Assembly (NCBI RefSeq): GCF_014268805.2
Contig: NZ_JABWRF020000002.1
Coordinates: 1,308,001-1,372,000, forward strand
DNA from: Pseudomonas farsensis
GTDB lineage: Bacteria > Pseudomonadota > Gammaproteobacteria > Pseudomonadales > Pseudomonadaceae
DNA length: 64,000 bases
Direction of reading: 5' to 3'
Positions within the stretch are counted from its first letter, which is position 1, and each line of letters begins with the position of its first letter. Under the pieces are notes generated by a model. That model was not told the DNA's origin, did no database searches, and worked only from the letters and a program-made list of their open reading frames with translations. This document shows, in pieces, positions 1 through 64,000 of this stretch. A program made the position numbers and the translations under genes.

Positions 1-1204
1 TCAGCAGCAGGTCGCTGCGTGCCGCAAGGCCTGCGGCGAACTCGGGGTAGACCACTTCGTAGCAAATGTACGGCGCGATTTGATAGCCCTTGGCCTGCAG
101 CAGTGGCTGGTCGTCCGGGCCACGGGCGAAGTCCGACATCGGCAGGTTGAAGAACTCGATGGCGCCGCGCAGCATGTCCTGCAATGGCACGTATTCACCG
201 AATGGCACCAGCTTTTGCTTGAGGTAGGTGCCGTCGCCTTCACCGGTAACCGTCACCCCATTGAAGTAGCGGCGCTGCTGATGGACCACCTGGCGCACCG
301 GCACCCCGGTAATCAGCGCGGTATGCCGCTCGGCGGCAAATGCGCCCATCATGTCGAGGTAACCCTGGGCCTGGTCCTTGAGCACCGGCACCGCCGTTTC
401 TGGCCACACCAGCAGGTCAACCGGCTTTGAGCTGAAACTCATGTCGCGGTACAACGCCAGTTGCGCATTGACGTGGGCCGGGTCCCATTTCAGGTCCTGT
501 TCGACGTTGCCTTGCAGTGCGGCCACTTTCAGCGGCTCGCCGGCAGGTTGGGTCCAGGCATGGCCCTTCAAGGCCATGCCGATCACCCAAGGCGCCACCA
601 ACAGCACAGCGCCAACCGCCAGGAACGACGGCCGCGCACGCAGGCGCGGCAGGTTGCACAGCAACGCGGCGCTCATGGCCAGGGCGAACGACACCAGCCA
701 CACCCCGCCGACCGGCGCCAGCCCCGCCAACGGCCCGTCGAGCTGGCTGTAGCCGGCATAAAGCCAAGGGAACCCGGTGAGGAACCAGCCGCGGAACGCC
801 TCTTGCAGCAGCCACAGCGCGGCAAAGCTCAAGGCATCGGCCAGTGGCGCTTCATCGCGGCGCAGCCAGCGCGCCCATAGCCAGGCGGGCAGGGCGAAGA
901 ACAACGCCAGCAAGGCGAAGAAACCCAGCAGCAGCAGGATCGCCAGCAACGGCGAGGCGCCGCCGTAGGTGTTCATGCTGACGTAGATCCACCAAGTGCC
1001 GGCGCCATACAGGCCAAAGCCGAAGCTCCAGCCACGGGCCAGTGCCTGGCGTGGGCTCAGTTGGCGCAGGCCAAGGTAGAACAGGGCAATCGACAGCAGC
1101 GCCAGTGGCCAGATGTCGAATGGCGCCAGGGCCAGCAGGGTGGAAGCGCCGGCCGCCATGGCCAGCAGGTTACCGGGCCAGCCGGGGCGGGTGATCCAGC
1201 GCAT
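1..1204 (-). CDS. lnt: Apolipoprotein N-acyltransferase, 3' part cut by window edge
   Basis: Transfers the third acyl chain from phospholipid to the N-terminal cysteine of lipoproteins in the inner membrane, the last step of lipoprotein maturation. About 401 residues are visible of the roughly 500 usual for the family; the C-terminus lies outside the window. The N-terminal half (about 1-210) is a run of hydrophobic membrane segments, followed by the nitrilase-like CN-hydrolase domain. The catalytic triad is visible: Glu269 in WPETAVP, Lys329 in YLKQKLVPFGEY and Cys381 in YICYEVVYPE. The ATG at 1204 lies 8 bp after the corC stop codon, so the gene is the distal member of the phoH-ybeY-corC-lnt run. 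The reading frame is intact throughout. Confidence 0.96.
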   Translation of the reverse strand, partial: MRWITRPGWPGNLLAMAAGASTLLALAPFDIWPLALLSIALFYLGLRQLSPRQALARGWSFGFGLYGAGTWWIYVSMNTYGGASPLLAILLLLGFFALLALFFALPAWLWARWLRRDEAPLADALSFAALWLLQEAFRGWFLTGFPWLYAGYSQLDGPLAGLAPVGGVWLVSFALAMSAALLCNLPRLRARPSFLAVGAVLLVAPWVIGMALKGHAWTQPAGEPLKVAALQGNVEQDLKWDPAHVNAQLALYRDMSFSSKPVDLLVWPETAVPVLKDQAQGYLDMMGAFAAERHTALITGVPVRQVVHQQRRYFNGVTVTGEGDGTYLKQKLVPFGEYVPLQDMLRGAIEFFNLPMSDFARGPDDQPLLQAKGYQIAPYICYEVVYPEFAAGLAARSDLLL

Positions 1205-1212
1205 GTTGGTCC

Positions 1213-2052
1213 TTAGCGGGTAATCGGGGTCAGGCGCAGCAAGTGGATGCGGCGGCTGTCGGCATTGAGGATGCGGAACTTGTAGGCGCCGATCTCGGTG
1301 GTTTCGTTGCGCTTGGGCAGGTGCCCGAACGCGCTCATGACCAGGCCGCCGACCGTGTCGAACTCATCGTCGGAGAACTCGCTGTCGAAGAACTCGTTGA
1401 AGTTCTCGATCGGGGTCAGTGCCTTGACCAGGAAGTCACCGCTGGGCAGCGGCTTGATGTAGCTGTCTTCCTCGACGTCGTGTTCGTCTTCGATGTCGCC
1501 GACGATCTGTTCGAGCACGTCCTCGATGGTCACCAGGCCCGCCACACCGCCGTATTCGTCGATGACCACGGCCATGTGGTTGTGGTTGGCGCGGAACTCG
1601 CGCAGCAGCACATTCAGGCGCTTGGACTCGGGCACGAAGGTGGCCGGGCGCAGCAGGTCCTTGATGTTGAAGCTGTCGCCGTTCTCTTTGAGGATCAGCG
1701 GCAGCAGGTCCTTGGCGAGCAGGATGCCGAGCACATCGTCATGGCTTTCGCCGATCACCGGGTAGCGCGAGTGCGCCGCATCGATGATTGCCGGCAGGAA
1801 TTCGCGCGGCGTCTGGCTGGCCTTGATGCTGATCATCTGCGAGCGCGGCACCATGATGTCGCGCACCTGCAGGTCAGCGACCTGGATGGCGCCTTCGACG
1901 ATGGTCAGCGCTTCGCTGTCGAGCAGCTTGTTCTGATGGGCTTCGCGCAGCAGCTCAAGCAGCTCCTGGCGGTTTTTCGGCTCATGGGCAAAAGCCTGGG
2001 TCAGTTTGCCCAGCCAGGACTTTTGCCCGTTGCTCGATCGGTCTTCGCTCAT
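1213..2052 (-). CDS. corC: HlyC/CorC family CBS-domain protein
   Basis: A 279-residue soluble protein of the YbeX/CorC family, linked to magnesium/cobalt efflux and, through its gene neighbourhood, to ribosome and envelope maintenance. A pair of CBS domains spans about residues 65-190 (the segment from VRDIMVPRSQM to VIDEYGGVAGLVTIEDVLEQIVGDI is typical). The CorC_HlyC C-terminal domain follows to the end (DFDTVGGLVMSAFGHLP-like segment). It has no membrane segments, unlike the longer CNNM-type relatives. The gene lies between ybeY (26 bp upstream) and lnt (8 bp downstream), the conserved order. The biochemical role is less certain than the family assignment. Confidence 0.95.
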   Translation of the reverse strand: MSEDRSSNGQKSWLGKLTQAFAHEPKNRQELLELLREAHQNKLLDSEALTIVEGAIQVADLQVRDIMVPRSQMISIKASQTPREFLPAIIDAAHSRYPVIGESHDDVLGILLAKDLLPLILKENGDSFNIKDLLRPATFVPESKRLNVLLREFRANHNHMAVVIDEYGGVAGLVTIEDVLEQIVGDIEDEHDVEEDSYIKPLPSGDFLVKALTPIENFNEFFDSEFSDDEFDTVGGLVMSAFGHLPKRNETTEIGAYKFRILNADSRRIHLLRLTPITR

Positions 2053-2078
2053 GGCGGTTACTCGTGTTCCTTGCAGTG

Positions 2079-2552
2079 TCAGTGTGTGATTGAGTCGGTT
2101 TCGTCGCAGGCGTAGGGGTCGGGGTGACCCAGTTCAGCCAGCAATTCTCGTTCCAGCGCTTCCATTTCTTCGGCTTCGTCATCGTCGATATGATCGTAGC
2201 CGAGCAGGTGCAGGCAGCCGTGGATAACCAGGTGCGCCCAGTGCGCCTCAAGCGCCTTGCCTTGTTCGGCAGCCTCGCGCTCGACCACGGCCACGCAGAT
2301 GACCAGGTCGCCCAGCAACGGGATGTCGAGCAGGTCGTCGGGCACATCGGCCGGGAAGGACAGTACGTTGGTGGCGTAGTCCTTGTGCCGGTAGGTGTGG
2401 TTCAGCTCGCGGGCTTCGGCTTCGTCGACCAGGCGAATGGTCATTTCCGAGTCGGCGCTGCGCTGGCGCAGGGCCAGTTCGCACCAGCGGCGGAAGGCAG
2501 CATCGTCGGGCGCAGCGGCGTCGGTTGCGCGTTGCAGGTCAAGTTCAAGCAT
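2079..2552 (-). CDS. ybeY: Endoribonuclease YbeY (16S rRNA maturation)
   Basis: A 157-residue zinc-dependent endoribonuclease needed for 16S rRNA 3'-end maturation and 70S quality control. The metal site [11 protein letters not shown], followed by an acidic stretch DDDEAEEME, is intact near the C-terminus. The start is set at the ATG at 2552 (MLELDLQ...), because the open frame extends further upstream only as shadow sequence inside phoH. This start overlaps the 3' end of phoH by 8 bp, implying translational coupling between the two genes. The length matches the pseudomonad YbeY. Confidence 0.96.
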
Positions 2553-3543
2553 CTTTGTTGCTGCCCTCGGGGCCGGCCTGACGGCTTTCGAAGCGCTCGT
2601 AGGCCTCGACGATGCGTTGCACCAACGGGTGGCGCACCACGTCCTTGGGCTGGAAATGGGTGAAGCTGATGCCTGGCACGTCGCGCAGCACCTCGATGAC
2701 ATGCGCCAGCCCCGACTTGGTGCCGCGCGGCAGGTCGACCTGGGTGATGTCGCCGGTGATCACGGCGGTGGAGCCGAAACCGATGCGGGTGAGGAACATC
2801 TTCATCTGCTCAAGCGTGGTGTTCTGACTTTCGTCGAGAATGATGAAGCTGTTATTAAGCGTGCGCCCGCGCATGTAGGCCAGCGGGGCGATTTCGATGA
2901 CTTGGCGCTCGATCAGCTTGGCCACGTGCTCGAAGCCGAGCATCTCGTACAGGGCGTCGTAGAGCGGGCGCAGGTACGGGTCGATTTTCTGGGCCAGGTC
3001 GCCGGGCAGGAAGCCGAGCTTTTCGCCGGCCTCGACCGCCGGGCGTACCAGCAGGATGCGGCGCACCTGCTCGCGCTCCAGCGCATCTACCGCGCAGGCC
3101 ACGGCCAGGTAAGTCTTGCCGGTACCGGCCGGGCCCACACCGAAGTTGATGTCGTTGGCGAGGATTTCTTTCACGTAGCGCTGTTGGTTGGCCCCACGCG
3201 GGCGGATGGCGCCCTTGCGTGTGCGCAGCGATACGCTGACCTCGTTGACTGCTGGGTTGTCGAGGGTTTCGACCGTCGATTCCTGCAGGTAGAGATGGAC
3301 GGTTTCCGGCGACAGGTCAGTGGCCTTGGCCTCGCGGTAGAGGCGGCGCAGCAGCTGTTCGGCAGCGGCAGTGGTCCGGGGTTCGCCAATCAGTTCGAAC
3401 TGATTGCCGCGGTTGCGGATCTCGATGGCCAGGCGTTGCTCGATCAGGCGCAAGTGCTCGTCGAACTGGCCGCACAAGTTGGCGAAACGATGGGCCTCGA
3501 ACGGTTCGAGGATGAAGCGATGGGGTTGTATGGGTGCGTTCAA
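2545..3543 (-). CDS. ybeZ: PhoH-like ATPase YbeZ
   Basis: A 332-residue cytoplasmic PhoH-family P-loop ATPase, generally regarded as a partner of YbeY in rRNA metabolism. Walker A is GPAGTGKT with the lysine at residue 143; Walker B is [11 protein letters not shown]. An N-terminal region of about 115 residues precedes the ATPase core. It is first in the phoH-ybeY-corC-lnt series, all on the minus strand. In P. aeruginosa-type gene order miaB lies immediately upstream of phoH; here only REP-filled intergenic DNA and then the Sel1 gene are found. Confidence 0.94.
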
Positions 3544-3676
3544 GGTGGTTTTTTAGCCGCTCGTCGGCAATGAATGTGGACCAAGAATAACCCTTGCTGG
3601 GCAGTGGCGAAAGCACTGAAACGATCAAGGGTATGCAGCGCCTGTCCGGGCCCTGTCACAGCTGGTCGCAGTTTTC

Positions 3677-3792
3677 TGTAGGAGCGGCCTTGCGTCGCGA
3701 AAGGGCTGCGCAGCAGCCCCGAAGATTTCTGCATGGGGCCAAAGTATTGGGGCCGCTGCGCGCCCCTTTCGCGACACAAGGCCGCTCCTACA
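3677..3792. repeat. REP palindrome pair filling the phoH upstream gap
   Basis: Two inverted copies of a REP unit beginning TGTAGGAGCGGCCTTG and ending CAAGGCCGCTCCTACA form a long imperfect hairpin. The 305-bp gap from 3544 to 3848 holds this element and about 130 bp of phoH leader with no recognisable gene. The same unit recurs at 11288, 13622, 19797 and 24619. Confidence 0.9.
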
Positions 3793-3848
3793 CAAACGAA
3801 GTGGTTTGCCTGGAGGCATAGGTCTTTTCAGGAGCCTGCGCTGACGGC

Positions 3849-4394
3849 TCAGGGCAGTGGCGAGAACGGCGAGCGACTTTCGGCGTTTTGCAGTTCCAGC
3901 AGATACCTGCGGAAGATCTGCCCGAGCACCTGGGTTGCGTGTTCGAGTTCGTCGCGGGGCATCTGTTCGGTGACTTCGTCGGCAAGGTCGAGCGCATCTT
4001 CAGCGCCGTTGACCGCGGCCATTTTCAGCAGGATATAGGCCTGCACGTTGTTGGCCTTGACCCCTTCGCCGCGATAAAACATCGAGCCGAGGCGGTATTG
4101 CGCCTGGGCGTTGCCTTGCAGCGAGGCTTTTTCGAACCACTTCAGGGCGCTTTCGAGGTTGCGCGGCGTGGCACTGTAGTAGAACTCGCCGAGTTCGTAC
4201 TGCGCCGAGGCGTCCCCGCTTTGTGCCGTCCGCTCGCAGGCCTTGAGGGCGTTCTCCAGGTCCTCTGGTGCCACGTTCAGCGTGCAGCGCCCCGTCGCCG
4301 GAATCAGCAACGAGTTACCGCCCTCTGCCAGGGCCAGCAAAGGCTGAAGAAGCAACAGGCAGCCCAGGGTCAGGGCGCGGCCGGTGCGGTTCAT
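3849..4394 (-). CDS. Sel1-repeat secreted/periplasmic protein
   Basis: A 181-residue protein with a clear signal peptide (MNRTGRALTLGCLLLLQPLLALA) and Sel1/TPR-like helical repeats, for example GDASAQYELGEFYY and GNAQAQYRLGSMFYRGEGV. Such repeats mediate protein-protein contacts; no enzymatic motif is seen. The start at 4394 is chosen because the signal sequence begins there and an AGAGG-like ribosome-binding sequence precedes it; the frame is open further upstream only by chance. The position between hemL and the phoH cluster matches a conserved pseudomonad hypothetical gene. The precise role is unknown. Confidence 0.85.
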   Translation of the reverse strand: MNRTGRALTLGCLLLLQPLLALAEGGNSLLIPATGRCTLNVAPEDLENALKACERTAQSGDASAQYELGEFYYSATPRNLESALKWFEKASLQGNAQAQYRLGSMFYRGEGVKANNVQAYILLKMAAVNGAEDALDLADEVTEQMPRDELEHATQVLGQIFRRYLLELQNAESRSPFSPLP

Positions 4395-4548
4395 GGGGAT
4401 CGACTTACCTCTGCAAAACTGCGACCAATGTCTCTGGTGGCACATTATGGGATAAGCAGCGCCAACCTTACAAAGTTTTACTGACATTTCTGCAAGGGCG
4501 GCGCGAAGCACAGGGCTGTGACGTGCATCACAGCCCTGCCTGGCGGGC

Positions 4549-5832
4549 TTACTTGAGCTTGGCGAACGCGCGTTCGGCGGCATCCAGGGTGATCTGCAGC
4601 TCCTTGTCGCCGTGGGCGATGGAGGTGAAACCGGCCTCGAATGCGCTCGGCGCCAGGTACACGCCACCTTCGAGCATCAGGTGGAAGAAGCGCTTGAAGC
4701 GCTCGGCGTCGCTCGCCATGACATCTTCAAAGGTGACGATGTCGTCAGCGCCGCTGAAGTACAGGCCGAACATTGCACCGGCCTGGGTGGTGACGAACGG
4801 AATACCGGCAGCATCGGCGCGCTGTTGCAGGCCATCGAGCATACGGCTGGTGAAGTCGGTCAGCTCGGCATGGAAACCTGGGCGGCTGATCAGGCGCAAG
4901 GTGGTCAGGCCTGCCGCCATGGCCAGTGGGTTGCCCGACAAGGTGCCGGCCTGGTACACCGGGCCCAGCGGGGCGATGCAGCCCATGATTTCACGCTTGC
5001 CGCCGAAGCAGCCGACCGGCATGCCGCCACCGACAATTTTGCCGAAGGTGGACAGGTCCGGGGTGATGCCGTAGTGGCCCTGGGCGCCGCCCAGCGAAAC
5101 GCGGAAGCCGGTCATCACTTCATCGAAGATCAGCACCACGCCGTGTTTGTCGCACAGGCTGCGCAGGCCTTCGAGGAAGCCCGGCGCCGGGGGCACGCAG
5201 TTCATGTTGCCGGCAACCGGCTCGACGATGATGCAGGCGACGGTCTGGCCGACTTCGGCCAGGGTCTTTTCAACCTCGGCGATGTTGTTGAACGGCAGCG
5301 TCAGGGTGTGCTTGGCAAAGTCTGCCGGCACCCCGGCCGAGCTCGGCACGCCTTGGGTCAACAGGCCGGAGCCGGCTTTTACCAGCAGGCTGTCGGAGTG
5401 GCCGTGGTAGCAGCCTTCGAACTTGATGATGGCGTCACGGCCGGTGTAGCCGCGGGCCAGGCGGATGGCGCTCATGGTGGCTTCGGTGCCGGAGCTGACC
5501 ATGCGCACCATTTCCATCGACGGCACGATCGAGCAGACCAGGTCTGCCATTTCGGTTTCCATGGCGGTCGGGGCGCCGTAGGACAGGCCGTGCTGCAACT
5601 GGTTGCGCACCGCATCCAGCACCTCGGGGTGGCCGTGGCCGAGAATCATCGGGCCCCAGGAGCCGACATAGTCGACGTAGCGCTTGTCGTCTTCATCGAT
5701 GACGTAGGCGCCTTCGGCGTGCTTGAAGAACAGCGGCGTGCCGCCGACGCTCTTGAAGGCGCGCACAGGCGAGTTGACGCCACCGGGGATGTGTTTCTGG
5801 GCTTGGGCAAACAGGTCTTCGGAACGGGACAT
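4549..5832 (-). CDS. hemL: Glutamate-1-semialdehyde 2,1-aminomutase
   Basis: A PLP-dependent aminomutase converting glutamate-1-semialdehyde to 5-aminolevulinate in the C5 pathway of haem synthesis. At 427 residues it has standard family length. The PLP-binding lysine is Lys265 in [14 protein letters not shown], and the cofactor aspartate sits in [11 protein letters not shown]. Start MSRSEDLF at 5832 is preferred over the in-frame ATG 24 bp upstream because a AAGAGA ribosome-binding sequence precedes it. thiE ends 17 bp upstream, so thiD-thiE-hemL probably share transcripts. Confidence 0.97.
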
Positions 5833-5849
5833 GGAATTTTCTCTTTGAA

Positions 5850-6473
5850 TCAGCAAGCGAACAGGGCGTTGAAGGCGCGGGCGCGGCGGGTGACTTCCTG
5901 CGCGCTGTCGGCACCGAACAAGCCGTGGATCACCGCCAGCAGGTCGGCGCCGTGGGCGACCAACGGGGCGGCGTTGTCGAGGGTGATGCCGCCGATCACG
6001 GCGATCGGCAGGCGAACCTGGGCGCGGGCCTGCTCCAGCAGGTCAAGGCTTGCAGCCGGTGCGCCCGGCTTGGTTACAGAATTGAAGAAGCGCCCGAAGG
6101 CGACGTAGTTTGCCCCCTCGCTGGCGGCCTGCCGGGCCAGCTCAAGGCTGGCGTGGCAGGTGGCGCCGATCACCGCGTGGCGGCCGAGCAGGGCGCGGGC
6201 TGGGGTCAGCGGGCCGTCGGTCTGGCCCAGGTGCACGCCCACGCCCAGGCGCGCGGCCAGTTCGGCGTCGTCGTTGATGATCAGCTGCGTGCCGTAGCGT
6301 TCGCAGAGTTTCATCAGGGCTTCTGCTTCACGCAGCCGGCGCGCCGCATCGTCGCCCTTGTCGCGGTACTGCAGCAGGCACACACCGCCTGCCAGCGCCG
6401 CTTCGACGTGGGACAAAAACCGGCCGGCGAGCAGCTGGCTGTCGGTGATCGCATACAGACCGCGGAGCGTCAT
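5850..6473 (-). CDS. thiE: Thiamine-phosphate synthase
   Basis: A 207-residue TIM-barrel enzyme that joins HMP-PP with the thiazole phosphate to give thiamine phosphate. Family motifs are seen: YRDKGDD near residue 37, a GVHLGQTDG loop for substrate and magnesium, [14 protein letters not shown], and the phosphate loop [12 protein letters not shown]. It lies 15 bp after thiD and just before hemL on the same strand. No TPP riboswitch consensus was found in the leader region upstream of thiD. Confidence 0.96.
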
Positions 6474-6488
6474 CGGGGTGGCCTCGTG

Positions 6489-7286
6489 TCAGGAACAGAA
6501 ATCCAGGGGCAGGCGGCGCGGCACATACTGGCCTTTGCCCAGTTGCTCGGCGTCGCGCAGGGTTCGCCAGGTGTAGTCCAGGGCACTGCGCACTGCGCTT
6601 TGCAGTTGCTCGCCGTGGGCCAGGCGGCCGGCCAGGGCACTGGCCAAGGTGCAGCCTGAACCATGGTAGCTGCCCGGCAGGCGCTGGCAGGTCCAGGTGT
6701 GTTGCTCGCCATTGCGGCTGTACAGGCGATTGTGGATTTCGTCCTCGTCGCCGTGGCCGCCGGTAATCAGCAGGTGCCGGCAGAAGCGCAGCAGTACTTC
6801 GGCGCATTCATCGGCCGTGCCCTCGGGCAGTTCGGCCAGGATGCGCGCTTCGGGCAGGTTCGGGGTGGCGATGGTCGCCAGTGGCAGCAGGCGCTCACGC
6901 ACCGCGTAGCCCACTTCATCCTTGCCCAGCCGGCCGCCGCCACCTGCGCGCAGCACCGGGTCGCAGACCAGTGGCAGGTGCGGGTGGGCGGCAAGCAGTT
7001 CGGCGACGGTATCGACCATGGCGATCGAACCGAGCATGCCGAGCTTGACCGCAGCCACCGTGGAGTCGGCCAGCACGGCATTGGCCTGGGCCAGCACCCA
7101 CTCGCGGTCGAGCACACGGAAGTCGGAGACGTTGACGGTATCCTGCACGGTCAGGGCGGTTACCGCGGGCGCGGCATGGCAGCCTTGGGCGAGCAGGGCT
7201 TCGATATCTGCCTGCAGCCCGGCGCCACCACTGGGGTCGTGGCCGGAGAGACAGAGGACAACGGGGCGGGAGCTGTAGGTATTCAT
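6489..7286 (-). CDS. thiD: Hydroxymethylpyrimidine/phosphomethylpyrimidine kinase
   Basis: A 265-residue ribokinase-fold kinase that phosphorylates HMP and HMP-P for thiamine synthesis. Evidence includes the N-terminal LCLSGHDPSGGAGLQADIE segment, the substrate region VTALTVQDT and the ATP-binding C-terminal region LPGSYHGSGCTLASALAG, which carries the GSGC anion hole with the catalytic cysteine. The start MNTYSSRPVV at 7286 is preferred to an upstream in-frame ATG because the family begins here. It forms a unit with thiE. Confidence 0.95.
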   Translation of the reverse strand: MNTYSSRPVVLCLSGHDPSGGAGLQADIEALLAQGCHAAPAVTALTVQDTVNVSDFRVLDREWVLAQANAVLADSTVAAVKLGMLGSIAMVDTVAELLAAHPHLPLVCDPVLRAGGGGRLGKDEVGYAVRERLLPLATIATPNLPEARILAELPEGTADECAEVLLRFCRHLLITGGHGDEDEIHNRLYSRNGEQHTWTCQRLPGSYHGSGCTLASALAGRLAHGEQLQSAVRSALDYTWRTLRDAEQLGKGQYVPRRLPLDFCS

Positions 7287-7549
7287 GGTCGGCGAGCTTA
7301 TCACCAAACCCTTTTGCGCGGCTCGGTCGCCGCGCAAGAGTTGCTGATCGCGACGTCAGGTAACGTGCCAGGAGGGGCTGTAAATGGCTGGCTAGAGCCT
7401 TCAGGGGCAAATTGCGCGGCCTCTCGGCTGATGCCTGGAAGCTATGCTAGAGTGCGCGCACAAATCGATAACGGGTTCTGCCGGCTTACGTCGTCTCAAA
7501 AGGAAAGGAGGCCACCGCGACGCAACTGGACTGACCATGCTGGGGCTGT

Positions 7550-9541
7550 ATGCGCTATCTGCTGATTTTGCTTTTGGGCTGCTTGCCCCTGTTCGCTGGG
7601 GCGGTCGATTTCGACGACGCCACCGGGCGCCTGCCGCTTGGGCGGCACATGCAGGTCTTCGAGGATACCGACGGCAGCGCAAGCATCGCCCAGGTCAGCT
7701 CGCCTGCGTTCGCCAGCCGCTTCCACACGCACCCCTACGAGGTGCTCAACGCCGGCTACTCCAGCTCGGTGTTCTGGTTGCGCATCGACCTGCACTACCT
7801 CGCCACGGCCAACGCCACCGCGCGCCAATGGCTGCTGGAACTCGCCTACCCGCCGCTCGATCACCTCGAACTCTATCTGCCCGACCCGCAGGGCCAGTAC
7901 CGCCTGACCCAGCGTACCGGCGACGCGCTGCCGTATGCCAGCCGGCAGATCCGCCAGAACAACTACCTGTTCGAGCTGCCCATGACGCCGGGCGAGGAAA
8001 CCACGGTGTACCTGCGCCTGCACAGCGAGGGTTCAGTGCAGGCGCCGCTGACCTTGTGGTCGCCCGAGGCCTACATGGAAGACCAGCCCACGCGCCTGTA
8101 TGTGCTGGGCATGATCTACGGTGTGCTGTTGGTGATGCTGGTGTACAACCTGTTTATCTTCCTGGCCGTACGCGACGTCAGCTACCTGTACTACATCCTT
8201 TATATCGGCTCGTTCGGCCTGTACCAGGTGTCGGTCAACGGCGCCGGCATTGCCTATTTCTGGCCGGACAACCCCTGGTGGGCGAATGCCTCGACGCCGC
8301 TGTTCATTGGCGCTGCCGGGTTGTTTGGCTGCCAGTTCGCCCGCCACTTCCTGCAGATGAACCGGCTCAGCCGTGCCTTCGACCGGCTGTTGCTGGGTTT
8401 GATGGCAGGCGGCGCGCTGGTGATGGTGCTGGCGGTGACCCTGCGCTACGGCGTGGCACTGCGCATGGCCACGGTGCTGGCGCTGCTGTTCACCGTCGGC
8501 ATCTTCAGCGCCGGGCTTTACGCCTGGTGGCGTGGGCTGCGGGTGGCGCGCTGGTTCATCATTGCCTGGAGCGCGTTCCTGCTTGGCGGGCTGGTCAATA
8601 CCCTGATGGTGCTGGGCTACCTGCCCAACGTGTTCATCACCATGTACGCCAGCCAGCTTGGCTCGGCGCTTGAAGTGGCGCTGCTGTCGCTGGCGCTGGC
8701 CGACCGCATCAACAGCCTGCGTGACGAACAGGCGCGGACCCTGCGCGAAACCGGCCGCACCCTTGAGCAGTTGAACCAGCAACTGGCGCACAGCAACCGC
8801 CTCAAGGACGAGTTCCTGGCCACGGTCACCCACGAACTGCGCACCCCGATGAACGGCGTGATTGGCTCGTTGGAGCTGCTGCACACCTTGCCGATGAGCG
8901 CCGAGCAGGCCCAGTACCACCGCACCGCCACAGGCTCGGCGCAAGACATGATGACCATGGTCGACGACATTCTGCTGCTCACCGAGCTGCAGGCCGGGCG
9001 CCTGCGCAAGCATGGCGTGCCGTTCAGCCTGCGCCGCTTGTTGCAGGAGCTGCGCGCAGGCTACGCCGGCCAGGCCTTGGCCAAGGGCCTGTACCTGAGC
9101 CTGGACCTGCCGGCGGAGCTGCCCGACAACCTGATCGGCGACCCGCAAAAACTGGCCCGCTGCCTTGCCTGCCTGGTGGACAACGGCCTCAAGTTCACCC
9201 ATCAGGGTGGCGTTACCGTGCAAGCGCGCGGGCGCCTCACCGGGCCACAGACGCTGGCCTTGTGCATCACCGTCAGCGACAGCGGCATCGGCTTCGAAGA
9301 CCTCGACCAGGCGGTGCTGTACCAGCGTTTCTACCAGGTTGATGGGTCGATGACCCGGCGCTATGGCGGCCTGGGTATTGGCCTGTCGATCTGCCGGCAA
9401 ATGGGCGACCTGATCGGCGCCACGCTGGCCCACGAATCGACGCCGGGCCTGGGCAGCCGCTTCGAGCTGAGCCTGAACCTGGCGCTGGCCAAGGCGCAGA
9501 TGCCGGCGGATCGGCTGAGCAAGGGTGTGCAGGGCGGCTGA
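7550..9541 (+). CDS. 7TM-DISM sensor histidine kinase without receiver domain
   Basis: A 663-residue membrane sensor kinase. After a signal-like segment comes a periplasmic 7TMR-DISM extracellular domain (about 25-160). Seven membrane helices follow (about 180-375), then a coiled segment, a HisKA domain with phospho-acceptor His428 in TVTHELRTPMNG, and a HATPase_c domain (VDNGLKF N-box, DSGIGF, GGLGIGLSICRQM). Many relatives continue into receiver and Hpt domains; this one stops after the ATPase domain. No response regulator gene adjoins it, so its partner is elsewhere. The ATG at 7550 is the only start after an in-frame stop at 7532. Its ligand is unknown. Confidence 0.88.
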   Translation: MRYLLILLLGCLPLFAGAVDFDDATGRLPLGRHMQVFEDTDGSASIAQVSSPAFASRFHTHPYEVLNAGYSSSVFWLRIDLHYLATANATARQWLLELAYPPLDHLELYLPDPQGQYRLTQRTGDALPYASRQIRQNNYLFELPMTPGEETTVYLRLHSEGSVQAPLTLWSPEAYMEDQPTRLYVLGMIYGVLLVMLVYNLFIFLAVRDVSYLYYILYIGSFGLYQVSVNGAGIAYFWPDNPWWANASTPLFIGAAGLFGCQFARHFLQMNRLSRAFDRLLLGLMAGGALVMVLAVTLRYGVALRMATVLALLFTVGIFSAGLYAWWRGLRVARWFIIAWSAFLLGGLVNTLMVLGYLPNVFITMYASQLGSALEVALLSLALADRINSLRDEQARTLRETGRTLEQLNQQLAHSNRLKDEFLATVTHELRTPMNGVIGSLELLHTLPMSAEQAQYHRTATGSAQDMMTMVDDILLLTELQAGRLRKHGVPFSLRRLLQELRAGYAGQALAKGLYLSLDLPAELPDNLIGDPQKLARCLACLVDNGLKFTHQGGVTVQARGRLTGPQTLALCITVSDSGIGFEDLDQAVLYQRFYQVDGSMTRRYGGLGIGLSICRQMGDLIGATLAHESTPGLGSRFELSLNLALAKAQMPADRLSKGVQGG

Positions 9542-9626
9542 GCATTAGTCCGTTTTGTCACTTTGACGGGGCGGATTGCAGTGCTTCACTGGATGTCCAG
9601 GCATGACCTGAACCAGGAGGCCCGCC

Positions 9627-11270
9627 ATGAACCTGCATCAGTTCGCTGAAACCCACGAAGTCAGCAACCAGCCGCCACCGCTGGACGGCGCCAACCTCTA
9701 CCGCCTCGACCTGCCCCTGCAGGAATGGGTGCGGCGCTGTGGGGCCGGCTGGGCCGAGTCGCGCATCGATGCCTACGGTGCGCTGGCCGGTGGCCCGCTG
9801 ATGGACGCAGGGTTTCTGGCCAATGCGCACAAGCCCGAATTCAGTAGCCACGACCGCTACGGGCACCGCATCGACCTGGTGACGTTTCACCCGGCCTACC
9901 ACCAGCTTATGCGCACTGCCGTCGAGCATGGCCTGCCGTCGCTGCCTTGGGCCGAGCCGCGCGCGGGCGCCCATGTCGCCCGCGCGGCCATGACCTACCT
10001 GCACAGCCAGGCCGAAGCCGGCAGCGGCTGCCCGCTGACCATGACCTTCGCGGCGGTGCCGGCGTTGCGCCTGCAACCGGAGCTGGCCGGCTACTGGCTG
10101 CCCAAACTGCTCAGCCGCGAGTATGACCCACGCAACGTAGGGGCCCAGCACAAGGCCGGGGTCACCTTCGGCATGGCCATGACCGAGAAGCAGGGCGGCA
10201 CCGATGTGCGCGCCAACACCACCCGCGCCTACCCGGTGGGCGCCCCCGGCCCGGCGCAGCCCTACGAGCTGGTGGGGCACAAGTGGTTCTGCTCGGCGCC
10301 GATGTGCGACGCCTTCCTGACCCTGGCCCAGACCGACAAAGGCTTGAGCTGCTTTTTGCTGCCGCGCCACCGCCCTGACGACCAGCGCAACCAGTTCTAT
10401 ATCCAGCGCCTGAAGAACAAGCTCGGCAATTGCTCCAACGCGTCCAGCGAAGTCGAGTTTCGCGGCGCGCTGGCGTGGATGGTCGGTGAAGAAGGCCGCG
10501 GTGTGCCGACCATCATTGAAATGGTCGGCATGACCCGCTTCGATTGCATGGTCGGCTCCAGCGCACTGATGCGCCAGGCCCTGACCCAGGCAGCGCACCA
10601 CTGCGCGCATCGCAAGGTGGGCGGGCGCCTGCTGGCCGAGCAGCCGTTGATGCAGAACGTGCTTGCCGACCTGGCACTCGAAAGCGAGGCCGCGCTGGCG
10701 CTGAGCCTGCGCATGGGCCAGGCGCTGGACCAGCCCGACGACCCGCAGCAGGTGCACTTTGCCCGGCTGGTCACCGCGGTGGGCAAGTACTGGGTGTGCA
10801 AGCGCGCCCCGGCGATGATCAACGAGGCCGCCGAATGCCTGGGCGGCGCGGGGTATGTCGAAGACAGCATCCTGCCGCGCCTGTACCGCGAGGCGCCGGT
10901 CAACTCGACCTGGGAAGGCTCGGGCAACGTGCAGTGCCTGGATGTACTGCGCGCCCTGTCCAAAGAGCCCGGCGTGTTGGATGCGCTGTTTGCCGAACTG
11001 GGCGATGGCCACGGCGACCCGCGTCTGGCAGCGTTCATCGGCAACCTCAAAGGGGCGTTTACCGACACCGCCGACCTGCCTTACCGCGCCCGCCAGTTGA
11101 CCGAAGACATCGCCCTGGCGCTGCAGGCCAAACTGTTGCTCGAAGCCGGAAATGCCACGGTCAGTGATGCGTTCATCTCCAGCCGGCTGGCCGGTGGTGG
11201 CCGGGCGTACGGCGCGCTGCCACGCGGGGTGGATGCCGAGGCACTGGTGGCGCGTGTTACACCGCTGTAA
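9627..11270 (+). CDS. aidB: AidB-like acyl-CoA dehydrogenase
   Basis: A 547-residue flavoprotein of the acyl-CoA dehydrogenase superfamily, closest by layout to AidB of the adaptive alkylation response (541 residues in E. coli). Features are the long N-terminal extension (LYRLDLPLQEWV...), the FAD-binding MAMTEKQGGTDVRANTT segment, and the C-terminal AAECLGGAGYVEDSILPRLYREAPVNSTWEGSGN block, which holds the active-site region. A strong CCAGGAGG ribosome-binding site lies before the ATG. AidB is proposed to protect DNA or destroy alkylating agents. The gene stands alone, with no ada or alkB beside it. Confidence 0.88.
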   Translation: MNLHQFAETHEVSNQPPPLDGANLYRLDLPLQEWVRRCGAGWAESRIDAYGALAGGPLMDAGFLANAHKPEFSSHDRYGHRIDLVTFHPAYHQLMRTAVEHGLPSLPWAEPRAGAHVARAAMTYLHSQAEAGSGCPLTMTFAAVPALRLQPELAGYWLPKLLSREYDPRNVGAQHKAGVTFGMAMTEKQGGTDVRANTTRAYPVGAPGPAQPYELVGHKWFCSAPMCDAFLTLAQTDKGLSCFLLPRHRPDDQRNQFYIQRLKNKLGNCSNASSEVEFRGALAWMVGEEGRGVPTIIEMVGMTRFDCMVGSSALMRQALTQAAHHCAHRKVGGRLLAEQPLMQNVLADLALESEAALALSLRMGQALDQPDDPQQVHFARLVTAVGKYWVCKRAPAMINEAAECLGGAGYVEDSILPRLYREAPVNSTWEGSGNVQCLDVLRALSKEPGVLDALFAELGDGHGDPRLAAFIGNLKGAFTDTADLPYRARQLTEDIALALQAKLLLEAGNATVSDAFISSRLAGGGRAYGALPRGVDAEALVARVTPL

Positions 11271-11287
11271 TTACCTGCTCACGCCTG

Positions 11288-11400
11288 TGTAGGAGCGGCC
11301 TTGTGTCGCGATGGGCTGCGCAGCAGCCCCAGGATCTGCGTATCGCGCAAAATTGCCGGGGCCGCCTCGCAGCCCATCGCGGCACAAGGCCGCTCCTACA
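11288..11400. repeat. REP palindrome pair
   Basis: Inverted REP copies, TGTAGGAGCGGCCTTGTG at the left and its complement at the right, occupy the gap after the AidB-like gene and could act as a transcription or RNA-stability boundary. Confidence 0.88.
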
Positions 11401-11494
11401 TGATCACGCTCTGGCGAGCACTTTACGGGGGTGTATTTACCTTGCAACGCAGGCAAGATGGCTGTCATGCATGTCTGAAGACAGGATACCTAGC

Positions 11495-12958
11495 GTGAGC
11501 CAAGCGTTTGAAGTCGTTACTACCCCTGAACAGGCCGTCGACCGTCTGGCGGCCCTGCATGAACAAGCCACCGGTGCCCTCAGCCAGGCGCTCAAGCGTT
11601 ACCTCAAGGACCGCACCGAACCCGGTGAAGACGAGCGCGCGCTGTACCGCTACCCGGCGCTGCGCCTGACCTACTTCAGCCAAGGCGAAGTGGCCGCCAC
11701 CACCCGTGCCTACGCCAAGGTGCAAGTGGCCGGCACCTACAGCGTCACCGTCACCCAGCCCGCTGCATTTCGCGGCTATCTGCTCGAGCAACTGCGCCCG
11801 CTGATGCATGACTACACCGTCACCGTCGAAGTCGGTGTCAGCGAGCAGAACATCCCGTACCCCTATGTGGTCGATCAGGGCGACGAGCTGGCCGGCAGCG
11901 GCATCACCGCCGCGCAGCTGGCGCGGGTATTCCCCAGCACCGACCTGTCGGCGGCCACTGACAACATTGCCGACGGCCTGTACGACTGGGAAAGCGCCGA
12001 AACCCTGCCGCTGGCGCTGTTTGACGCCGCCCGCACCGATTTCTCGCTGCGCCGCCTGGTGCATTACACCGGCAGCGACTGGCGGCACATGCAGCCGTGG
12101 ATTCTGCTGACCAACTATCACCGCTATGTCGACCAGTTCATCGCCCATGGCCTTGAGCAACTGCGCGATGACCCGCGCTTCGTGCGCATGGTGCTGCCCG
12201 GCAACGTGGTCATCGAAAAGGCCATGGACAACGGCGAGGCCCAGGCACTGGTTGCCGGTGTGGTCTGGCACCGCTACCAGATGCCGGCCTACCACTTGAT
12301 CGCCGCCGACGGTGACGGGGTCACTTTGGTCAACATCGGCGTCGGCCCTTCCAACGCCAAGAACATCACCGACCACTTGGCCGTGTTGCGTCCGCACTGC
12401 TGGCTGATGATTGGCCACTGCGGCGGCCTGCGCCAGTCGCAGACCATCGGCGACTATGTGCTGGCCCACGCCTACATGCGCCGCGACGGTATTCTCGACC
12501 GCGTGGTGCCGCCGAACATCCCCATCCCGGCGCTGGCCGAGGTGCAAATGGCCTTGCAGGAAGCGGCGGCGCAAGTTACCGGCGAGCGTGGCGAGCAGTT
12601 GAAGAAACGCCTGCGCACCGGCACCGTGCTGACTTACGACGACCGCAACTGGGAGCTGCGCTGGGCCCAGGAACGGCCGTTGATCAACCTGTCGCGTGCC
12701 GTTGCGGTAGACATGGAAAGCGGCACCATCGCCGCCCAGGGTTATCGCCTGCGCGTGCCGTACGGCACGTTGTTGTGTGTCTCCGACAAGCCGCTGCACA
12801 GCGAGATCAAGCTGCCGGGCTCGGCCAATGCGTTCTACAACCGCGCGGTCAGCCAGCACCTGAAAATCGGCATCGCGGCGCTGGACCTGCTGCGTACCGA
12901 GCTCAACTCGCTGCACTCGCGTAAACTGCGCAGCTTCGATGAGCCGCCGTTCCGCTGA
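11495..12958 (+). CDS. amn: AMP nucleosidase
   Basis: Hydrolyses the N-glycosidic bond of AMP to adenine and ribose 5-phosphate, helping to set adenylate pools. The N-terminal AMP_N domain (about 1-170) is followed by a phosphorylase-type catalytic domain with VNIGVGPSNAKNITDHLAVLRP, GHCGGLR and AVDMESGTIAAQGYR. The GTG at 11495 (487 residues, SQAFEVV...) is chosen because AGGA precedes it at good spacing; an in-frame ATG at 11471 would add eight residues. The E. coli enzyme has 484 residues. rluE starts 6 bp after the stop. Confidence 0.94.
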   Translation: MSQAFEVVTTPEQAVDRLAALHEQATGALSQALKRYLKDRTEPGEDERALYRYPALRLTYFSQGEVAATTRAYAKVQVAGTYSVTVTQPAAFRGYLLEQLRPLMHDYTVTVEVGVSEQNIPYPYVVDQGDELAGSGITAAQLARVFPSTDLSAATDNIADGLYDWESAETLPLALFDAARTDFSLRRLVHYTGSDWRHMQPWILLTNYHRYVDQFIAHGLEQLRDDPRFVRMVLPGNVVIEKAMDNGEAQALVAGVVWHRYQMPAYHLIAADGDGVTLVNIGVGPSNAKNITDHLAVLRPHCWLMIGHCGGLRQSQTIGDYVLAHAYMRRDGILDRVVPPNIPIPALAEVQMALQEAAAQVTGERGEQLKKRLRTGTVLTYDDRNWELRWAQERPLINLSRAVAVDMESGTIAAQGYRLRVPYGTLLCVSDKPLHSEIKLPGSANAFYNRAVSQHLKIGIAALDLLRTELNSLHSRKLRSFDEPPFR

Positions 12959-12964
12959 GGACCC

Positions 12965-13594
12965 ATGCCCCTGCCTCCCCGCAACACCCCGCGCCGCCCG
13001 GCGGCGCGTCCTGCCGGCCCACGGCGCCAGCCCAAGGCGCCGCCGGCCGAGCCACGCCTGATCCTGTTCAACAAGCCGTTCGACGTACTCACCCAGTTCA
13101 GCGACGGCGAGGGCCGCGCCACGCTCAAGGACTACGTCGATATCCCCGGTATCTACCCGGCCGGGCGGTTGGACCGCGACAGTGAAGGCCTGCTGCTGCT
13201 GACCAACGACGGGCGCCTGCAAGCGCGCATCGCCGACCCCAAGCACAAGCTGGCCAAGACTTACTGGGTGCAGGTGGAGGGCGAGCCGAGCGCCGAGCAG
13301 GTGCAGCGGTTGCGCGAGGGTGTCGAGTTGAACGACGGGCCAACCTTGCCGGCCGAGGCGCGCGTGCTCGATGAGCCGCAGCTATGGCCGCGCAACCCGC
13401 CGGTACGTTTTCGCAAGAGCGTGCCGACGGCGTGGCTGGAGCTGGTGATTCGCGAAGGGCGCAACCGCCAGGTGCGGCGCATGACCGCTGCGGTCGGGCT
13501 GCCGACCTTGCGCCTGGTGCGGGTGAAGATTGGCGACTGGACCCTCGACGGCCTGGACCAAGGCTGCTGGCGCGAAGTGCCGGCCACGCTCTGA
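12965..13594 (+). CDS. rluE: 23S rRNA pseudouridine synthase RluE
   Basis: A 209-residue RsuA-family pseudouridine synthase, similar to E. coli RluE, which modifies U2457 of 23S rRNA. It has the family signature [17 protein letters not shown] with the catalytic aspartate, [28 protein letters not shown] and [15 protein letters not shown]. There is no S4 domain; instead there is a short Pro/Arg-rich N-terminal tail of about 30 residues. It lies 6 bp behind amn, so the two genes are co-transcribed. Confidence 0.93.
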
Positions 13595-13621
13595 CTTGCC
13601 ACAGCGGCTGGCCCCGGCCTC

Positions 13622-13736
13622 TGTAGGAGCGGCCTTGTGCCGCGAAAGGGCTGCGTAGCAGCCCCAATATCGCGACTTCATGCAGTATCGCCGGGGTCGC
13701 TACGCGCCCCGTTCGCGGCACAAGGCCGCTCCTACA
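13622..13736. repeat. REP palindrome pair
   Basis: Inverted REP copies between the convergent rluE and DUF2788 genes: TGTAGGAGCGGCCTTGTG at the left, complement at the right. Likely also a bidirectional transcript end. Confidence 0.88.
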
Positions 13737-13774
13737 GAGGGGCGCGATAGCGCAGGGATACGGCCCTGGCGGGC

Positions 13775-13978
13775 TTACACCCCTTCGATAAAGCCCACCA
13801 CCACGCTCTTGATGATGAACGCCAGCACCCCCAGCCCGAGCACAAAGAACAGGATCATCGTGCCGAAGCGCCCGGCCTTGGACTTCTTCGCCAGGTCCCA
13901 GACGATGAAACCCATGAAACCGATCAGTACGGTGACCAGGATGATCATCATCCATTCTTCGAATACGGCGGGATCCAT
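13775..13978 (-). CDS. DUF2788 small membrane protein
   Basis: A 67-residue protein with two hydrophobic segments (about 9-27 and 42-62) joined by a basic loop DLAKKSKAGRFG. It resembles the DUF2788 family of small inner-membrane proteins of gamma-proteobacteria. The role is unknown. It faces away from the Lrp regulator and is monocistronic. Confidence 0.8.
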   Translation of the reverse strand: MDPAVFEEWMMIILVTVLIGFMGFIVWDLAKKSKAGRFGTMILFFVLGLGVLAFIIKSVVVGFIEGV

Positions 13979-14031
13979 CTGTTCGCTCCGGGCAGGTTGA
14001 AAACCCGATCATACGCCGGGCGGCAGGTGAT

Positions 14032-14508
14032 TCAACGCAGGTGGGTCAATGGCATCTCGGTACTGGCCAACACCTGGTTCAGCACAAAGCTCGAACGCAC
14101 GCTGGTTACCCCTTCGATGCGCGTCAGGCTGCCGAGCAGCAATTTCTGGTAATGGTCCATGTCTGGCACCACCACTTTCAACTGATAGTCGGCGTCCATC
14201 CCGGTCACCAAGCTGCATTCGAGCACCTGTGGCAGGTTGCGGATGGCCGCCTCGAACGTCTCGAAACGCTCAGGGGTGTGCCGGTCCATGCCGATCAGCA
14301 CATACGCGGTGAGGCTCAACCCCAGCTTCTTGCGGTCGAGCAGCGCCACCTGGCGCGAGATATAGCCGTCGTCTTCGAGCTGCTTGACCCGGCGCGAGCA
14401 CGGCGAAGGCGACAGGCCGATGCGCTCGGCCAGTTCCTGGTTGGAGATGCGCGCGTCGCGCTGCAATTCGGCAAGAATGCTCAGGTCGTAGCGGTCGAGC
14501 TTGCTCAT
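14032..14508 (-). CDS. Lrp/AsnC family transcriptional regulator
   Basis: A 158-residue regulator with an N-terminal AsnC-type winged helix-turn-helix (LDRYDLSILAELQRDARISNQELAERIGLSPSPCSRRVKQLE). A RAM/Lrp ligand-binding domain follows (about 65-150) with VLECSLVTGMDADYQLKV and SVRSSFVLNQV. Such proteins sense amino acids and often act on the divergent gene. Here the divergent side is a 378-bp region holding an intrinsic terminator and then a DUF6515-like gene, so the target is not obvious. Confidence 0.93.
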   Translation of the reverse strand: MSKLDRYDLSILAELQRDARISNQELAERIGLSPSPCSRRVKQLEDDGYISRQVALLDRKKLGLSLTAYVLIGMDRHTPERFETFEAAIRNLPQVLECSLVTGMDADYQLKVVVPDMDHYQKLLLGSLTRIEGVTSVRSSFVLNQVLASTEMPLTHLR

Positions 14509-14794
14509 GAAAGGGGCCTTTTCTATACGGATTGCGGTGAATTATCGAACCTGAGTGAAAAATTGCGCAAGTGCTATTTATCAGAGCAATCTTCGCAATC
14601 CTGTGCTGGCGCCTGTGGCCTATCTTTAACACCAGAATCACTGCCCGGACATCAGTCCACGGCGACGCGCCCCAGGCGGGCGGTCGCGGCTAGCGAACCG
14701 ATCGGTTTTGCAGCCCCCGGGCTACGCACTGTCCAGAAGACGGTACGAGGTGAGCCGGTGTCACAAGCGCCGAGCACGGACAACATTTCCCGAA

Positions 14795-14820
14795 GGGAGG
14801 CCGCAAGGCCTCCCTTTTTT
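14795..14820 (+). terminator. Intrinsic terminator without an upstream ORF
   Basis: GGGAGGCC, loop GCAA-type, GGCCTCCC followed by TTTTTT makes a textbook plus-strand terminator. It sits inside the 378-bp intergenic region 14509-14886, with no plus-strand gene ending before it. It may terminate a small RNA or a premature leader transcript starting near 14600. No known riboswitch consensus was recognised in 14560-14795. Confidence 0.75.
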
Positions 14821-14886
14821 CATGCCTGCGCCACGGCCTTGCGCGGTAGACTGGCGGCCTGCAGGTTTTCCATAGCGAGGCAAAAC

Positions 14887-15717
14887 ATGAGGTCGCGCAT
14901 CTGGCAGTTGGCAGGTGTTGGTCTGCTGGGCCTGGGCATCAGCCTGGGCGCGTTGGCCCAAGGGCCGGGCGACGGTCCACAGGACCCCAATGCAAATGGC
15001 AATGGTGGGCGTGGCTCGCCGCTTAACTCGCGCGATGAAGTGCGCCAGACCCAACCGCCGCGCCAAGGCTATTACCAGGATATCCCCCGGCGCCCCGGCG
15101 AAAATCGCCAATGGCAGGCCGGCGGCCCCGATCAGCGCCACGGCGGCGAATGGGCCGGGCGCCCGGACGGCCACGGTAATGGCTGGGGGCCGGGGCCGCA
15201 GTATCGGCCGGGCCACAGCATCGACCGTTTCCCTGAGCGTCCATGGAAGGTGCCGTACCGGGGCCAGGAGTATTACTACTCCGGCGGCTACTGGTATCGC
15301 CCCAATGGCGGCAGCTATATCGTGGTAAACCCGCCTTATGGGGTGCGGGTGAGTTACCTGCCGTCCTATGCGCGGGAAGTCTGGTCGGGCGGGGCGTTGT
15401 TCTTTCTGGTGGCCGACACCTGGTACCAGTACCAGTCGAGCAGCCAGGAGTATGTGGTGGTCAGCCCGCCGGTGCAGGCGCCAGCGCCGCTGCCAGTGCA
15501 GCAACAAGGCAACAGCTATGACGTGGTCGCCTACCCGATGTACGGCCAAGGCCCCGAGCAGCAGGAGCAGGACCGCTTCCAGTGCCACCGCTGGGCCGTT
15601 AGCCAGTCTGGCTTCGACCCGGCCACGGCCACCTACGCGCCACCGGCCAACGTCGCCGACAACTATCGGCGCGCCCTCGGTGCCTGCCTGGGCGGGCGCG
15701 GTTACAGCATCAACTGA
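14887..15717 (+). CDS. DUF6515-like secreted protein
   Basis: A 276-residue exported protein: signal peptide MRSRIWQLAGVGLLGLGISLGALAQ, then a low-complexity Gly/Asn/Pro/Arg-rich stretch (about 25-110). The folded part contains YRGQEYYYSGGYWYRP and WYQYQSSSQEYVVV repeats typical of DUF6515. A C-terminal segment, RFQCHRWAVSQSGFDP, resembles a YMGG/DUF3300-like Cys-containing domain. The start at 14887 follows GCGAGG and the signal sequence; the longer open frame upstream is shadow. The function is unknown and probably envelope-related. Confidence 0.78.
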   Translation: MRSRIWQLAGVGLLGLGISLGALAQGPGDGPQDPNANGNGGRGSPLNSRDEVRQTQPPRQGYYQDIPRRPGENRQWQAGGPDQRHGGEWAGRPDGHGNGWGPGPQYRPGHSIDRFPERPWKVPYRGQEYYYSGGYWYRPNGGSYIVVNPPYGVRVSYLPSYAREVWSGGALFFLVADTWYQYQSSSQEYVVVSPPVQAPAPLPVQQQGNSYDVVAYPMYGQGPEQQEQDRFQCHRWAVSQSGFDPATATYAPPANVADNYRRALGACLGGRGYSIN

Positions 15718-15720
15718 CGG

Positions 15721-16590
15721 CTACACGGGGTCGGCGTGCACCATCACATCGGCCCGCGGGTAGCGCTCGCGGATTGCCGCCGAGGCCTGCACGCACAGCT
15801 CGTGGGCCTGGTGCAGCGGCAGGTCGCCGGGCAACTCCAGATGCAACTGCACGAACCAGTGGCTGCCCGATACCCGGCTGCGCAAATCGTGCACGCCTTG
15901 CACCCCAGGTATCGCCAGCACCATTTCGAGCATGCGCTCGCCAATATCGGCGGGCAGTTCCTGGTCCATCAGGATCGCGGTACTTTCCCGGGCGATTTGC
16001 AGCGCGCTCCAGAGGATGTACACGGCGATGCCCAGGCCGAACAGCGCATCCAGTTGCGGCCAGCCAAAACGCGCCAGCACCAGTGCAAGCAGAATGCTGC
16101 CGTTGAGCAGCAGGTCGGAGCGGTAATGCAGCGAGTCGGCGCGCACGGCGGTGGAGCCGGTGAGGCGGATCACCTTGCGCTGGAACGCCAGCAAGGCCAC
16201 GGTCAGCACCAGTGACAGCACCATCACGCCGATGCCGGCCGCCGTGTCGCCCAAGGGTTGCGGCGCCTGTAACCGCTGCACCGCCTGCACCCCGATCAAC
16301 ACCGCACTGACGCCAATGAACAGCGCCTGCGCCATGCCGGCCAGGGCCTCGGCCTTGCCGTGGCCAAAGCGGTGGTCGTCATCGGCCGGGCGCAATGCGT
16401 AATGCACCGCGAGCAAATTAAGGAATGACGCGACCGCATCCAGCGCCGAATCGGTAAGCCCGGCCAGCAGGCTCACCGAACCACTCAGCCACCAGGCGAT
16501 GGCCTTGGTCACCACCAGGATGCTCGCCACCGTTAGCGAGGCGCGGGTGGCCAGGCGCAGCAGGCGTTGGTGTTCGGCGCTGACGGTCAT
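15721..16590 (-). CDS. fieF: Cation diffusion facilitator (FieF-like)
   Basis: A 289-residue CDF-family divalent metal/proton antiporter with six membrane helices and a cytoplasmic C-terminal domain (about 205-289). Metal-site motifs are seen in TM2 (LTDSALDAVASF) and the DDHRFGHGKAEALAGM loop, plus a second aspartate set in TM5 (HYRSDLLLNGSILLAL). This pattern is of the FieF iron/zinc efflux subgroup. It converges on the DUF6515-like gene, with the two stops 3 bp apart. The exact metal cannot be read from the sequence. Confidence 0.88.
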   Translation of the reverse strand: MTVSAEHQRLLRLATRASLTVASILVVTKAIAWWLSGSVSLLAGLTDSALDAVASFLNLLAVHYALRPADDDHRFGHGKAEALAGMAQALFIGVSAVLIGVQAVQRLQAPQPLGDTAAGIGVMVLSLVLTVALLAFQRKVIRLTGSTAVRADSLHYRSDLLLNGSILLALVLARFGWPQLDALFGLGIAVYILWSALQIARESTAILMDQELPADIGERMLEMVLAIPGVQGVHDLRSRVSGSHWFVQLHLELPGDLPLHQAHELCVQASAAIRERYPRADVMVHADPV

Positions 16591-16615
16591 GCTGCTGGCC
16601 CGGCGAGAGGTTGGC

Positions 16616-17035
16616 TCAAGCGGCTGGCACCAGGCCGTAGGCCGCCAACTGCTCGACGCTGCCGCGATGCTGGATCAGCCGTGGGTCGTCCAGCGGCAGG
16701 CGCTGGCCCAGTTCGCTTTCGAGAATAGCCTGCAGCTTGGCGTTGTCGACCTTGCCATCGGCATTGATCGCCGGCTTGAGCTTGGCCGGGTCGATTTGTG
16801 CGCTCTTGCCGCCGGGGTAGTAGATGGCGCCGGTGGCGAAGTCGATACCGAAGGCGATCAGGCCGGGGATGACGTAGAACAGAATACCGATGGCGTCCAT
16901 TGCCACAACGACGGGGTCGATCTTGCCTTCGATCTGACCGCGGCGGTCAGGGTAGAAGATGGTGCCGCAGGCCGTCATTTGGGTCAGCAGGGTGGCGATC
17001 AGGGCGCCGCCGATGACACGGGAAGGGATGCGCAT
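16616..17035 (-). CDS. Putative membrane-anchored lipoprotein
   Basis: A 139-residue protein with a lipoprotein-like N-terminus (LLTQMTAC lipobox at about residue 23). A hydrophobic segment follows at 45-75, and then a soluble tail with LDDPRLIQHRGSVEQLAAYGL. Conserved look-alikes occur in pseudomonads, but I recognise no function. It lies 25 bp upstream of the fieF-like start on the same strand, and divergent from hrpB. Confidence 0.72.
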   Translation of the reverse strand: MRIPSRVIGGALIATLLTQMTACGTIFYPDRRGQIEGKIDPVVVAMDAIGILFYVIPGLIAFGIDFATGAIYYPGGKSAQIDPAKLKPAINADGKVDNAKLQAILESELGQRLPLDDPRLIQHRGSVEQLAAYGLVPAA

Positions 17036-17152
17036 GTGTTTCTCCGAAAATAGACACTACAAGGGGCGTGCATTCGCGCTCGCCTGAAGCTCAGACCATG
17101 ATCGGGCCGGCTCGGTTCGCCGTTATACTCGGACGATTGTTCGAGGACCACC

Positions 17153-19678
17153 ATGATTTCATTACCGATCGATGCTGTACTGCCCGACCTGCGCCAGGCG
17201 CTGGCCGCCCGTGACGAAGCGGTGCTCGAAGCGCCACCCGGCGCTGGCAAGACCACCCGCGTCCCCTTGGCACTGCTGGACGCGCCCTGGCTCGCCGGGC
17301 AGACCATCGTCATGCTCGAACCGCGTCGCCTGGCTGCACGCGCTGCGGCCGAACGGCTGGCCAGTGAACTGGGTGAGAAAGTCGGCGAAACGGTGGGTTA
17401 CCGCATTCGCCTGGACAGCAAGGTCGGGCCGAAGACCCGTATCGAAGTGGTCACCGAAGGCATCCTCACCCGGCGCCTGCAGGCCGACCCCGGGCTTGAG
17501 GGCGTTGGGCTGCTGATATTCGATGAGTTTCACGAGCGCAGCCTCGACGCCGACCTGGCCTTGGCCCTGAGCCTCAACGGCCGCGCGCTGCTGCGCGACG
17601 AGCCGCTGAAAATTCTGCTGATGTCGGCCACCTTGGAGGGCGAGCGGCTCTCGAAACTGCTCGACGATGCGCCGGTGGTAAGCAGCCAGGGCCGCATGCA
17701 CCCGGTGGATATCCAGTGGGGCCGCCCCTACCAGCCCGGCGAGTTCATCGAACCGCGCGTGGTGGAGTGCATACTGCAAGCGCTGGCCGAGCAGAGCGGC
17801 AGCGTGTTGGTGTTTCTGCCGGGCCAGGCCGAGATTCGCCGCGTGCACCAAGCGCTGCAAGAAAGCCTCGGCGAGCGCCCCGAGGTGTTGCTGTGCCCGC
17901 TGCATGGCGAGCTCGACCTCAACGCCCAGCGCGCCGCCATCGAACCTGCGCCCAAGGGCCTGCGCAAGGTGGTGCTGGCGACCAACATCGCCGAGACCAG
18001 CCTGACCATCGACGGCGTGCGCGTGGTTATCGACGCAGGCCTGGCGCGGGTGCCGCGCTTCGACCCCGGCAGCGGCATGACCCGCCTCGACACCCAGCGC
18101 ATCTCACGCGCCAGTGCCACCCAGCGCGCCGGCCGTGCCGGGCGACTGGAGCCTGGGGTGTGCTACCGCCTGTGGTCTGAAGCCCAGCACGACCAACTGG
18201 CCGCCCATGGCAGCGCAGAGATGCTCCAGGCCGACCTCGCCGGGCTGGCGCTGCAACTGGCGCGCTGGGGCGTGACGCCGGATCAACTGAGCTGGCTCGA
18301 CCAGCCGCCGACGGCCGCCTACGGCCAGGCCCAGGACCTGCTGGCCAGGCTCGGCGCCTTCAAGCCCGGCAGCCGCGACAACCTCAGTGCACACGGCCAG
18401 GCCATGGCCGAACTGCCCGCACACCCCCGCATCGCCCACTTGCTGCTGCGTGGCCAGGAGCTTGGCCTGGCGGACATGGCCTGCGACCTGGCCGCCTTGC
18501 TGGGCGAACGCGACATCCAGCGCGGCGGCGGTGCCGACCTGCACACTCGGCTGGCCCTGCTCAGCGGCGAAGGCAAAGTGGCGCGGGGCGGGCAGGGCGG
18601 GGTGCAGCGTGCCCGGCAGCTGGCGCGCCAGTACCGTGGGCAGCTGGGCGGCAAACCGCGTAACCCGGTTGCTGACCCCGACCACTCGCGCTGGCTCGGC
18701 GCCCTGCTGGCGCTGGCGTACCCCGACCGCGTGGCCCGGCAACGCCGCGAGGGCGGCGCAGAGTATCGCCTGGCCAATGGCCGCGCCGCGTTGTTCAGCG
18801 AAGCCGACGCATTGATGAAGCAGCCCTGGCTGGTAATCGCCGACCTGGGCAGCCGGCAGGGCCAGCGTGAAGAGCGTATCTACCTGGCGGCTGAGTTCGA
18901 CCCGGCGCTGTTTGACGATGTACTGGCAGAGCAAGTCGAAACCCTCGACCTGCTCGACTGGGATGAGCGCGAGCAGGTGCTGCGCGCCGAGCGCCAGCGC
19001 AAGGTCGGCGAGCTGGTACTGAGCCGCGAGCCGCTGCCGGGGCTGGACGACGACGCCCGCGCCCGCGCGTTGCTGGGCCTGGTGCGGCGCAAAGGCCTGA
19101 ACCTGCTGACCTGGACCCCAGAGCTGCGCCAGTGGCAGGCGCGGGTCGCGCTGCTGCGCGAGTTGGACCTGCAAAAAAACGGCGCCAGCGAGTGGCCGGA
19201 CCTAGGCGACGAAGCGCTGCTCGCCAGCCTGGAAGACTGGTTGCAGCCGTACCTGGGCAAAGTCTCGCGGCTTAGCCACTTTGCGGCGCTCGATTTGCCA
19301 TCGCTGTTGCGCAACCTGTTGCCCTGGCCGTTGCCGCAGCGCCTGGACGAACTGGCCCCGGTGCACCTGAGCGTACCGTCGGGTTCGAACATTCGCCTGG
19401 ACTACAGCGAGCAGCCGCCGATTCTGGCCGTGCGCCTGCAAGAGCTGTTCGGCCTGGCCGACACCCCGCGCATTGCTGGCGGACGCCAGCAGGTGAAGCT
19501 GCACCTGTTGTCGCCGGCTCGCCGGCCGGTGCAGGTGACCCAGGACCTGGCCAACTTCTGGCGCACCACGTATGCCGAGGTGAAGAAGGACCTGAAAGGG
19601 CGGTATCCGAAGCATTACTGGCCGGATGACCCGCTGGTGGCGGAGGCCACAGCCCGGGCCAAGCCACGGGGGACTTAG
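17153..19678 (+). CDS. hrpB: ATP-dependent helicase HrpB
   Basis: An 841-residue DEAH/RHA-type helicase. Motif I is APPGAGKTT with Lys33, motif II DEFHERS at Asp124, motif III SATLEG, and motif VI QRAGRAGR near residue 325. HA2-like and OB regions follow, and the HrpB-specific C-terminal domain (WPLPQRLDELAPVHLSVPSGSNIRLDYSE...) occupies the last 130 residues. The cellular function of HrpB is poorly defined and RNA-related. AGGA precedes the ATG. It is monocistronic, ending in a REP-rich gap. Confidence 0.95.
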   Translation: MISLPIDAVLPDLRQALAARDEAVLEAPPGAGKTTRVPLALLDAPWLAGQTIVMLEPRRLAARAAAERLASELGEKVGETVGYRIRLDSKVGPKTRIEVVTEGILTRRLQADPGLEGVGLLIFDEFHERSLDADLALALSLNGRALLRDEPLKILLMSATLEGERLSKLLDDAPVVSSQGRMHPVDIQWGRPYQPGEFIEPRVVECILQALAEQSGSVLVFLPGQAEIRRVHQALQESLGERPEVLLCPLHGELDLNAQRAAIEPAPKGLRKVVLATNIAETSLTIDGVRVVIDAGLARVPRFDPGSGMTRLDTQRISRASATQRAGRAGRLEPGVCYRLWSEAQHDQLAAHGSAEMLQADLAGLALQLARWGVTPDQLSWLDQPPTAAYGQAQDLLARLGAFKPGSRDNLSAHGQAMAELPAHPRIAHLLLRGQELGLADMACDLAALLGERDIQRGGGADLHTRLALLSGEGKVARGGQGGVQRARQLARQYRGQLGGKPRNPVADPDHSRWLGALLALAYPDRVARQRREGGAEYRLANGRAALFSEADALMKQPWLVIADLGSRQGQREERIYLAAEFDPALFDDVLAEQVETLDLLDWDEREQVLRAERQRKVGELVLSREPLPGLDDDARARALLGLVRRKGLNLLTWTPELRQWQARVALLRELDLQKNGASEWPDLGDEALLASLEDWLQPYLGKVSRLSHFAALDLPSLLRNLLPWPLPQRLDELAPVHLSVPSGSNIRLDYSEQPPILAVRLQELFGLADTPRIAGGRQQVKLHLLSPARRPVQVTQDLANFWRTTYAEVKKDLKGRYPKHYWPDDPLVAEATARAKPRGT

Positions 19679-19796
19679 GCTTCAGGAGGGGGCTGAGGCA
19701 CACTTCTGTGCAGGCTTGTTCCGGCCTCATCGCAGGCTATCGCCAGCTCCCACAGAGCTCGCCCATCTTCATATCGACGCCGTCTACGCGGTCAGT

Positions 19797-19910
19797 GCAG
19801 GAGCGGCCTTGTGTCGCGAAAGGGCTGCGAAGCAGCCCCAGGATCTGAGCAACCACCAGAATCGCTGGGGCTGCTTCGCAGCCCTTTCGCGACACAAGGC
19901 CGCTCCTACA
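19797..19910. repeat. REP palindrome pair within 385-bp gap
   Basis: The gap 19679-20063 is filled with repeats. A first-family REP pair (AGGAGCGGCCTTGTGTCGCG and its complement) lies at 19797-19910. It is flanked by second-family units reading GGCCTCATCGCAGGCTATCG at about 19727 and its complement at 19993-20034. No gene is seen. Confidence 0.88.
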
Positions 19911-20063
19911 CAATCAAAAGCGACTTGCCCGAAACCATAGAATCTCCCACAGAGACTGCGCACAGTCGCAAAACTGAGGCTTTGCCCAGATCCTGTGGGA
20001 GCTGGCGACAGCCTGCGATGAGGCCAGTACAGGCTTGTATAAAACCATGAGCCTGCGACAACG

Positions 20064-21131
20064 TCACAACCGCAAAACCCCAAGCACCGGCAAATGATCG
20101 GAAATCTGCAAGGTATCCTCCTGCAACACCTGCGCCTGCTGGCGCAGCAAGCGCGGGCTGTGCAGCAGGTAATCCAGCGTCCGGTCCGGCGCGCTGACGG
20201 CCGGGTCGTTGGGGAAATGGGTCAGCCATGCGCTGCGCTCGGCGCCGCCGGCTTCGGCGTTGCTGGGGATCATCGGGTATTTGTCCCACAGCAGATGCAA
20301 GTCGCTGTCAGCCGGGTAATTGCCACGCATGGCTGGCGGCAGGCGCCGGTACTGGCCTAGCGGCAACAGGTTGAAATCGCCGCCGATCAGCCAGGGCGTG
20401 CCTTGGGTTTCCAGGCGGTCGAGCACCTTGGCTACATGCCGTACCTGGCGCAGTTGCAAGTCGCTGCCCGGCTGGAAAGCCGAAAGCTGGGTGTTGAGCA
20501 CGGCCAGGCGGGTGCCGTCGCTGATCGGCAGATAGCTCACCAGCAGCGCTGGCTGGCGCTCGCGCAGGCGGGCCAGGGCGCCGTCGGCGGCGTTGGGCAG
20601 TTGCAGGCGTTCGGCCTTGGCAATCGGGTAGCGGCTCAAGGTGGCGAGCGTGCGGCCTACGCTGCCGAAGATGTGCCGGTCTGGCACAAAGCCTGATTGC
20701 CAGTCATACGCCTGCACGCTGCAGGGGTACAGGTCGGCCAGGCGTTCGCGCAGCAGGGCCAGCTGGTCCTGGTAACCGGTGGCCTTGGCATCGCGGTCCA
20801 GTTCCTGCAGCAGGACGATATCGGGCTGTTCGGCGCGGATCACCCGGGCGACTTCGTCGAGGTTGAAGGCCAGGTCTTCGGCGCTTGGGCGGGTGTCGCT
20901 GCCACGGCCCTGGTCGTACCAGAACACATAGCGCTTGCCGGCCAGGTACTGCACGTTCCAGCTCATCACCTTCAGCGACTGGCCCGGCGTCAGCGGCGCG
21001 GGGCCGCCTTGGCAGGCGACGGGCAGGGTTTCACGCGGGGCGGGCTGCCAGCCAAGGTGGTCGGCCAGCAACCACAGGGCGGTGAGCAGCAGGAGCATAA
21101 ACAGCAAGGCATTGCGCAGTAAGCGGATCAT
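20064..21131 (-). CDS. Endonuclease/exonuclease/phosphatase family protein, membrane-anchored
   Basis: A 355-residue protein with a single N-terminal membrane segment (LLFMLLLLTALWLLADHLGW) and an EEP-fold domain. The metal site begins at MSWNVQYL, continues with QPDIVLLQELDRDAKATGYQ and IGGDFNLLP, and ends at TLDYLLHSPRL and LQISDHLPVLGVLRL. The fold covers nucleases, sphingomyelinases and phosphoinositide phosphatases; substrate is unknown. The anchor suggests that the domain works in the periplasm. Confidence 0.87.
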   Translation of the reverse strand: MIRLLRNALLFMLLLLTALWLLADHLGWQPAPRETLPVACQGGPAPLTPGQSLKVMSWNVQYLAGKRYVFWYDQGRGSDTRPSAEDLAFNLDEVARVIRAEQPDIVLLQELDRDAKATGYQDQLALLRERLADLYPCSVQAYDWQSGFVPDRHIFGSVGRTLATLSRYPIAKAERLQLPNAADGALARLRERQPALLVSYLPISDGTRLAVLNTQLSAFQPGSDLQLRQVRHVAKVLDRLETQGTPWLIGGDFNLLPLGQYRRLPPAMRGNYPADSDLHLLWDKYPMIPSNAEAGGAERSAWLTHFPNDPAVSAPDRTLDYLLHSPRLLRQQAQVLQEDTLQISDHLPVLGVLRL

Positions 21132-21191
21132 TGGCTCGGCTTGTCGGGGCAGGTGCCGCCAGCATAACCGAGCCGTTCGTCGGGCTGCCAG

Positions 21192-21848
21192 TCAGGCGCT
21201 GGTTTCGCTTTCAAGCAGCATGAACAGCCGGTACAGCACCACGGTGCTGAACAACTGCAGGAAGCCGCTGAGGCTGTCCAAGGCCAGTTGCACACCCGGT
21301 TGCGGGTCGGGGAACACTGTCAGCAGCAGGCCGTCGATCAGCCACAGCGGCGCCAGCACGGCGAGCATGCACACCATGATGCGCATGAAGTGCCCGGTGG
21401 TCATGCGCGAGCTGGTGCGCATGGCCTCCAGCACCGGCAGCCCGCGCAGCACCAGCAGGTACTCGGCAAACACCAGGTTGACCATCACCCACACGCCCGG
21501 AAGCAGGAACAGCGCCAGCCCCGCCATGATCAGCAGCGAGCTGACCAGAATCAGCACGGTCAGCGTCGGCCACAATTGCACGGCGCGGGCGAACAGGTCG
21601 CGCTTGGCGATGTGCTGGCCGTTGCTGCGGGTGTCGAGGTAAAGAATCAGTGCGGCGCTGTACAGCGGGTAGAACACCAGGCTCACCAGCATGCCGTAGC
21701 CCGGCGAGGCCTGTTCGCCCATCTGGCGGTACAGCACCTGTGTGCACAGCGCTTCGAGCACTACCAGCGGCAGGCACAGTTGCAGGATGCTCGCCAGGTG
21801 GCGCTGGAAGAAGTGCAGGGAGTCGCGCAGAACGCTAAGCGGATTCAT
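21192..21848 (-). CDS. YciC-family integral membrane protein
   Basis: A 218-residue multi-pass membrane protein resembling the YciC/UPF0259 family, now connected with outer-membrane lipid homeostasis in E. coli. About six hydrophobic helices are visible; the FFQRHLASILQLCLPLVVLEAL start is typical. MNPLSVLRD at 21848 is taken as the start; an in-frame ATG lies 9 bp upstream. It is 60 bp upstream of the EEP gene on the same strand. Confidence 0.78.
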   Translation of the reverse strand: MNPLSVLRDSLHFFQRHLASILQLCLPLVVLEALCTQVLYRQMGEQASPGYGMLVSLVFYPLYSAALILYLDTRSNGQHIAKRDLFARAVQLWPTLTVLILVSSLLIMAGLALFLLPGVWVMVNLVFAEYLLVLRGLPVLEAMRTSSRMTTGHFMRIMVCMLAVLAPLWLIDGLLLTVFPDPQPGVQLALDSLSGFLQLFSTVVLYRLFMLLESETSA

Positions 21849-22003
21849 CGGTAACATCGCAGTCAGGAAAAACCGGGCATAACTTTAGCCCAGACCGCCG
21901 CGATGCTGAAAAAACTTTCATCGCCCTTTCAATTGATTCGCCCCGCCCCGCGCCCCATCTTTGACGCTGTCCGATGTCCTGTTCAGCGTACGAGGTTGTC
22001 CCG

Positions 22004-22627
22004 ATGAACACTGATGAACAAACCCTGATCGACGGCCTGTTCAGCCGCCTCAAACAAGCCGAAGACCCCGCCCAGCCACGCGATGCCCAGGCCCAGGCGC
22101 GTATCGAAGAGCACCTGCGCCAGCAGCCGGCAGCGCCGTACTACATGGCCCAGGCGATTCTGGTGCAGGAAGCGGCGCTCAAGCGCCTGGACGAACAGAA
22201 CAAGCAACTCGAAGCCGAGCTCAAGCAGGCCCGCGCCACCGCCCCGGCCGGCAACAGTGGCGGTGGGTTTCTGTCCGGGCTGTTCGGCGGTGGTACACGC
22301 ACCCCTGAGCCGCAGCGCCCACCTGCCCCTGGCGGTGGCTGGCGCGACCCGGCACCGCAGCCCTACGCGCCACCGCAACCTGCGCCCAGCGCCGGCAGCA
22401 GCTTCATGGGCGGCGCCATGAAGACCGCCGCCGGGGTGGCTGGGGGTGTGTTGCTGGCGCAGGGCATCAGCAGCTTGTTCGGCCACCATTCGCAGCCCGA
22501 GGAAGTGGTGGAGGTGTTCCACGATGCACCAGGCCAGCAGGGCGGCTGGAATGACCAAGGGGCCATGAGCGACACCGACTACAGCAGTGACGACGGCGGG
22601 TTTTTCTCCGACGACGACTACGTCTGA
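22004..22627 (+). CDS. DUF2076 domain-containing protein
   Basis: A 207-residue protein with an N-terminal helical region (MNTDEQTLIDGLFSRLKQAE ... YYMAQAILVQEAALKRL), a coiled-coil-like segment near 60-80, and a Pro-rich linker. A hydrophobic Gly-rich patch follows (FMGGAMKTAAGVAGGVLLAQGISSLFG), and the tail is acidic (SDDGGFFSDDDYV). This matches DUF2076, a periplasmic-ligand-like family of unknown function. The start at 22004 is supported by CGAGG upstream; the in-frame ATG at 21974 has no such site. Confidence 0.85.
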   Translation: MNTDEQTLIDGLFSRLKQAEDPAQPRDAQAQARIEEHLRQQPAAPYYMAQAILVQEAALKRLDEQNKQLEAELKQARATAPAGNSGGGFLSGLFGGGTRTPEPQRPPAPGGGWRDPAPQPYAPPQPAPSAGSSFMGGAMKTAAGVAGGVLLAQGISSLFGHHSQPEEVVEVFHDAPGQQGGWNDQGAMSDTDYSSDDGGFFSDDDYV

Positions 22628-22704
22628 GGCCTCTGGCATACTGCCGGGCTTACCCAACGCGCCGGGGCGCAAGCCCGCCCCCGGTTGCGTCAGCAGACCC
22701 ACAG

Positions 22705-23193
22705 GTGGCCAACTTGAAAAAAATCGCGCTGTTTGCCGACGTGCAGAACCTCTATTACACGGTTCGCCAGGGCCACGGCTGCCATTTCAACTACGCCGCA
22801 CTGTGGGCCGACGTCAGCCGTGAAGGGCAAATCGTCGAAGCGCTGGCCTACGCCATCGACCGTGGCGACAGCAAGCAACAGCAGTTTCAGCAGATTTTGC
22901 GCAACCTGGGTTTCGAGGTGCGCCTCAAGCCCTATATACAGCGCGCCGACGGTTCGGCCAAGGGCGACTGGGACGTGGGCATCACCTTGGATGTGATCGA
23001 GGCTGCCGCGCGGGTAGACATTGTGGTGCTGGCCTCCGGTGACGGTGATTTCGACCTGCTGCTGGAGCGGGCGATGCAGCGCTATGGCGTCGAAACCGTG
23101 GTGTATGGCGTGCCGGGGCTCACCGCGCTGTCGGTGATTCGCGCCGCCAGCCGCTATGTGCCGATCGAGGGCAAGTTGCTGCTGCGTCACTGA
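22705..23193 (+). CDS. NYN domain protein (LabA/DUF88 family)
   Basis: A 162-residue PIN-like NYN-domain protein, predicted to bind or cleave RNA. Acidic residues of the active site are visible in LFADVQNLYYT, DWDVGITLDVIEAA and VLASGDGDFDLLLERA. The best start is the GTG at 22705 (MANLKKIAL after initiation); a TTG three codons later is possible. It precedes the RhlE gene by 54 bp on the same strand, a pairing that would suit an RNA-metabolism role. Confidence 0.86.
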   Translation: MANLKKIALFADVQNLYYTVRQGHGCHFNYAALWADVSREGQIVEALAYAIDRGDSKQQQFQQILRNLGFEVRLKPYIQRADGSAKGDWDVGITLDVIEAAARVDIVVLASGDGDFDLLLERAMQRYGVETVVYGVPGLTALSVIRAASRYVPIEGKLLLRH

Positions 23194-23247
23194 GTGGCAA
23201 CTCGGTGTAAACTTGCCGGCTTCGCTGAACCCCCCGACGGTATTGCC

Positions 23248-24579
23248 ATGAATTTCGCCCAACTCGGCCTGATCGAACCGCTGCTGCGTACCTTGCAGAA
23301 GCTCGACTACACCACCCCAACCCCGGTCCAGGCCAAGGCCATCCCCGCCGTGCTCGCCGGCCGCGACCTGATGGCTGCGGCCCAGACCGGCACCGGCAAG
23401 ACCGCAGGCTTTGCCCTGCCGGTGTTGCAGCGCCTGGCCCTGGAGGGCGAGAAAGTAGCGCCCAACTCGGTGCGCGCGCTGGTGCTGGTGCCTACCCGTG
23501 AGCTGGCCGAGCAGGTGCACGCCAACGTGCGCGAGTATGCCGAAGAGCTGCCGGTATCCACTTATGCGGTGTATGGCGGGGTCAGCATCAACCCTCAGAT
23601 GATGCGCCTGCGCCGGGGTGTCGACATTCTGGTGGCAACGCCAGGCCGGCTGCTCGACCTGTTCCGCCAGAAAGCCGTCAAGTTTGGCCAGGTGCAGATG
23701 CTGGTGCTGGATGAAGCCGACCGCATGCTCGACCTGGGCTTTGCCGAAGAGCTGCAGGCGGTGTACGCAGCGCTGCCGCGCAAGCGCCAGACGCTGCTGT
23801 TTTCGGCGACCTTCTCCGAGCAGATCCGCATGTTGGCGGGGCTGGCGCTGAACGACCCGTTGAGCATCGAAGTCAGCCCGCGCAACACCACGGCCAGCAC
23901 CGTCAAGCAGTGGCTGGTAACGGTGGATAAAAAGCGCAAGGCCGACCTGTTCTGCCATTTGCTGCGCAAGCAGCGCTGGACCCAGGTGCTGGTGTTCGCC
24001 AAGACCCGCAACGGGGTCGACCAACTGGTCGAGCGCCTGCTGGCCGAGGGCATCAACGCCGACGGTATTCACGGCGACCGCCCACAAGCTACGCGCCAGC
24101 GTGCGCTGGATACCTTCAAGCTGCGCGAAATCCAGGTGCTGGTGGCCACCGATGTGGCGGCCCGTGGCCTGGATATCGACGACTTGCCGCTGGTGGTCAA
24201 CCTCGACCTGCCGATCGTTGCCGAAGACTACGTGCACCGCATTGGCCGTACCGGCCGTGCGGGCAACAAGGGCGAGGCGATTTCGTTGGTGTGTGCCGAT
24301 GAGGTGCAGTTGCTGGCCTCGATCGAAACGTTGATCCGCCAGCAGTTGCCGCGCCATGAAGAGCCGGACTTCATCCCCGAGCACCGCGTGCCGCAGATCG
24401 ATGCCAGCGGGCAGGTGGTGAAGAAGGCCAAGAAGCCGAAGAAGCCCAAAGAAAACAGCGCCAAGCGCGGTTTGGGGCGCTGGATGGACAACGCCGATTC
24501 AGCCCCGGCGGCGCCTGCGGTCAAGGCCGTGCGCAAGGTGCCGAGCTTTGGCGGCAAGCCGGCCAAGCGTAAGCCGTGA
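23248..24579 (+). CDS. rhlE: DEAD-box RNA helicase RhlE
   Basis: A 443-residue helicase with the Q-motif (LDYTTPTPVQAKAIP), motif I AQTGTGKT, Ia PTRELAEQ, II DEADRMLD, III SAT, and VI HRIGRTGRAG. A basic C-terminal tail (KKAKKPKKPKENSAKRG) is typical of the RhlE group involved in ribosome assembly and RNA decay. The start is at MNFAQLGL (23248); upstream in-frame codons belong to the leader. Confidence 0.93.
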   Translation: MNFAQLGLIEPLLRTLQKLDYTTPTPVQAKAIPAVLAGRDLMAAAQTGTGKTAGFALPVLQRLALEGEKVAPNSVRALVLVPTRELAEQVHANVREYAEELPVSTYAVYGGVSINPQMMRLRRGVDILVATPGRLLDLFRQKAVKFGQVQMLVLDEADRMLDLGFAEELQAVYAALPRKRQTLLFSATFSEQIRMLAGLALNDPLSIEVSPRNTTASTVKQWLVTVDKKRKADLFCHLLRKQRWTQVLVFAKTRNGVDQLVERLLAEGINADGIHGDRPQATRQRALDTFKLREIQVLVATDVAARGLDIDDLPLVVNLDLPIVAEDYVHRIGRTGRAGNKGEAISLVCADEVQLLASIETLIRQQLPRHEEPDFIPEHRVPQIDASGQVVKKAKKPKKPKENSAKRGLGRWMDNADSAPAAPAVKAVRKVPSFGGKPAKRKP

Positions 24580-24618
24580 GTGGGCGTCTGCGGGCTTTAG
24601 GAATGTCGCTTTTGATCG

Positions 24619-24731
24619 TGTAGGAGCGGCCTTGTGTCGCGATGGGGCGCGCAGCGGCCCCAGCGATTTTGCGTATAGCCGCGATTTCAGGGCCGCTGCG
24701 CGCCCCATCGCGGCACAAGGCCGCTCCTACA
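24619..24731. repeat. REP palindrome pair
   Basis: First-family REP units in inverted orientation between the convergent rhlE and flavoprotein genes (TGTAGGAGCGGCCTTGTG and complement). Confidence 0.88.
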
Positions 24732-24764
24732 GGGGGCCGCGTCAGCTGCGGTAGTGATGTCGGG

Positions 24765-26000
24765 TCAGCCCAGCACCCACTCGGCAGCGGCTTCACCAGC
24801 CTTGCGCCCGCTGGCAAAACACGCGGTGAGCAAATACCCCCCGGTCGGCGCCTCCCAGTCGAGCATCTCGCCGGCACAGAACACCCCCGGCAGCGTACGC
24901 ACCATCAACCCGTCATCCAACCCTTCAAAGCGCACCCCGCCCGCACTGCTGATCGCCTCATCCAGCGGCCGCGTGCGCACCAGCTCGATCGGCAGCGCCT
25001 TGATGGCCGCCGCCAGGCGCGCTGGGTCGGCGAAGGTCGCCGCATCGGTCAGCTCACGCAGCAGCGCAGCTTTTACCCCGTCGATACCCAGTTGCCCATG
25101 CAGATGCTTGGCCATCGACCGCGACCCTCGCGGTTTGGCCAACGCCTGGGCTATCTTGTCCACAGGCCGGTCAGGCAACAGGTCGAGCAGCAAGGTGCCA
25201 TGCCCGTCCCGGTTGATCGCCTCGCGCACCGCCGCAGACCAGGCATACACCAGGCTGCCCTCGACACCTTGCGCGGTCAGAATGAACTCACCCTTGCGCG
25301 GCGCGGCGCCGGGCACGCTCAAGGCGATGTTCTTCAGCGGAGCGCCGGCAAACCTGGCGGTCAGCACCTCGCTCCAGCCGGCCACCTCGAAACCACAGTT
25401 GCTCGGCTGCAACGCCGAGATATCCACACCCCGCTCAGCCAGCATCGGCACCCAGGCGCCATCGGACCCCAACCGCGCCCAACTGCCGCCGCCCAAGGCC
25501 AGTATCACGGCATCGGCGTGCACGCTCAGTTCGCCTTGTGGATAACTGATGCGCAGCGCCCCCTCTGCACCCCAGCCGAGCCAACGGTGGCGCGTGTGGA
25601 TAACTACGCCGCTGTCGCGCAGGCGCTTGAGCCAGGCGCGCAGCAGTGGCGCGGCTTTCATGTCGCGGGGGAATACCCGGCCCGAGGTGCCGACGAAGGT
25701 TTCAACGCCCAGGCCGTGAATCCACTGGCGTAGCGTGTCGGCATCGAAGCCGCGCAGCAGCGCGTCGACCTCGCCCTGGCGCTGGCCATAACGGCTGACG
25801 AACGCCGGGTAGGGCTCGGAGTGGGTAATGTTCATGCCGCCGACCCCGGCCAGCAGGAACTTGCGGCCCACCGACGGCATGGCGTCGAACACTTGCACCG
25901 CTACACCCCGCAGGGCCAGGGCCTCGGCGGCCATCAGGCCAGCGGGGCCGGCGCCGATAACAGCGACGACAGGGCGTGGGGCAGGGCGGGTATCGGTCAT
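24765..26000 (-). CDS. NAD(P)/FAD-dependent oxidoreductase (TIGR03862/BaiN-like flavoprotein)
   Basis: A 411-residue flavoprotein with an N-terminal FAD-binding Rossmann motif VIGAGPAGLMAAEALALRG. A FLLAGVGGMNITHSEP segment typical of the HI0933/BaiN-like family is present, and the C-terminal FAD segment reads VFCAGEMLDWEAPTGGYLLTACFASGR. The start MTDTRPAPRP at 26000 was chosen because upstream in-frame sequence is low quality. Substrate is unknown; family members reduce quinone-like or bile-acid-like substrates. Confidence 0.88.
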   Translation of the reverse strand: MTDTRPAPRPVVAVIGAGPAGLMAAEALALRGVAVQVFDAMPSVGRKFLLAGVGGMNITHSEPYPAFVSRYGQRQGEVDALLRGFDADTLRQWIHGLGVETFVGTSGRVFPRDMKAAPLLRAWLKRLRDSGVVIHTRHRWLGWGAEGALRISYPQGELSVHADAVILALGGGSWARLGSDGAWVPMLAERGVDISALQPSNCGFEVAGWSEVLTARFAGAPLKNIALSVPGAAPRKGEFILTAQGVEGSLVYAWSAAVREAINRDGHGTLLLDLLPDRPVDKIAQALAKPRGSRSMAKHLHGQLGIDGVKAALLRELTDAATFADPARLAAAIKALPIELVRTRPLDEAISSAGGVRFEGLDDGLMVRTLPGVFCAGEMLDWEAPTGGYLLTACFASGRKAGEAAAEWVLG

Positions 26001-26149
26001 GGCGGGCAGCAGGCTGTGGACAAGGCCGCGCATTCTACCCCAGCGGGCTGTGCACAACCACTGGTCAAAAAATGATCAGCTTTGCGCAGGCCACGCCGTT
26101 AAAGGCCTGGCGAGGCTTTCGCGCAGGTTATCCACAGGCGGTTCCACAG

Positions 26150-27064
26150 TCATTGTGAACAACCCATGACCCGCGCCGCACTGTGGTGAAGGATGCCATG
26201 GCGCCGCGCCAGCGCTTCGCGGTCCTTGCTGTAGCCGCCGCCGATCACACCCATTACCGGGATATCGCGGCCAAGGCATTGGCGCAGCACCTGCTCATCG
26301 CGGGCGGCAAGGCCCTGGTCGGTCAGTTGCAGGTAGCCCAGGGCATCGTCCTTGTGCACATCGACGCCGGCGTCGTACAGCACAAGGTCGGGCTGGTACA
26401 GCGGCAGCAGGTAATTAAGGGTGTCCTCGACCACTTTCAGGTAGGCGCTGTCGTCCATGCCGCGTGGCAAGGGGATATCCCAGTCACTTTGGGCCTTGCG
26501 CGCCGGGAAGTTCTGCTCGCAGTGCAGCGACACGGTGATCGCCTCGGGGGTGTCGTGGAGGATGCGCGCCGTGCCGTCGCCCTGGTGCACGTCGCAATCG
26601 AAGATCAGCACCCGCTGTACCCGCCCCGCTTCGAGCAGGTAGCGGCTGATCACCGCCAGGTCATTGAAGATGCAGAACCCGGCCGGGTGGTCGTAGTGGG
26701 CGTGGTGGGTACCGCCGGCCAAGTGGCAGGCAACGCCGTGCTGCAAGGCCAGCTCTGCGGTCAGTAGCGAGCCACCAACCGCGCGCACCGTGCGCCGGGC
26801 CAGCGCTTCGCTCCACGGCAGGCCGAGGCGGCGCTGGTCTTCGCGGGACAGCTCGCCGTTCATGTAGCGCTCGATATAGCCGCGGTCGTGGGCCAGGGCG
26901 AGGATATCGTTGGGGCAGATTTGCGGGCGCAGCAACGCCGCGTCCGTGGTCAGCCCGCTGTCGACCAAGTGGTCGCGCAGCAAGCGGAACTTGTCCATCG
27001 GGAAACGGTGGTCGGCGGGGAACTCGGGGCTGTAGTCGTCGTGGTAGATCAGCGGCAGGGGCAT
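26150..27064 (-). CDS. Histone deacetylase/AcuC-fold deacetylase
   Basis: A 304-residue arginase-fold deacetylase. Zinc and catalytic residues are present: LAGGTHHAHYDHPAGFCIFND (His-His pair), DCDVHQGDGTA, LYDAGVDVHKDD and GVIGGGYS. Bacterial members deacetylate acetylpolyamines or small amides rather than histones. It stands between the flavoprotein and phosphatase genes on the same strand. Start MPLPLIYHDDY is standard for the family. Confidence 0.92.
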   Translation of the reverse strand: MPLPLIYHDDYSPEFPADHRFPMDKFRLLRDHLVDSGLTTDAALLRPQICPNDILALAHDRGYIERYMNGELSREDQRRLGLPWSEALARRTVRAVGGSLLTAELALQHGVACHLAGGTHHAHYDHPAGFCIFNDLAVISRYLLEAGRVQRVLIFDCDVHQGDGTARILHDTPEAITVSLHCEQNFPARKAQSDWDIPLPRGMDDSAYLKVVEDTLNYLLPLYQPDLVLYDAGVDVHKDDALGYLQLTDQGLAARDEQVLRQCLGRDIPVMGVIGGGYSKDREALARRHGILHHSAARVMGCSQ

Positions 27065-27134
27065 GGCGGTATCAAAGTCAGGGCCTGCGCTGATCTTGCC
27101 AGTTTTCCTCAGCCGCTGCCGAGGGCAGATGGCC

Positions 27135-27800
27135 TCAGTTGGCGGTGCTGGCCAGTACCCGCTGCCACTGCGGCTCGTTCATGCGCCCAAGAATCCGCGC
27201 CTTGCCGTTGCCGTCCACCGACACGAACAGCGCGCTGGCATAGCCGCTTTCGCGTTCACCGCCGGGCACACCTTGCTGGCGCGCGAAGTGGTCGATGCAG
27301 CCGTTGTGGGTCACCAGCACCAGGTTGTGCCCGGCACGTTTGTGCGCCAGGGCTTCGCTGGGGAACTGCGCGTCGCAGGTTTCCAGCCACTGGGCGCTCT
27401 CGGCCTCCTGGCCAAGCAGGTAGTGCGCCGTTTGGCGGGTGCGCAGTTTGGGGCTGTCGAGCATGTCGGCCTCGGCCAGGCCCAGGCGCTGCAAGCCCTG
27501 GCCGACGCGTGCAGCCGCCTGGCTGCCGGCCACGGTGATACCGGTGCTGTCATCCAGGCATGGCCCCGGCGCGCTGTCGCAACGTTCGGCGTGGCGGATC
27601 ATCACCAGCACCGCGCCGTTTTTCCACGCTTGCAGCAGGCCGCTGTTGTTCAGTTGTTGCTCGTTTCCAAGGTCCACGATGTGAGTCCTCGTCGCTAGCC
27701 AGGCGGCCAACCCGGCCAGCACGATCACCATTGCCAAGGCCCATGGCTGCGGGCGGCGGCGCACGGTGCGCGGCGGGTTGTCCAGTGTGAGTGAAAGCAT
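27135..27800 (-). CDS. Histidine phosphatase family protein, membrane-anchored
   Basis: A 221-residue protein: N-terminal membrane anchor (ALAMVIVLAGLAAWLATR, about 19-36), then a histidine-phosphatase domain. The nucleophile motif is MIRHAERCD (RHA rather than the canonical RHG), and the second histidine lies in LVTHNGCIDHFAR. Similar to Ais/PmrG-type periplasmic phosphatases, which act on lipopolysaccharide phosphates; this is a comparison, not proof. A GGAGCG site precedes the ATG at 27800. Confidence 0.82.
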   Translation of the reverse strand: MLSLTLDNPPRTVRRRPQPWALAMVIVLAGLAAWLATRTHIVDLGNEQQLNNSGLLQAWKNGAVLVMIRHAERCDSAPGPCLDDSTGITVAGSQAAARVGQGLQRLGLAEADMLDSPKLRTRQTAHYLLGQEAESAQWLETCDAQFPSEALAHKRAGHNLVLVTHNGCIDHFARQQGVPGGERESGYASALFVSVDGNGKARILGRMNEPQWQRVLASTAN

Positions 27801-27984
27801 CTGTCGCTCCGATGGCAGTGCGGCGTCGACGTGTGGCCGCTGTATTTGCCGGCATTTTGCGAAGCTGGCTGTAGGAGGCCGGTGAACGGGGTGTGAAAAA
27901 TCCATCGTGGCCTACAGCGAAGGGTGAAATTTCATTCATCCGCCTACGCTGTACACTGGCAGACCGCCTTTTCGGAGCCACCCG

Positions 27985-28554
27985 ATGACCCCTATCCCCG
28001 TACTGGAAAGCGCTCGCCTGGTACTGCGCCAGTGGCATGACGACGACCTCACCGAGTTCGCCGCGCTGTGCGCCGACCCGCAGGTGATGCGCTACTTCCC
28101 AGCGCCCATGACGCGCCTGGAAACGGCGGCGCTGATCGGCCGTATTCGTGGCCATTTCAACGAATTCGGCTACGGCCTGTGGGCGCTGGAGCGCAAGGAC
28201 ACTGGCGCGTTCATCGGCATGACGGGCCTGCTCAATGTCGACTTCGACGCACCCTTTGGCCCTGCGGTGGAAATCAGCTGGCGCCTGGCTCGGCGCCATT
28301 GGGGGCTGGGCTTTGCCAGCGAGGCGGCGTGGACCTGCCTGCGCTGCGCCTTCGCCCAGTTGCAGTTGGAGGAGGTGGTGTCGTTCACCACCGAGGGCAA
28401 CCTGCCTTCACAAAAGGTGATGCAGGCCATTGGCATGCAGCAGGATGTCGAAGGCAGCTTCGAGCACCCACGCCTGCCGGCCGGCCACCCGCTGCGCCCG
28501 CATGTGCTGTACCGCATCGACCGTAGCCACTGGCAGCAGACCCTGCGCGCCTGA
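27985..28554 (+). CDS. GNAT family N-acetyltransferase (RimJ/RimL type)
   Basis: A 189-residue acetyltransferase of the RimJ/RimL subgroup. It begins with the substrate-side segment LESARLVLRQWHDDDLTEFAAL. The acetyl-CoA-binding region lies at about 90-130 (VEISWRLARRHWGLGFASEAA), with NLPSQKVMQAIGMQ at the end of the core. The acceptor is not predictable. It precedes tesB by 89 bp, with no evidence of an operon. Confidence 0.88.
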   Translation: MTPIPVLESARLVLRQWHDDDLTEFAALCADPQVMRYFPAPMTRLETAALIGRIRGHFNEFGYGLWALERKDTGAFIGMTGLLNVDFDAPFGPAVEISWRLARRHWGLGFASEAAWTCLRCAFAQLQLEEVVSFTTEGNLPSQKVMQAIGMQQDVEGSFEHPRLPAGHPLRPHVLYRIDRSHWQQTLRA

Positions 28555-28643
28555 ATGCGTGGCTATCGACGGGCCGAATGACAAACCCTGTATCATCTGC
28601 GCCTTGGAAACACGCTGATTTGCCTTGCCAGGAGAACCTTTAA

Positions 28644-29513
28644 ATGAGCCATGTGCTGGACGACCTCGTCGACCTGTTGAGCCTCGAACCCATCGAAGAA
28701 AACCTGTTCCGCGGCCGCAGCCAGGACCTGGGCTTCCGCCAGTTGTACGGCGGCCAGGTGCTTGGCCAGTCGCTGTCAGCGGCCAGCCAGACCGTTGAAG
28801 ACGCCCGCCATGTGCATTCGCTGCACGGCTACTTCCTGCGCCCCGGCGATGCCAGCATGCCGGTGGTGTATTCGGTCGACCGCGTGCGCGATGGCGGCAG
28901 CTTCAGCACCCGCCGCGTCACCGCCATCCAGAAAGGCCAGCCGATCTTCACCTGCAGCGCGTCGTTCCAGTACGATGAAGGCGGCTTCGAGCACCAGGCG
29001 CAAATGCCTGATGTGGTCGGCCCGGAAAACCTGCCCAGCGAAGTGGAGCTGGCGCGCGCCATGGCCGAGCATCTGCCCGAGCGCATCCGCGACAAGATGC
29101 TGTGCCGCAAGCCGATCGAGATCCGCCCGGTGACCGAGCGCGACCCGTTCAACCCAAAGCCGGGTGACCCGGTCAAGTACACCTGGTTCCGCGCCGACGG
29201 CAACCTTGCCGATACCCCGGCGTTGCATAAGTACCTGCTGGCCTACGCCTCGGATTTCGGCCTGCTGACCACCGCACTGCTGCCGCATGGCAAATCGGTG
29301 TGGCAGAAGGACATGCAGATCGCCAGCCTCGACCACTCGCTGTGGTTCCACCAGAACCTGCGCGCAGACGAATGGCTGCTGTACGCCACCGACAGCCCGT
29401 GGGCCGGCAATGCCCGTGGTTTCTGCCGCGGCAGTATCTTCAACCGCGCCGGGCAACTGGTGGCCTCGTCCAGCCAGGAAGGCCTGATTCGCCACCGCAA
29501 GGACTGGGCATGA
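28644..29513 (+). CDS. tesB: Acyl-CoA thioesterase II
   Basis: A 289-residue double hot-dog thioesterase that cleaves medium- and long-chain acyl-CoA. Each half carries recognisable TesB sequence: FRQLYGGQVLGQSLSAASQTV and LHGYFLRPGDASMPVVYSVDRVRDGGSF in the first. The second has MQIASLDHSLWFHQNLRADEWLLYATDSPWAGNARGFCRG, with the catalytic aspartate region. A CAGGAG site precedes the ATG. The stop overlaps the next gene's start (ATGA). Confidence 0.95.
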   Translation: MSHVLDDLVDLLSLEPIEENLFRGRSQDLGFRQLYGGQVLGQSLSAASQTVEDARHVHSLHGYFLRPGDASMPVVYSVDRVRDGGSFSTRRVTAIQKGQPIFTCSASFQYDEGGFEHQAQMPDVVGPENLPSEVELARAMAEHLPERIRDKMLCRKPIEIRPVTERDPFNPKPGDPVKYTWFRADGNLADTPALHKYLLAYASDFGLLTTALLPHGKSVWQKDMQIASLDHSLWFHQNLRADEWLLYATDSPWAGNARGFCRGSIFNRAGQLVASSSQEGLIRHRKDWA

Positions 29514-30100
29514 ACCTCGCCGCGATCCGCCATTGGGTGTTCGACATGGATGGCACGCTGACGGTCGCGGTGCATGATTTTGCAGCCATCCGCGAGGCGC
29601 TCGACATCCCCGCCGACGACGACATCCTGACCCACCTGGCCGCGCTGCCGGCGGCGCAAGCGGCGGCCAAGCATGCCTGGCTGCTGGAGCACGAACGTGA
29701 CCTGGCGGTAGCCTCGAAGGCGGCAGACGGGGCGGTGGAGCTGGTGCGTGAACTGGCGGCGCGCGGCTGCCGGCTGGCGATCCTGACCCGCAATGCGCGC
29801 GAGCTGGCGCATGTGACGCTTGAGGCGATTGGCCTGGCTGACTGCTTCCCGGTCGAGCACGTGCTTGGCCGTGACGAGGCGGCGCCCAAGCCTGACCCGG
29901 ATGGCCTGTTGCAGATTGCCCAGGCCTGGGGCGTGGCACCTGCGCAGATGGTGATGGTGGGTGATTACCGCTTTGACCTGGACTGCGGGCGTGCTGCTGG
30001 CACGCGCACGGTGCTGGTGAACCTGCCAGACAACCCGTGGCCGGAGCTGGCCGACTGGCATGCAGCCGATTGCCGAGCGCTGCAGGCGCTGCTGGCCTGA
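29510..30100 (+). CDS. HAD-superfamily hydrolase (phosphoglycolate phosphatase-like)
   Basis: A 196-residue HAD phosphatase with the nucleophile motif VFDMDGTLT at the N-terminus, motif II in ILTRN, motif III KPDPDGL and motif IV MVGDYRFDLDCG. The ATG shares 4 bp with the tesB stop (ATGA), so translation is coupled. Substrate is unknown. Confidence 0.9.
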   Translation: MNLAAIRHWVFDMDGTLTVAVHDFAAIREALDIPADDDILTHLAALPAAQAAAKHAWLLEHERDLAVASKAADGAVELVRELAARGCRLAILTRNARELAHVTLEAIGLADCFPVEHVLGRDEAAPKPDPDGLLQIAQAWGVAPAQMVMVGDYRFDLDCGRAAGTRTVLVNLPDNPWPELADWHAADCRALQALLA

Positions 30101-30110
30101 TTCCCACGCT

Positions 30111-30330
30111 GGCCGTGCTCAACCGCAACATGGCTGGTTGGACCCAATTCTGTGGGAAATGATGGAGAGTCGTGGCGAGCGGGCTTGTCCCGCGTTGGGC
30201 TGCGCAGCAGCCCTGAAAACCACAGGGGCTGCTGCGCAGCCCAACGCGGGACAAGCCCGCTCGCCACAAAGGAGCCCGCCACAAGGAGATATGTCTGGCG
30301 GCAACAGGTTTGTACAAAACCATAGAAATC
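30111..30330. repeat. 220-bp direct repeat, copy 1, with a REP hairpin
   Basis: The block from GGCCGTGCTCAACCGCAACA through a strong inverted repeat at 30171-30268 (CGTGGCGAGCGGGCTTGTCC and complement) to ACAAAACCATAGAA recurs with about 90% identity at 34355-34573 in the same orientation. It begins just after the HAD gene. With the next REP pair it fills the 489-bp gap 30101-30589. Confidence 0.9.
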
Positions 30331-30436
30331 TCCCACAGGTATCTGGGCCAGACCTCAAGGTTGTGGATGTACGCGGTTCTCTGTGGGAGATCACCCAGCC
30401 CTTCCGGGCTGCGCTGTCGCGCAGAGAACTGGGCAC

Positions 30437-30510
30437 CGTGGGAGCGGGCTTGCCCCGCGATGCGATGTTGGCAGTGCTATCGCTATCGCGGGGCAAGCCC
30501 GCTCCCACGT
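30437..30510. repeat. REP hairpin
   Basis: CGTGGGAGCGGGCTTGCCCC pairs with its complement GGGGCAAGCCCGCTCCCACG 30 bp later. A second-family REP unit follows near 30545-30575. Nothing else is seen before the GntR gene. Confidence 0.88.
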
Positions 30511-30589
30511 TATCCATGTAAATCATATAGTTAGCGTTTGTTCTATGAGAGCTGGCGACAGCCTGCGATGAGGCTGGGCCTGCTATGCA

Positions 30590-31288
30590 TCAGTCCGGCA
30601 CCAGCCGGTCGCGGCTGTTGGACAGGTGCAGGCAGATCGCCGCCCGGGCGGCATCCGGGTCTTGCCGGCGGATGGCGTTCAAAATGGCCTCGTGTTCAAG
30701 GTTGGCCAGGTACGCCTGCCTTGCCAGCCGCGCCCCGGCGCGCGCTTCCATGCCCAGGCGGTTGCGCGGGATCAGCCCGTTGCCCAACTGCCCCATCATC
30801 TCGCTGAAATACAGGTTTCCCGTCGCCTCGGCAATCAACAGGTGAAAGCGCCGGTCCGCCTCGATACAACTGTCGCCCGCCGCCGCCAGGTCCTGGTAGT
30901 CATCCAGCGCCTGGCGCATGCGCAGCAGGTGCTCGTCGCTGCGGCGCATCGCCGCCAGCGCCGCGGCCTGCCCCTCAAGGCCAATACGCAGCTCCAGCAG
31001 GTCGCGTACGCTGGCGGCGTTCTCCGCACCCACCCGCAGCCCGGCATGGGGCAGGCGCTCCATGACAAAAGTACCAATGCCATGGCGCGGCTCCACCAGC
31101 CCGGAAGCCTGCAACTTGGACAGCGCTTCGCGCACCACGGTACGGCTGACGCCGTGCTCACGCACCAGGGTGTTTTCCGAGGGGAGTTTGTCGCCGGCCT
31201 TGAAGGTGCCCAGCAAAATTTGCTGGGTCAGGCTGGAAACCAGATCGTGGGCGCGGCTATGGCTGCGGGGTTTGGCGGGCTGGGTCAT
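30590..31288 (-). CDS. FadR/GntR family transcriptional regulator
   Basis: A 232-residue regulator with an N-terminal GntR winged helix (FKAGDKLPSENTLVREHGVSRTVVREALSKLQASGLVEPRHGIGTFV) and a C-terminal FCD ligand domain (about 90-215). The FCD metal-site residues are in EADRRFHLLIAEATGN and NLEHEAILNAI. It is divergent from the transporter and glucarate dehydratase genes, with TTGT-N5-ACAA sites in between. It is therefore most likely the sugar-acid-responsive repressor of that operon. Confidence 0.92.
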   Translation of the reverse strand: MTQPAKPRSHSRAHDLVSSLTQQILLGTFKAGDKLPSENTLVREHGVSRTVVREALSKLQASGLVEPRHGIGTFVMERLPHAGLRVGAENAASVRDLLELRIGLEGQAAALAAMRRSDEHLLRMRQALDDYQDLAAAGDSCIEADRRFHLLIAEATGNLYFSEMMGQLGNGLIPRNRLGMEARAGARLARQAYLANLEHEAILNAIRRQDPDAARAAICLHLSNSRDRLVPD

Positions 31289-31308
31289 GGCGTTGCACCT
31301 GGCAAATC

Positions 31309-31325
31309 AACTTGTACGACAAGTT
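31309..31325. promoter_or_regulatory. Probable GntR operator near the regulator start
   Basis: AACTTGTACGACAAGTT is a near-perfect palindrome with a TTGT-N3-ACAA core, 20 bp upstream of the regulator ATG. The same core recurs in opposite reading at 31455. FadR-type GntR proteins bind such sites. Confidence 0.7.
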
Positions 31326-31454
31326 AATCGATACAACTTTTTTTGCTCGAATTTTGCCTGCCGGGTTTATTCAAGGTTTAACACTTGGCCGCGTGATCGC
31401 CACACTATCGTGGTTTTACAGCTTGTATTTTGCCATTTAAGCGAATTTACAGGG

Positions 31455-31467
31455 CTTGTCGTACAAC
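31455..31467. promoter_or_regulatory. Second probable GntR operator
   Basis: CTTGTCGTACAAC repeats the TTGT-N3-ACAA core of the site at 31309, about 80 bp upstream of the MFS start, consistent with control of both divergent transcripts. Confidence 0.65.
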
Positions 31468-31545
31468 TGCGCCAAGCCTATGCTCCGTCCCACTGCCCTG
31501 TCAGACAACCTACCCGCACAAAAACAAATAGTGGGAGATACACAA

Positions 31546-32898
31546 GTGAACGACACCCTCGATCCGTCCGCCCGGATGGGAGGCGATGCGCTGGCCAGTG
31601 CCGTGGCCAAGGTCAAACGCCACGTCCTGCCGCTGTTCGTCATCATGTTCATCGTCAATTACCTCGACCGCGTCAATATCGGCTTCGTCCGCCCGCACCT
31701 GGAAAGCGACCTGGGTATCAGCGCCGCCGCCTATGGCTTTGGCGCCGGGCTGTTCTTCATCGGCTACGCGCTGTTCGAGGTGCCGTCCAACATGCTGTTG
31801 CAGCGCGTCGGTGCGCGGCTGTGGCTGACCCGCATCATGTTCACCTGGGGCCTGGTGGCAACCGCCATGGCGTTTGTGCAGAACGAAACCCAGTTCTATG
31901 TGCTGCGCTTTCTGCTCGGCGTGGCCGAGGCCGGGTTCTTCCCAGGCGTTATCTACTACTTCACCCGCTGGCTGCCGGGCGCCGAGCGCGGCAAGGCAAT
32001 TGCCATTTTCCTCAGCGGCTCGGCGCTGGCTTCGTTGATTTCAGGCCCTCTGGCTGGGGCCTTGATGCAGATTCAGGGCCTGGGCCTGCACGGCTGGCAG
32101 TGGATGCTGTTCATCGAAGGCATGGCCTCGGTGACGCTGTGCTTCTTCGTGTTCTTCTGGCTCGATTCCAAGCCGCAGGACGCCAAGTGGCTGACGCCGG
32201 CGGAGCAGGCCGCGCTGGTGGACACCATCGATCGCGAACAGCGTGAACGCGAAGCGTCGGGGCCGGTGAAAGCTTCGGCCTGGAGCCTGCTCAAGGACCG
32301 CCAGATCGTGCTGTTCTGCCTGATCTACTTCTGCATCCAGCTGACCATCTACGCCGCCACCTTCTGGCTGCCGAGCATCATCAAACGCATGGGCGACCTC
32401 AGCGATATCCAGGTCGGCTTCTTCAACTCCATCCCGTGGCTGATCTCGATCATCGCCATGTACGCCTTCGCCTCCGGCTCGGTGCGCTGGAAGTTCCAGC
32501 AGGCCTGGGTAGCCGCCGCGCTGGTGATCGCCGCCATCGGCATGTTCATGTCCACCACCGGTGGGCCGGTGTTCGCCTTTGTCGCCATCTGCTTTGCCGC
32601 GATTGGCTTCAAGTCGGCGTCGTCGCTGTTCTGGCCGATCCCGCAGGGCTACCTGGATGCGCGCATCGCGGCGGCGGTCATCGCCTTGATCAACTCGGTG
32701 GGCAACCTGGGCGGCTTCGTCGCGCCGACCACCTTCGGCTTACTGGAGCAGCACACAGGGTCCATTCAGGGCGGGCTGTATGGCCTGGCGGTGACCTCGG
32801 TGCTGGCCGCCATTGCCGTGTTCTTCGTCCGTACCCGCCCCAAGGGCGCCGATTCTTCCGTGCCCAAGGCCCCGTCGGCCCTGAGCCAGACCCACTGA
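31546..32898 (+). CDS. MFS transporter, ACS family (sugar-acid uptake)
   Basis: A 450-residue, 12-helix major facilitator of the anion:cation symporter family; NYLDRVNIGF in TM1 and FSTRWLP-like YYFTRWLPGAERGKAIA between TM4 and TM5 are typical. The start is the GTG at 31546: GGGAGAT lies 7 bp before it, while the upstream in-frame ATG lacks a site. Immediately followed (15 bp) by glucarate dehydratase, it probably imports glucarate or a related aldarate. Control by the divergent GntR protein is inferred. Confidence 0.88.
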   Translation: MNDTLDPSARMGGDALASAVAKVKRHVLPLFVIMFIVNYLDRVNIGFVRPHLESDLGISAAAYGFGAGLFFIGYALFEVPSNMLLQRVGARLWLTRIMFTWGLVATAMAFVQNETQFYVLRFLLGVAEAGFFPGVIYYFTRWLPGAERGKAIAIFLSGSALASLISGPLAGALMQIQGLGLHGWQWMLFIEGMASVTLCFFVFFWLDSKPQDAKWLTPAEQAALVDTIDREQREREASGPVKASAWSLLKDRQIVLFCLIYFCIQLTIYAATFWLPSIIKRMGDLSDIQVGFFNSIPWLISIIAMYAFASGSVRWKFQQAWVAAALVIAAIGMFMSTTGGPVFAFVAICFAAIGFKSASSLFWPIPQGYLDARIAAAVIALINSVGNLGGFVAPTTFGLLEQHTGSIQGGLYGLAVTSVLAAIAVFFVRTRPKGADSSVPKAPSALSQTH

Positions 32899-32913
32899 CT
32901 GCGAGGTATCCCC

Positions 32914-34263
32914 ATGAACATGCAAACCGCCCTCCATACCCAGACGCCCGTGGTCACCGACCTGCGCGTGATTCCGGTGGCCGGCCACGACAGCATGCTG
33001 CTCAACCTCAGCGGCGCGCACGGCCCGTACTTCACCCGTAACGTCGTGGTGCTGCGCGACAGCGCCGGCAACACCGGCCTGGGCGAGGTGCCTGGCGGCG
33101 AGAAAATCCGCCAGACCCTCGAAGACGCCCGCAGCCTGGTGGTCGGCCAGCCCATCGGCCATTACCAGCGCGTGCTCAACGCCATGCGCCAGACCTTCGC
33201 CAACCGCGATTCGGCGGGCCGTGGCCTGCAGACCTTCGACCTGCGCATCACCGTGCATGCGGTGACCGCCATCGAATCGGCGCTGCTCGACCTGCTCGGC
33301 CAGCACCTCAACGTGCCGATGGCCGCCTTGCTTGGCGAGGGCCAGCAGCGTGACGCGGTGAAGATGCTCGGTTACCTGTTCTACATTGGCGACCGCCAGC
33401 AGACCGACCTGGCCTACCGCAACGAGGATGACGCCGATGACGACTGGCTGCGCCTGCGCCATGAAAAGGCCATGACCGCCGAGGCGGTGGTGCGCCTGGC
33501 GGAGGCTGCGCAAAAGCGTTATGGCTTCAGCGACTTCAAGCTCAAGGGCGGCGTGCTGCGCGGCGAAGAAGAAATGGAAGCGGTAACGGCGCTTGCCGAG
33601 CGCTTCCCTGAAGCGCGCATCACCCTGGACCCCAATGGCGCCTGGTCACTCAAGGAAGCCATTGCCCTGTGCCGCGACAAGCACGATGTACTGGCTTACG
33701 CCGAAGACCCTTGCGGCGCCGAAAACGGCTATTCCGGGCGCGAAGTGATGGCCGAGTTCCGCCGCGCCACCGGGCTGCGTACGGCCACCAACATGATCGC
33801 CACCGACTGGCGGCAGATGGGCCATGCGATCCAGTTGCAGTCGGTGGATATTCCGTTGGCCGACCCGCATTTCTGGACCTTGCAAGGCTCGGTGCGGGTG
33901 GCGCAGATGTGCAACGACTGGGGGCTGACCTGGGGTTCGCATTCCAACAACCACTTTGATATTTCGCTGGCGATGTTCACCCAGGTGGCTGCAGCGGCGC
34001 CGGGTGAGATCACCGCTATCGATACCCACTGGATCTGGCAGGACGGCCAGCGCCTGACCCGCGAGCCGCTGCGGATTGTCGATGGCCATGTGCACGTGCC
34101 GGCGCGGCCGGGGTTGGGTGTGGAAATTGATGAAGACCAGTTGGCCAAGGCCAATGAGTGCTACCGCAACATGGGCTTGGGCGCGCGCGATGATGGTGTG
34201 GCGATGCAGTTCTTGATCCCGGGGTGGACGTTTGATAACAAGCGGCCGTGCCTGGTGCGCTGA
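32914..34263 (+). CDS. gudD: Glucarate dehydratase
   Basis: A 449-residue enolase-superfamily enzyme converting D-glucarate to 5-keto-4-deoxy-D-glucarate. The KxK acid/base motif is in FKLKGGV and the metal site begins at ITLDPNGAW, followed by [20 protein letters not shown]. The catalytic His of the His-Asp dyad lies in [15 protein letters not shown]. Length and sequence fit GlucD closely. The downstream enzymes (KDG dehydratase, ketoglutarate semialdehyde dehydrogenase) are not in this window. Confidence 0.94.
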
Positions 34264-34354
34264 GCCACGGCTGTCGCTGGGCTGTTTGGGAAATCCCAGG
34301 GTTTGATGCAAGCCTGCACCGGCCTCATCGCAGGCTAGCGCCAGCTCCCACAGG

Positions 34355-34573
34355 GGCCGTGCTCAACCGCAACATTGCTGGTTGGGCCCAATCCTTTGGG
34401 AAATGATAGAGCGTCGTGGCGAGCGGGCTTGTCCCGCGTTGGGCTGCGCAGCAGCCCTGAAAACCCCAGGGGCTGCTGCGCAGCCCAACGCGGGACAAGC
34501 CCGCTCGCCACAAGGGAGCTCGCCACAAGGAGATATGTCTGGCGGGAACAGGCTTTCACAAAACCACAGAATC
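34355..34573. repeat. 220-bp direct repeat, copy 2, with a REP hairpin
   Basis: Second copy of the block at 30111-30330, same orientation, with the hairpin at 34415-34511. It occupies the 421-bp gap 34264-34684 between convergent gudD and the LysR gene. A second-family REP unit precedes it at about 34318-34351 and another follows at 34612-34640. Confidence 0.9.
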
Positions 34574-34684
34574 TGCGCCGGGCACCTATATCAGTGCTCG
34601 GCGCTGTCTTTGTGGGAGCCTGCGATGAGGCCGGTGCAGGATTGCAGAAAACCGACGTGGGTTCACCCGCTCCCAATGGGCACA

Positions 34685-35572
34685 TCAACCCGCCGCGAAA
34701 AACGCCCGGGCCATGGCCACGAACGCCCCCAGCACCGGGTTGGGGTTGTCCCGGCAGTACGCCAGGAAAATCTCCGCCTGCTGCTCCATCCCCAACAACG
34801 GCTTGAACACCACCTGCTCCAGCCGCAGCGCCTGCGCCGAAGCGGGCACCACCGCGCAGCCAAGCCCGACATTCACCAACCCCAGAATCGAATGCGTCTG
34901 CCCCAACTGGTGCAGATACCGCGGCTGCACCTCATGGCGGGCGAACAGATTGGCGATGCGGTCATGGAAATAACGCCCTTCGTTGGCGCTGTACATCACG
35001 AACGGCTGGCCATCGAAATCCCCCGGCCGCAGCCGCTCGCGAGCGGTCAACCCATGCCCGGCGGGCAGGGCGGCGACAAACGGCTCGCGGTGAATCGGCA
35101 AATACTCCACCCGCGCGCTCGGCAGCACCTGGCGCACCAACCCCACATCGATCAACCCGGCTTCAAGGTCATGCACCTGGGTGGCCGAAATGCGCTCGCT
35201 CAGCACCAGTTCGATATCGGGCAAGGTTTGTCCGGCATGCACCAGCAAGCGCGGGATCATGCTGTAGGCGCCCACCGCCGTGAAGCCCAGTGTCAGCCGC
35301 CCGGCCTCGCCGTGGGCGATGCGCCGGGCCGAACGGCTGGCCGCTTCGCTGATCTGCAAGATGCGCCGGGCATCTTCCAGAAACGCCTGCCCGGCCAGCG
35401 TCAGCCGCGCCTGGCGGTTGTTGCGCTCAAGCAGCAACACCCCAAGCGAATGCTCAAGCAACTGGATCTGCCGGCTCAGCGGCGGCTGGGTCATGTGCAG
35501 GCGCACGGCGGCGCGGCCGAAGTGCAGCTCTTCGGCAACGGCCACGAAACAGCGCAACTGGTGCAATTCCAT
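34685..35572 (-). CDS. LysR family transcriptional regulator
   Basis: A 295-residue LTTR with an N-terminal winged helix (LRCFVAVAEELHFGRAAVRLHMTQPPLSRQIQLLEHSLGVLLLERN) and a periplasmic-binding-like effector domain from about residue 90. It is divergent from the D-2-hydroxyacid dehydrogenase gene, 99 bp away, the usual arrangement for LTTR control of a neighbour. The TCATCTATATTAGACCTGTA stretch between them is A/T rich and may hold the promoter and T-N11-A type site. Confidence 0.93.
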   Translation of the reverse strand: MELHQLRCFVAVAEELHFGRAAVRLHMTQPPLSRQIQLLEHSLGVLLLERNNRQARLTLAGQAFLEDARRILQISEAASRSARRIAHGEAGRLTLGFTAVGAYSMIPRLLVHAGQTLPDIELVLSERISATQVHDLEAGLIDVGLVRQVLPSARVEYLPIHREPFVAALPAGHGLTARERLRPGDFDGQPFVMYSANEGRYFHDRIANLFARHEVQPRYLHQLGQTHSILGLVNVGLGCAVVPASAQALRLEQVVFKPLLGMEQQAEIFLAYCRDNPNPVLGAFVAMARAFFAAG

Positions 35573-35671
35573 GATTCAATTCCTGGATTATTCGATGCGT
35601 CATCTATATTAGACCTGTATCGAATGCCGGCCTAGCATCGACTCATGTCTTCGAACTGCCGGATGCCAACG

Positions 35672-36616
35672 ATGAACGCTTCCCCCATCGACGTGCTGTT
35701 GACCCAACCTGTGCCCGAGGCCATCGACGCCGAGCTTGCCAGCGCCTATCAGGTGCACCGCTTGTACCAGCACGCCAACCCGCAACAACTGCTGGCCGAC
35801 GTGGGCCCGCGTATTCGCGGTGTGGTCACCGGCGGCGCCAAGGGTATTTCCAACGCCCTGATGGACCAGTTGCCAGCGCTGCAGATTGTCGCCATCAGCG
35901 GCATTGGCACCGACGCGGTAGACCTGCGCCACGCCGCCGCTCGCGGCATCGATGTCACCACCACCCCCGGCGTACTCACCGCCGATGTCGCGGACCTGGC
36001 CATGGGCCTGATCATCAGCACCTTGCGCCGCCTCGGCGAGGGCGAGCGGCTGGTGCGCGACGGGCAGTGGGGTGCGCTGAACCTGCCGCTGGCCCGCCGG
36101 GTGAGCGGGGCCGCGCTGGGCATCATCGGCCTGGGCCAGGTGGGCAAAGCCATTGCCCGCCGCGCCGCAGCCTTCGACATGGACATCGCCTACAACGGCC
36201 GCCATGAACAGCCTGACAGCGGCTACCGCTATGAAGCCGACCTGGTGGCGCTGGCGCGCTCGGTGGATGTGCTGGTGGTGGCCGCCTCGGCCGATGGCGG
36301 GCAGGTGCTGGTGACCGCCGAGGTGCTCGATGCACTGGGGCCGCAGGGTTACCTGATCAACGTCGCGCGCGGCAAGTTGGTGGATGAGCAGGCGCTGGTC
36401 GAGGCCCTGCGCGAACAGCGGATTGCCGGCGCCGGGCTGGATGTGTTCGTCGACGAACCTTATGTGCCGCCGACCTTGTGCGCGTTGGACCAGGTCAGCC
36501 TGCAGCCGCACCGGGGCAGCGCCACGTTGCAGACCCGGCTGGAGATGGGGCGCATCGTCTTGCGCAACCTTCAGGCGCGCTTTGCTGGTGAGGTGCCGCC
36601 GAACCGGGTGACCTAG
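35672..36616 (+). CDS. D-2-hydroxyacid dehydrogenase (hydroxypyruvate/glyoxylate reductase-like)
   Basis: A 314-residue NAD(P)-dependent dehydrogenase. The nucleotide-binding motif is LGIIGLGQVGKAI near residue 155. Catalytic residues are visible: Arg in INVARGKLVDE, Glu in DVFVDEPYVPP and His in LQPHRGSATLQT. Start MNASPIDVLL at 35672 is preferred over the in-frame ATG at 35645, whose added residues look non-conserved; neither has a strong ribosome-binding site. The 3' end of the gene is the origin of a 93-bp tandem repeat. It may act with the adjacent transporter in sugar-acid metabolism. Confidence 0.9.
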   Translation: MNASPIDVLLTQPVPEAIDAELASAYQVHRLYQHANPQQLLADVGPRIRGVVTGGAKGISNALMDQLPALQIVAISGIGTDAVDLRHAAARGIDVTTTPGVLTADVADLAMGLIISTLRRLGEGERLVRDGQWGALNLPLARRVSGAALGIIGLGQVGKAIARRAAAFDMDIAYNGRHEQPDSGYRYEADLVALARSVDVLVVAASADGGQVLVTAEVLDALGPQGYLINVARGKLVDEQALVEALREQRIAGAGLDVFVDEPYVPPTLCALDQVSLQPHRGSATLQTRLEMGRIVLRNLQARFAGEVPPNRVT

Positions 36617-36990
36617 CTTCAGGGCCTCATCGCAGGCTATCGCCAGCTCCCACAGTGATCGCGTCGCTGCTGATTTTTGTGGGAGGTGCCGCCGAACCGG
36701 GTGACCTAGCTTCAGGGCCTCATCGCAGGCTATCGCCAGCTCCCACAGTGATCGCGTCGCTGCTGATTTTTGTGGGAGGTGCCGCCGAACCGGGTGACCT
36801 AGCTTCAGGGCCTCATCGCAGGCTATCGCCAGCTCCCACAGTAATCGCATCGCTGCTGATTTTTGTGGGAGGTGCCGCCGAACCGGGTGACCTAGCGCCA
36901 GGGCCTCATCGCAGGCTTCGCCAGCTCCCACAAAAATCAGCAGCGACGCGATCACTGTGGGAGCTGGCGAAGCCTGCGATGAGGCCATCA
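36591..36990. repeat. 93-bp tandem repeat (four copies) ending in an inverted REP
   Basis: Units start at 36591, 36684, 36777 and 36870, exactly 93 bp apart. Each begins with the last codons and stop of the dehydrogenase gene (AGGTGCCGCCGAACCGGGTG), contains a REP unit, and ends in a GCGTCGCTGCTGATTTTTGT segment. The fourth is closed by an inverted copy (about 36930-36987), giving a long hairpin. The 444-bp gap 36617-37060 holds this and the leader of the next gene. Confidence 0.93.
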
Positions 36991-37060
36991 GCAACACCAC
37001 AAAGCCCCACCTTCTGTCCGACAAAAACAATCGCTTCCCAAGAGAAGCAAGAGGGTCCAC

Positions 37061-38404
37061 ATGAACAGCAAATCCGCCGCCGCAGCCGCGCCGATAGTGG
37101 CAAGTATCGGCCGCCATCGCTTCAAGGTCCTGGCGCTGATCTTCGTCATCACCGTGATCAACTACGCCGACCGTGCCACCTTGTCGATCACCGGCACCCA
37201 GGTACTCAGCGACCTGGGCCTGGACCCGGTGATGCTTGGCATGATCTTCTCGGCCTTCGCCTGGGCCTATGCCCTGGGCCAGGTGCCCGGCGGCTGGCTG
37301 CTCGACCGCTTCGGCGCGCGCCGGGTGTATGGCATCAGCCTGATCCTCTGGTCGCTGTTCACCCTGCTGCAGGGCACCGTCGGCTGGATGGGCCTGGCCG
37401 GGGTGTCGGCGGCGGTGGCACTGTTCTCGCTGCGCTTCATGCTCGGGCTGGTCGAGTCGCCGGCCTTCCCGGCCAACTCGCGCATCGTCAGCTGCTGGTT
37501 CCCCACCCGCGAACGCGGCACCGCCTCGGCGCTGTTCAACTCGGCGCAATACATGGCCGTGGTGGTGTTCGCCCCGCTGATGGCGTGGATGACCCACACC
37601 CTGAGCTGGGAGCAAGTGTTCATCTGGATGGGCGTGCTGGGGCTGGCGCTGAGCGTGGTGTGGTTCCGCCTGTACCACGAGCCGCACAGCGCCCCTGGCC
37701 TGAGCCGCGAAGAGCTCGACTACATGCGCGAAGGCGGCGCCCTGGTAGACCTTGAGCAAGAGCGCAAAACCGCCAAGAGCAAACCTACCCGCGCCGAAAT
37801 TGCGCAACTGTTCACCAGCCGCAACCTGTGGGCGGTGTACCTGGGCCAGTACTGCATCACCGCGCTCACCTACTTCTTTATTACCTGGTTCCCGATCTAC
37901 CTGATCAAAGGCCGCGGCATGACCATCATGGAAGCCGGCTGGGTCGCCGCGCTGCCGGCCATCTGCGGCTTCACCGGCGGCATCCTCGGCGGCTTCATCT
38001 CCGATTGCCTGATCAGCCGTGGCGTGCACCCGTCCACGGCCCGCAAAACCCCGTTCGTGATCGGCATGGCGCTGTCCACCAGCCTGGTGCTGGCCAACTT
38101 CGTCGACGGCAACGCCGCCGTGATCGCCCTGATGACCCTGGCCTTCTTCGGCAAGGGCCTGGCAGCGGTGGGCTGGGCGGTGCTGTCGGATGTGGCGCCG
38201 AAGAAAATGGTCGGCCTGTGCGGCGGCGTGTTCAATGGCATCGGCAACGTTGCCGGCATCGTCACCCCGCTGGTAATTGGCTATGTCGTGGCCAGCACCG
38301 GCTCGTTCGACAACGCATTGTGGTTCGTGGCCGCCCATGGCGTGCTAGGGATCTTCGCTTACCTGTTGCTGGCCCGACGCTTCGAGCGTACCGGGCAGGC
38401 GTAG
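37061..38404 (+). CDS. gudP: MFS transporter, ACS family (GudP-like)
   Basis: A 447-residue 12-helix major facilitator of the ACS family; VINYADRATLSITGTQVLSDLGLDPVMLGMIFSAFAWAYALGQVPGGWLLDRFGARR closely resembles glucarate/galactarate permeases. AGAGGG precedes the ATG. It lies downstream of the hydroxyacid dehydrogenase, on the same strand but separated by the repeat array, and is followed by an intrinsic terminator. It would be a second aldarate transporter in the region. Confidence 0.85.
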   Translation: MNSKSAAAAAPIVASIGRHRFKVLALIFVITVINYADRATLSITGTQVLSDLGLDPVMLGMIFSAFAWAYALGQVPGGWLLDRFGARRVYGISLILWSLFTLLQGTVGWMGLAGVSAAVALFSLRFMLGLVESPAFPANSRIVSCWFPTRERGTASALFNSAQYMAVVVFAPLMAWMTHTLSWEQVFIWMGVLGLALSVVWFRLYHEPHSAPGLSREELDYMREGGALVDLEQERKTAKSKPTRAEIAQLFTSRNLWAVYLGQYCITALTYFFITWFPIYLIKGRGMTIMEAGWVAALPAICGFTGGILGGFISDCLISRGVHPSTARKTPFVIGMALSTSLVLANFVDGNAAVIALMTLAFFGKGLAAVGWAVLSDVAPKKMVGLCGGVFNGIGNVAGIVTPLVIGYVVASTGSFDNALWFVAAHGVLGIFAYLLLARRFERTGQA

Positions 38405-38423
38405 GCAGACGCCTCGGCAACAG

Positions 38424-38449
38424 AGCCTCGGGAAACCGGGGCTTTTTTT
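38424..38449 (+). terminator. Intrinsic terminator after the MFS gene
   Basis: AGCCTCGG, GAAA loop, CCGGGGCT followed by a run of T residues, 20 bp after the stop codon. The rest of the 349-bp gap 38405-38753 holds a 12-bp palindrome (GACCGGCCGGTC at 38577) and the gabP leader with AAGGAGAT at about 38689; no gene is seen. Confidence 0.85.
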
Positions 38450-38753
38450 CGCCTGGCACAAACACAAGGCACGCTGATGGCACTTGTCGTTTCCAGACAT
38501 GCCAATCACGACATCTGGCGCGAACCGGCAACCCCTGTCGTGATCGCGCACCTTCACGGCGCTCTCGAACAATTTTGACCGGCCGGTCGCGGATTAAATA
38601 AACCCCGTATTCACCGGTGCGTTGCTCTGTAAAGCGTGAAGAAGGTCAACAACAGAGCGTGAGCGACGTGTCATTCTTAGTGTTTTCAAGGAGATACTGT
38701 TCGCCTACGCCTGCCCGTCCCTTCCTTGTGTCAGCAAAAAGAGAACAAGATCA

Positions 38754-40145
38754 ATGAACACCGTGGGAACTGATGGCAACCTTGCACAAGGTTTCAAGCC
38801 ACGTCATGTAACGATGCTGTCGATTGCCGGCATTATCGGTGCAGGACTTTTCGTAGGCTCCGGGCACGCCATTGCGGCAGCCGGGCCCGCAACCATAATT
38901 TCCTATTTCGTTGCCGGCACCCTGGTGGTGCTGGTAATGCGCATGCTCGGCGAAATGGCCGTGGCGCACCCCGACACCGGCTCGTTTTCCACCTACGCCG
39001 ACCAGGCCATTGGCCGCTGGGCCGGCTACACCATCGGCTGGTTGTACTGGTGGTTCTGGGTGCTGGTGATCCCCATCGAAGCCCTGGCGGCCGGGCATGT
39101 GCTCAACGCCTGGTTCCCACAGATAGATAGCTGGATCTTCGCCCTGGCCTCGGTACTGCTGCTGGCCGGCACCAACCTGTTCAGCGTGGCCAAGTACGGC
39201 GAGTTCGAGTTCTGGTTCGCCATCCTTAAAGTCACCGCCATTCTAGGCTTCATCAGCCTGGGCTTCGCCGCCCTGATGGGCTGGCTGCCCAACCGCGAAG
39301 TCAGCGGCCTGAGCACCTTGATCAACGAACACGGCGGCTTTGCCCCGAAAGGCTGGTCGGCGGTGATCGGCGCGTTCATCACTGTGATGTTCAGCTTCAT
39401 CGGCACCGAGGCTGTCACCATCGCGGCCTCGGAGTCTTCGGACCCAGCGCGCAACATCGCCAAGGCCACCCGCTCGGTGATCTGGCGCATCAGTACTTTT
39501 TATATCCTGTCGATCTTCGTGATCATCTCGGTGGTGCCGTGGAACGACCCACAGCTGGCCGTGGTGGGCTCGTACCAGCGCGCACTGGAAATCATGAATA
39601 TCCCCAACGCCGCGCTGATGGTCGACCTGGTGGTGCTGGTGGCCGTGACCAGCTGCATGAACTCGTCCATCTACATCGCCTCGCGCATGATGTACTCCCT
39701 GGCCAAGCGCGGCGACGCGCCGGCCATGCTGAAAGTGACCTCAAGCGCCGGCGTGCCTTGGGCCGCTGTGTTCGGCAGCACCCTGATCGGCGCGGCCATC
39801 GCGGTGCTGAACTACTTCGCACCCAAGGGCGTGTTCGAGTTCCTGCTGGCCAGCTCCGGCGCCATTGCGCTGCTGGTGTACCTGGTGATCGCCATTTCGC
39901 AACTGCGCATGCGTGGGCGGTTGGAGCGCGAGAACGCCGACCTGAAGTTCCGCATGTGGCTGTTCCCGTATCTGACCTGGGGCGTGATCATCTTCATCAG
40001 CTGCGCGCTGGGCGTGATGATGTACACCGAAGAACACCGCGCAGAAGTGAGCGCGACGCTGAGCCTGGCGATCTTGATTTCGTTCCTGGGCATCGTGACT
40101 ACCCGCGGGCACAAACGGGCGGTGGCGGCGGGGGCGGTTGGGTGA
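38754..40145 (+). CDS. gabP: GABA permease
   Basis: A 463-residue, 12-helix APC-family amino-acid permease. FKPRHVTMLSIAGIIGAGLFVGSGHAI in TM1 and FSFIGTEAVTIAASESSDPARNIAKATRSVIWR between TM6 and TM7 are close to GabP. The substrate could also be another omega-amino acid. No gabD or gabT adjoins, and the gene is monocistronic with its own terminator. Confidence 0.87.
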   Translation: MNTVGTDGNLAQGFKPRHVTMLSIAGIIGAGLFVGSGHAIAAAGPATIISYFVAGTLVVLVMRMLGEMAVAHPDTGSFSTYADQAIGRWAGYTIGWLYWWFWVLVIPIEALAAGHVLNAWFPQIDSWIFALASVLLLAGTNLFSVAKYGEFEFWFAILKVTAILGFISLGFAALMGWLPNREVSGLSTLINEHGGFAPKGWSAVIGAFITVMFSFIGTEAVTIAASESSDPARNIAKATRSVIWRISTFYILSIFVIISVVPWNDPQLAVVGSYQRALEIMNIPNAALMVDLVVLVAVTSCMNSSIYIASRMMYSLAKRGDAPAMLKVTSSAGVPWAAVFGSTLIGAAIAVLNYFAPKGVFEFLLASSGAIALLVYLVIAISQLRMRGRLERENADLKFRMWLFPYLTWGVIIFISCALGVMMYTEEHRAEVSATLSLAILISFLGIVTTRGHKRAVAAGAVG

Positions 40146-40165
40146 TTGGGGTGGTATGAGCGAGG

Positions 40166-40195
40166 AGGGCGCCTTAGCCGAGGGCGCCCTTTTTT
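40166..40195 (+). terminator. Intrinsic terminator after gabP
   Basis: AGGGCGCC, short loop, GGCGCCCT then six T residues, 20 bp past the stop. It marks the end of the core-like region; G+C drops and becomes irregular to the right. Confidence 0.88.
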
Positions 40196-40326
40196 GTTGG
40201 AACAGCGGCGGCGGTGCACGACCTCACCCTGGAGATGTGGGCATTGCCGTGGCGCTGCCGAGCGAGATCAGATGCGCGACATTCTCTGCCTGCATACTGA
40301 CGTGCCCCGCTCATGCAATGCGCTGA

Positions 40327-40830
40327 TTAGTTGCAAGCCCCTGATACGCGGCAGGCGCAACTGGTAGGTACATGGCACGCGTGGTCCTTGCAACGCATGG
40401 CTTGAGCCTCGTTGCCGCCACCTGGGTAGGCGCCAAAGTGTTTCTCATAAAGCGCAATGGTCTGGGCGAAAGCGTTCTGCAGTTCCTGATAGTCCTCTTG
40501 GCCATAGATGCCGAAGTAGGGGTAGTGGTCGATGAAGCGGCCGAATACGTGGTGGCAGTCTTCACGATAGGCGCGCGTGTCCAGAATATGAGCATGCCAG
40601 ATAGCATCCACAGCCTTGCTGGGAACAAGCGATACCGACGGGTAGAAACGCTTGAGCGTCAGAAAACGGCGGTACTCCAGTTCACCCAAATCCCATTCGG
40701 TTGTGCTCATCTCGGCCTCAGAAGAGGCCGTGTATTTATGCTTCAAACGCTGAAAGTCCAAACGATCGACGTTCAGGTCCAGGCCATTGGCGGCGAGCAG
40801 AGGTTGAGTCAGTGACAAGACTGCGTTCAT
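40327..40830 (-). CDS. Glycine-rich-domain-containing-like protein with Cys-rich tail
   Basis: A 167-residue protein whose core (YPSVSLVPSKAVDAIWHAHILDTRAYREDCHHVFGRFIDHYPYFG) matches the bacterial glycine-rich domain-containing protein-like family (DUF1399-type), with the characteristic W-H-x-H and C-H-H motifs. The final 25 residues are unusual: after a PGGGN turn come seven cysteines with the pattern C-x4-C-x6-C-x-C-x5-C. There is no signal peptide. The ATG overlaps the stop of the upstream gene by 4 bp. The role is unknown; see findings. Confidence 0.7.
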   Translation of the reverse strand: MNAVLSLTQPLLAANGLDLNVDRLDFQRLKHKYTASSEAEMSTTEWDLGELEYRRFLTLKRFYPSVSLVPSKAVDAIWHAHILDTRAYREDCHHVFGRFIDHYPYFGIYGQEDYQELQNAFAQTIALYEKHFGAYPGGGNEAQAMRCKDHACHVPTSCACRVSGACN

Positions 40831-41138
40831 GGATGTTTCTCCTGTGAGTTACGGTTAACGGCCTTGATAGGCCGCCTTCGTTTCAACTCACGCTCGAAGC
40901 GTTGACGGCTGACCAGCGCGCACGGGCTGTAGCCATTGGACGTAACTTGATAAAGCAGGCGCCAGTCGCTCCCCAACTTAAAGCGCAGCAAGCCATCACA
41001 ACTGCGCACGCGCTTACCGCCCAACACAGTGAACGGTATCCCGGCCATCAGGGCGCGGTGGATATCGAGGGCTTTGGATTTGTAGCAGCTACCGACCTGA
41101 TGCGGGCAGCGGGCGATGATCGATTGAATGGTGTGCAT
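40827..41138 (-). CDS. Small RelE/ParE-like protein
   Basis: A 103-residue protein. The stretch LLRFKLGSDWRLLYQVTSNGYSPCALVSRQRFERELKRRR has the pattern of the RelE/ParE toxin fold (basic residues, an aromatic and Arg near the C-terminus). However, the N-terminal half with Cys residues is unusual, and no antitoxin gene adjoins. It is translationally coupled (4-bp overlap) to the GRDP-like gene downstream. I do not assign toxin activity. Confidence 0.55.
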   Translation of the reverse strand: MHTIQSIIARCPHQVGSCYKSKALDIHRALMAGIPFTVLGGKRVRSCDGLLRFKLGSDWRLLYQVTSNGYSPCALVSRQRFERELKRRRPIKAVNRNSQEKHP

Positions 41139-41201
41139 GACAGGCTCCGTACTTGATGACGGAGCCAGTGTTGATCTGTGGAATCCACAACCTTCCTACT
41201 T

Positions 41202-41957
41202 TTAGCGCCAGCTATCCAAAAGGTTGTCGAAGCTGTTCGCTTCATCGTATTCACGGATAATCAGGTCACGGTAATGCTGCAGCAGGCCGTTACAGGGCTG
41301 CGCATCGCGAGCTTTTTCGTAAGCCTTTTGCAGGTCGCCGCTGAAGTAGTGAGCCATCATGCTGTCGCCCAAGGACAGCGTGGCAGTTTGCGCTGCCAGG
41401 CTTTTAAGCAGATTGCCGTGCAACTGGCCGAGCCCCATTTGCGGTAATGCGTCGGCGAATGGATTGCTCAGGCGTTCTTGGTAAAGGTCGGCGACAGGCA
41501 GCCTGTCCAGGAAGTGGATGAGCTCTTGGCGCAGCAGGCCAAGCCCGGCGAGTGACTGCCGGTCCAGGAATAATTCCCTTGCCCAGTCGATCATGCCTTG
41601 GCGTTTGGCACCTGGTTTGATGATGTCGATGACTGCCTTAGGTTCACCGAATACGCCCTGAAGCAGGATGGCATTCCACAGCAAGGTTATGTGAGCGGGG
41701 TTGATCAGCACCCTGTTACGGCTATCAGGGCCCCCGCCTATCGGCAGCCATTGGCGCTCGATCAAGATGAGTTTTTGTCTGTCGGGGTGGCGATAGACCT
41801 TGTCCTTGATCGAAGGGCTCAACGCATCGGCCAGTGTCTTTACGGCATCCAGCAACTTGCCGTGCTGCGTCAGTGGTTTAGCCAGGCCTATCTGTTTACA
41901 CAGTAAGTCTTCCAGCACGCGCGAAAACTCAGGCCATGTTCGGGCTTCACTGCGCAC
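41202..41957 (-). CDS. Hypothetical protein of the Rap1a-like operon
   Basis: A 251-residue mainly helical protein with no signal peptide or membrane segment; I do not recognise the family. The start is taken as the GTG at 41957, which overlaps the 3' end of the Rap1a-like gene and has GGAG seven bases upstream; the in-frame ATG at 41981 would add eight residues. It is third in an operon with the Rap1a-like and membrane-protein genes, so it may act with them. DNA is less G+C-rich than the core. Confidence 0.65.
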   Translation of the reverse strand: MRSEARTWPEFSRVLEDLLCKQIGLAKPLTQHGKLLDAVKTLADALSPSIKDKVYRHPDRQKLILIERQWLPIGGGPDSRNRVLINPAHITLLWNAILLQGVFGEPKAVIDIIKPGAKRQGMIDWARELFLDRQSLAGLGLLRQELIHFLDRLPVADLYQERLSNPFADALPQMGLGQLHGNLLKSLAAQTATLSLGDSMMAHYFSGDLQKAYEKARDAQPCNGLLQHYRDLIIREYDEANSFDNLLDSWR

Positions 41958-42291
41958 AGGACTTCTCCAGCAAATCCTCAACGTTGTGCATGCCTTCGTC
42001 TAGCGCTACAGGTGTAGCGGCAATCTTTTGCGCCTGGGTAAACCAGTCGTTAGTCGCGCAGGTATAGCTACGGCGGTACTCATCAAGCACCCCCTTGCAC
42101 CAGCCCGCGCGCAACGCATCGGACACGCTGGTGGAGACCCCCGCGAGCAAACGTTGCTCATCCCTCGTTTGGTAAATCTTCACCAATGCCTGGCAATTGC
42201 TGATCAAAGGCTCTGCTGGCTCATCAGCCTGAGCCACAGACAAAAACAGGCTTGCCGCGAGCCAAACCAGCGGGCGCATTGCGGATTTCAA
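41947..42291 (-). CDS. Rap1a/Tai-like secreted protein
   Basis: A 114-residue protein with signal peptide MKSAMRPLVWLAASLFLSVAQA and a small helical domain with four cysteines (SNCQALVKIYQ, RAGWCKGVLDEYRR, TCAT, KSCAQ). This resembles the Rap1a/Tai family, which includes type VI secretion immunity proteins; many family members have other or unknown roles. Start ATG overlaps the upstream membrane-protein stop by 4 bp, and its own stop overlaps the next gene. No T6SS effector is recognisable beside it. Confidence 0.7.
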   Translation of the reverse strand: MKSAMRPLVWLAASLFLSVAQADEPAEPLISNCQALVKIYQTRDEQRLLAGVSTSVSDALRAGWCKGVLDEYRRSYTCATNDWFTQAQKIAATPVALDEGMHNVEDLLEKSCAQ

Positions 42292-42839
42292 AGGCTGTCC
42301 TCCCGGGTCGCATAGACGGAGTCGGGTTGTGTAACTCCGATGGTGGTGTCGTCGACACGAGGCAGCGGCTTATTGTTGCTAGTCGGGGCCGCAAGGTAGA
42401 GCGCCAGAAGGACTGATGCGTACGTCAAGCATTCGCTCAGCAGTGTGCCGGTTTGCAGGTCGCGAATATGGGCATGCAGGTCGCCTCCGTTGAGCGTTAC
42501 ACAGATGCCCAGCCCCACCAGCAACAGGCAGAAGGCACACATCAAGCCTTGGGCAAGTAAGACGCGGTTGAGGCTGTGCCAGAAGCCTGCCTTGAAGTGG
42601 CGACAGTAGCGGACGTGGCGCCATAGCAGCGGTAGCAGTGATAGGACGGCGCCTGCTTCAACCAAGGAGATATCTGACAGCCCCTCATCGTAGGTAAAAA
42701 TGCCGAAGGGCATGAGCACCAAAGTGGAAAGGCCTAGCAGCCAGCAGCCACCAAGCGCACACCAGCGCAGCAGCACTCGCAAGGCTTTCGTTAACCCGAG
42801 GTCTAGCTTTGCAAACAGCGGCAATTGAGTGGGAGGCAT
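42288..42839 (-). CDS. Hypothetical membrane protein
   Basis: A 183-residue protein with four hydrophobic segments (about 22-45, 60-70, 90-115 and 135-155) and a hydrophilic C-terminal tail ending VTQPDSVYATREDSL. The family is not recognised. It is first of three coupled minus-strand genes; the 199-bp gap upstream (42840-43038) contains the terminator of the chemotaxis receptor gene. Confidence 0.62.
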   Translation of the reverse strand: MPPTQLPLFAKLDLGLTKALRVLLRWCALGGCWLLGLSTLVLMPFGIFTYDEGLSDISLVEAGAVLSLLPLLWRHVRYCRHFKAGFWHSLNRVLLAQGLMCAFCLLLVGLGICVTLNGGDLHAHIRDLQTGTLLSECLTYASVLLALYLAAPTSNNKPLPRVDDTTIGVTQPDSVYATREDSL

Positions 42840-43002
42840 GTCGAGGCTTTCACATCCTTGTGGAGAGCGTGAGTCATGTCAGCAATGATGCCATAGTAAT
42901 GGCTCTGTCGCAGGTGGCTCACCTTGCCGCTCGCATCGCTAGGTGGCATTTTGCGTTAAGCAGGTAGATAGCGATTATTTTGCCGTGGGGTGATGGCAAG
43001 TT

Positions 43003-43026
43003 CGCCGGGGGCTAAACCCCCCGGCG
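43003..43026 (-). terminator. GC-rich hairpin after the chemotaxis receptor gene
   Basis: CGCCGGGGG, CTA, then CCCCCCGGCG forms a strong hairpin 13 bp past the receptor stop codon on the minus strand. It has no long T-run, so termination strength is uncertain. Confidence 0.55.
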
Positions 43027-43038
43027 CTATCACTTCAT

Positions 43039-44670
43039 TTAAAGCTGAAAGACACCAACTTGCTTATGCAGCCCCTGTGCGAGCTGCTGCAAGGTGGTCG
43101 CCGTTTCAGTCGTCTGCTCCACGGCCTGGCTGTTTTGCTGGGACATCTGTGCAATCCGCTCCACATTGCGCGCCACATCCTGGCTTGCGGCCGTCTGTTC
43201 GCGCAGCGCCAGGGAAATCTGATCCACCATGCGCACCACGTCACCCGAAGACTGACGAATATTGACGATCGCATCCCCTGCACGTTGCGCAAGTTCCACG
43301 CCGCCCTTCACCTGATGCACGCCAACCTCCATCTGCCCCACAGCATCACGCGTACCGGTCTGGATGCGCTTGACCATCTCCGTGATTTCCTGGGTCGAGT
43401 TGCCCGTACGTTGTGCGAGCAAGCGAACTTCGTCGGCCACAACCGCAAACCCACGGCCCTGTTCACCCGCACGAGCGGCCTCGATGGCGGCGTTCAGGGC
43501 AAGCAGGTTGGTTTGCTCGGCAATGCTTTTAATGACGCTGACGATACTGCTGATCTGCTCAGCATGGCTATCGAGGTCGCTGATCTGGCTGGCGGACGCC
43601 TCTACGGTGTCCGCAATCAGGTTCATGCGTTCAAGCGTCTCCTGAATCACACTGCCCCCTTCACTGGACTGGCGCCCAGACTCAGTGGACTGCGCATGGG
43701 CTTCGACAGCATTGTCCGAAACATGGTTGATACTCACCGTCAGCTCTTCCACCGTGGCCGCCATGGATGACGCCGAGTGGGATTGTTCTTGAGCGGACGA
43801 CGAGAGTTGCAGCGATGCCGTCGAAATACTGTCCGCAGCCCCCACCAACTGTTCGGCACTGAACCTGATTTCACGAATCATCCCGCGCAGGCGGTCTTGC
43901 ATGGCGACGAAGGCATGTTGCAACGTGCTGACCTCGTCGTTGCCTTTGGGCTCGATTTTATTGTCCAGGCGCCCGTCAGCAATATTGCGCGCGAGCGTGA
44001 CAGCCTCAGCCAGGCGACCATTGATGGTGCTGGCGAGGAACGAGGCGATCAGCACTGCCAAAACCGCCGCCGCCAACCCACCCCCGATGAGGATGGTAAA
44101 TGCCGTGGATTTGGATTGGTTCATCAGAAGGGTGCGCTCGTCCTGCAGCGCTTTTTCGGCCTCCTGGAATTCGCTGATGACCACTCGCATCGCATCCATC
44201 TTGGCTTTGGCCTGCCCGGAGCTGATTTGGGTGATCAGGGCTGTCAGCGGCGCCCGGTCGGCATTGACCTCACGGCGTAAGTTGATGCTGGTTTGCATGT
44301 CTTGCTGCAGCCACTGTTGGTAGACCTGTTGCAGGCGATCCAGCCGCGCTTGCTGCTGCGGGTTGTCTGCTGTGGCTTTTTTCACTCGATTGAGGGAGTC
44401 GGCGAAGACTTCCTCGCCTTTGACCATGGGCTCTAGAAAGCTGTCCTGGCCGGTGAGGGCGAAACCGCGCATGGCGGTTTCTATGTCTACCAGGCTGTTG
44501 AGGATGCTGGTGGAACGGTTTAGGACTTCGTAGCTGTGGATGTTGCGTTTGACGCTGGTGCTGACCTGGTCGAAGCCTCGTAGGGCGCAGAGGACCAAGA
44601 CGGCGATGATGAGTAGGACAACGCCGAAACCGGTGTAGAGCTTTTTGGAGATGGTGAGGGTGGAGAACAT
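43039..44670 (-). CDS. Methyl-accepting chemotaxis protein
   Basis: A 543-residue chemoreceptor: TM1 at about 10-30, a periplasmic helical CHASE3-type sensor domain ([24 protein letters not shown] ... RREVNADR), TM2 at about 190-210, and HAMP ([27 protein letters not shown]). The signalling domain carries the hairpin tip [32 protein letters not shown]. No C-terminal pentapeptide for CheR/CheB docking is present. It stands alone; ligand unknown. Confidence 0.93.
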
Positions 44671-45575
44671 GGTGGGGGCTACTCTTCAGGGCCTGGCTGG
44701 ACGCTACGGTGGACTCTCTTGGGGAGGGTGGTGCGTAGTGACGTTTTGATATCAACCCGTATGAGTGTGGGTGTACAGGAAAAGTTCTTTGTACAGGTTT
44801 GATCTTTTTTCTTGGGGAGATGGCGGGGTTGAGGTCTTGTGTGGGGCGGTGTGTGAAGGGCGGGATTTCTGCTTGAGGGAGGTTCGATGCTGGGATATGG
44901 CTGAGGTTGTCGAGGCGGGATTTGTTGCTTCTGGAGGGGCGAAGATGGTCGAGATCTGAACGCCGGACCGGCGGTTTTGCCAGAACACGTTTTGCGACCG
45001 CTGCATGCCAATGTGGGCGGGGGAAAGGGTTGGTTGATCTATAGACGGAATACCGAGAGACTCAGCTAGAGATCAGGGGCATGTTCGAAGTCAACTTTTG
45101 CCATCAGTGTCTACGAACCATCGACGTGGATAGACCTGATTAATCTATGGGGGGGCTACCCTCGTCGTGGGCTGTTCTTCCATTATTTTCACAAAAAGTT
45201 GGATCCCACCTTGGTGTCGGTTACTATCCAAGGGTGGCCATGGGCCATCTCGACGTAGTAATGGATTTGGCTCGGCGGCGGATCCAATGGCGCGTTATCA
45301 GCCTCTCTGCCCGTTGCGCGTCTATTCATAGGCAAAGACTATCGCTCGTGACAGACGTGTTCCTCCCGCACCTTGAGCACTTAGGTATGGATAGGTTGAT
45401 TTCCGGGTCCAGCAGGTGTCAACGGAGCAGCTAATGCACAGGGCTCCAAGACGCACGTTGATCAATCCTCATACAAATATTGGCCACGCAATAGTCGCCA
45501 GGTGCCATGATTTACAGACGCTGTCATCTACGGTTTTGTGGGCTTCTCAACGCATGTACTTTATTGGAGCTAATC
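44671..45575. other. 905-bp stretch without a recognised gene
   Basis: Between the receptor start and the DUF1232 gene I see only short open frames lacking ribosome-binding sites and family resemblance (for example 45147-45434). The DNA is less G+C-rich than the core. A stretch near 44940-44975 has weak likeness to a tRNA-type 3' end but no foldable cloverleaf. It may be degraded accessory DNA. Confidence 0.5.
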
Positions 45576-45914
45576 ATGGCAAACGAAAAATTTGAAAACA
45601 TCTATTCAGAAGACTCGTTCTGGGACAAGGTTAAGAACTTCGCCATAGCTGCTGGCGAGTCGGCGCTGGAGCCAGCGCTCAAAATGTATTACTCAGCTAT
45701 CGATAATGATACGCCCATCTGGGCTAAGACCACTATCTACGGTGCTCTTGGCTACTTTATCTCTCCGATTGACGTGATTCCTGATGTAACACCGTTCGTT
45801 GGCTATACCGATGATATCGGCGTTTTGTGCGCAGCTTTGGCTGCTACTGCCGCGCATATCAAAAATGAGCATGTGGCTAAGGCCAAGGAAACCTTAGCGC
45901 AATGGTTCTCGTAA
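45576..45914 (+). CDS. YkvA family protein (DUF1232)
   Basis: A 112-residue protein of the YkvA/DUF1232 family: AKTTIYGALGYFISPIDVIPDVTPFVGYTDDIGVLCAALAATAAHIK is the diagnostic block, a hydrophobic hairpin with the conserved SPIDVIPD motif. The role is unknown. The start at 45576 is set by TTGGAGC upstream. It stands alone just outside the left island border and has lower G+C than the core. Confidence 0.85.
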   Translation: MANEKFENIYSEDSFWDKVKNFAIAAGESALEPALKMYYSAIDNDTPIWAKTTIYGALGYFISPIDVIPDVTPFVGYTDDIGVLCAALAATAAHIKNEHVAKAKETLAQWFS

Positions 45915-46230
45915 GCGCCTAATTAAAACGGCGTAGTTTGAAATAGCGGCGACTGCTAATCACATTCAGTCGGTGTCTGCCAACCATTTGACAGGGCGTT
46001 TGACGTGCGCCACTGCCATTCGATTAAGTTGGCAGGGCCGCAGGGCTGAGAGGAGTAGAAGTATCCGTTTGCTCTAACGGGAGTTTTCAAAATGCGGCTG
46101 TTCTCCGCGAGCGCCGTGCAGGCGCGGTGGCGCCCGTATGTCCACACCTAGCGGATATAGGATGTGTCAATCTTAGGAGCGACTGTATAGCAGAAAAAAT
46201 ACGCCCAAGAGCGTCATCTTATTTTTTCGG

Positions 46231-46257
46231 ATTTGGTGGGCCGGGGTAATTTGAATT
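46231..46257. other. Left border of the ssrA island: diverged copy of the ssrA 3' end
   Basis: ATTTGGTGGGCCGGGGTAAT and the following TTTGAATT match the start of the ssrA 3' end at 61866-61891 in the same orientation, with one gap and a few substitutions (about 22 of 26). Immediately to the left, ACGC-TCTTGG-GCGT followed by T residues (minus strand) looks like a terminator, as expected behind a tmRNA gene. The 428-bp gap 45915-46343 holds only this and the arm-type repeats. Confidence 0.6.
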
Positions 46258-46310
46258 GCCTGCCTAATTGTTTGATTTATAGCGTAAACATTGATTTGTT
46301 ACATGTCGGT

Positions 46311-46330
46311 GGAATACCAATTGGAATACC
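46311..46330. other. Arm-type direct repeats at the left island border
   Basis: GGAATACC occurs at 46311-46318 and 46323-46330, start-to-start distance 12 bp. The identical arrangement is found at 61736 and 61748 beside the integrase. They are placed like integrase or excisionase arm sites just inside both ends of the island. Confidence 0.6.
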
Positions 46331-46343
46331 GCAACAAGTATTT

Positions 46344-46847
46344 CTAGTCATGCAGCGATCTATCGGGATAGCTAGTCTGCACATCGCGGTTAGCACCTGC
46401 TACGGTAGGCAGAGAGGGCCACGAGATATATTGCAGATTACAGTTCGTCACAGCCTCCAGAAGCCATTTCAATTCAGCTTCCGGCTTGCGGATTCCGCAC
46501 TCCCAGAGCTCAAAAACGCGCCAACCTTGCTTGAGCAGTTCGTTCCTGTTCTTCATGTCTCTCTTCACGTTTTGCTCGAATTTCAAGCGCCAGAAATCTT
46601 CGCGAGAGCTGGGGGTGGTCGCGTATTTGCAATCGGGATGCCTGTGCCAGAAACAGCCGTGAATGAAAATGCAGACGCGGTATCGGGGCAACACTACGTC
46701 GGGACGGCCCGTTAGCTTTCGTGGATGCAGGCGGAATCTGAAGCCGTTTCTGTGGAGCAGCTTCCTGACCTTCATCTCCGGAGCAGTATTGCTACTGCGA
46801 ATGCTGGCCATCATGCGCGACCTGACGTCTTTACTGACGTTATCCAT
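46344..46847 (-). CDS. vsr: Very short patch repair endonuclease (Vsr)
   Basis: A 167-residue mismatch nicking enzyme that repairs T:G mismatches produced by deamination of 5-methylcytosine. Family signatures are clear: SKDVRSRMMASIRSSNTAPE at the N-terminus, catalytic Asp50 in GRPDVVLPRYRVCIFIHGCFWHRHPDCKYA (FHGCFWHxHxC zinc/active-site region), and RVFELWECGIRKPE at the end. It is divergent from the methyltransferase gene, the usual company for Vsr. Codon use is more A/T-rich than in core genes. Confidence 0.93.
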   Translation of the reverse strand: MDNVSKDVRSRMMASIRSSNTAPEMKVRKLLHRNGFRFRLHPRKLTGRPDVVLPRYRVCIFIHGCFWHRHPDCKYATTPSSREDFWRLKFEQNVKRDMKNRNELLKQGWRVFELWECGIRKPEAELKWLLEAVTNCNLQYISWPSLPTVAGANRDVQTSYPDRSLHD

Positions 46848-47127
46848 CGACTTTTCCCTCAGATGCAGCTGACCCCGATTAGGCTTACGACGTGGCGTTC
46901 CGTAATTTTATACAAATCCTTGCCCTACGCCGTCTCTAGGGCATTGGGAGTGCTTTCGGTGTGCCAAGCGATGGGCTCGGCGTGAAATTGTGTTTTCACC
47001 TTCGCAGGTGATCTAGTGATCGTACATGCGGCATCAAGCTGGATGTAGCTGCACTACTGCCCCATTCCTGGTACAGTAGCTCGGCTCTGCTACCTACGCT
47101 GTTGCCTTCTTGATATCTAGACCTTCG

Positions 47128-48795
47128 ATGCCCATGATTGAATACCAGAACTCCCTGTTCCCGCCGGCCACTACCGCCAAGCCAGCTATCGCGGTCGAGG
47201 ATGCTATCCAGGTCGTAGACCTATTCGCTGGCCCTGGCGGGTTGGGCGAGGGCTTTTCATCCTCCGGCAAAGGCAAACATTTCGATATCATCGTCTCTGC
47301 TGAAATGGATCCTGTTGCCAGGAAGACGTTAAAACTCCGTGCTTACTACCGATTGCTGAAGCGCGAATACCCTGACGGGTTAATGGACTACTATCGGTAC
47401 TGTAATGGAGAAACAGATGAACCTAGCAGCAGCCCCGAGACCGCAGTGTTCTGGAAGCGTGCCGAACAGGAAGCACGGCAGATAACCTTGGGGTCGGAGG
47501 AAGGCGATAAAGAGTTAAATGGTATCATTCAGGACAGGTTGAATAAGGTGGGGCGCCCATGGGTACTCATTGGGGGACCTCCATGCCAAGCATACTCGAT
47601 CGTTGGTAGAGCGAGAAACCAAGCCAAGCAAGACTATGTGGCGGAGAATGATCATCGGCATTTTCTTTATAAGGATTATCTACGTATAATTAAAGATTAT
47701 CGTCCGACTGTCTTTGTTATGGAGAATGTTAAAGGTATCTTATCGTCCAAAGTTGGAGGGAAAGGTATTTTTCGACAGATTTTGCAAGATCTAGTAGACC
47801 CAAGTAAGGCGTTAGACGGGGTAGATGGTGGTCAAAAATATAAAATTTGCTCACTGGTTTCTGAAGAGTCTTACGGTTTTTCAGACTGTATAGATAGCGT
47901 GAAGCCAAAGTCGTTTATTATTGAAGCTGAAAAGTACGGGATACCGCAGGCCCGCCACCGCGTGATCCTTCTTGGGGTGGCTCTAGATGAGAGTGGTAAA
48001 GTTCCCGGGCATGACCTTTTGGAGAGATCTAATCCTGTATCGGTCCGGGAGGCTATAGGAGGACTTCCTAAGCTGAGAAGCAAGTTATCGCGGCGCGCGG
48101 ATTGTCAAGCAGAATGGTATCGGACTGTTGCCGATGAGGTAGATGATTTATTACGCTGCGCTCAACTTGAGAGTGGCGAAATGATTGGCCCTCTTCAAGA
48201 TACTCGGCGAGCGCTATTCGAAGGACCGCGTAGTTCTGGCGCTGAACGGGTGCCAAAGGAGAAGGGGCAGGGGCTTACTGGGATATCATCACTGGATGCT
48301 TGGTATAACGATCCAGAAATCAAGTACTGGATTAGTCATGATGCCCGAAGCCATATGCGGTCGGACCTGCGACGATATGTTTTTGCTAGTACCTTTGCCG
48401 CGCGGAATAAAACCTCCCCTAAGGGGCATGAGCAGTTCTCACTTCCTGGTCTTGCGCCCGCCCACAAGAATTGGGAAAGCGGTAAGTTTAGCGATCGCTT
48501 TCGAGTGCAGCTTGCAGAATATCCAGCTACGACTATTACTAGCCATATTTCGAAGGATGGGCACTATTTCATCCATTACGACCCTGCGCAATGTCGTAGC
48601 CTAACTGTTCGCGAGGCTGCGCGACTTCAGACATTCCCGGATAACTACTATTTTGAAGGGAACCGAACTCAGCAGTACCATCAGGTGGGTAATGCGGTAC
48701 CGCCTCTGCTGGCTAACAAGATTGCGAAAATTGTCTACGACGTTGTTTGTCGAAGAATTTCTGAACGTCAAAAAAATGGTTCGGATGAGTTGTAA
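47128..48795 (+). CDS. DNA (cytosine-5-)-methyltransferase
   Basis: A 555-residue C5 methyltransferase. Motif I is VVDLFAGPGGLGEGF, motif IV GGPPCQAYS with nucleophile Cys153, motif VI MENVKGIL, motif VIII QARHRVILLGV, and motif X GNAVPPLLANKIA close to the C-terminus. The long spacer between motifs VIII and X carries the target-recognition region. ATG 47128 is taken as the start; a TTG at 47110 and ATG at 47134 are alternatives, none with a strong site. It is divergent from vsr (280 bp) and convergent with the AIPR gene. It is the modification half of the system. Confidence 0.94.
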   Translation: MPMIEYQNSLFPPATTAKPAIAVEDAIQVVDLFAGPGGLGEGFSSSGKGKHFDIIVSAEMDPVARKTLKLRAYYRLLKREYPDGLMDYYRYCNGETDEPSSSPETAVFWKRAEQEARQITLGSEEGDKELNGIIQDRLNKVGRPWVLIGGPPCQAYSIVGRARNQAKQDYVAENDHRHFLYKDYLRIIKDYRPTVFVMENVKGILSSKVGGKGIFRQILQDLVDPSKALDGVDGGQKYKICSLVSEESYGFSDCIDSVKPKSFIIEAEKYGIPQARHRVILLGVALDESGKVPGHDLLERSNPVSVREAIGGLPKLRSKLSRRADCQAEWYRTVADEVDDLLRCAQLESGEMIGPLQDTRRALFEGPRSSGAERVPKEKGQGLTGISSLDAWYNDPEIKYWISHDARSHMRSDLRRYVFASTFAARNKTSPKGHEQFSLPGLAPAHKNWESGKFSDRFRVQLAEYPATTITSHISKDGHYFIHYDPAQCRSLTVREAARLQTFPDNYYFEGNRTQQYHQVGNAVPPLLANKIAKIVYDVVCRRISERQKNGSDEL

Positions 48796-48983
48796 GTATG
48801 AGATGAGGATCGTCCACTTGTCGAGCAGAGCTATACGGCGCCGCTATTTGGTTGTCGCCAAGGCCCCCTAACTCCGTGAATTGTGAGCTTGTAGCAGAGC
48901 ATTGCTGGATGATTGTTGTAACCGATTTTAATGACTGCTCAAGCTCGAACTTCATTTTAGAAGGATATGTTATTTAATCGGTC

Positions 48984-51059
48984 TTACATATCCTCCACTG
49001 GCATTCCTTCCTCTGCCATCCTCTTTATAAGCAGCTTGACTGCATTCTTATCTGGCCTTGCTAGGTTTAGGTTTCCCGATCCGATTTTCCGAAGGGCCTG
49101 GTCAGCCTTTGGCGACAGGAATCTATGCTGTTCGGCGGTCCGACGAATGATCTCGGCCTTAGGGGCGAGTGAGTGCAAAAGTATTTCGAAGTCGATTTCA
49201 CTGTCAATCCTTGCAGACGATTTCGCTTCCTTTTTTTCTTGCGTAATATCACCTATATCAAGCGTCAAATGCTTAGGGATAGGCGGTATTTTAAATTCTT
49301 GTGTGCTGATGTTTTGCCAGCAAGCTTCAAGTTTGCAGTACTCCCCGACGTTGCGAACATTTGCCGGAGCATTTCTGATGGCGTCAGCGATTAGTGGAGT
49401 AAGAGATGTTATGATTTCCTGGAGTTCTTCCGGGACGGATTGTATGCTCCAGATTGCCCCCCAATTTAGGTTAGCCTTTGTTTGGTGATAAATTTTTTCG
49501 GCAATCCAAGAGAGTGTATAAGCAATTGTCTGTGATTTATATCCGCGATCATCCTTATACCATTCGGAGCTAGCAATGTGCTTGTCGGTCCAGCGGAATA
49601 CCAGCCCCATTGCACAAGTGTTCCTATACCAAAGCTCGTTGAATTGGGTGGGCGACGACTTCCACGTTTTCGCGATTTGATCAGCAAATGCCATGAACGC
49701 TTTCTGCGCGCCTCTGGATACAATGTACGGCTTCCTTTCGAAGCTGAGAAAGTATTTGGCAAGCTCGGTTTTTTCGATAAGCTTGTCCTTAGGGAACTCC
49801 AGCAGAAATTTTTTCTTTTCGGCCACGGACGCGTACGCCGTGCCGTCACGGTACTGCCCGCGGGCGCGCTCATAGAACCACTTTTCACCCGTCATTGCAC
49901 CGTTTTGAGGCGGAGCAGTTATCGTCCGGGAGTGACGTTCCATTTGGAGATGGAACGGATGGCTCGAGAAGAAGTCCGCCTCTGAGATTCGATTCTGGGT
50001 GTTGGCGTAACGCGAAATTTTCGGGACTACCTGCTCGATTCTTGCAGATGGAACTACTGATAGTTTCATTTGTACGTAGACGCGATCAAGCGGTGAGTCT
50101 GCAACATCCTTTGCATACAGAATAGATGCTGTTGTTTGACCACCATTCACAATCTGAAGGTTATGGATGGCCGCAATCCCTAGCTGTCCGTCTTCGAGTA
50201 CCTCAAGCTTAACCGCAGATGCGGTCGCGGTTAGCCCGTTGTTGTATGCGAAGAACATGTCGGGCGTCTTTTTGATTGTTTCCAAGATGCCCTTGTTTAC
50301 CTTGGTCTTGGCTTGGAGATAGGTCCGAACGTTCTGCTCGAGTAATCTTGCACCGTATAGGCCATAGACCTCGGCAAGCACGGGCCCCGGGATAGCAAGG
50401 AGGAAGGATTGATGCTCTTCGGTATTTGTTGAAGCCTTGAGGCACGCGATTGGCCCTCCAGCTATCTCGGCGATATTGACTTCGATAGATTCAGGCGAGT
50501 GGAAGCTTTTTTGAATTTCGAAGTAGCGAACTGCATCAAGTACGCTGTAAACAATAGGTACTCCGCCTATTTGCTCGCCAAGTTGTGGCGGTCGTTTAGT
50601 TGCCAAGCGGGCGTTGGAGAAAAGAATGATTCGCACTCTCTTGATGAGGTCGCGTGCTGAATATATGGGGTAGGCTGCAGCAAACGCTGGGCTTGTTTCT
50701 TCAATAGAATTGATGAAAGTCGATGAGCAGGCATTTTCGAAGAAGGCGGAGGCATGCTTGAACGCTGAGGTTAGGCGGTCATTGTTTATTGATTCAAGTT
50801 TCGTTCCGTCGCGGTAATCGCAGATAGCAAGATAAAGCGTTCCACGATCGACATCAAATCCATAGCCGTCGATTCGGTAAGGGCGCCGTCCTCCTTCCTT
50901 GTGACTGTGCGTGTATTCCAAGTCTATGGTGTCACCGTTATCTGACGCCGTTGCGGCATATAGCTCGAAAAAAGCTTCTTGCTGAAATATGCCGCGTGCC
51001 TCCGCTTCTAAAAGTATATCTTCTCGGAGTGCTTCGAATGCTTGCTGCAACCCACTCAT
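48984..51059 (-). CDS. AIPR family anti-phage protein
   Basis: A 691-residue protein of the AIPR (abortive infection phage resistance) family. The diagnostic core is FFAYNNGLTATASAVKL followed by IHNLQIVNGGQTTASILYA and VYVQMKLSVVP, at about residues 270-330. There is no signal or membrane segment. It is last in the four-gene minus-strand operon and its ATG overlaps the PD-(D/E)XK stop by 4 bp. The molecular activity of AIPR proteins is not established; the operon context links it to the restriction machinery. Confidence 0.88.
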   Translation of the reverse strand: MSGLQQAFEALREDILLEAEARGIFQQEAFFELYAATASDNGDTIDLEYTHSHKEGGRRPYRIDGYGFDVDRGTLYLAICDYRDGTKLESINNDRLTSAFKHASAFFENACSSTFINSIEETSPAFAAAYPIYSARDLIKRVRIILFSNARLATKRPPQLGEQIGGVPIVYSVLDAVRYFEIQKSFHSPESIEVNIAEIAGGPIACLKASTNTEEHQSFLLAIPGPVLAEVYGLYGARLLEQNVRTYLQAKTKVNKGILETIKKTPDMFFAYNNGLTATASAVKLEVLEDGQLGIAAIHNLQIVNGGQTTASILYAKDVADSPLDRVYVQMKLSVVPSARIEQVVPKISRYANTQNRISEADFFSSHPFHLQMERHSRTITAPPQNGAMTGEKWFYERARGQYRDGTAYASVAEKKKFLLEFPKDKLIEKTELAKYFLSFERKPYIVSRGAQKAFMAFADQIAKTWKSSPTQFNELWYRNTCAMGLVFRWTDKHIASSEWYKDDRGYKSQTIAYTLSWIAEKIYHQTKANLNWGAIWSIQSVPEELQEIITSLTPLIADAIRNAPANVRNVGEYCKLEACWQNISTQEFKIPPIPKHLTLDIGDITQEKKEAKSSARIDSEIDFEILLHSLAPKAEIIRRTAEQHRFLSPKADQALRKIGSGNLNLARPDKNAVKLLIKRMAEEGMPVEDM

Positions 51060-52039
51060 GCTTCTATTCCCTCGAAGGCATCATCACAGCTGACGATGAA
51101 GGGAGAGCAGTCGCTCACACGAATGCTGTAGTTAACCATCTCGACGCCGGTGCGGAGATCACTGCGTTCGATACGAGGAAAGTCATTGGACACCTCGTAG
51201 AAAATTCGATCAACGAGAACCCAGCTCTCTTCACCATATTCCGGCATCTCTTGATATCCTGCTTCCAGTAAAGCGATCTCGAAGCATTCCAAAGCATTTG
51301 CACTTGTCCCGGAAATAGCGTCTCGTATCTCTGATACAAGAGCATTGAGAGTCCGCGCCGATGTTGCGACGGATGGAGTTGGGGCTATGCCTTGGTTGCA
51401 AATCAGGATCCGCCCCTGAACTGCGTCCAGTTGATCTTCGGAGGAAATTCGAATTCGTCGGTCGGCGGTTACTACCTGCGTCTTTACCTCAAATATGGAG
51501 CCGGCTACCACAAAATCTTGCTCATGACCGCCAGGACCATTCCAGCATTTGATAGCAGCGTTCCAACCAACGCGGTCACTAAGAACATCCCGCAGAAAAA
51601 GCAGTTCGCCTATCAAACCAATCCGTTCACTTTTTGAAAGTAAACGGCCGGCCCGATGGCTAAGCATCTCCTGCCAGCGATGAACCTCTTTGATTGCTTG
51701 TAGGAGCCCTTTCCCGGACTGCGTCGGTGCAAACCGTTCGGTTGCAAGCATGAGGCTCTTGCACATAAGCGCGAAATTTCTGAAATCGGCAGCATTACTT
51801 AGGCTCAGTACTAATCGTGAGCATCCGGGGGCTACTGAATGCATCTCGCAGGTCACTGCTGACATCCTTGGCAGGCTAGGCATTCCATGCAATACGCAAT
51901 CGCCATCCAGCTGAAATACAAAATACCCGTTGAAGTCACGGCCTATTCTGAAATCGAGCGGATGGCTGCTGTCAGCAAGTCGAATGTTGTAGCAACCTGG
52001 ATCTGTTGGCAGGGCGATAGACTTCCATTCATCAAGCAT
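51056..52039 (-). CDS. PD-(D/E)XK motif protein (DUF4420-type nuclease)
   Basis: A 327-residue predicted restriction nuclease. LIGELLFLRDVLS is the family's GEL-like segment, followed by a PD-(D/E)XK-type active site: an acidic residue in EQDFVV, then FEVKTQ with Glu184 and Lys186. The start is at 52039 (MLDEWKSIALP), overlapping the Z1 gene's stop by 8 bp; the longer frame upstream lies inside Z1. This is the best candidate for the DNA-cutting subunit of the system. Confidence 0.85.
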   Translation of the reverse strand: MLDEWKSIALPTDPGCYNIRLADSSHPLDFRIGRDFNGYFVFQLDGDCVLHGMPSLPRMSAVTCEMHSVAPGCSRLVLSLSNAADFRNFALMCKSLMLATERFAPTQSGKGLLQAIKEVHRWQEMLSHRAGRLLSKSERIGLIGELLFLRDVLSDRVGWNAAIKCWNGPGGHEQDFVVAGSIFEVKTQVVTADRRIRISSEDQLDAVQGRILICNQGIAPTPSVATSARTLNALVSEIRDAISGTSANALECFEIALLEAGYQEMPEYGEESWVLVDRIFYEVSNDFPRIERSDLRTGVEMVNYSIRVSDCSPFIVSCDDAFEGIEA

Positions 52040-54728
52040 CCTGGGCCTCCACCATCGCCTCGGCGTCATCATCTTCCTCAGCGGCAAAGCTCTCAAGTTG
52101 CTGTCGATAGACAGCATTTATTTGGTAGGTTCTCTCCTTTGCGGGTTTATTAGTCTCGGGCATGCAGAAGGAAAGGGTTACGATGTGATGTTCATGTTTG
52201 AGAACCTCTTTTGGATCGGCTTGATCATCTCGATCGTTCCGCAGCTTCGCATTGAAGATGTGCACCAGCATCATCGGCCGCTCGCGCACGGAGCATGCGG
52301 CGCGTTCCTTCTTGTACGTTCCAGCTTGGTGGGCAGCATCTGCCTTCGCTTTTTGTAGATCGTTTAGTCCGATCTGAGCATCTCCAGGATCAGCAACGCG
52401 GTTTTTGTTACCATATACTCGATAGGTACCCTTTTGTACTGTCCCTTGATCCCGAGACCTTAAGTTCACATTATGACCAGCAAATGAAATGGATTCGCCC
52501 GATTGGCGCATGGGAAGTACTACATCCCATTTATCGAGTTCATCCGTGACACGGTCCTTGACGTAATCCCCGAAGAGAGATGTATCGGAAATCACCGAGA
52601 GATCGGGATGGTCTACGAACTGAAATTGGCGCATAAGATTTAGTACGTCGCGTCCTCCCGCAGCCCAGCGAATGAAGCCTTTCTGTATTTCTGCAGGGGT
52701 TCCGAGTGCAATGAGAAATTGCTCTACTGCACTGCTATGCGTATTTCCAATAGCAGGATCATTTGGAAGCGCGAAACCCTCGATGTGACGTGCCGAATAG
52801 TCTTGGGCGATTTTAAGCTTCTCCGCCGTCCGCATCTTGTTTGCCGCAGTGACCCTGATAGCGAGCGGGCTTTGCCGGACTTTGAGGCCGAAATCACGCG
52901 GTGTGCGGTGCGCGGCCTTCATGCGTTTGATCTCGCTTCTTAGTTCTTCTGTAGCTTCGTCTACATACTCGTAGTGGTCGAAGGACACCTGAGGAAGATA
53001 GAGTCGGCAATACTCTTCGTAGCCCGGTCGATAGCCGAACCAGCGCGCCATTTGCATAAGTGTATCGCTTGCAGTAGTATTCCGCAGTAGATAGGAGACC
53101 GTCAGACCTTCTAGCGTCAGACCACGTGAAAGCGCTAATCCGCCGATGGCTATTATATGGAGACCATCTGATTTATGTCGCGAGTAGTCCAGTTTACCGC
53201 CCCGCATATTGACGGTTAGGACTTTGATGGGCTGGACACCTTCATTGAGTACTTCAAGCAGGTCGCACCAATTCAGTCCAGAGCTACTGAACTCGATTTC
53301 GAAGCTACGTTCGAGATCATCCATGATGTCATCATTGATTTCATCCAGCGGCAGCGATGCATGTACCGAGATCGCGTCTTGGATCTCCGTAACATATTCG
53401 TAAACAAGTCCGAGGATCTTTTCTTGGATGGCGTTGAAACGACTGACGTTGATCATCATCGTACAGTGGGCTTTGCCCTTGTCTTGCAATACCCTTATGG
53501 CCCTTGTTATGCAAAAAACACGGATCGCGTGACGCAAGCTTGCCGGCATGTCGGAAACATTGTCTCCGCTTTTGTGCTTCAGCGGTAGTAGAGTTCGATA
53601 GTCGTCAATGATCTTGACCATGTTAGAGCGTAAGTTTCCGCCCTCACGGAAAACTCGATGTGAACCTACATAGTTAGTTGGTGGATCAAGCGCCTTGATG
53701 AAGTTTCCGGGGAAGAGGTCATCCGTCTCCATTTCCTCTGTCGTTTCTGGGTCGATGAAAATGTTGGCGAACGGTGTAGCGGTATAGCCGACATATGCAG
53801 AGCGAGGAAAGCGCGAGAGAATTTGTCGGATGATGCCGTTGATGGCAGTGGTCCGCTTGGGGTCAGAGGCGGTGTTAATAGACGCGTTGTCGGCTTCGTC
53901 GTCGATCAGCAGAAGTGGTAGGTCATAGCCACCGGTCTCTCCCTGTGTTTCAATCCATTGTGCGAGACGTTCAAGGATGGATTTGTTCTTTTTGGTAATA
54001 AAGATCATCGGCTCTTGATGACCTGCCAGGCCGAAATAAATGCCGTCTGCACCACTCGAAAAATCGGCTACCCGCGTTGTTCCATAGGAAGGAATTCTTC
54101 GCGCCGTTGCATAAGTCTGGATTGGCAATGACTGCTGAGCAGCCGCGCCAAACATCGAGATTTTGCCGATGAATGTTTCATCAATCCTTTCCTGCGTCTG
54201 GGCGCGCAGCGAGTTGGTTATCCCTGCAAGTAGAATAATTACACGATAGCCCGCATCGGCTGCTTTGCAGATCAGAGCAGAATAGTTGGTGGTTTTACCC
54301 GACTGGACGTTACCCATGACCATGCCGCGAACTGCACCGTAGAACTCGTCTTTTGGATCGCCGCACTGGTCCAGAATTTCATCAGTATCCGAGTGTAGGG
54401 TCGCCAGCACGGGCGAAGGAAGTGTCCCCGTCTCGAGGTAGTATTTCCGTAGGCGATTCCAATAGTAGAAATCAAGCTCCGGGCGCTTGGCATCTAGCCA
54501 AGGCCGGTGGCCTTTTGTAATAACCGCCCCTCGCTTCTGGGTAACTGTAAAGCTAGCTTCCAGTTCGCGGATAATCGCAATGATTGCTGGCTCGTCAAGA
54601 CGCTGAAACGGCCCGTCGCGAACTATAGAAGGGATCGTACCTTCAGGTAAGCCTTGTCCTTGAGCAATATCGTCACCATATTGCTCTTCGATTTTCGAGC
54701 GGAAAAACGCAAGTTCGCTTTTAAACAT
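52032..54728 (-). CDS. Z1 domain superfamily II helicase-like ATPase
   Basis: An 898-residue Z1-domain protein. Walker A is GNVQSGKTTNYSALICKAAD, Walker B LLIDDEADNASIN, and motif III-like VGYTATPFANIFID. The Z1-specific block is IGGLALSRGLTLEGLTVSYLLRNTTASDTLMQMARWFGYRPGY, with the arginine finger-like residues. It most likely translocates on or remodels DNA. Its ATG abuts the GHKL gene's stop (TAAATG), and its 3' end overlaps the nuclease gene, implying fixed stoichiometry. Confidence 0.93.
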   Translation of the reverse strand: MFKSELAFFRSKIEEQYGDDIAQGQGLPEGTIPSIVRDGPFQRLDEPAIIAIIRELEASFTVTQKRGAVITKGHRPWLDAKRPELDFYYWNRLRKYYLETGTLPSPVLATLHSDTDEILDQCGDPKDEFYGAVRGMVMGNVQSGKTTNYSALICKAADAGYRVIILLAGITNSLRAQTQERIDETFIGKISMFGAAAQQSLPIQTYATARRIPSYGTTRVADFSSGADGIYFGLAGHQEPMIFITKKNKSILERLAQWIETQGETGGYDLPLLLIDDEADNASINTASDPKRTTAINGIIRQILSRFPRSAYVGYTATPFANIFIDPETTEEMETDDLFPGNFIKALDPPTNYVGSHRVFREGGNLRSNMVKIIDDYRTLLPLKHKSGDNVSDMPASLRHAIRVFCITRAIRVLQDKGKAHCTMMINVSRFNAIQEKILGLVYEYVTEIQDAISVHASLPLDEINDDIMDDLERSFEIEFSSSGLNWCDLLEVLNEGVQPIKVLTVNMRGGKLDYSRHKSDGLHIIAIGGLALSRGLTLEGLTVSYLLRNTTASDTLMQMARWFGYRPGYEEYCRLYLPQVSFDHYEYVDEATEELRSEIKRMKAAHRTPRDFGLKVRQSPLAIRVTAANKMRTAEKLKIAQDYSARHIEGFALPNDPAIGNTHSSAVEQFLIALGTPAEIQKGFIRWAAGGRDVLNLMRQFQFVDHPDLSVISDTSLFGDYVKDRVTDELDKWDVVLPMRQSGESISFAGHNVNLRSRDQGTVQKGTYRVYGNKNRVADPGDAQIGLNDLQKAKADAAHQAGTYKKERAACSVRERPMMLVHIFNAKLRNDRDDQADPKEVLKHEHHIVTLSFCMPETNKPAKERTYQINAVYRQQLESFAAEEDDDAEAMVEAQDA

Positions 54729-56195
54729 TTACCACCACCCTTTGTCCTTGAGGTGTTTTACGACGAGGTCGGCCTGACTCGCCCACGGTTCAGTTGAAGC
54801 AAGAAGCTCACGCAGTGCTTTCATGTCCCCGCCTGAATGAAGCAGCAGTGAAGGGAGCGCCGTGTCGAGCTTTTCGAGAAATCTGTCTCTGTCTACAAAA
54901 CCTTGATTCATCATTTCTGGACGAGAAGAATAGTCCTCGCCGATGCTTACAATAGGGAAGCAATCTTCAATGATTCCGAGTGCTGCTGCGAAGGCTTTGG
55001 CTCTATCTCTATCTTTGTCCTCTAGCATCCCTGTAATTAGGGGGTGCTCGCGGTTGATATAGTAGCGAACTTCACCGTTCCGCACGTACTTCGCCCAGAC
55101 CGACGTTTTTCCAGCTTTTTCTTGGATCCGCCCGCCTCTGGACTGAAATACCTTTCCAGATCTACTTTTGAGCCGGCCGACGATGTCCTTCAAGCGGTTT
55201 TTAAGCCCTGAGGGTAGCTGCGCGTCTGCCTTATCGAGAGTGATTTTCCATATCGCATCTAGCGTGTTGGGGATGTTGATAGCGACCCTGACAAGTTGTG
55301 ATAGCTCGCCGTGCCTTACCAGTCTAAACCACGTCCCATGTATGATGAGGCGGTGCTGTCTATAAACATAGAAGCCTTGATTTCGAACGAAACCTTCCTC
55401 ACCGCCGAGCTGATCGTGCTCGCCCGCAGTCAATTTCGAATAGTGCGGTAGGATGAAGGCCTGCACTCCGATTGGCTGTCCATTAAAGTTAAGGATCTCC
55501 CTCGGCTGGGCCTGCGTTGCATCATGGTCGCGGAAAAAGGGATCTCTCGGCTTCAGTGGGATACCATTAAAACTGATTTTGAGTTTCCGAAGGCCTTCCT
55601 CGCCTCCTAAGTAGCGATGGAAAATGAGTGACAGCTTCTTTTGAGCGTGTGCGACTAGATCGTTAAAACCCTTGCCAGCAACTTGTCCATACTCGGAAAG
55701 GCGATCGCACATTCTCCAAATGATCTCTGTCCCGTTGCGCTCAAGGAGCCGCTGATCGGCCTGGGCTTCAATCTCATCTGGCTCAAGAACTCCCATCTTC
55801 CAGTTTTCGATGTCATCCAGATTCCACGATGCGCCGGAAAGTGCTCCATCCTGACTCGTGACTACGGTCAAATGCCGGCATTGTGACAGTGATGCCGACT
55901 TCATGCCCCACCCGAAGCGTCCGAGGTCATCAGGAGCTCGCTCTTCATTGGGATTGGTGCTGGCAGGTCTCATTGCCCGATGAAGTTCGGCCGATGTCAT
56001 TCCGGATCCGTCGTCTAAAATCCTGACCTCGGGCCCATCATCCTTCCGGATGCATTTGATGTCGATGTTCTGGGCTCTCGCCTTGATGCTGTTATCTAGC
56101 AGATCTGCAAGAGCACTTGACAGGTCGTAATTCCCGAAGCTACGCGCTGAGGTCATCAGCGCGGACGCATCAGGAGGATTATTTACATGCCTCAT
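54729..56195 (-). CDS. GHKL ATPase (MORC/MutL-like) of the restriction operon
   Basis: A 488-residue protein with an N-terminal HATPase_c-type fold. The N-box is SALADLLDNSIKA with Asn35, followed by VRILDDGSGMTSAELHRAM and the lid GRFGWGMKSASLSQC. A second domain of S5 type follows from about 210, then a charged C-terminal part. The layout matches MORC/MutL-type GHKL ATPases, which dimerise on ATP binding and clamp DNA. Start 56195 is set by GGGGA five bases upstream. It is first in the operon and probably the sensor/clamp subunit. Confidence 0.9.
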   Translation of the reverse strand: MRHVNNPPDASALMTSARSFGNYDLSSALADLLDNSIKARAQNIDIKCIRKDDGPEVRILDDGSGMTSAELHRAMRPASTNPNEERAPDDLGRFGWGMKSASLSQCRHLTVVTSQDGALSGASWNLDDIENWKMGVLEPDEIEAQADQRLLERNGTEIIWRMCDRLSEYGQVAGKGFNDLVAHAQKKLSLIFHRYLGGEEGLRKLKISFNGIPLKPRDPFFRDHDATQAQPREILNFNGQPIGVQAFILPHYSKLTAGEHDQLGGEEGFVRNQGFYVYRQHRLIIHGTWFRLVRHGELSQLVRVAINIPNTLDAIWKITLDKADAQLPSGLKNRLKDIVGRLKSRSGKVFQSRGGRIQEKAGKTSVWAKYVRNGEVRYYINREHPLITGMLEDKDRDRAKAFAAALGIIEDCFPIVSIGEDYSSRPEMMNQGFVDRDRFLEKLDTALPSLLLHSGGDMKALRELLASTEPWASQADLVVKHLKDKGWW

Positions 56196-56314
56196 AGATC
56201 CCCATTCAACTCGACACATGACACTGGGGAAAGCCCCCTGCTTAACGTTTTTTGACTTCGATCAGCCGAGCGTATCCGAGATTTGGCTGTTTTCGATAGC
56301 TCTCGAACGTTGCA

Positions 56315-56346
56315 TTTACCACATAAAGCACGGTTATGGTGGTAAA
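56315..56346. promoter_or_regulatory. Imperfect palindrome upstream of the restriction operon
   Basis: TTTACCACATAA, then AGCACGG, then TTATGGTGGTAAA: inverted arms of 12-13 bp with one indel, 120-150 bp before the GHKL start codon. It could be an operator; no controller-protein gene is seen next to it. The 243-bp gap 56196-56438 holds nothing else recognised. Confidence 0.4.
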
Positions 56347-56438
56347 TTGCCTCTATTGCAGGCCGATGTCCTCTACACGGCTTCTGGAATGTAGCCGCGG
56401 CTCGGTTTCCGGTCAGGGGCAACTGGTGGCAGCGGGCC

Positions 56439-56765
56439 CTACAGGCGCTGTAGGATAGCCTCACTTTCGAGGAAAAATATGACCTCATTGCCTCGAAGCA
56501 GCTTCACGTCGCGATCTAATCTTTTCCAGATCAATAGGCTGGTTAGGCGATAGTAGTAACGGGTGGCATTGGAGTGGTCTTTCAAGTACTCGGTGAGAAA
56601 CCAGCGGACATGCTTGAGCTGCCAAGTCCACGGATTGTCTCGCTGCCATCGATGTTGAATGGCCGCTTGCATGGTTCGTGCTTGGCGCAGGTGTCGTTTC
56701 TGAGTCGAGCTCGAGCCAGTCAGTACGCCGCTTAGGAACAAGGCCATGTCAAATGGCTTACTCAT
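56439..56765 (-). CDS. Small hypothetical protein coupled to a recombinase
   Basis: A 108-residue basic protein, rich in Arg, Trp and Tyr (HRWQRDNPWTWQLKHVRWFLTEYLKDHSNATRYYYRL), with no recognised family. Its ATG overlaps the stop of the recombinase gene by 4 bp, so it is translated with it. A DNA-binding accessory role in recombination is possible but not shown. Confidence 0.65.
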   Translation of the reverse strand: MSKPFDMALFLSGVLTGSSSTQKRHLRQARTMQAAIQHRWQRDNPWTWQLKHVRWFLTEYLKDHSNATRYYYRLTSLLIWKRLDRDVKLLRGNEVIFFLESEAILQRL

Positions 56766-57742
56766 GTTCGTCCACCGATGTAGGCCGAGACTACATCAAC
56801 TCGGTTGTGTCCGAGCTCAAGGCTGATTTGCCGGCGTGCCTGGCGATCAAGTCCACGGTCGACTCTATAGCATAGGCCGCCGTAGATTGGCGCTGCCTGG
56901 CCGGTGAGATGTTCGTAACGGTCGCAGGCGTAAGCTGCACGTAATTCATGGAAGCCTTTGAGTCCATGTTCATGCAACACTTCGCGAGCAGGTAGCACAG
57001 TCTGTTGCATGAATGCGGCATAGGTTTCATCTTGGGCCAGCAGGTTGCGGCTGCCGACCGGCGATGCTGCACGCGCTAACTGGAGCGCCGCTTTAACTTG
57101 CTCAGTGGCTATGATCCAGCGCGGTGCTGATGCCCCTGATCGGCCGCCTTTTGTGCCATCCTGGATGTTGATACGGCCCAACTGTTTGGATTCGCGGTGC
57201 AAGCGCGGCAGGTCCGCTAGGATCGCTTCGCGTAGGCGCATACCGGTAGTCCGGGCCAGCATGACAATCGCGGCCACCCGCTCGTACTGCTGACCAATCA
57301 GCGCATGCACCACTCGCTGCACTTGTTGACGGTCTTGGCCGTCCGGTACACGTATGCGCACGTTAGAGCGCTGCAGCCCCAACGTCTGGCTCGGGCTGAT
57401 GATTCTCACTTCCTGATCACCGCGCAGCGCAGCGAGGGTACGGTTGACGCTGCTCAGGCGGTTTTGCGCGGTAGCGATGCGCAGATTGCCTTGTTGGATC
57501 TGATGACGCAGGTATGTGGCGTAGTCTTGGAGCGTCTGTCGATCAATCTGGCGTGCATCGTTGTAACCGGGGCCGTCCTCCGATCGGCACCAACGCACGA
57601 AGGCTTGCCAGCGATCGCTGTGTGCTTTGACGGTGGCGAAGTGGCCGCCGGCAAACAGATCTTTCAGGGCCTGCCGACCGGCGTAGCTCAGTTGGCGACC
57701 GTAGCCAAAATTGCGACCATCACGCCGACCGACCAGCGCCAT
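56762..57742 (-). CDS. Tyrosine recombinase, integrase-domain protein (Integrase_1 type)
   Basis: A 326-residue phage-type recombinase with an N-terminal SAM-like core-binding domain (TVKAHSDRWQAFVRWCRSEDG ... ATYLRHQI) and a catalytic domain. The first catalytic Arg is in ARTTGMRLREAILADLPR, a Lys in IQDGTKGGRSG, and His/Arg in GFHELRAAYACDRYEH. The final Tyr is in LGHNRVDVVSAYIGG. Start MALVGRRDG at 57742 follows AAGGTGAAG; the open frame further upstream overlaps the next gene. It is a second recombinase of the island, distinct from the ssrA integrase. Confidence 0.87.
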   Translation of the reverse strand: MALVGRRDGRNFGYGRQLSYAGRQALKDLFAGGHFATVKAHSDRWQAFVRWCRSEDGPGYNDARQIDRQTLQDYATYLRHQIQQGNLRIATAQNRLSSVNRTLAALRGDQEVRIISPSQTLGLQRSNVRIRVPDGQDRQQVQRVVHALIGQQYERVAAIVMLARTTGMRLREAILADLPRLHRESKQLGRINIQDGTKGGRSGASAPRWIIATEQVKAALQLARAASPVGSRNLLAQDETYAAFMQQTVLPAREVLHEHGLKGFHELRAAYACDRYEHLTGQAAPIYGGLCYRVDRGLDRQARRQISLELGHNRVDVVSAYIGGRT

Positions 57743-58079
57743 TGTCTTCACCTTGATCGTTGGCTTGTAGGAGCAGCAGCAGGGCTTTCCAGTGCGGGCC
57801 GATGGTGTCCAACTGTCCCCAGTGTGCTGGGCGGATGAGGAGGGCATTTTCGCTGCGTTGCAGCAGAGCCCCTTCTTCTTGCAACTGCTCGATAAGCCGA
57901 GCGAGGTTGATTGACTCAGATGTTGGAGCGGCGACAGCGGCGACACTGGCGACAACCCCCGCCGCATCTGGATTGGCACGTGGCGACAGAGTGGTGGCAG
58001 TGGCGGCGACACTTCGTAACTCGGTCGGCGAGCGATGTTGCGCTCTATAGCGGCGCACGGCGTCATTGAGCCGGAACAT
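57720..58079 (-). CDS. Small hypothetical protein of the integrative element
   Basis: A 119-residue protein: a basic N-terminus (MFRLNDAVRRYRAQHRSP), an Ala/Val-rich middle encoded by GTCGCC repeats, and a helical C-terminus (LARLIEQLQEEGALLQRSENALLIRPAHWGQLDTIGPHWKALL). Start 58079 follows GAGGTG; it overlaps the DUF3987 stop by 17 bp and the recombinase start by 23 bp. Unknown function, but part of the DUF3987-recombinase unit. Confidence 0.65.
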   Translation of the reverse strand: MFRLNDAVRRYRAQHRSPTELRSVAATATTLSPRANPDAAGVVASVAAVAAPTSESINLARLIEQLQEEGALLQRSENALLIRPAHWGQLDTIGPHWKALLLLLQANDQGEDNGAGRSA

Positions 58080-59460
58080 GGCGCACCTCGAATATGTCCC
58101 CGTCATTGTTCAGCCAGTTATGGGCAACCAGTTGCAGCAATAACTCGAAGGTGTGCCGCGTGCTTTTACGGGCAAAGCGAGGGCCGTTGCGTGTGATATC
58201 GCGGAGGCGAAACGGTGGCCAGTTCTTCTTTATCAACCAGCGCAGCAGGCAATCGGCCTCTGCGCGAAGCTTATTCAGCGGTTCTTGTTCAGTCAGTCGT
58301 TGGTTCTCGGCCAGGTAGTAGTCCATCAGCGTAGAGGCGCGCTGAATGTGCATGTCTTCCAATACAGTCGATTCCTCAACCACCGCCATCACACCAGCCA
58401 TGCGTAGTACGTTCGCGGCGGCTTTGCTCGCTGCAGCTTGGACGTTGACCAGTTCGCCGAACTCCCCTGACTCGCATTCAATGGTGTCGTGAATGGCAAT
58501 CCATGCTTCACGGGCGCGTGGGCTCAACTCTATGACCGCAGGTGTGAGGCCACCATCTGTATGCCGTGACCAAGGCTTCTGCATCAGCGCGGCAATGCGC
58601 TGCTGGTACAGGTGCACCTTTGGATCTCGGGTCAGATCGATGGGTTTGTACAGCCGTTGTCCAACCAGACGCTCGGGCCAACTGACCAGGCAGCGCCCCA
58701 GGATGCCCTGGTCTTTGATATCTGCGTCCTGAAGCAAGCGGTCTGCCAGGCGGGGTTGAAGCATCAAGTGCATGCTGAGCCGGCGATCATAGGCACGCAG
58801 ACTTTCTCCAGTCATCGCGCGCGACCGATCAATCGGGCTACCGTCCCACAGCGTCGACAAGTGAGTGATCGCCTTGATCATGTTGTCCTTGCTCATGGTG
58901 CTGCCGCCCAAAAACTGCCCGCCCTCATCGCTGAACAGCCCCATGCTGGGCAAGCCGTGACACAGGCTTTTGACAAGGCCCTCAATGGTCGGCTCAGCAG
59001 TGAGCAGTCTTGGTTGGACGGGTTCAGGTTGGGCGTCCAGCGCTAGCTGTGCTGACTTTTTCGAGGTTGGCGATCTCGCGGTGAGGCTCATTGCAGCTCG
59101 GTGCGCCTTGAGTTGTTCGCCATAAGCGATCCACTGCTGTCTTTCCCAATCGCGTACGGCCTGCAGCGCAATATGGTCCACCGCGCTTTTGCGATCACCC
59201 GAGCAAGCCACCGTCAGCAAGTACAGCGACAACGGATAAATTCGGCCGTCGAGGTGAACATTGGCGTGCGCCTGGCTCGCCAAAGCTGCCGTGGCTAGAA
59301 CAGATTGCGCGGCCATGGCGCAGGGCACGCCGATCACATCGGACATGCGTTCCACCGCAGGCCCTAATAGATCGCCCAGCGCCGCGACCGGGTAGGGTAG
59401 GGGCGTAATCTGCTGTTCCAACAAGGGGCGTGGTGGCCCTTGTACTTCGCGCAGTTGCAT
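58063..59460 (-). CDS. DUF3987 domain-containing protein (YfjI-like)
   Basis: A 465-residue protein of the DUF3987/YfjI family, usually found in integrative elements and thought to be replication-related with a P-loop-like core. Diagnostic are FPLPYPVAALGDLLGPAVERMSDVIGVPCAMAAQSVLATAALASQAHANV at the start, VACSGDRKSAVDHIAL (a degenerate nucleotide-binding loop) and GLFSDEGGQFLGGSTMSKDNMIKAITHLSTLWDG. GGAGG precedes the ATG. It is first of four minus-strand genes ending at 56439. Confidence 0.85.
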   Translation of the reverse strand: MQLREVQGPPRPLLEQQITPLPYPVAALGDLLGPAVERMSDVIGVPCAMAAQSVLATAALASQAHANVHLDGRIYPLSLYLLTVACSGDRKSAVDHIALQAVRDWERQQWIAYGEQLKAHRAAMSLTARSPTSKKSAQLALDAQPEPVQPRLLTAEPTIEGLVKSLCHGLPSMGLFSDEGGQFLGGSTMSKDNMIKAITHLSTLWDGSPIDRSRAMTGESLRAYDRRLSMHLMLQPRLADRLLQDADIKDQGILGRCLVSWPERLVGQRLYKPIDLTRDPKVHLYQQRIAALMQKPWSRHTDGGLTPAVIELSPRAREAWIAIHDTIECESGEFGELVNVQAAASKAAANVLRMAGVMAVVEESTVLEDMHIQRASTLMDYYLAENQRLTEQEPLNKLRAEADCLLRWLIKKNWPPFRLRDITRNGPRFARKSTRHTFELLLQLVAHNWLNNDGDIFEVRHVPAQ

Positions 59461-60424
59461 AGCCGTCCTCCATAAATTACCGATCTCTCCCTCACGTCAT
59501 CCCGCCAAGAATGTTGAGTGTTATCAGGGATCAAGGCCCCTGCGACCTGTGAGGGTGTCCACTGACGCGGGACTGGCGGCTCCTTACGACCAGGAGCAAG
59601 GGCATCTCATGATCTGGCCTCCTGAGCACCGTTACCGGTGGGCGGGTGGAGGCTGCACTGGCTGACGAGACCAGCGCCGCGAGATCCTGAGCCAGGAGCA
59701 AGCAGCACTGCGATGACCGGGGCATGCCTGACTGTCAGTCAGGTGCAGTCCATTCCTTGGTCTGCGGCACCATCATCTACAGGGCTGTCGCTGGTGACAT
59801 CTGCGTTTGTCACGCCGATTGTCACGAGGGGAATTGCCGCAAAGCCCTGTGCGATGAGGGCTGCAGCAGTGGTAGGAGCGCCCGTCTCTTTTCTGGAAAA
59901 AGAGACGGGCGAGCGGTTGGCGCAAAACGTTGGCCGAGCAGGTTCGTTGCTGCAGGGCTAAACGGTTAGCGGGCAGCCGCACTAGGCGGATTGTTTAGAG
60001 GGCGTCCATCATTCTGGCGAATGACCGTGCGAGCCTCCGGGCGCGAATCGCACTTTGGGATGAACCACCGGGTTAGCGGCATGACCTTGAAGGCTCTGGT
60101 CATCTGGGGGGCTGCCTAAGGCAGCGCTTTGAACCTTCGTTCTATCGGTCACCGCGGCAGGGGTCAATTGGTGAAGGGCACATGGAAATGCGCCAGATTT
60201 CACCTCTGGCGTGCTATGGAAGTCGGTGGGTGTCAGTGGCAAAGTGGCCGTTTGTCGCTTTTCTAGTGTTAGCCCGTGAGCATGGGGATGCGAAGCCTCC
60301 CCATGCTCACGGGCTTAGCCGGAGAAGCCAAAGTCGAGGCGAGTTGGCGACTGTCGCCATCCGCTCAGACGGCAAGGATGTAGATGGCACGCGGTCTGTC
60401 GCCAGTGTCGCCGTTGTCGCCGCC
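59461..60424. other. 964-bp non-coding stretch of the island with hairpins
   Basis: No supported gene; AlpA-like or excisionase genes, often present here, were looked for and not recognised. It contains a hairpin at 59881-59909 (CCCGTCTCTTTT and complement), a longer one at 60271-60315, and at 60397-60423 an inverted copy of the GTCGCC-rich segment of the 57720-58079 gene. This may be a regulatory or replication-origin region. Confidence 0.5.
60271..60315. repeat. 18-bp perfect inverted repeat
   Basis: AGCCCGTGAGCATGGGGA and its exact complement TCCCCATGCTCACGGGCT are separated by nine bases. There is no T-run after it, so it is not a typical terminator. It lies between DUF3987 and the ssrA integrase. 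Confidence 0.85.
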
Positions 60425-61681
60425 CTATCGGATGGGTACTACGTTTCGATCCCTAGCCGCATTCATCGCGCTGGCCGAGAGATTGCCCGTCGACGCCTTC
60501 AGAATGTACTCGCTCCACCAAGCCATCATCGGCCGCCGTCGCTCGATGTAGTCGGCTCGGTTGTAGGCACTGCGCACCTCATCCTTGTCGACGTGCGCCA
60601 ACGCCACTTCGATGAGCTCCGGGTCCCACCCATATTCATTCAAGATGGTGCTGGCCATCGAGCGCATGCCGTGGCTGACCAAGCGGTCCTGGAAGCCCAT
60701 GCGTTTCAATGCCATGTTGGCGGTCTGGCTATTGGCATGAGTACGAGGGTTTCGGTCTGCGGGGAAGACGTATTCCCGATGACCACTGTGGGACTTCAGT
60801 ATCTCCAGCAATGACATGGCTTGATCGCTCAACGGGATGCTGTGCGGGCGGCGCTTCTTCATCCGCTCCGGCGGGATGGTCCAGACACGCCTTTCAAAGT
60901 CGATGTCTACCCAGCGAGTAGTTGCCGCCTCAGCGGGGCGAGTCATGGTGTGCAACTGCCACTCGATCAGGCAGCGGGTCGTGCGCTTGATACTGGCATT
61001 CGCTATTTCCAGCATGAGCTCAGGAAGCTCCTCGGGTGATAGTGCCGCCATGTTTTCTTTCTTCGGTTTCTTGAATACCGCCCGAATCCCGCTTAGGGGG
61101 TTCGCGAAAATCATTCCCGAATTGACCCCATAGGTCATGATCTCGTTGAGGCGCTGGCTAAGCCGCTTCACGGTTTCCAAGCTGCCTTTGGCTTCGATGG
61201 GACGAAGAATTTTTATCACCATCGGTGCGCTGACTTCCGAGATCGGAGTCGATTTCATGCTCGGGAAAATGTGCAGCGTGAGTGAGCGCCAGATGTCCTC
61301 GGCATAAGCCGGCGTGACCGAGTCCTTTTTCAGCTCGAACCAGGAGGTAGCTACTTTCTCGAACGTATGTTCCGTCTCGGCTAGCTTGGCCTGCGCGAGA
61401 TCATTGCGCTGAGCTTTTGGGTCGATCCCCTGCGCAAGTACTTCCCTAGCCTCAACCGCTTTCCGCCGAGCTTGCGCTAGAGAGACTTCGGGATAGGAGC
61501 CGAGCGCCATGTTGATTCGATTTTTGGTGACCGGATGCCTGTAGTTGAAATTCCATTGCATCGAGCGATTGACCCGGACGCGGAGCTGGAGGCCGTCGCC
61601 ATCCGTGATGACATAGTCCTTGTCTTTGGGCTTGACTGCCTTGAGCTGGCGGTCGGAGAGACGAGCTGTTTGAGCGCACAT
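60425..61681 (-). CDS. P4-type tyrosine integrase (ssrA-specific)
   Basis: A 418-residue integrase with the P4/CP4-57 arrangement: DUF4102 N-terminal domain (TARLSDRQLKAVKPKDKDYVITDGDGLQLRVR) and core-binding domain. The catalytic Arg is in LHTMTRPAEAATTRW; His-x-x-Arg is in VSHGMRSMASTILNE. The second His and catalytic Tyr lie in VALAHVDKDEVRSAYNRADYIERR. Start 61681 follows AGGGAG. Its 5' end lies about 190 bp from the ssrA 3' end, as expected for an integrase that uses ssrA as attB. Confidence 0.93.
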   Translation of the reverse strand: MCAQTARLSDRQLKAVKPKDKDYVITDGDGLQLRVRVNRSMQWNFNYRHPVTKNRINMALGSYPEVSLAQARRKAVEAREVLAQGIDPKAQRNDLAQAKLAETEHTFEKVATSWFELKKDSVTPAYAEDIWRSLTLHIFPSMKSTPISEVSAPMVIKILRPIEAKGSLETVKRLSQRLNEIMTYGVNSGMIFANPLSGIRAVFKKPKKENMAALSPEELPELMLEIANASIKRTTRCLIEWQLHTMTRPAEAATTRWVDIDFERRVWTIPPERMKKRRPHSIPLSDQAMSLLEILKSHSGHREYVFPADRNPRTHANSQTANMALKRMGFQDRLVSHGMRSMASTILNEYGWDPELIEVALAHVDKDEVRSAYNRADYIERRRPMMAWWSEYILKASTGNLSASAMNAARDRNVVPIR

Positions 61682-61705
61682 GGGATGAGCTCCCTGACAC
61701 CTTTT

Positions 61706-61755
61706 GGTATTCCCAAGATTAGCCCTAGGTAGGCGGGAATACCACCGGGAATACC
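61706..61755. other. Arm-type repeats beside the integrase
   Basis: GGAATACC at 61736-61743 and 61748-61755 (12 bp apart), with an inverted copy GGTATTCC at 61706-61713. The direct pair has exactly the spacing of the pair at 46311-46330. Confidence 0.6.
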
Positions 61756-61831
61756 CGAACGGTTGGAACTCAAAAACCCTCAAAAGACCACAAAAGCGCT
61801 GGAAGCCGCGTATTTACTGGGTCGGAGGCAC

Positions 61832-61857
61832 AAAAAAAGACGTCCGTGGACGTCTTT
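61832..61857 (-). terminator. ssrA-side terminator
   Basis: On the minus strand, AAAGACGTCC, AC, GGACGTCTTT followed by a T-run is an intrinsic terminator 12 bp after the tmRNA 3' end. Confidence 0.85.
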
Positions 61858-61865
61858 GATTGATC

Positions 61866-61891
61866 ATTTGGTGGAGCCGGGGGGATTTGAA
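61866..61891. other. Right attachment site at the ssrA 3' end
   Basis: ATTTGGTGGAGCCGGGGGGA and TTTGAA cover the CCA end, acceptor stem and part of the T-arm of ssrA. The related copy at 46231 defines the other border of a 15.6-kb segment. Confidence 0.65.
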
Positions 61892-62260
61892 CCCCCGTCC
61901 GCCAGTACTCCGCTGTCGGTACTACATGCTTAGCCGTGTCTACTGAGTTAATCCGCAGCCGCCCGACGGGCAGGGTGCTTTGGACGAGTTGGGTAAGTTT
62001 TAGTCGATTCGCCCCCAACGTGCTGCACGACGATCCTGTTCTGTATGACAATCACTTCGGGTTTACAGGCATCCCCTAGTGATTGCTGGAGCCGAAGCTA
62101 CCAGGAGAGCGGGCTCGGCTGCTTACGCAGCGAGAGCGTAACCCTCGTAGTTTTCGTCATTGGCAACTATAGAAAGTTGCAACAGTGGATTTACGAGTTC
62201 TGTTACCAACTCGGCATGCACCTAGAGTTTCGCTACCGGCGTCGAATCCTAATCGGCCCC
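61869..62260 (-). ncRNA. ssrA: Transfer-messenger RNA
   Basis: A 392-nt tmRNA that rescues stalled ribosomes together with SmpB. The 5' end GGGGCCGATTAGGATTCGAC and the 3' end GGCTCCACCA form the acceptor stem; GGTTCAAATCC gives the T-loop. The tag reading frame lies at 62123-62164 and encodes ANDENYEGYALAA and a TAA stop, three residues longer than the E. coli tag. The gene is intact despite the integration event. Confidence 0.97.
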
Positions 62261-62303
62261 ACACTCAGCTCTAGCTGACCGCACCTTTCGGCACGTGGGG
62301 TGG

Positions 62304-62332
62304 AGTATACGCCGTTACGCGGGCGGCGTCGA
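62304..62332 (-). promoter_or_regulatory. Probable ssrA promoter
   Basis: On the minus strand TATACT (62309-62304) is a good -10 box; TCGACG lies 17 bp upstream as a weak -35. The start would be about 35 nt before the mature 5' end, consistent with 5' processing by RNase P. Confidence 0.55.
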
Positions 62333-62357
62333 CAGGCGATGCGCCGCCCGCTCTACA

Positions 62358-62651
62358 TCAGGTACCGCTGCCGCCGGAGGTGCCGCTGCCTTTCTCGGTT
62401 TTTTCGAGGCGCTCAAGCACTTTGCTGGTGATGGCGATGCATTCCTTGGTGTCGCCGCTGGCTTGGGCGGCCTTGGCTTTGTCGACGTGCTCGGTGATGG
62501 CTTTGTCCAGGCCTTCGGAGGTGGCGCCGGTGGTGGCCATGCTGTCGTTGATTTTCTGCAGGTTGATCGCGCACAGGTCGTCGGCGGCGAATACAGGCGA
62601 GGCCAGCAGGGTGGCGGCCGCGAATAGGGCGGAAAGCGCAGTACCTTTCAT
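62358..62651 (-). CDS. Small periplasmic protein
   Basis: A 97-residue protein with signal peptide MKGTALSALFAAATLLASPVFA and a short helical domain (DLCAINLQKINDSMATTGATSEGLDKAITEHVDKAKAAQASGDTKECIAITSKVLERLEKTEK) with two cysteines, ending in a Gly/Ser tail. It resembles small conserved pseudomonad proteins of unknown function. GAGGAG lies just upstream of the ATG. Confidence 0.82.
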   Translation of the reverse strand: MKGTALSALFAAATLLASPVFAADDLCAINLQKINDSMATTGATSEGLDKAITEHVDKAKAAQASGDTKECIAITSKVLERLEKTEKGSGTSGGSGT

Positions 62652-62818
62652 GGGTGTCTCCTCGTGAGGCCTCTGGAAGGTGGGCCTGTTGGGTGGACTG
62701 TGGGCGGGTGGCGAGGGTTCAATCCGGTTGGGTTGGGGGGGATGGCACTGGCTTTGACGGGCGCGCGGGGCATGCCCGGTCATACGCCATGTTTTGGGGA
62801 TATAGGTATGTGCCGGCC

Positions 62819-62945
62819 TGTGATGGCCTCATCGCAGGCTGTCGCCAGCTCCCACAGGGGGGGCGGGGTTGCCCCGAAATCTGGGGCTTATGCAGGATCG
62901 CCGGGGCCGCTTTGCGGCCCTTTCGCGACACGAGGCCGCTCCTAC
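62819..62945. repeat. REP units
   Basis: A second-family unit (GGCCTCATCGCAGGCTGTCG) followed by GCCGGGGCCGCTTTGCGGCC and the half-unit CGAGGCCGCTCCTACC. A mosaic of both REP families in the 331-bp gap 62652-62982. Confidence 0.8.
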
Positions 62946-62982
62946 CACGACTGGAGGCGAGGTGTCTGGAAGCATGGAATCG

Positions 62983-63234
62983 CTATTGGGTGCGGTTCAT
63001 GCCGATTTCCAGGTCGTCGATCAGGGCTTTGGCCAGGGCGCTGAGGATGCGGGCGGTGCTGGCGGCGATCTGGTCGTTTTCCATTTCGGCTTCGCAGGTC
63101 AGGTGGCGGATGCAGCCTAGTAGGACGGAGAGCTCGCCGAAGGCGTGCTGGAAGGGGATGCCGGGCTGGATGCGGTAGAGGTCCAGGCACTGGGTGATGC
63201 CGGCGGTGGTGAGGTTGGGCGGTGGGGTGGTCAT
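62983..63234 (-). CDS. DUF3077 domain-containing protein
   Basis: An 83-residue helical protein matching the small DUF3077 family (FQHAFGELSVLLGCIRHLTCEAEMENDQIAASTARILSALAKALIDDLE), which is common in pseudomonads and of unknown role. Its ATG overlaps the stop of the upstream gene by 4 bp, so the two are one unit. Confidence 0.82.
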   Translation of the reverse strand: MTTPPPNLTTAGITQCLDLYRIQPGIPFQHAFGELSVLLGCIRHLTCEAEMENDQIAASTARILSALAKALIDDLEIGMNRTQ

Positions 63235-63470
63235 TGGGGCTGCTCCTGGACGCGTTCGGTCAGGGGTTGCAGGAGCTGGCTGAGGTACAGGCTGGTGGTG
63301 AGCAGGGTGTTGCGCAAGGGGGCGTCGGTGCTGGCGAAGTAGATGTTGAGGACGTGGTGCAGGCAGTTCATCAGCACGGTGGCTTCGTAGCGGGCGGCTT
63401 CGGGGGTTAGGGCTGGGGAGAGGATGAGGTAGGGGTGTAGTTGAGGGGGATCTGGGACTAGTTTTTTCAT
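63231..63470 (-). CDS. DUF6124-like small protein
   Basis: A 79-residue protein starting MKKLVPDPPQ, with a helical body (AARYEATVLMNCLHHVLNIYFASTDAPLRNTLLTTSLYLSQLLQPL). The basic Pro-rich start and size resemble the pseudomonad DUF6124 family, often next to DUF3077. Function unknown. Its leader contains a strongly structured element at 63533-63653. Confidence 0.7.
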   Translation of the reverse strand: MKKLVPDPPQLHPYLILSPALTPEAARYEATVLMNCLHHVLNIYFASTDAPLRNTLLTTSLYLSQLLQPLTERVQEQPQ

Positions 63471-63532
63471 GGGTGTATCTCTTGTGCTGTCTCAGGGAAG
63501 CACCACCCTCCGAGCAATCTCACAAGCCGAAG

Positions 63533-63653
63533 GGCGGCAGCCGTGGGCGGGGTGAGAATCCGGGGCACAAGAAACCCGGTCAGACCGAAGTCTGCCCGCA
63601 CACGGCTGCCATAGAGCAAACGCGAATTTCTTAAGCTTCAGGATTCTCACACC
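63533..63653 (-). promoter_or_regulatory. Structured leader element with interleaved stems
   Basis: GGCAGCCGTG (63536-63545) pairs perfectly with CACGGCTGCC (63601-63610); GTGAGAATCC (63552-63561) pairs perfectly with GGATTCTCAC (63641-63650). The two helices interleave, a pseudoknot topology. A hairpin CAGAC-CGAA-GTCTG sits at 63581-63594. The element lies 63-183 bp upstream of the DUF6124-like start codon and is probably transcribed as part of its leader. Confidence 0.6.
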
Positions 63654-63805
63654 TGGTCACCAAATGTGGCGACCCGGTGAAGTTATCCCTGAGGTGCTTT
63701 CTGAACAACGCGGCGGCTTCCGACAGTTGCGTAGGATAGGTCCGAAGACTGATTGGCAGAAGCATTTGGTATCAAGTTAGGACATGTCCTACAGGGTTGG
63801 CCTGT

Positions 63806-63947
63806 GGGGGCCCTATCGCAGGCTGGCGCCAGCTCCCACAGTTTATGGGCCCGCTTGCGTTGTTGATGCTGTGGGCGGGTGTTGCCCACCAAGCGGGATT
63901 GCCGGGCCCGCTTTGCGGGCCTTTCGCGGCGCAAGGCCGCTCCCACA
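63806..63947. repeat. REP units at the window edge
   Basis: A second-family unit (CGCAGGCTGGCGCCAGCTCC) and a first-family half-unit ending GGCGCAAGGCCGCTCCCACA. Between 63654 and 63960 nothing else is recognised. Confidence 0.8.
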
Positions 63948-63960
63948 GGGGGGGCTATGG

Positions 63961-64000
63961 TTAGATGCTTCTTGCGCGGGTGACTCGGTCCACGAGGTAC
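63961..64000 (-). CDS. 3' end of an unidentified gene
   Basis: On the minus strand a frame reads YLVDRVTRARSI and a TAA stop at 63961-63963, after REP sequence as expected for a gene end. Only 12 codons are visible, so neither family nor frame can be confirmed. Confidence 0.4.
   Translation of the reverse strand, partial: YLVDRVTRARSI

Follow-up and report, generated by a model that had tools for sequence, protein, structure and literature searches.

Genes and boundaries of an island at ssrA

In Pseudomonas farsensis an island of ~15.7 kb, located at ssrA, carries genes for a Vsr-family endonuclease, a C5 methyltransferase (MTase) and a tightly coupled four-gene operon. Throughout the text, "the window" is the whole stretch of 64,000 nt that was analysed, its locus is termed WIN in comparisons, and L-numbers denote loci or contigs of relatives. 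The island comprises the following features:

46231..46255 (+), left boundary of the island, a degenerate att-like repeat of the 3' end of ssrA that aligns to 61866-61891
46344..46847 (-), endonuclease of the Vsr family (167 aa) that presumably acts in repair alongside the MTase; Pfam Vsr 3.7e-28
47128..48795 (+), C5 cytosine DNA methyltransferase (555 aa); Pfam DNA_methylase 4.9e-46; best PADLOC model DrmMII 6.3e-90
48984..51059 (-), MzaE/AIPR (691 aa); Pfam AIPR 1.9e-92, AIPR_N 3.5e-31; PADLOC MzaE 1.8e-67
51056..52039 (-), MzaD/DUF4420 (327 aa), PD-(D/E)XK nuclease; Pfam 8.6e-57; PADLOC MzaD 2.3e-16
52032..54728 (-), MzaC (898 aa), Z1-containing SF2 helicase; Pfam Z1 1.6e-69; PADLOC MzaC 2.6e-120
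54729..56195 (-), MzaB, MORC-family GHKL ATPase (488 aa); Pfam HATPase_c_3 9.1e-32; PADLOC MzaB 6.2e-67
56762..58066 (-), the island's second integrase (Integrase_1 in Pfam)
58063..59460 (-), DUF3987 protein, island member; Pfam
60425..61783 (-), tyrosine integrase next to ssrA; has an arm-binding domain; Pfam Phage_integrase 1.2e-28
61869..62260 (-), ssrA (tmRNA), which bounds the island on the right and presumably was the target of its insertion

The alignment of the att-like copy to 61866-61891 scores 35, a value reached by none of 500 shuffles (highest 27), and the next best separate place scores 24. The P. ovata island (L002) has a longer att-like copy at the corresponding place (score 53).

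Profile searches, named as a check in the preliminary description of this DNA, matched all six proteins (Vsr, MTase and the four operon products) to the expected Pfam families, the best family of each scoring above curated cut-offs. The gene arrangement is as described there, i.e. the open reading frames of the four minus-strand genes follow each other with junctions of 0 bp (MzaB/MzaC), an 8-bp overlap (MzaC/MzaD) and a 4-bp overlap (MzaD/MzaE), which are identical in L002 and L003, and the MTase gene converges on the AIPR end of the operon, with Vsr at its other flank and divergent from it. Earlier in-frame starts are possible for MzaB (56219) and MzaD (52117), but relatives favour 56195 (L004, L005, L082) and 52039 (five close relatives), respectively; for the MTase, a TTG at 47110 is an alternative start. 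The motifs of all partners had been considered intact, which holds for DUF4420, MORC, Z1, MTase and Vsr but does not extend to AIPR, a family without an established active site. The MTase has GGPPCQ, MENV and ARHR as well as motifs IX and X, and Vsr, being 42% identical to E. coli Vsr over 122 aa, retains GRPD, GCFWH and WEC.

Proteins of the effector operon

In MzaB the key GHKL and S5 residues are invariant in 29/29 aligned rows. The MORC S5 motif (GhXhhpXXRhl) reads GFYVYRQHRLI at residues 274-284, with G274, Y276, Y278, R279, R282 and L283 invariant. Searched against PDB sequences, the GHKL part matched MORC4 and MORC2 (E 6e-5 to 3e-3); RecA fusion entries rank higher, but cover residues 388-437 only, with no significant stretch. 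MzaC contains GNVQSGKT (139), DDEAD (276) and DTLMQMARWFG (555), the last of which fits DThhQXuRhFG, and its comparison with PDB sequences gave three weak, apparently unrelated matches. In MzaD the E-D-ExK residues E145, D175, E184 and K186 are invariant in 32/32 aligned rows, and its AF2 model (pLDDT 91.3) has a C-terminal half resembling DpnI, SwaI, HincII and EcoRV (Z up to 7.3); the value of 7.3, obtained for residues 131-323 and DpnI, is near the stated noise level and speaks for the fold only.

The AF2 model of MzaE (pLDDT 84.8, pTM 0.52) suggests an architecture of a REase-like N-terminal domain that lacks a conserved active site, a ParB-like NGGQTT domain and a helical C-terminus. Residues 1-189 match AF1548 (Z 8.6, rmsd 3.6, 116 aligned), FokI (8.2), AspBHI (8.0) and MspJI (7.7), and residues 212-357 match ParB-N (6.1), BrxU (4.7) and SspE (4.5), all of them suggestive, near the stated noise level and indicating the fold only. 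No relative of MzaE was found among PDB sequences, and Foldseek gave zero matches to the PDB at E <= 0.001 for the MzaD and MzaE models. These data bear on the possibility that the complex senses phage and AIPR causes cell death, i.e. acts by abortive infection, which is in line with the family name and with the N-terminal HEPN toxin domain assigned to AIPR in the passage on this family in PMC3506569. The REase-type folds matched by the N-terminal domain (with scores near those which the tool designates as common) and the lack of conservation, across 30 rows, of the residues where a REase active site would lie argue against it, though both are compatible with an abortive role; that HEPN entries are absent from the structure matches listed for MzaE is by itself uninformative. 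Overall, we consider this mode of action very unlikely.

Linkage and exchange of the methyltransferase and Vsr genes

The preliminary description had taken absence of conserved co-occurrence as an argument against its proposal and had suggested a neighbourhood survey. In our sample of 76 loci with a Z1 gene a C5 MTase is present in 73 and Vsr in 65; among Bacillota, L007 alone was covered. Each of the three loci lacking a C5 MTase (L069, L081, L120) is truncated at one side by the end of its contig. As the host genome (5.25 Mb) contains only three C5 MTase genes and a single Vsr gene, the island's own, linkage of both to the Z1 gene is beyond chance. In most loci with MzaB-E no more than a few hundred bases separate the MTase gene from the operon. 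Among the 71 Z1 loci whose MTase is in the tree, 18 have further, distant C5 types, with Vsr alongside in 14 of these 18, and thus we rejected Vsr as a pointer to CCWGG, the site discussed below.

Although the genes recur together, they are not inherited as one private unit of five or six genes, which qualifies the interpretation in the preliminary description. Across 34 loci MzaB, C, D and E co-diverge (Pearson r 0.93-0.96), whereas r is 0.20-0.31 for MTase versus MzaB-E, 0.15-0.20 for Vsr versus MzaB-E and 0.65 for MTase versus Vsr. With the MTase data the AU test rejected a single clade of WIN, L002 and L004 (dlnL 319, p 1.3e-4) as well as L068+L093 (dlnL 679, p 1.0e-4), and with the MzaB-E data it rejected L004+L068 (dlnL 4048), which are sisters in the MTase tree (SH-aLRT 100). 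These comparisons, together with the Dcm-type loci described below, indicate that MTase and Vsr form a pair whose exchange is independent of the four effector genes.

MTases of only 23-43% identity adjoin effectors that are 84-93% (MzaC) and 72-87% (MzaD) identical. For WIN/L004, L002/L004 and L068/L093, which are pairs with swapped MTases, the MTase segment just before motif IX is 57-60% identical and the catalytic part 38-39%, as if specificity were retained while the remainder drifted. Segment 326-400, which could be part of the recognition domain, has 14-20% identity in swapped pairs. Recombinational swapping of the recognition domain was considered, but this segment drifts gradually (64-81% in pairs 84-89% identical overall), without jumps. 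In sliding identity profiles of nine pairs, none of the four effector proteins was seen to have a hypervariable block that follows the MTase.

These patterns are relevant to a classical type II-like restriction-modification (RM) system of private specificity, in which MzaD or the complex would have its own site, the MTase variants would be co-adapted and the site of the window would not be CCWGG. The nearly universal association with a C5 MTase, its proximity to the operon, the wholly different segment 326-400 of swapped pairs and the other C5 types in 18 loci would all suit such a system. Yet near-identical effectors stand beside highly diverged MTases, none of the four effector proteins has a block that drops to MTase-like divergence in such pairs, and the unrelated Dcm can stand in, so that we regard private specificity as unlikely.

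Homologues of Dcm (61-66% identical to E. coli Dcm) replace the usual MTase near the Z1 gene in L003, L047, L052, L054 and L101, with a partial one in L046, and on the Z1 tree the Dcm label must have changed four times or more. These substitutes are 23-25% identical to the window MTase over part of the length. In L003, effectors 77-86% identical to those of the window lie next to a complete EcoRII system, with Dcm 1.4 kb upstream on the opposite strand and another gene in between. L101 and L102 have Z1 proteins of 84% identity, yet L101 has Dcm and L102 a window-type MTase. In the six Dcm-type genomes no window-type MTase was found at E <= 1e-20 (positive control 8/8). Dcm occurs in 17 of 398 genomes of the host genus, five of which have a Z1 gene, always with Dcm within 10 kb of it (5/5); the difference between genomes with a Z1 gene (5/36) and others (12/362) is modest (Fisher p 0.013). 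As an EcoRII-C nuclease adjoins Dcm in five of the six Dcm-type loci, Dcm may be part of an adjacent RM system and not a stand-in for the usual MTase; only L052 has Dcm-Vsr without this nuclease in the DNA fetched.

It is also conceivable that MzaB-E acts independently of methylation and merely shares the island with MTase-Vsr as a selfish or independent cassette. The PADLOC Mza models seen are A to E and include no MTase, mzaABCDE is called validated in the relevant passage of PMC9523054, and the modules have separate histories. Set against this, the only Z1 loci lacking a C5 MTase are those cut by contig ends, and the six loci with a recognised Dcm are without the usual MTase type, which is not found elsewhere in these genomes either. 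Hence, we find methylation independence distinctly improbable.

Relation to known systems and a proposed mechanism

A system of this kind is already known, its genes forming a predicted anti-phage set. The window resembles MzaABCDE, reportedly from Gao et al. 2020, in having MzaB, C, D and E adjacent and in the order B-C-D-E (PADLOC), but the sigma factor MzaA is missing, a C5 MTase and Vsr being linked instead; the MzaA model has four matches in the genome, every one outside the window. The EcoRII and Dcm-Vsr systems stand where the usual MTase is otherwise found, beside close relatives of these effectors, but Dcm and the MTase of the window are only distant relatives, and the window gave no match to an EcoRII nuclease.

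The preliminary description had referred, correctly, to a prediction of such restriction operons by Iyer, Abhiman and Aravind (2008): the operons treated in the pertinent passages of PMC2292703 share with ours the MORC S5 motif, the DThhQXuRhFG helicase, the E-D-ExK nuclease, a DNA methylase, Vsr and AIPR, the last two already being listed as neighbours, and the window operon fits their third operon type, with no difference noticed in these passages. The combination had been termed biochemically uncharacterised, but it is less novel than stated, given PADLOC MzaB-E and the putative system of Miller 2022 (PMC9523054). According to the section describing it, this gene set is a putative 'type II' relative of MzaABCDE, ~20% identical to mzaBCDE, with Z1, PD-(D/E)XK, cytosine MTase and AIPR in association with MORC; the domain printed there as DUF4220 has the Pfam name DUF4420. 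Its 'putative transcriptional regulator' was not recognised in the window, and 'known DNA repair endonucleases', perhaps Vsr, are assigned to type I. MTase exchange and site are absent from that section, and we found no printed report of either in Z1/Mza systems, subscription papers being mostly outside the literature searched. What is new here is the comparison showing that methylase exchange is independent of the effector genes. CglI and NgoAVII are similar in that a Z1-containing SF2 protein works with a nuclease and an MTase and cleavage needs ATP hydrolysis, but their nuclease is a PLD-B3 protein, and in the portion of PMC4267653 devoted to them AIPR is unmentioned and MORC occurs only in a reference title.

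A further link leads to DISARM. The contigs L140, L142, L174 and L183, which contain DISARM genes (DrmA+DrmB), bear MTases of the window family. Those of L174 and L183 are 77-78% identical to the MTases of the Mza-type loci L004 and L068, whereas the window MTase has only 43-49% identity to the MTases of DISARM contigs. Among 34 IMG/VR contigs with window-type MTases, drawn from the best 80 of 155 MTase matches, the neighbourhood could be assigned for 17: 12 have MzaC, four have DrmA+DrmB and one (L168) has MzaD/MzaE at the contig end. The likeness to DISARM with DrmMII is thus one of MTase family, and the window differs in being without DrmA and DrmB, which are absent from the PADLOC models reported for ten island proteins and, by blastp at 1e-15, from the reading frames both of the window and of the 76 loci. 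DISARM methylates CCWGG, as stated in the passages on its modification in PMC5957327 and PMC12926258, and also stops phages without this motif (PMC5957327); therefore, the mark need not be the site that is cut.

The exchange of MTases beside a constant effector could also mean that the MTase serves the restricting complex as its specificity subunit, in the manner of type I or BREX systems, and that exchange re-targets the effector. However, the substitutes include the distant Dcm, which would then need to bind to the same effector, and the same MTase lineage serves in DISARM loci. Dcm substitution in particular disfavours a specificity subunit, which we deem hardly probable; the alternatives weighed here are not mutually exclusive.

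Based on our findings we favour, with a probability of about 0.6, a two-module anti-phage system of the restriction type on an ssrA-integrated island, with an exchangeable cassette for an m5C self-mark. This agrees, as far as sequence can support it, with the earlier proposal of a restriction-type set combining an m5C self-mark with a MORC/SF2/PD-(D/E)XK effector. Module 1 (MzaB-C-D-E) would be the attacker, in which incoming DNA is acted upon by the Z1 SF2 motor together with the MORC clamp and presumably cut by the PD-(D/E)XK nuclease MzaD, and AIPR, with its REase-like and ParB-like domains, probably is a sensor or nuclease-accessory subunit. Module 2 would provide the self-mark, the MTase placing m5C on host DNA and Vsr mending T:G mismatches left by m5C deamination. 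Methylation sensitivity of the attacker would arise from module 1 reading the mark alone and not the MTase protein; if so, any MTase making the same mark would suffice, and the cassette could be freely exchanged.

The mark would most likely be that of Dcm, EcoRII and DISARM, and we slightly favour CCWGG as the predicted site of the window MTase. The latter is 27% identical to E. coli Dcm over 270 aa of the catalytic part, with only a short C-terminal stretch in addition, i.e. homology is not carried through the recognition domain and places it outside the Dcm/EcoRII MTases; a specificity common to both is what we infer, not family membership. As 18 of 71 loci have distant C5 types, a single site need not hold across the whole Z1 family.

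More tentatively, and at somewhat below even odds, CCWGG methylation might be a common self-mark for mechanistically unrelated defences, namely Mza-type MORC-Z1-AIPR systems, much of the Z1 family, DISARM and EcoRII RM. Cassettes of Vsr and an MTase from either of two unrelated families would then circulate between these effectors as interchangeable immunity genes, one resident CCWGG methylase would license acquisition of any attacker, and attackers would sense the mark without the methylase protein, perhaps without cutting its site. Predicted defences of the Mza and Z1/MORC types are widespread, and, if true, a CCWGG self-mark with an interchangeable methylase would explain why attack modules of several genes can pass from host to host without lethal effect, and one epigenetic signal would link Mza, DISARM and EcoRII. 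E. coli K-12 carries dcm, and the mechanism would thus be testable there in dcm+ versus dcm- strains.

As a side observation with no bearing on the site of the MTase, CCWGG occurs 13 times in the operon, with 19.6 expected from base composition, and 303 times in positions 1-44000, with 168.4 expected.

The six-gene set and its island

The preliminary description had proposed a coupled four-gene operon converging on a methyltransferase with a Vsr gene, and all six gene positions it gave are correct. Within the operon, on the minus strand, neighbouring genes abut with 0 bp at the first junction and overlap by 8 bp and 4 bp at the other two; the C5 cytosine DNA methyltransferase (MTase) on the plus strand is convergent with this operon, and the Vsr gene lies beyond the MTase. 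The family assignments hold as well: Pfam profile searches return Vsr, DNA_methylase, AIPR with AIPR_N, DUF4420, Z1 and GHKL ATPase, all above the curated cut-offs. Among the PADLOC models, MzaE (AIPR), MzaD (DUF4420), MzaC (Z1 helicase), MzaB (MORC ATPase) and Vsr are matched, and the top model of the MTase is DrmMII, the C5 MTase of the defence system DISARM. Gene sets of this kind are already known as predictions (Iyer 2008; Mza; Miller 2022).

The cargo has a G+C content of 50.3% vs 64.4% for window bases 1-44000, and the island has the following edges:

61869-62260, minus strand: tmRNA gene (ssrA), one edge of the island
60425-61783, minus strand: tyrosine integrase beside the tmRNA gene, at the same edge
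46231-46255: degenerate copy of the ssrA 3' end, at the opposite edge, about 90 bases past the Vsr gene

The att-like copy at 46231-46255 scores 35, a value reached by 0 of 500 shuffles, the next best separate place scoring 24. The nearest relative of the operon is found in P. ovata (L002), with a second Pseudomonas locus (G165) showing the same identities. In P. ovata the counterpart of the island also sits at the tmRNA gene, and its repeat is longer than that of the window. When the two islands are compared, a pair consisting of a DUF3987 gene and a second integrase (56762-59460; L002:4373-7131) has the opposite orientation with respect to the remaining genes, a pattern that a nested or invertible element would show. 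A radC RNA motif (RF01754, 60002-60137, minus strand) lies in the island interior, with the DUF3987 gene on one side and the ssrA integrase on the other. Immediately beyond the island is a C4 antisense RNA (RF01695, 63530-63616, minus strand), immediately left of it a DUF1232 protein (45507-45914), and Rfam also matches 'Pseudomonas sRNA P24' in the window. Together with the P. ovata and G165 relatives, this match indicates a Pseudomonas host.

Conserved residues and modelled folds

The usual catalytic residue of GHKL ATPases is a Glu, found at the start of the N-box in MutL-type enzymes; in MzaB its place is taken by Asp31, invariant in 29 aligned rows. These rows show no variation in the ATP-site residues either, nor in the S5 motif that is specific to MORC proteins (Iyer 2008). 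MzaC contains the Walker A, DEAD and DThhQXuRhFG motifs. In MzaD, E145, D175, E184 and K186 are invariant across 32 rows. The model of this protein is confident (pLDDT 91.3), and its C-terminal half resembles type II restriction endonucleases (REases), i.e. DpnI (Z 7.3), SwaI (5.9), HincII (5.6) and EcoRV (5.6).

The AIPR model matches REase folds weakly in residues 1-189 (FokI, AspBHI, MspJI; Z 7.7-8.2) and ParB-N, BrxU and SspE weakly in residues 212-357 (Z 4.5-6.1). The place of a catalytic Asp in the first domain is occupied by D, S, N, T or H among relatives, and Q302, N305, G306, G307, Q308, T309 and T310 of the second domain are invariant in 30 rows. Based on these weak matches and the conservation, AIPR may be a sensor or accessory subunit. 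The modelled order, with a putative REase-type fold at the N terminus and a ParB/SspE/BrxU-like domain after it, would conflict with the HEPN assignment made for AIPR in PMC3506569.

Effectors and MTase-Vsr cassette as two modules

The simplest account, which we favour, is an attack module (BCDE, i.e. MzaB to MzaE) combined with an exchangeable MTase-Vsr cassette: the attack module would tolerate DNA carrying a common m5C mark, and making this mark would be the task of the cassette. A literature search lying mostly outside subscription journals found no printed account of cassette exchangeability, of substitution by Dcm/EcoRII or of MTase sharing with DISARM, all three of which are apparently new.

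A Z1 protein (E <= 1e-10) occurs in 36 of 398 genomes of the genus, the window's own included, and in 23 of 398 of the phylum. We collected 76 loci (6 from GTDB contigs, 1 plasmid, 69 stretches of sampled genomes). In the 77 loci including the window, with the near-copies L004, L005 and L082 counted separately and profiles built from a portion of the loci, Z1 is present in 76; of these, 73 have a C5 MTase, 65 Vsr and 47 full BCDE (45 of the 47 with MTase, 40 with MTase and Vsr). The three Z1 loci lacking an MTase (L069, L081, L120) each end on one side at a contig end, and Pfam confirms a C5 MTase in L072, L075 and L097, among the weakest matches. Plain tblastn with the window proteins found all six genes in 29 of the first 63 loci. 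Three plasmid records contain a window-type MTase (E <= 1e-60), all with Z1 nearby, as does a single record of the phage collection. The window-type MTase at L102:8032-9881, beside a Z1 locus, is broken across two frames, by decay or assembly error.

Pairwise identities over 34 BCDE loci, window included, separate the modules:

Correlation of pairwise identities (34 loci)
B, C, D, E among themselves: Pearson 0.93-0.96, Spearman 0.71-0.83
MTase vs BCDE: Pearson 0.20-0.31, Spearman 0.01-0.11
Vsr vs BCDE: Pearson 0.15-0.20, Spearman 0.02-0.16
MTase vs Vsr: Pearson 0.65, Spearman 0.44

The window and P. ovata have all six genes in common (82-92% identity). The Gemmobacter, Devosia and Shinella loci (L004, L005, L082) share 74-84% with the window in BCDE, but only 42% in the MTase and 43% in Vsr; likewise, L068 and L093 share 87-93% in BCDE, but 43% in MTase and Vsr. 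L004 pairs with L068 in the MTase tree and with the window group in the BCDE tree, and AU tests reject alternatives to these placements, the p values being descriptive because the groups were chosen after the identities were known. In such swapped pairs (WIN, the window locus, with L004; L002/L004; L068/L093), MTase residues 401-489, before motif IX, are 57-60% identical vs 38-39% for the catalytic part. Of the 47 BCDE loci, 23 have the MTase upstream and on the operon's strand, 15 have it downstream and convergent, 7 have other arrangements, and 2 lack it. The distance to the operon is mostly no more than a few hundred bases (exceptions L003, L072, L075, L093), and Vsr mostly adjoins or overlaps the MTase (exceptions L003, L093, L097). 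The six-gene sets of L004, L005 and L082 are 99-100% identical at the protein level, which implies that the set moved between alphaproteobacterial genera very recently; L005 has a stop close to the start of the Z1 frame.

Dcm, DISARM and the methylation site

Six Z1 loci have an MTase of a different type altogether, a Dcm homologue, whose identity to the E. coli enzyme is 61-65% in L003, L047, L052, L054 and L101 and 66% in the L046 genome, the L046 stretch containing just its end. A window-type MTase (E <= 1e-20) was found in 0 of these 6 genomes, several of them drafts, against 8 of 8 control genomes with an identical query. Mapped onto the Z1 tree, the Dcm label requires at least 4 changes, which parsimony does not sort into gains and losses. 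The effectors of Pseudomonas sp. KK4 (L003) share 77-86% identity with those of the window, and its Dcm is part of a complete EcoRII system (EcoRII-N and EcoRII-C domains) with Vsr. EcoRII-C relatives also occur in L046, L047, L054 and L101 (by Pfam for L047 and L101) and were not found in the fetched part of L052. Within the genus, 17 of 398 genomes have a Dcm homologue and 5 of the 17 also Z1, less than 10 kb away in all five; the difference in Dcm frequency between Z1 and other genomes is modest on its own (p 0.013).

The MTase lineage also reaches DISARM. An IMG/VR scan with the window-type family gave 78 loci from the best 80 of 155; from these best 80 of 155, 34 were taken at about 40% identity or more. 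Among the 17 of them that could be assigned, 12 have a Z1 gene, 4 have DrmA and DrmB, and 1 (L168) has MzaD/MzaE at a contig end. Four DISARM MTases are 43-49% identical to the window MTase overall and 59-60% in segment 401-489. Those of the DISARM contigs L174 and L183 reach 77-78% with Mza-type L004 and L068 (87-94% in the segment), and thus one MTase lineage adjoins two different attackers. Two reviews give CCWGG as the DISARM methylation site (PMC5957327, PMC12926258), the former stating that DISARM also blocks motif-free phages.

Against CCWGG as the site of the window MTase, Dcm is accompanied by its own nuclease in 5 of the 6 Dcm-type loci and may simply be a neighbour, and MTases of other C5 types are present in 18 of 71 Z1 loci. 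CCWGG is the site indicated by EcoRII, Dcm and DISARM alike, and we give it slightly better than even odds (about 0.55) for the window MTase.
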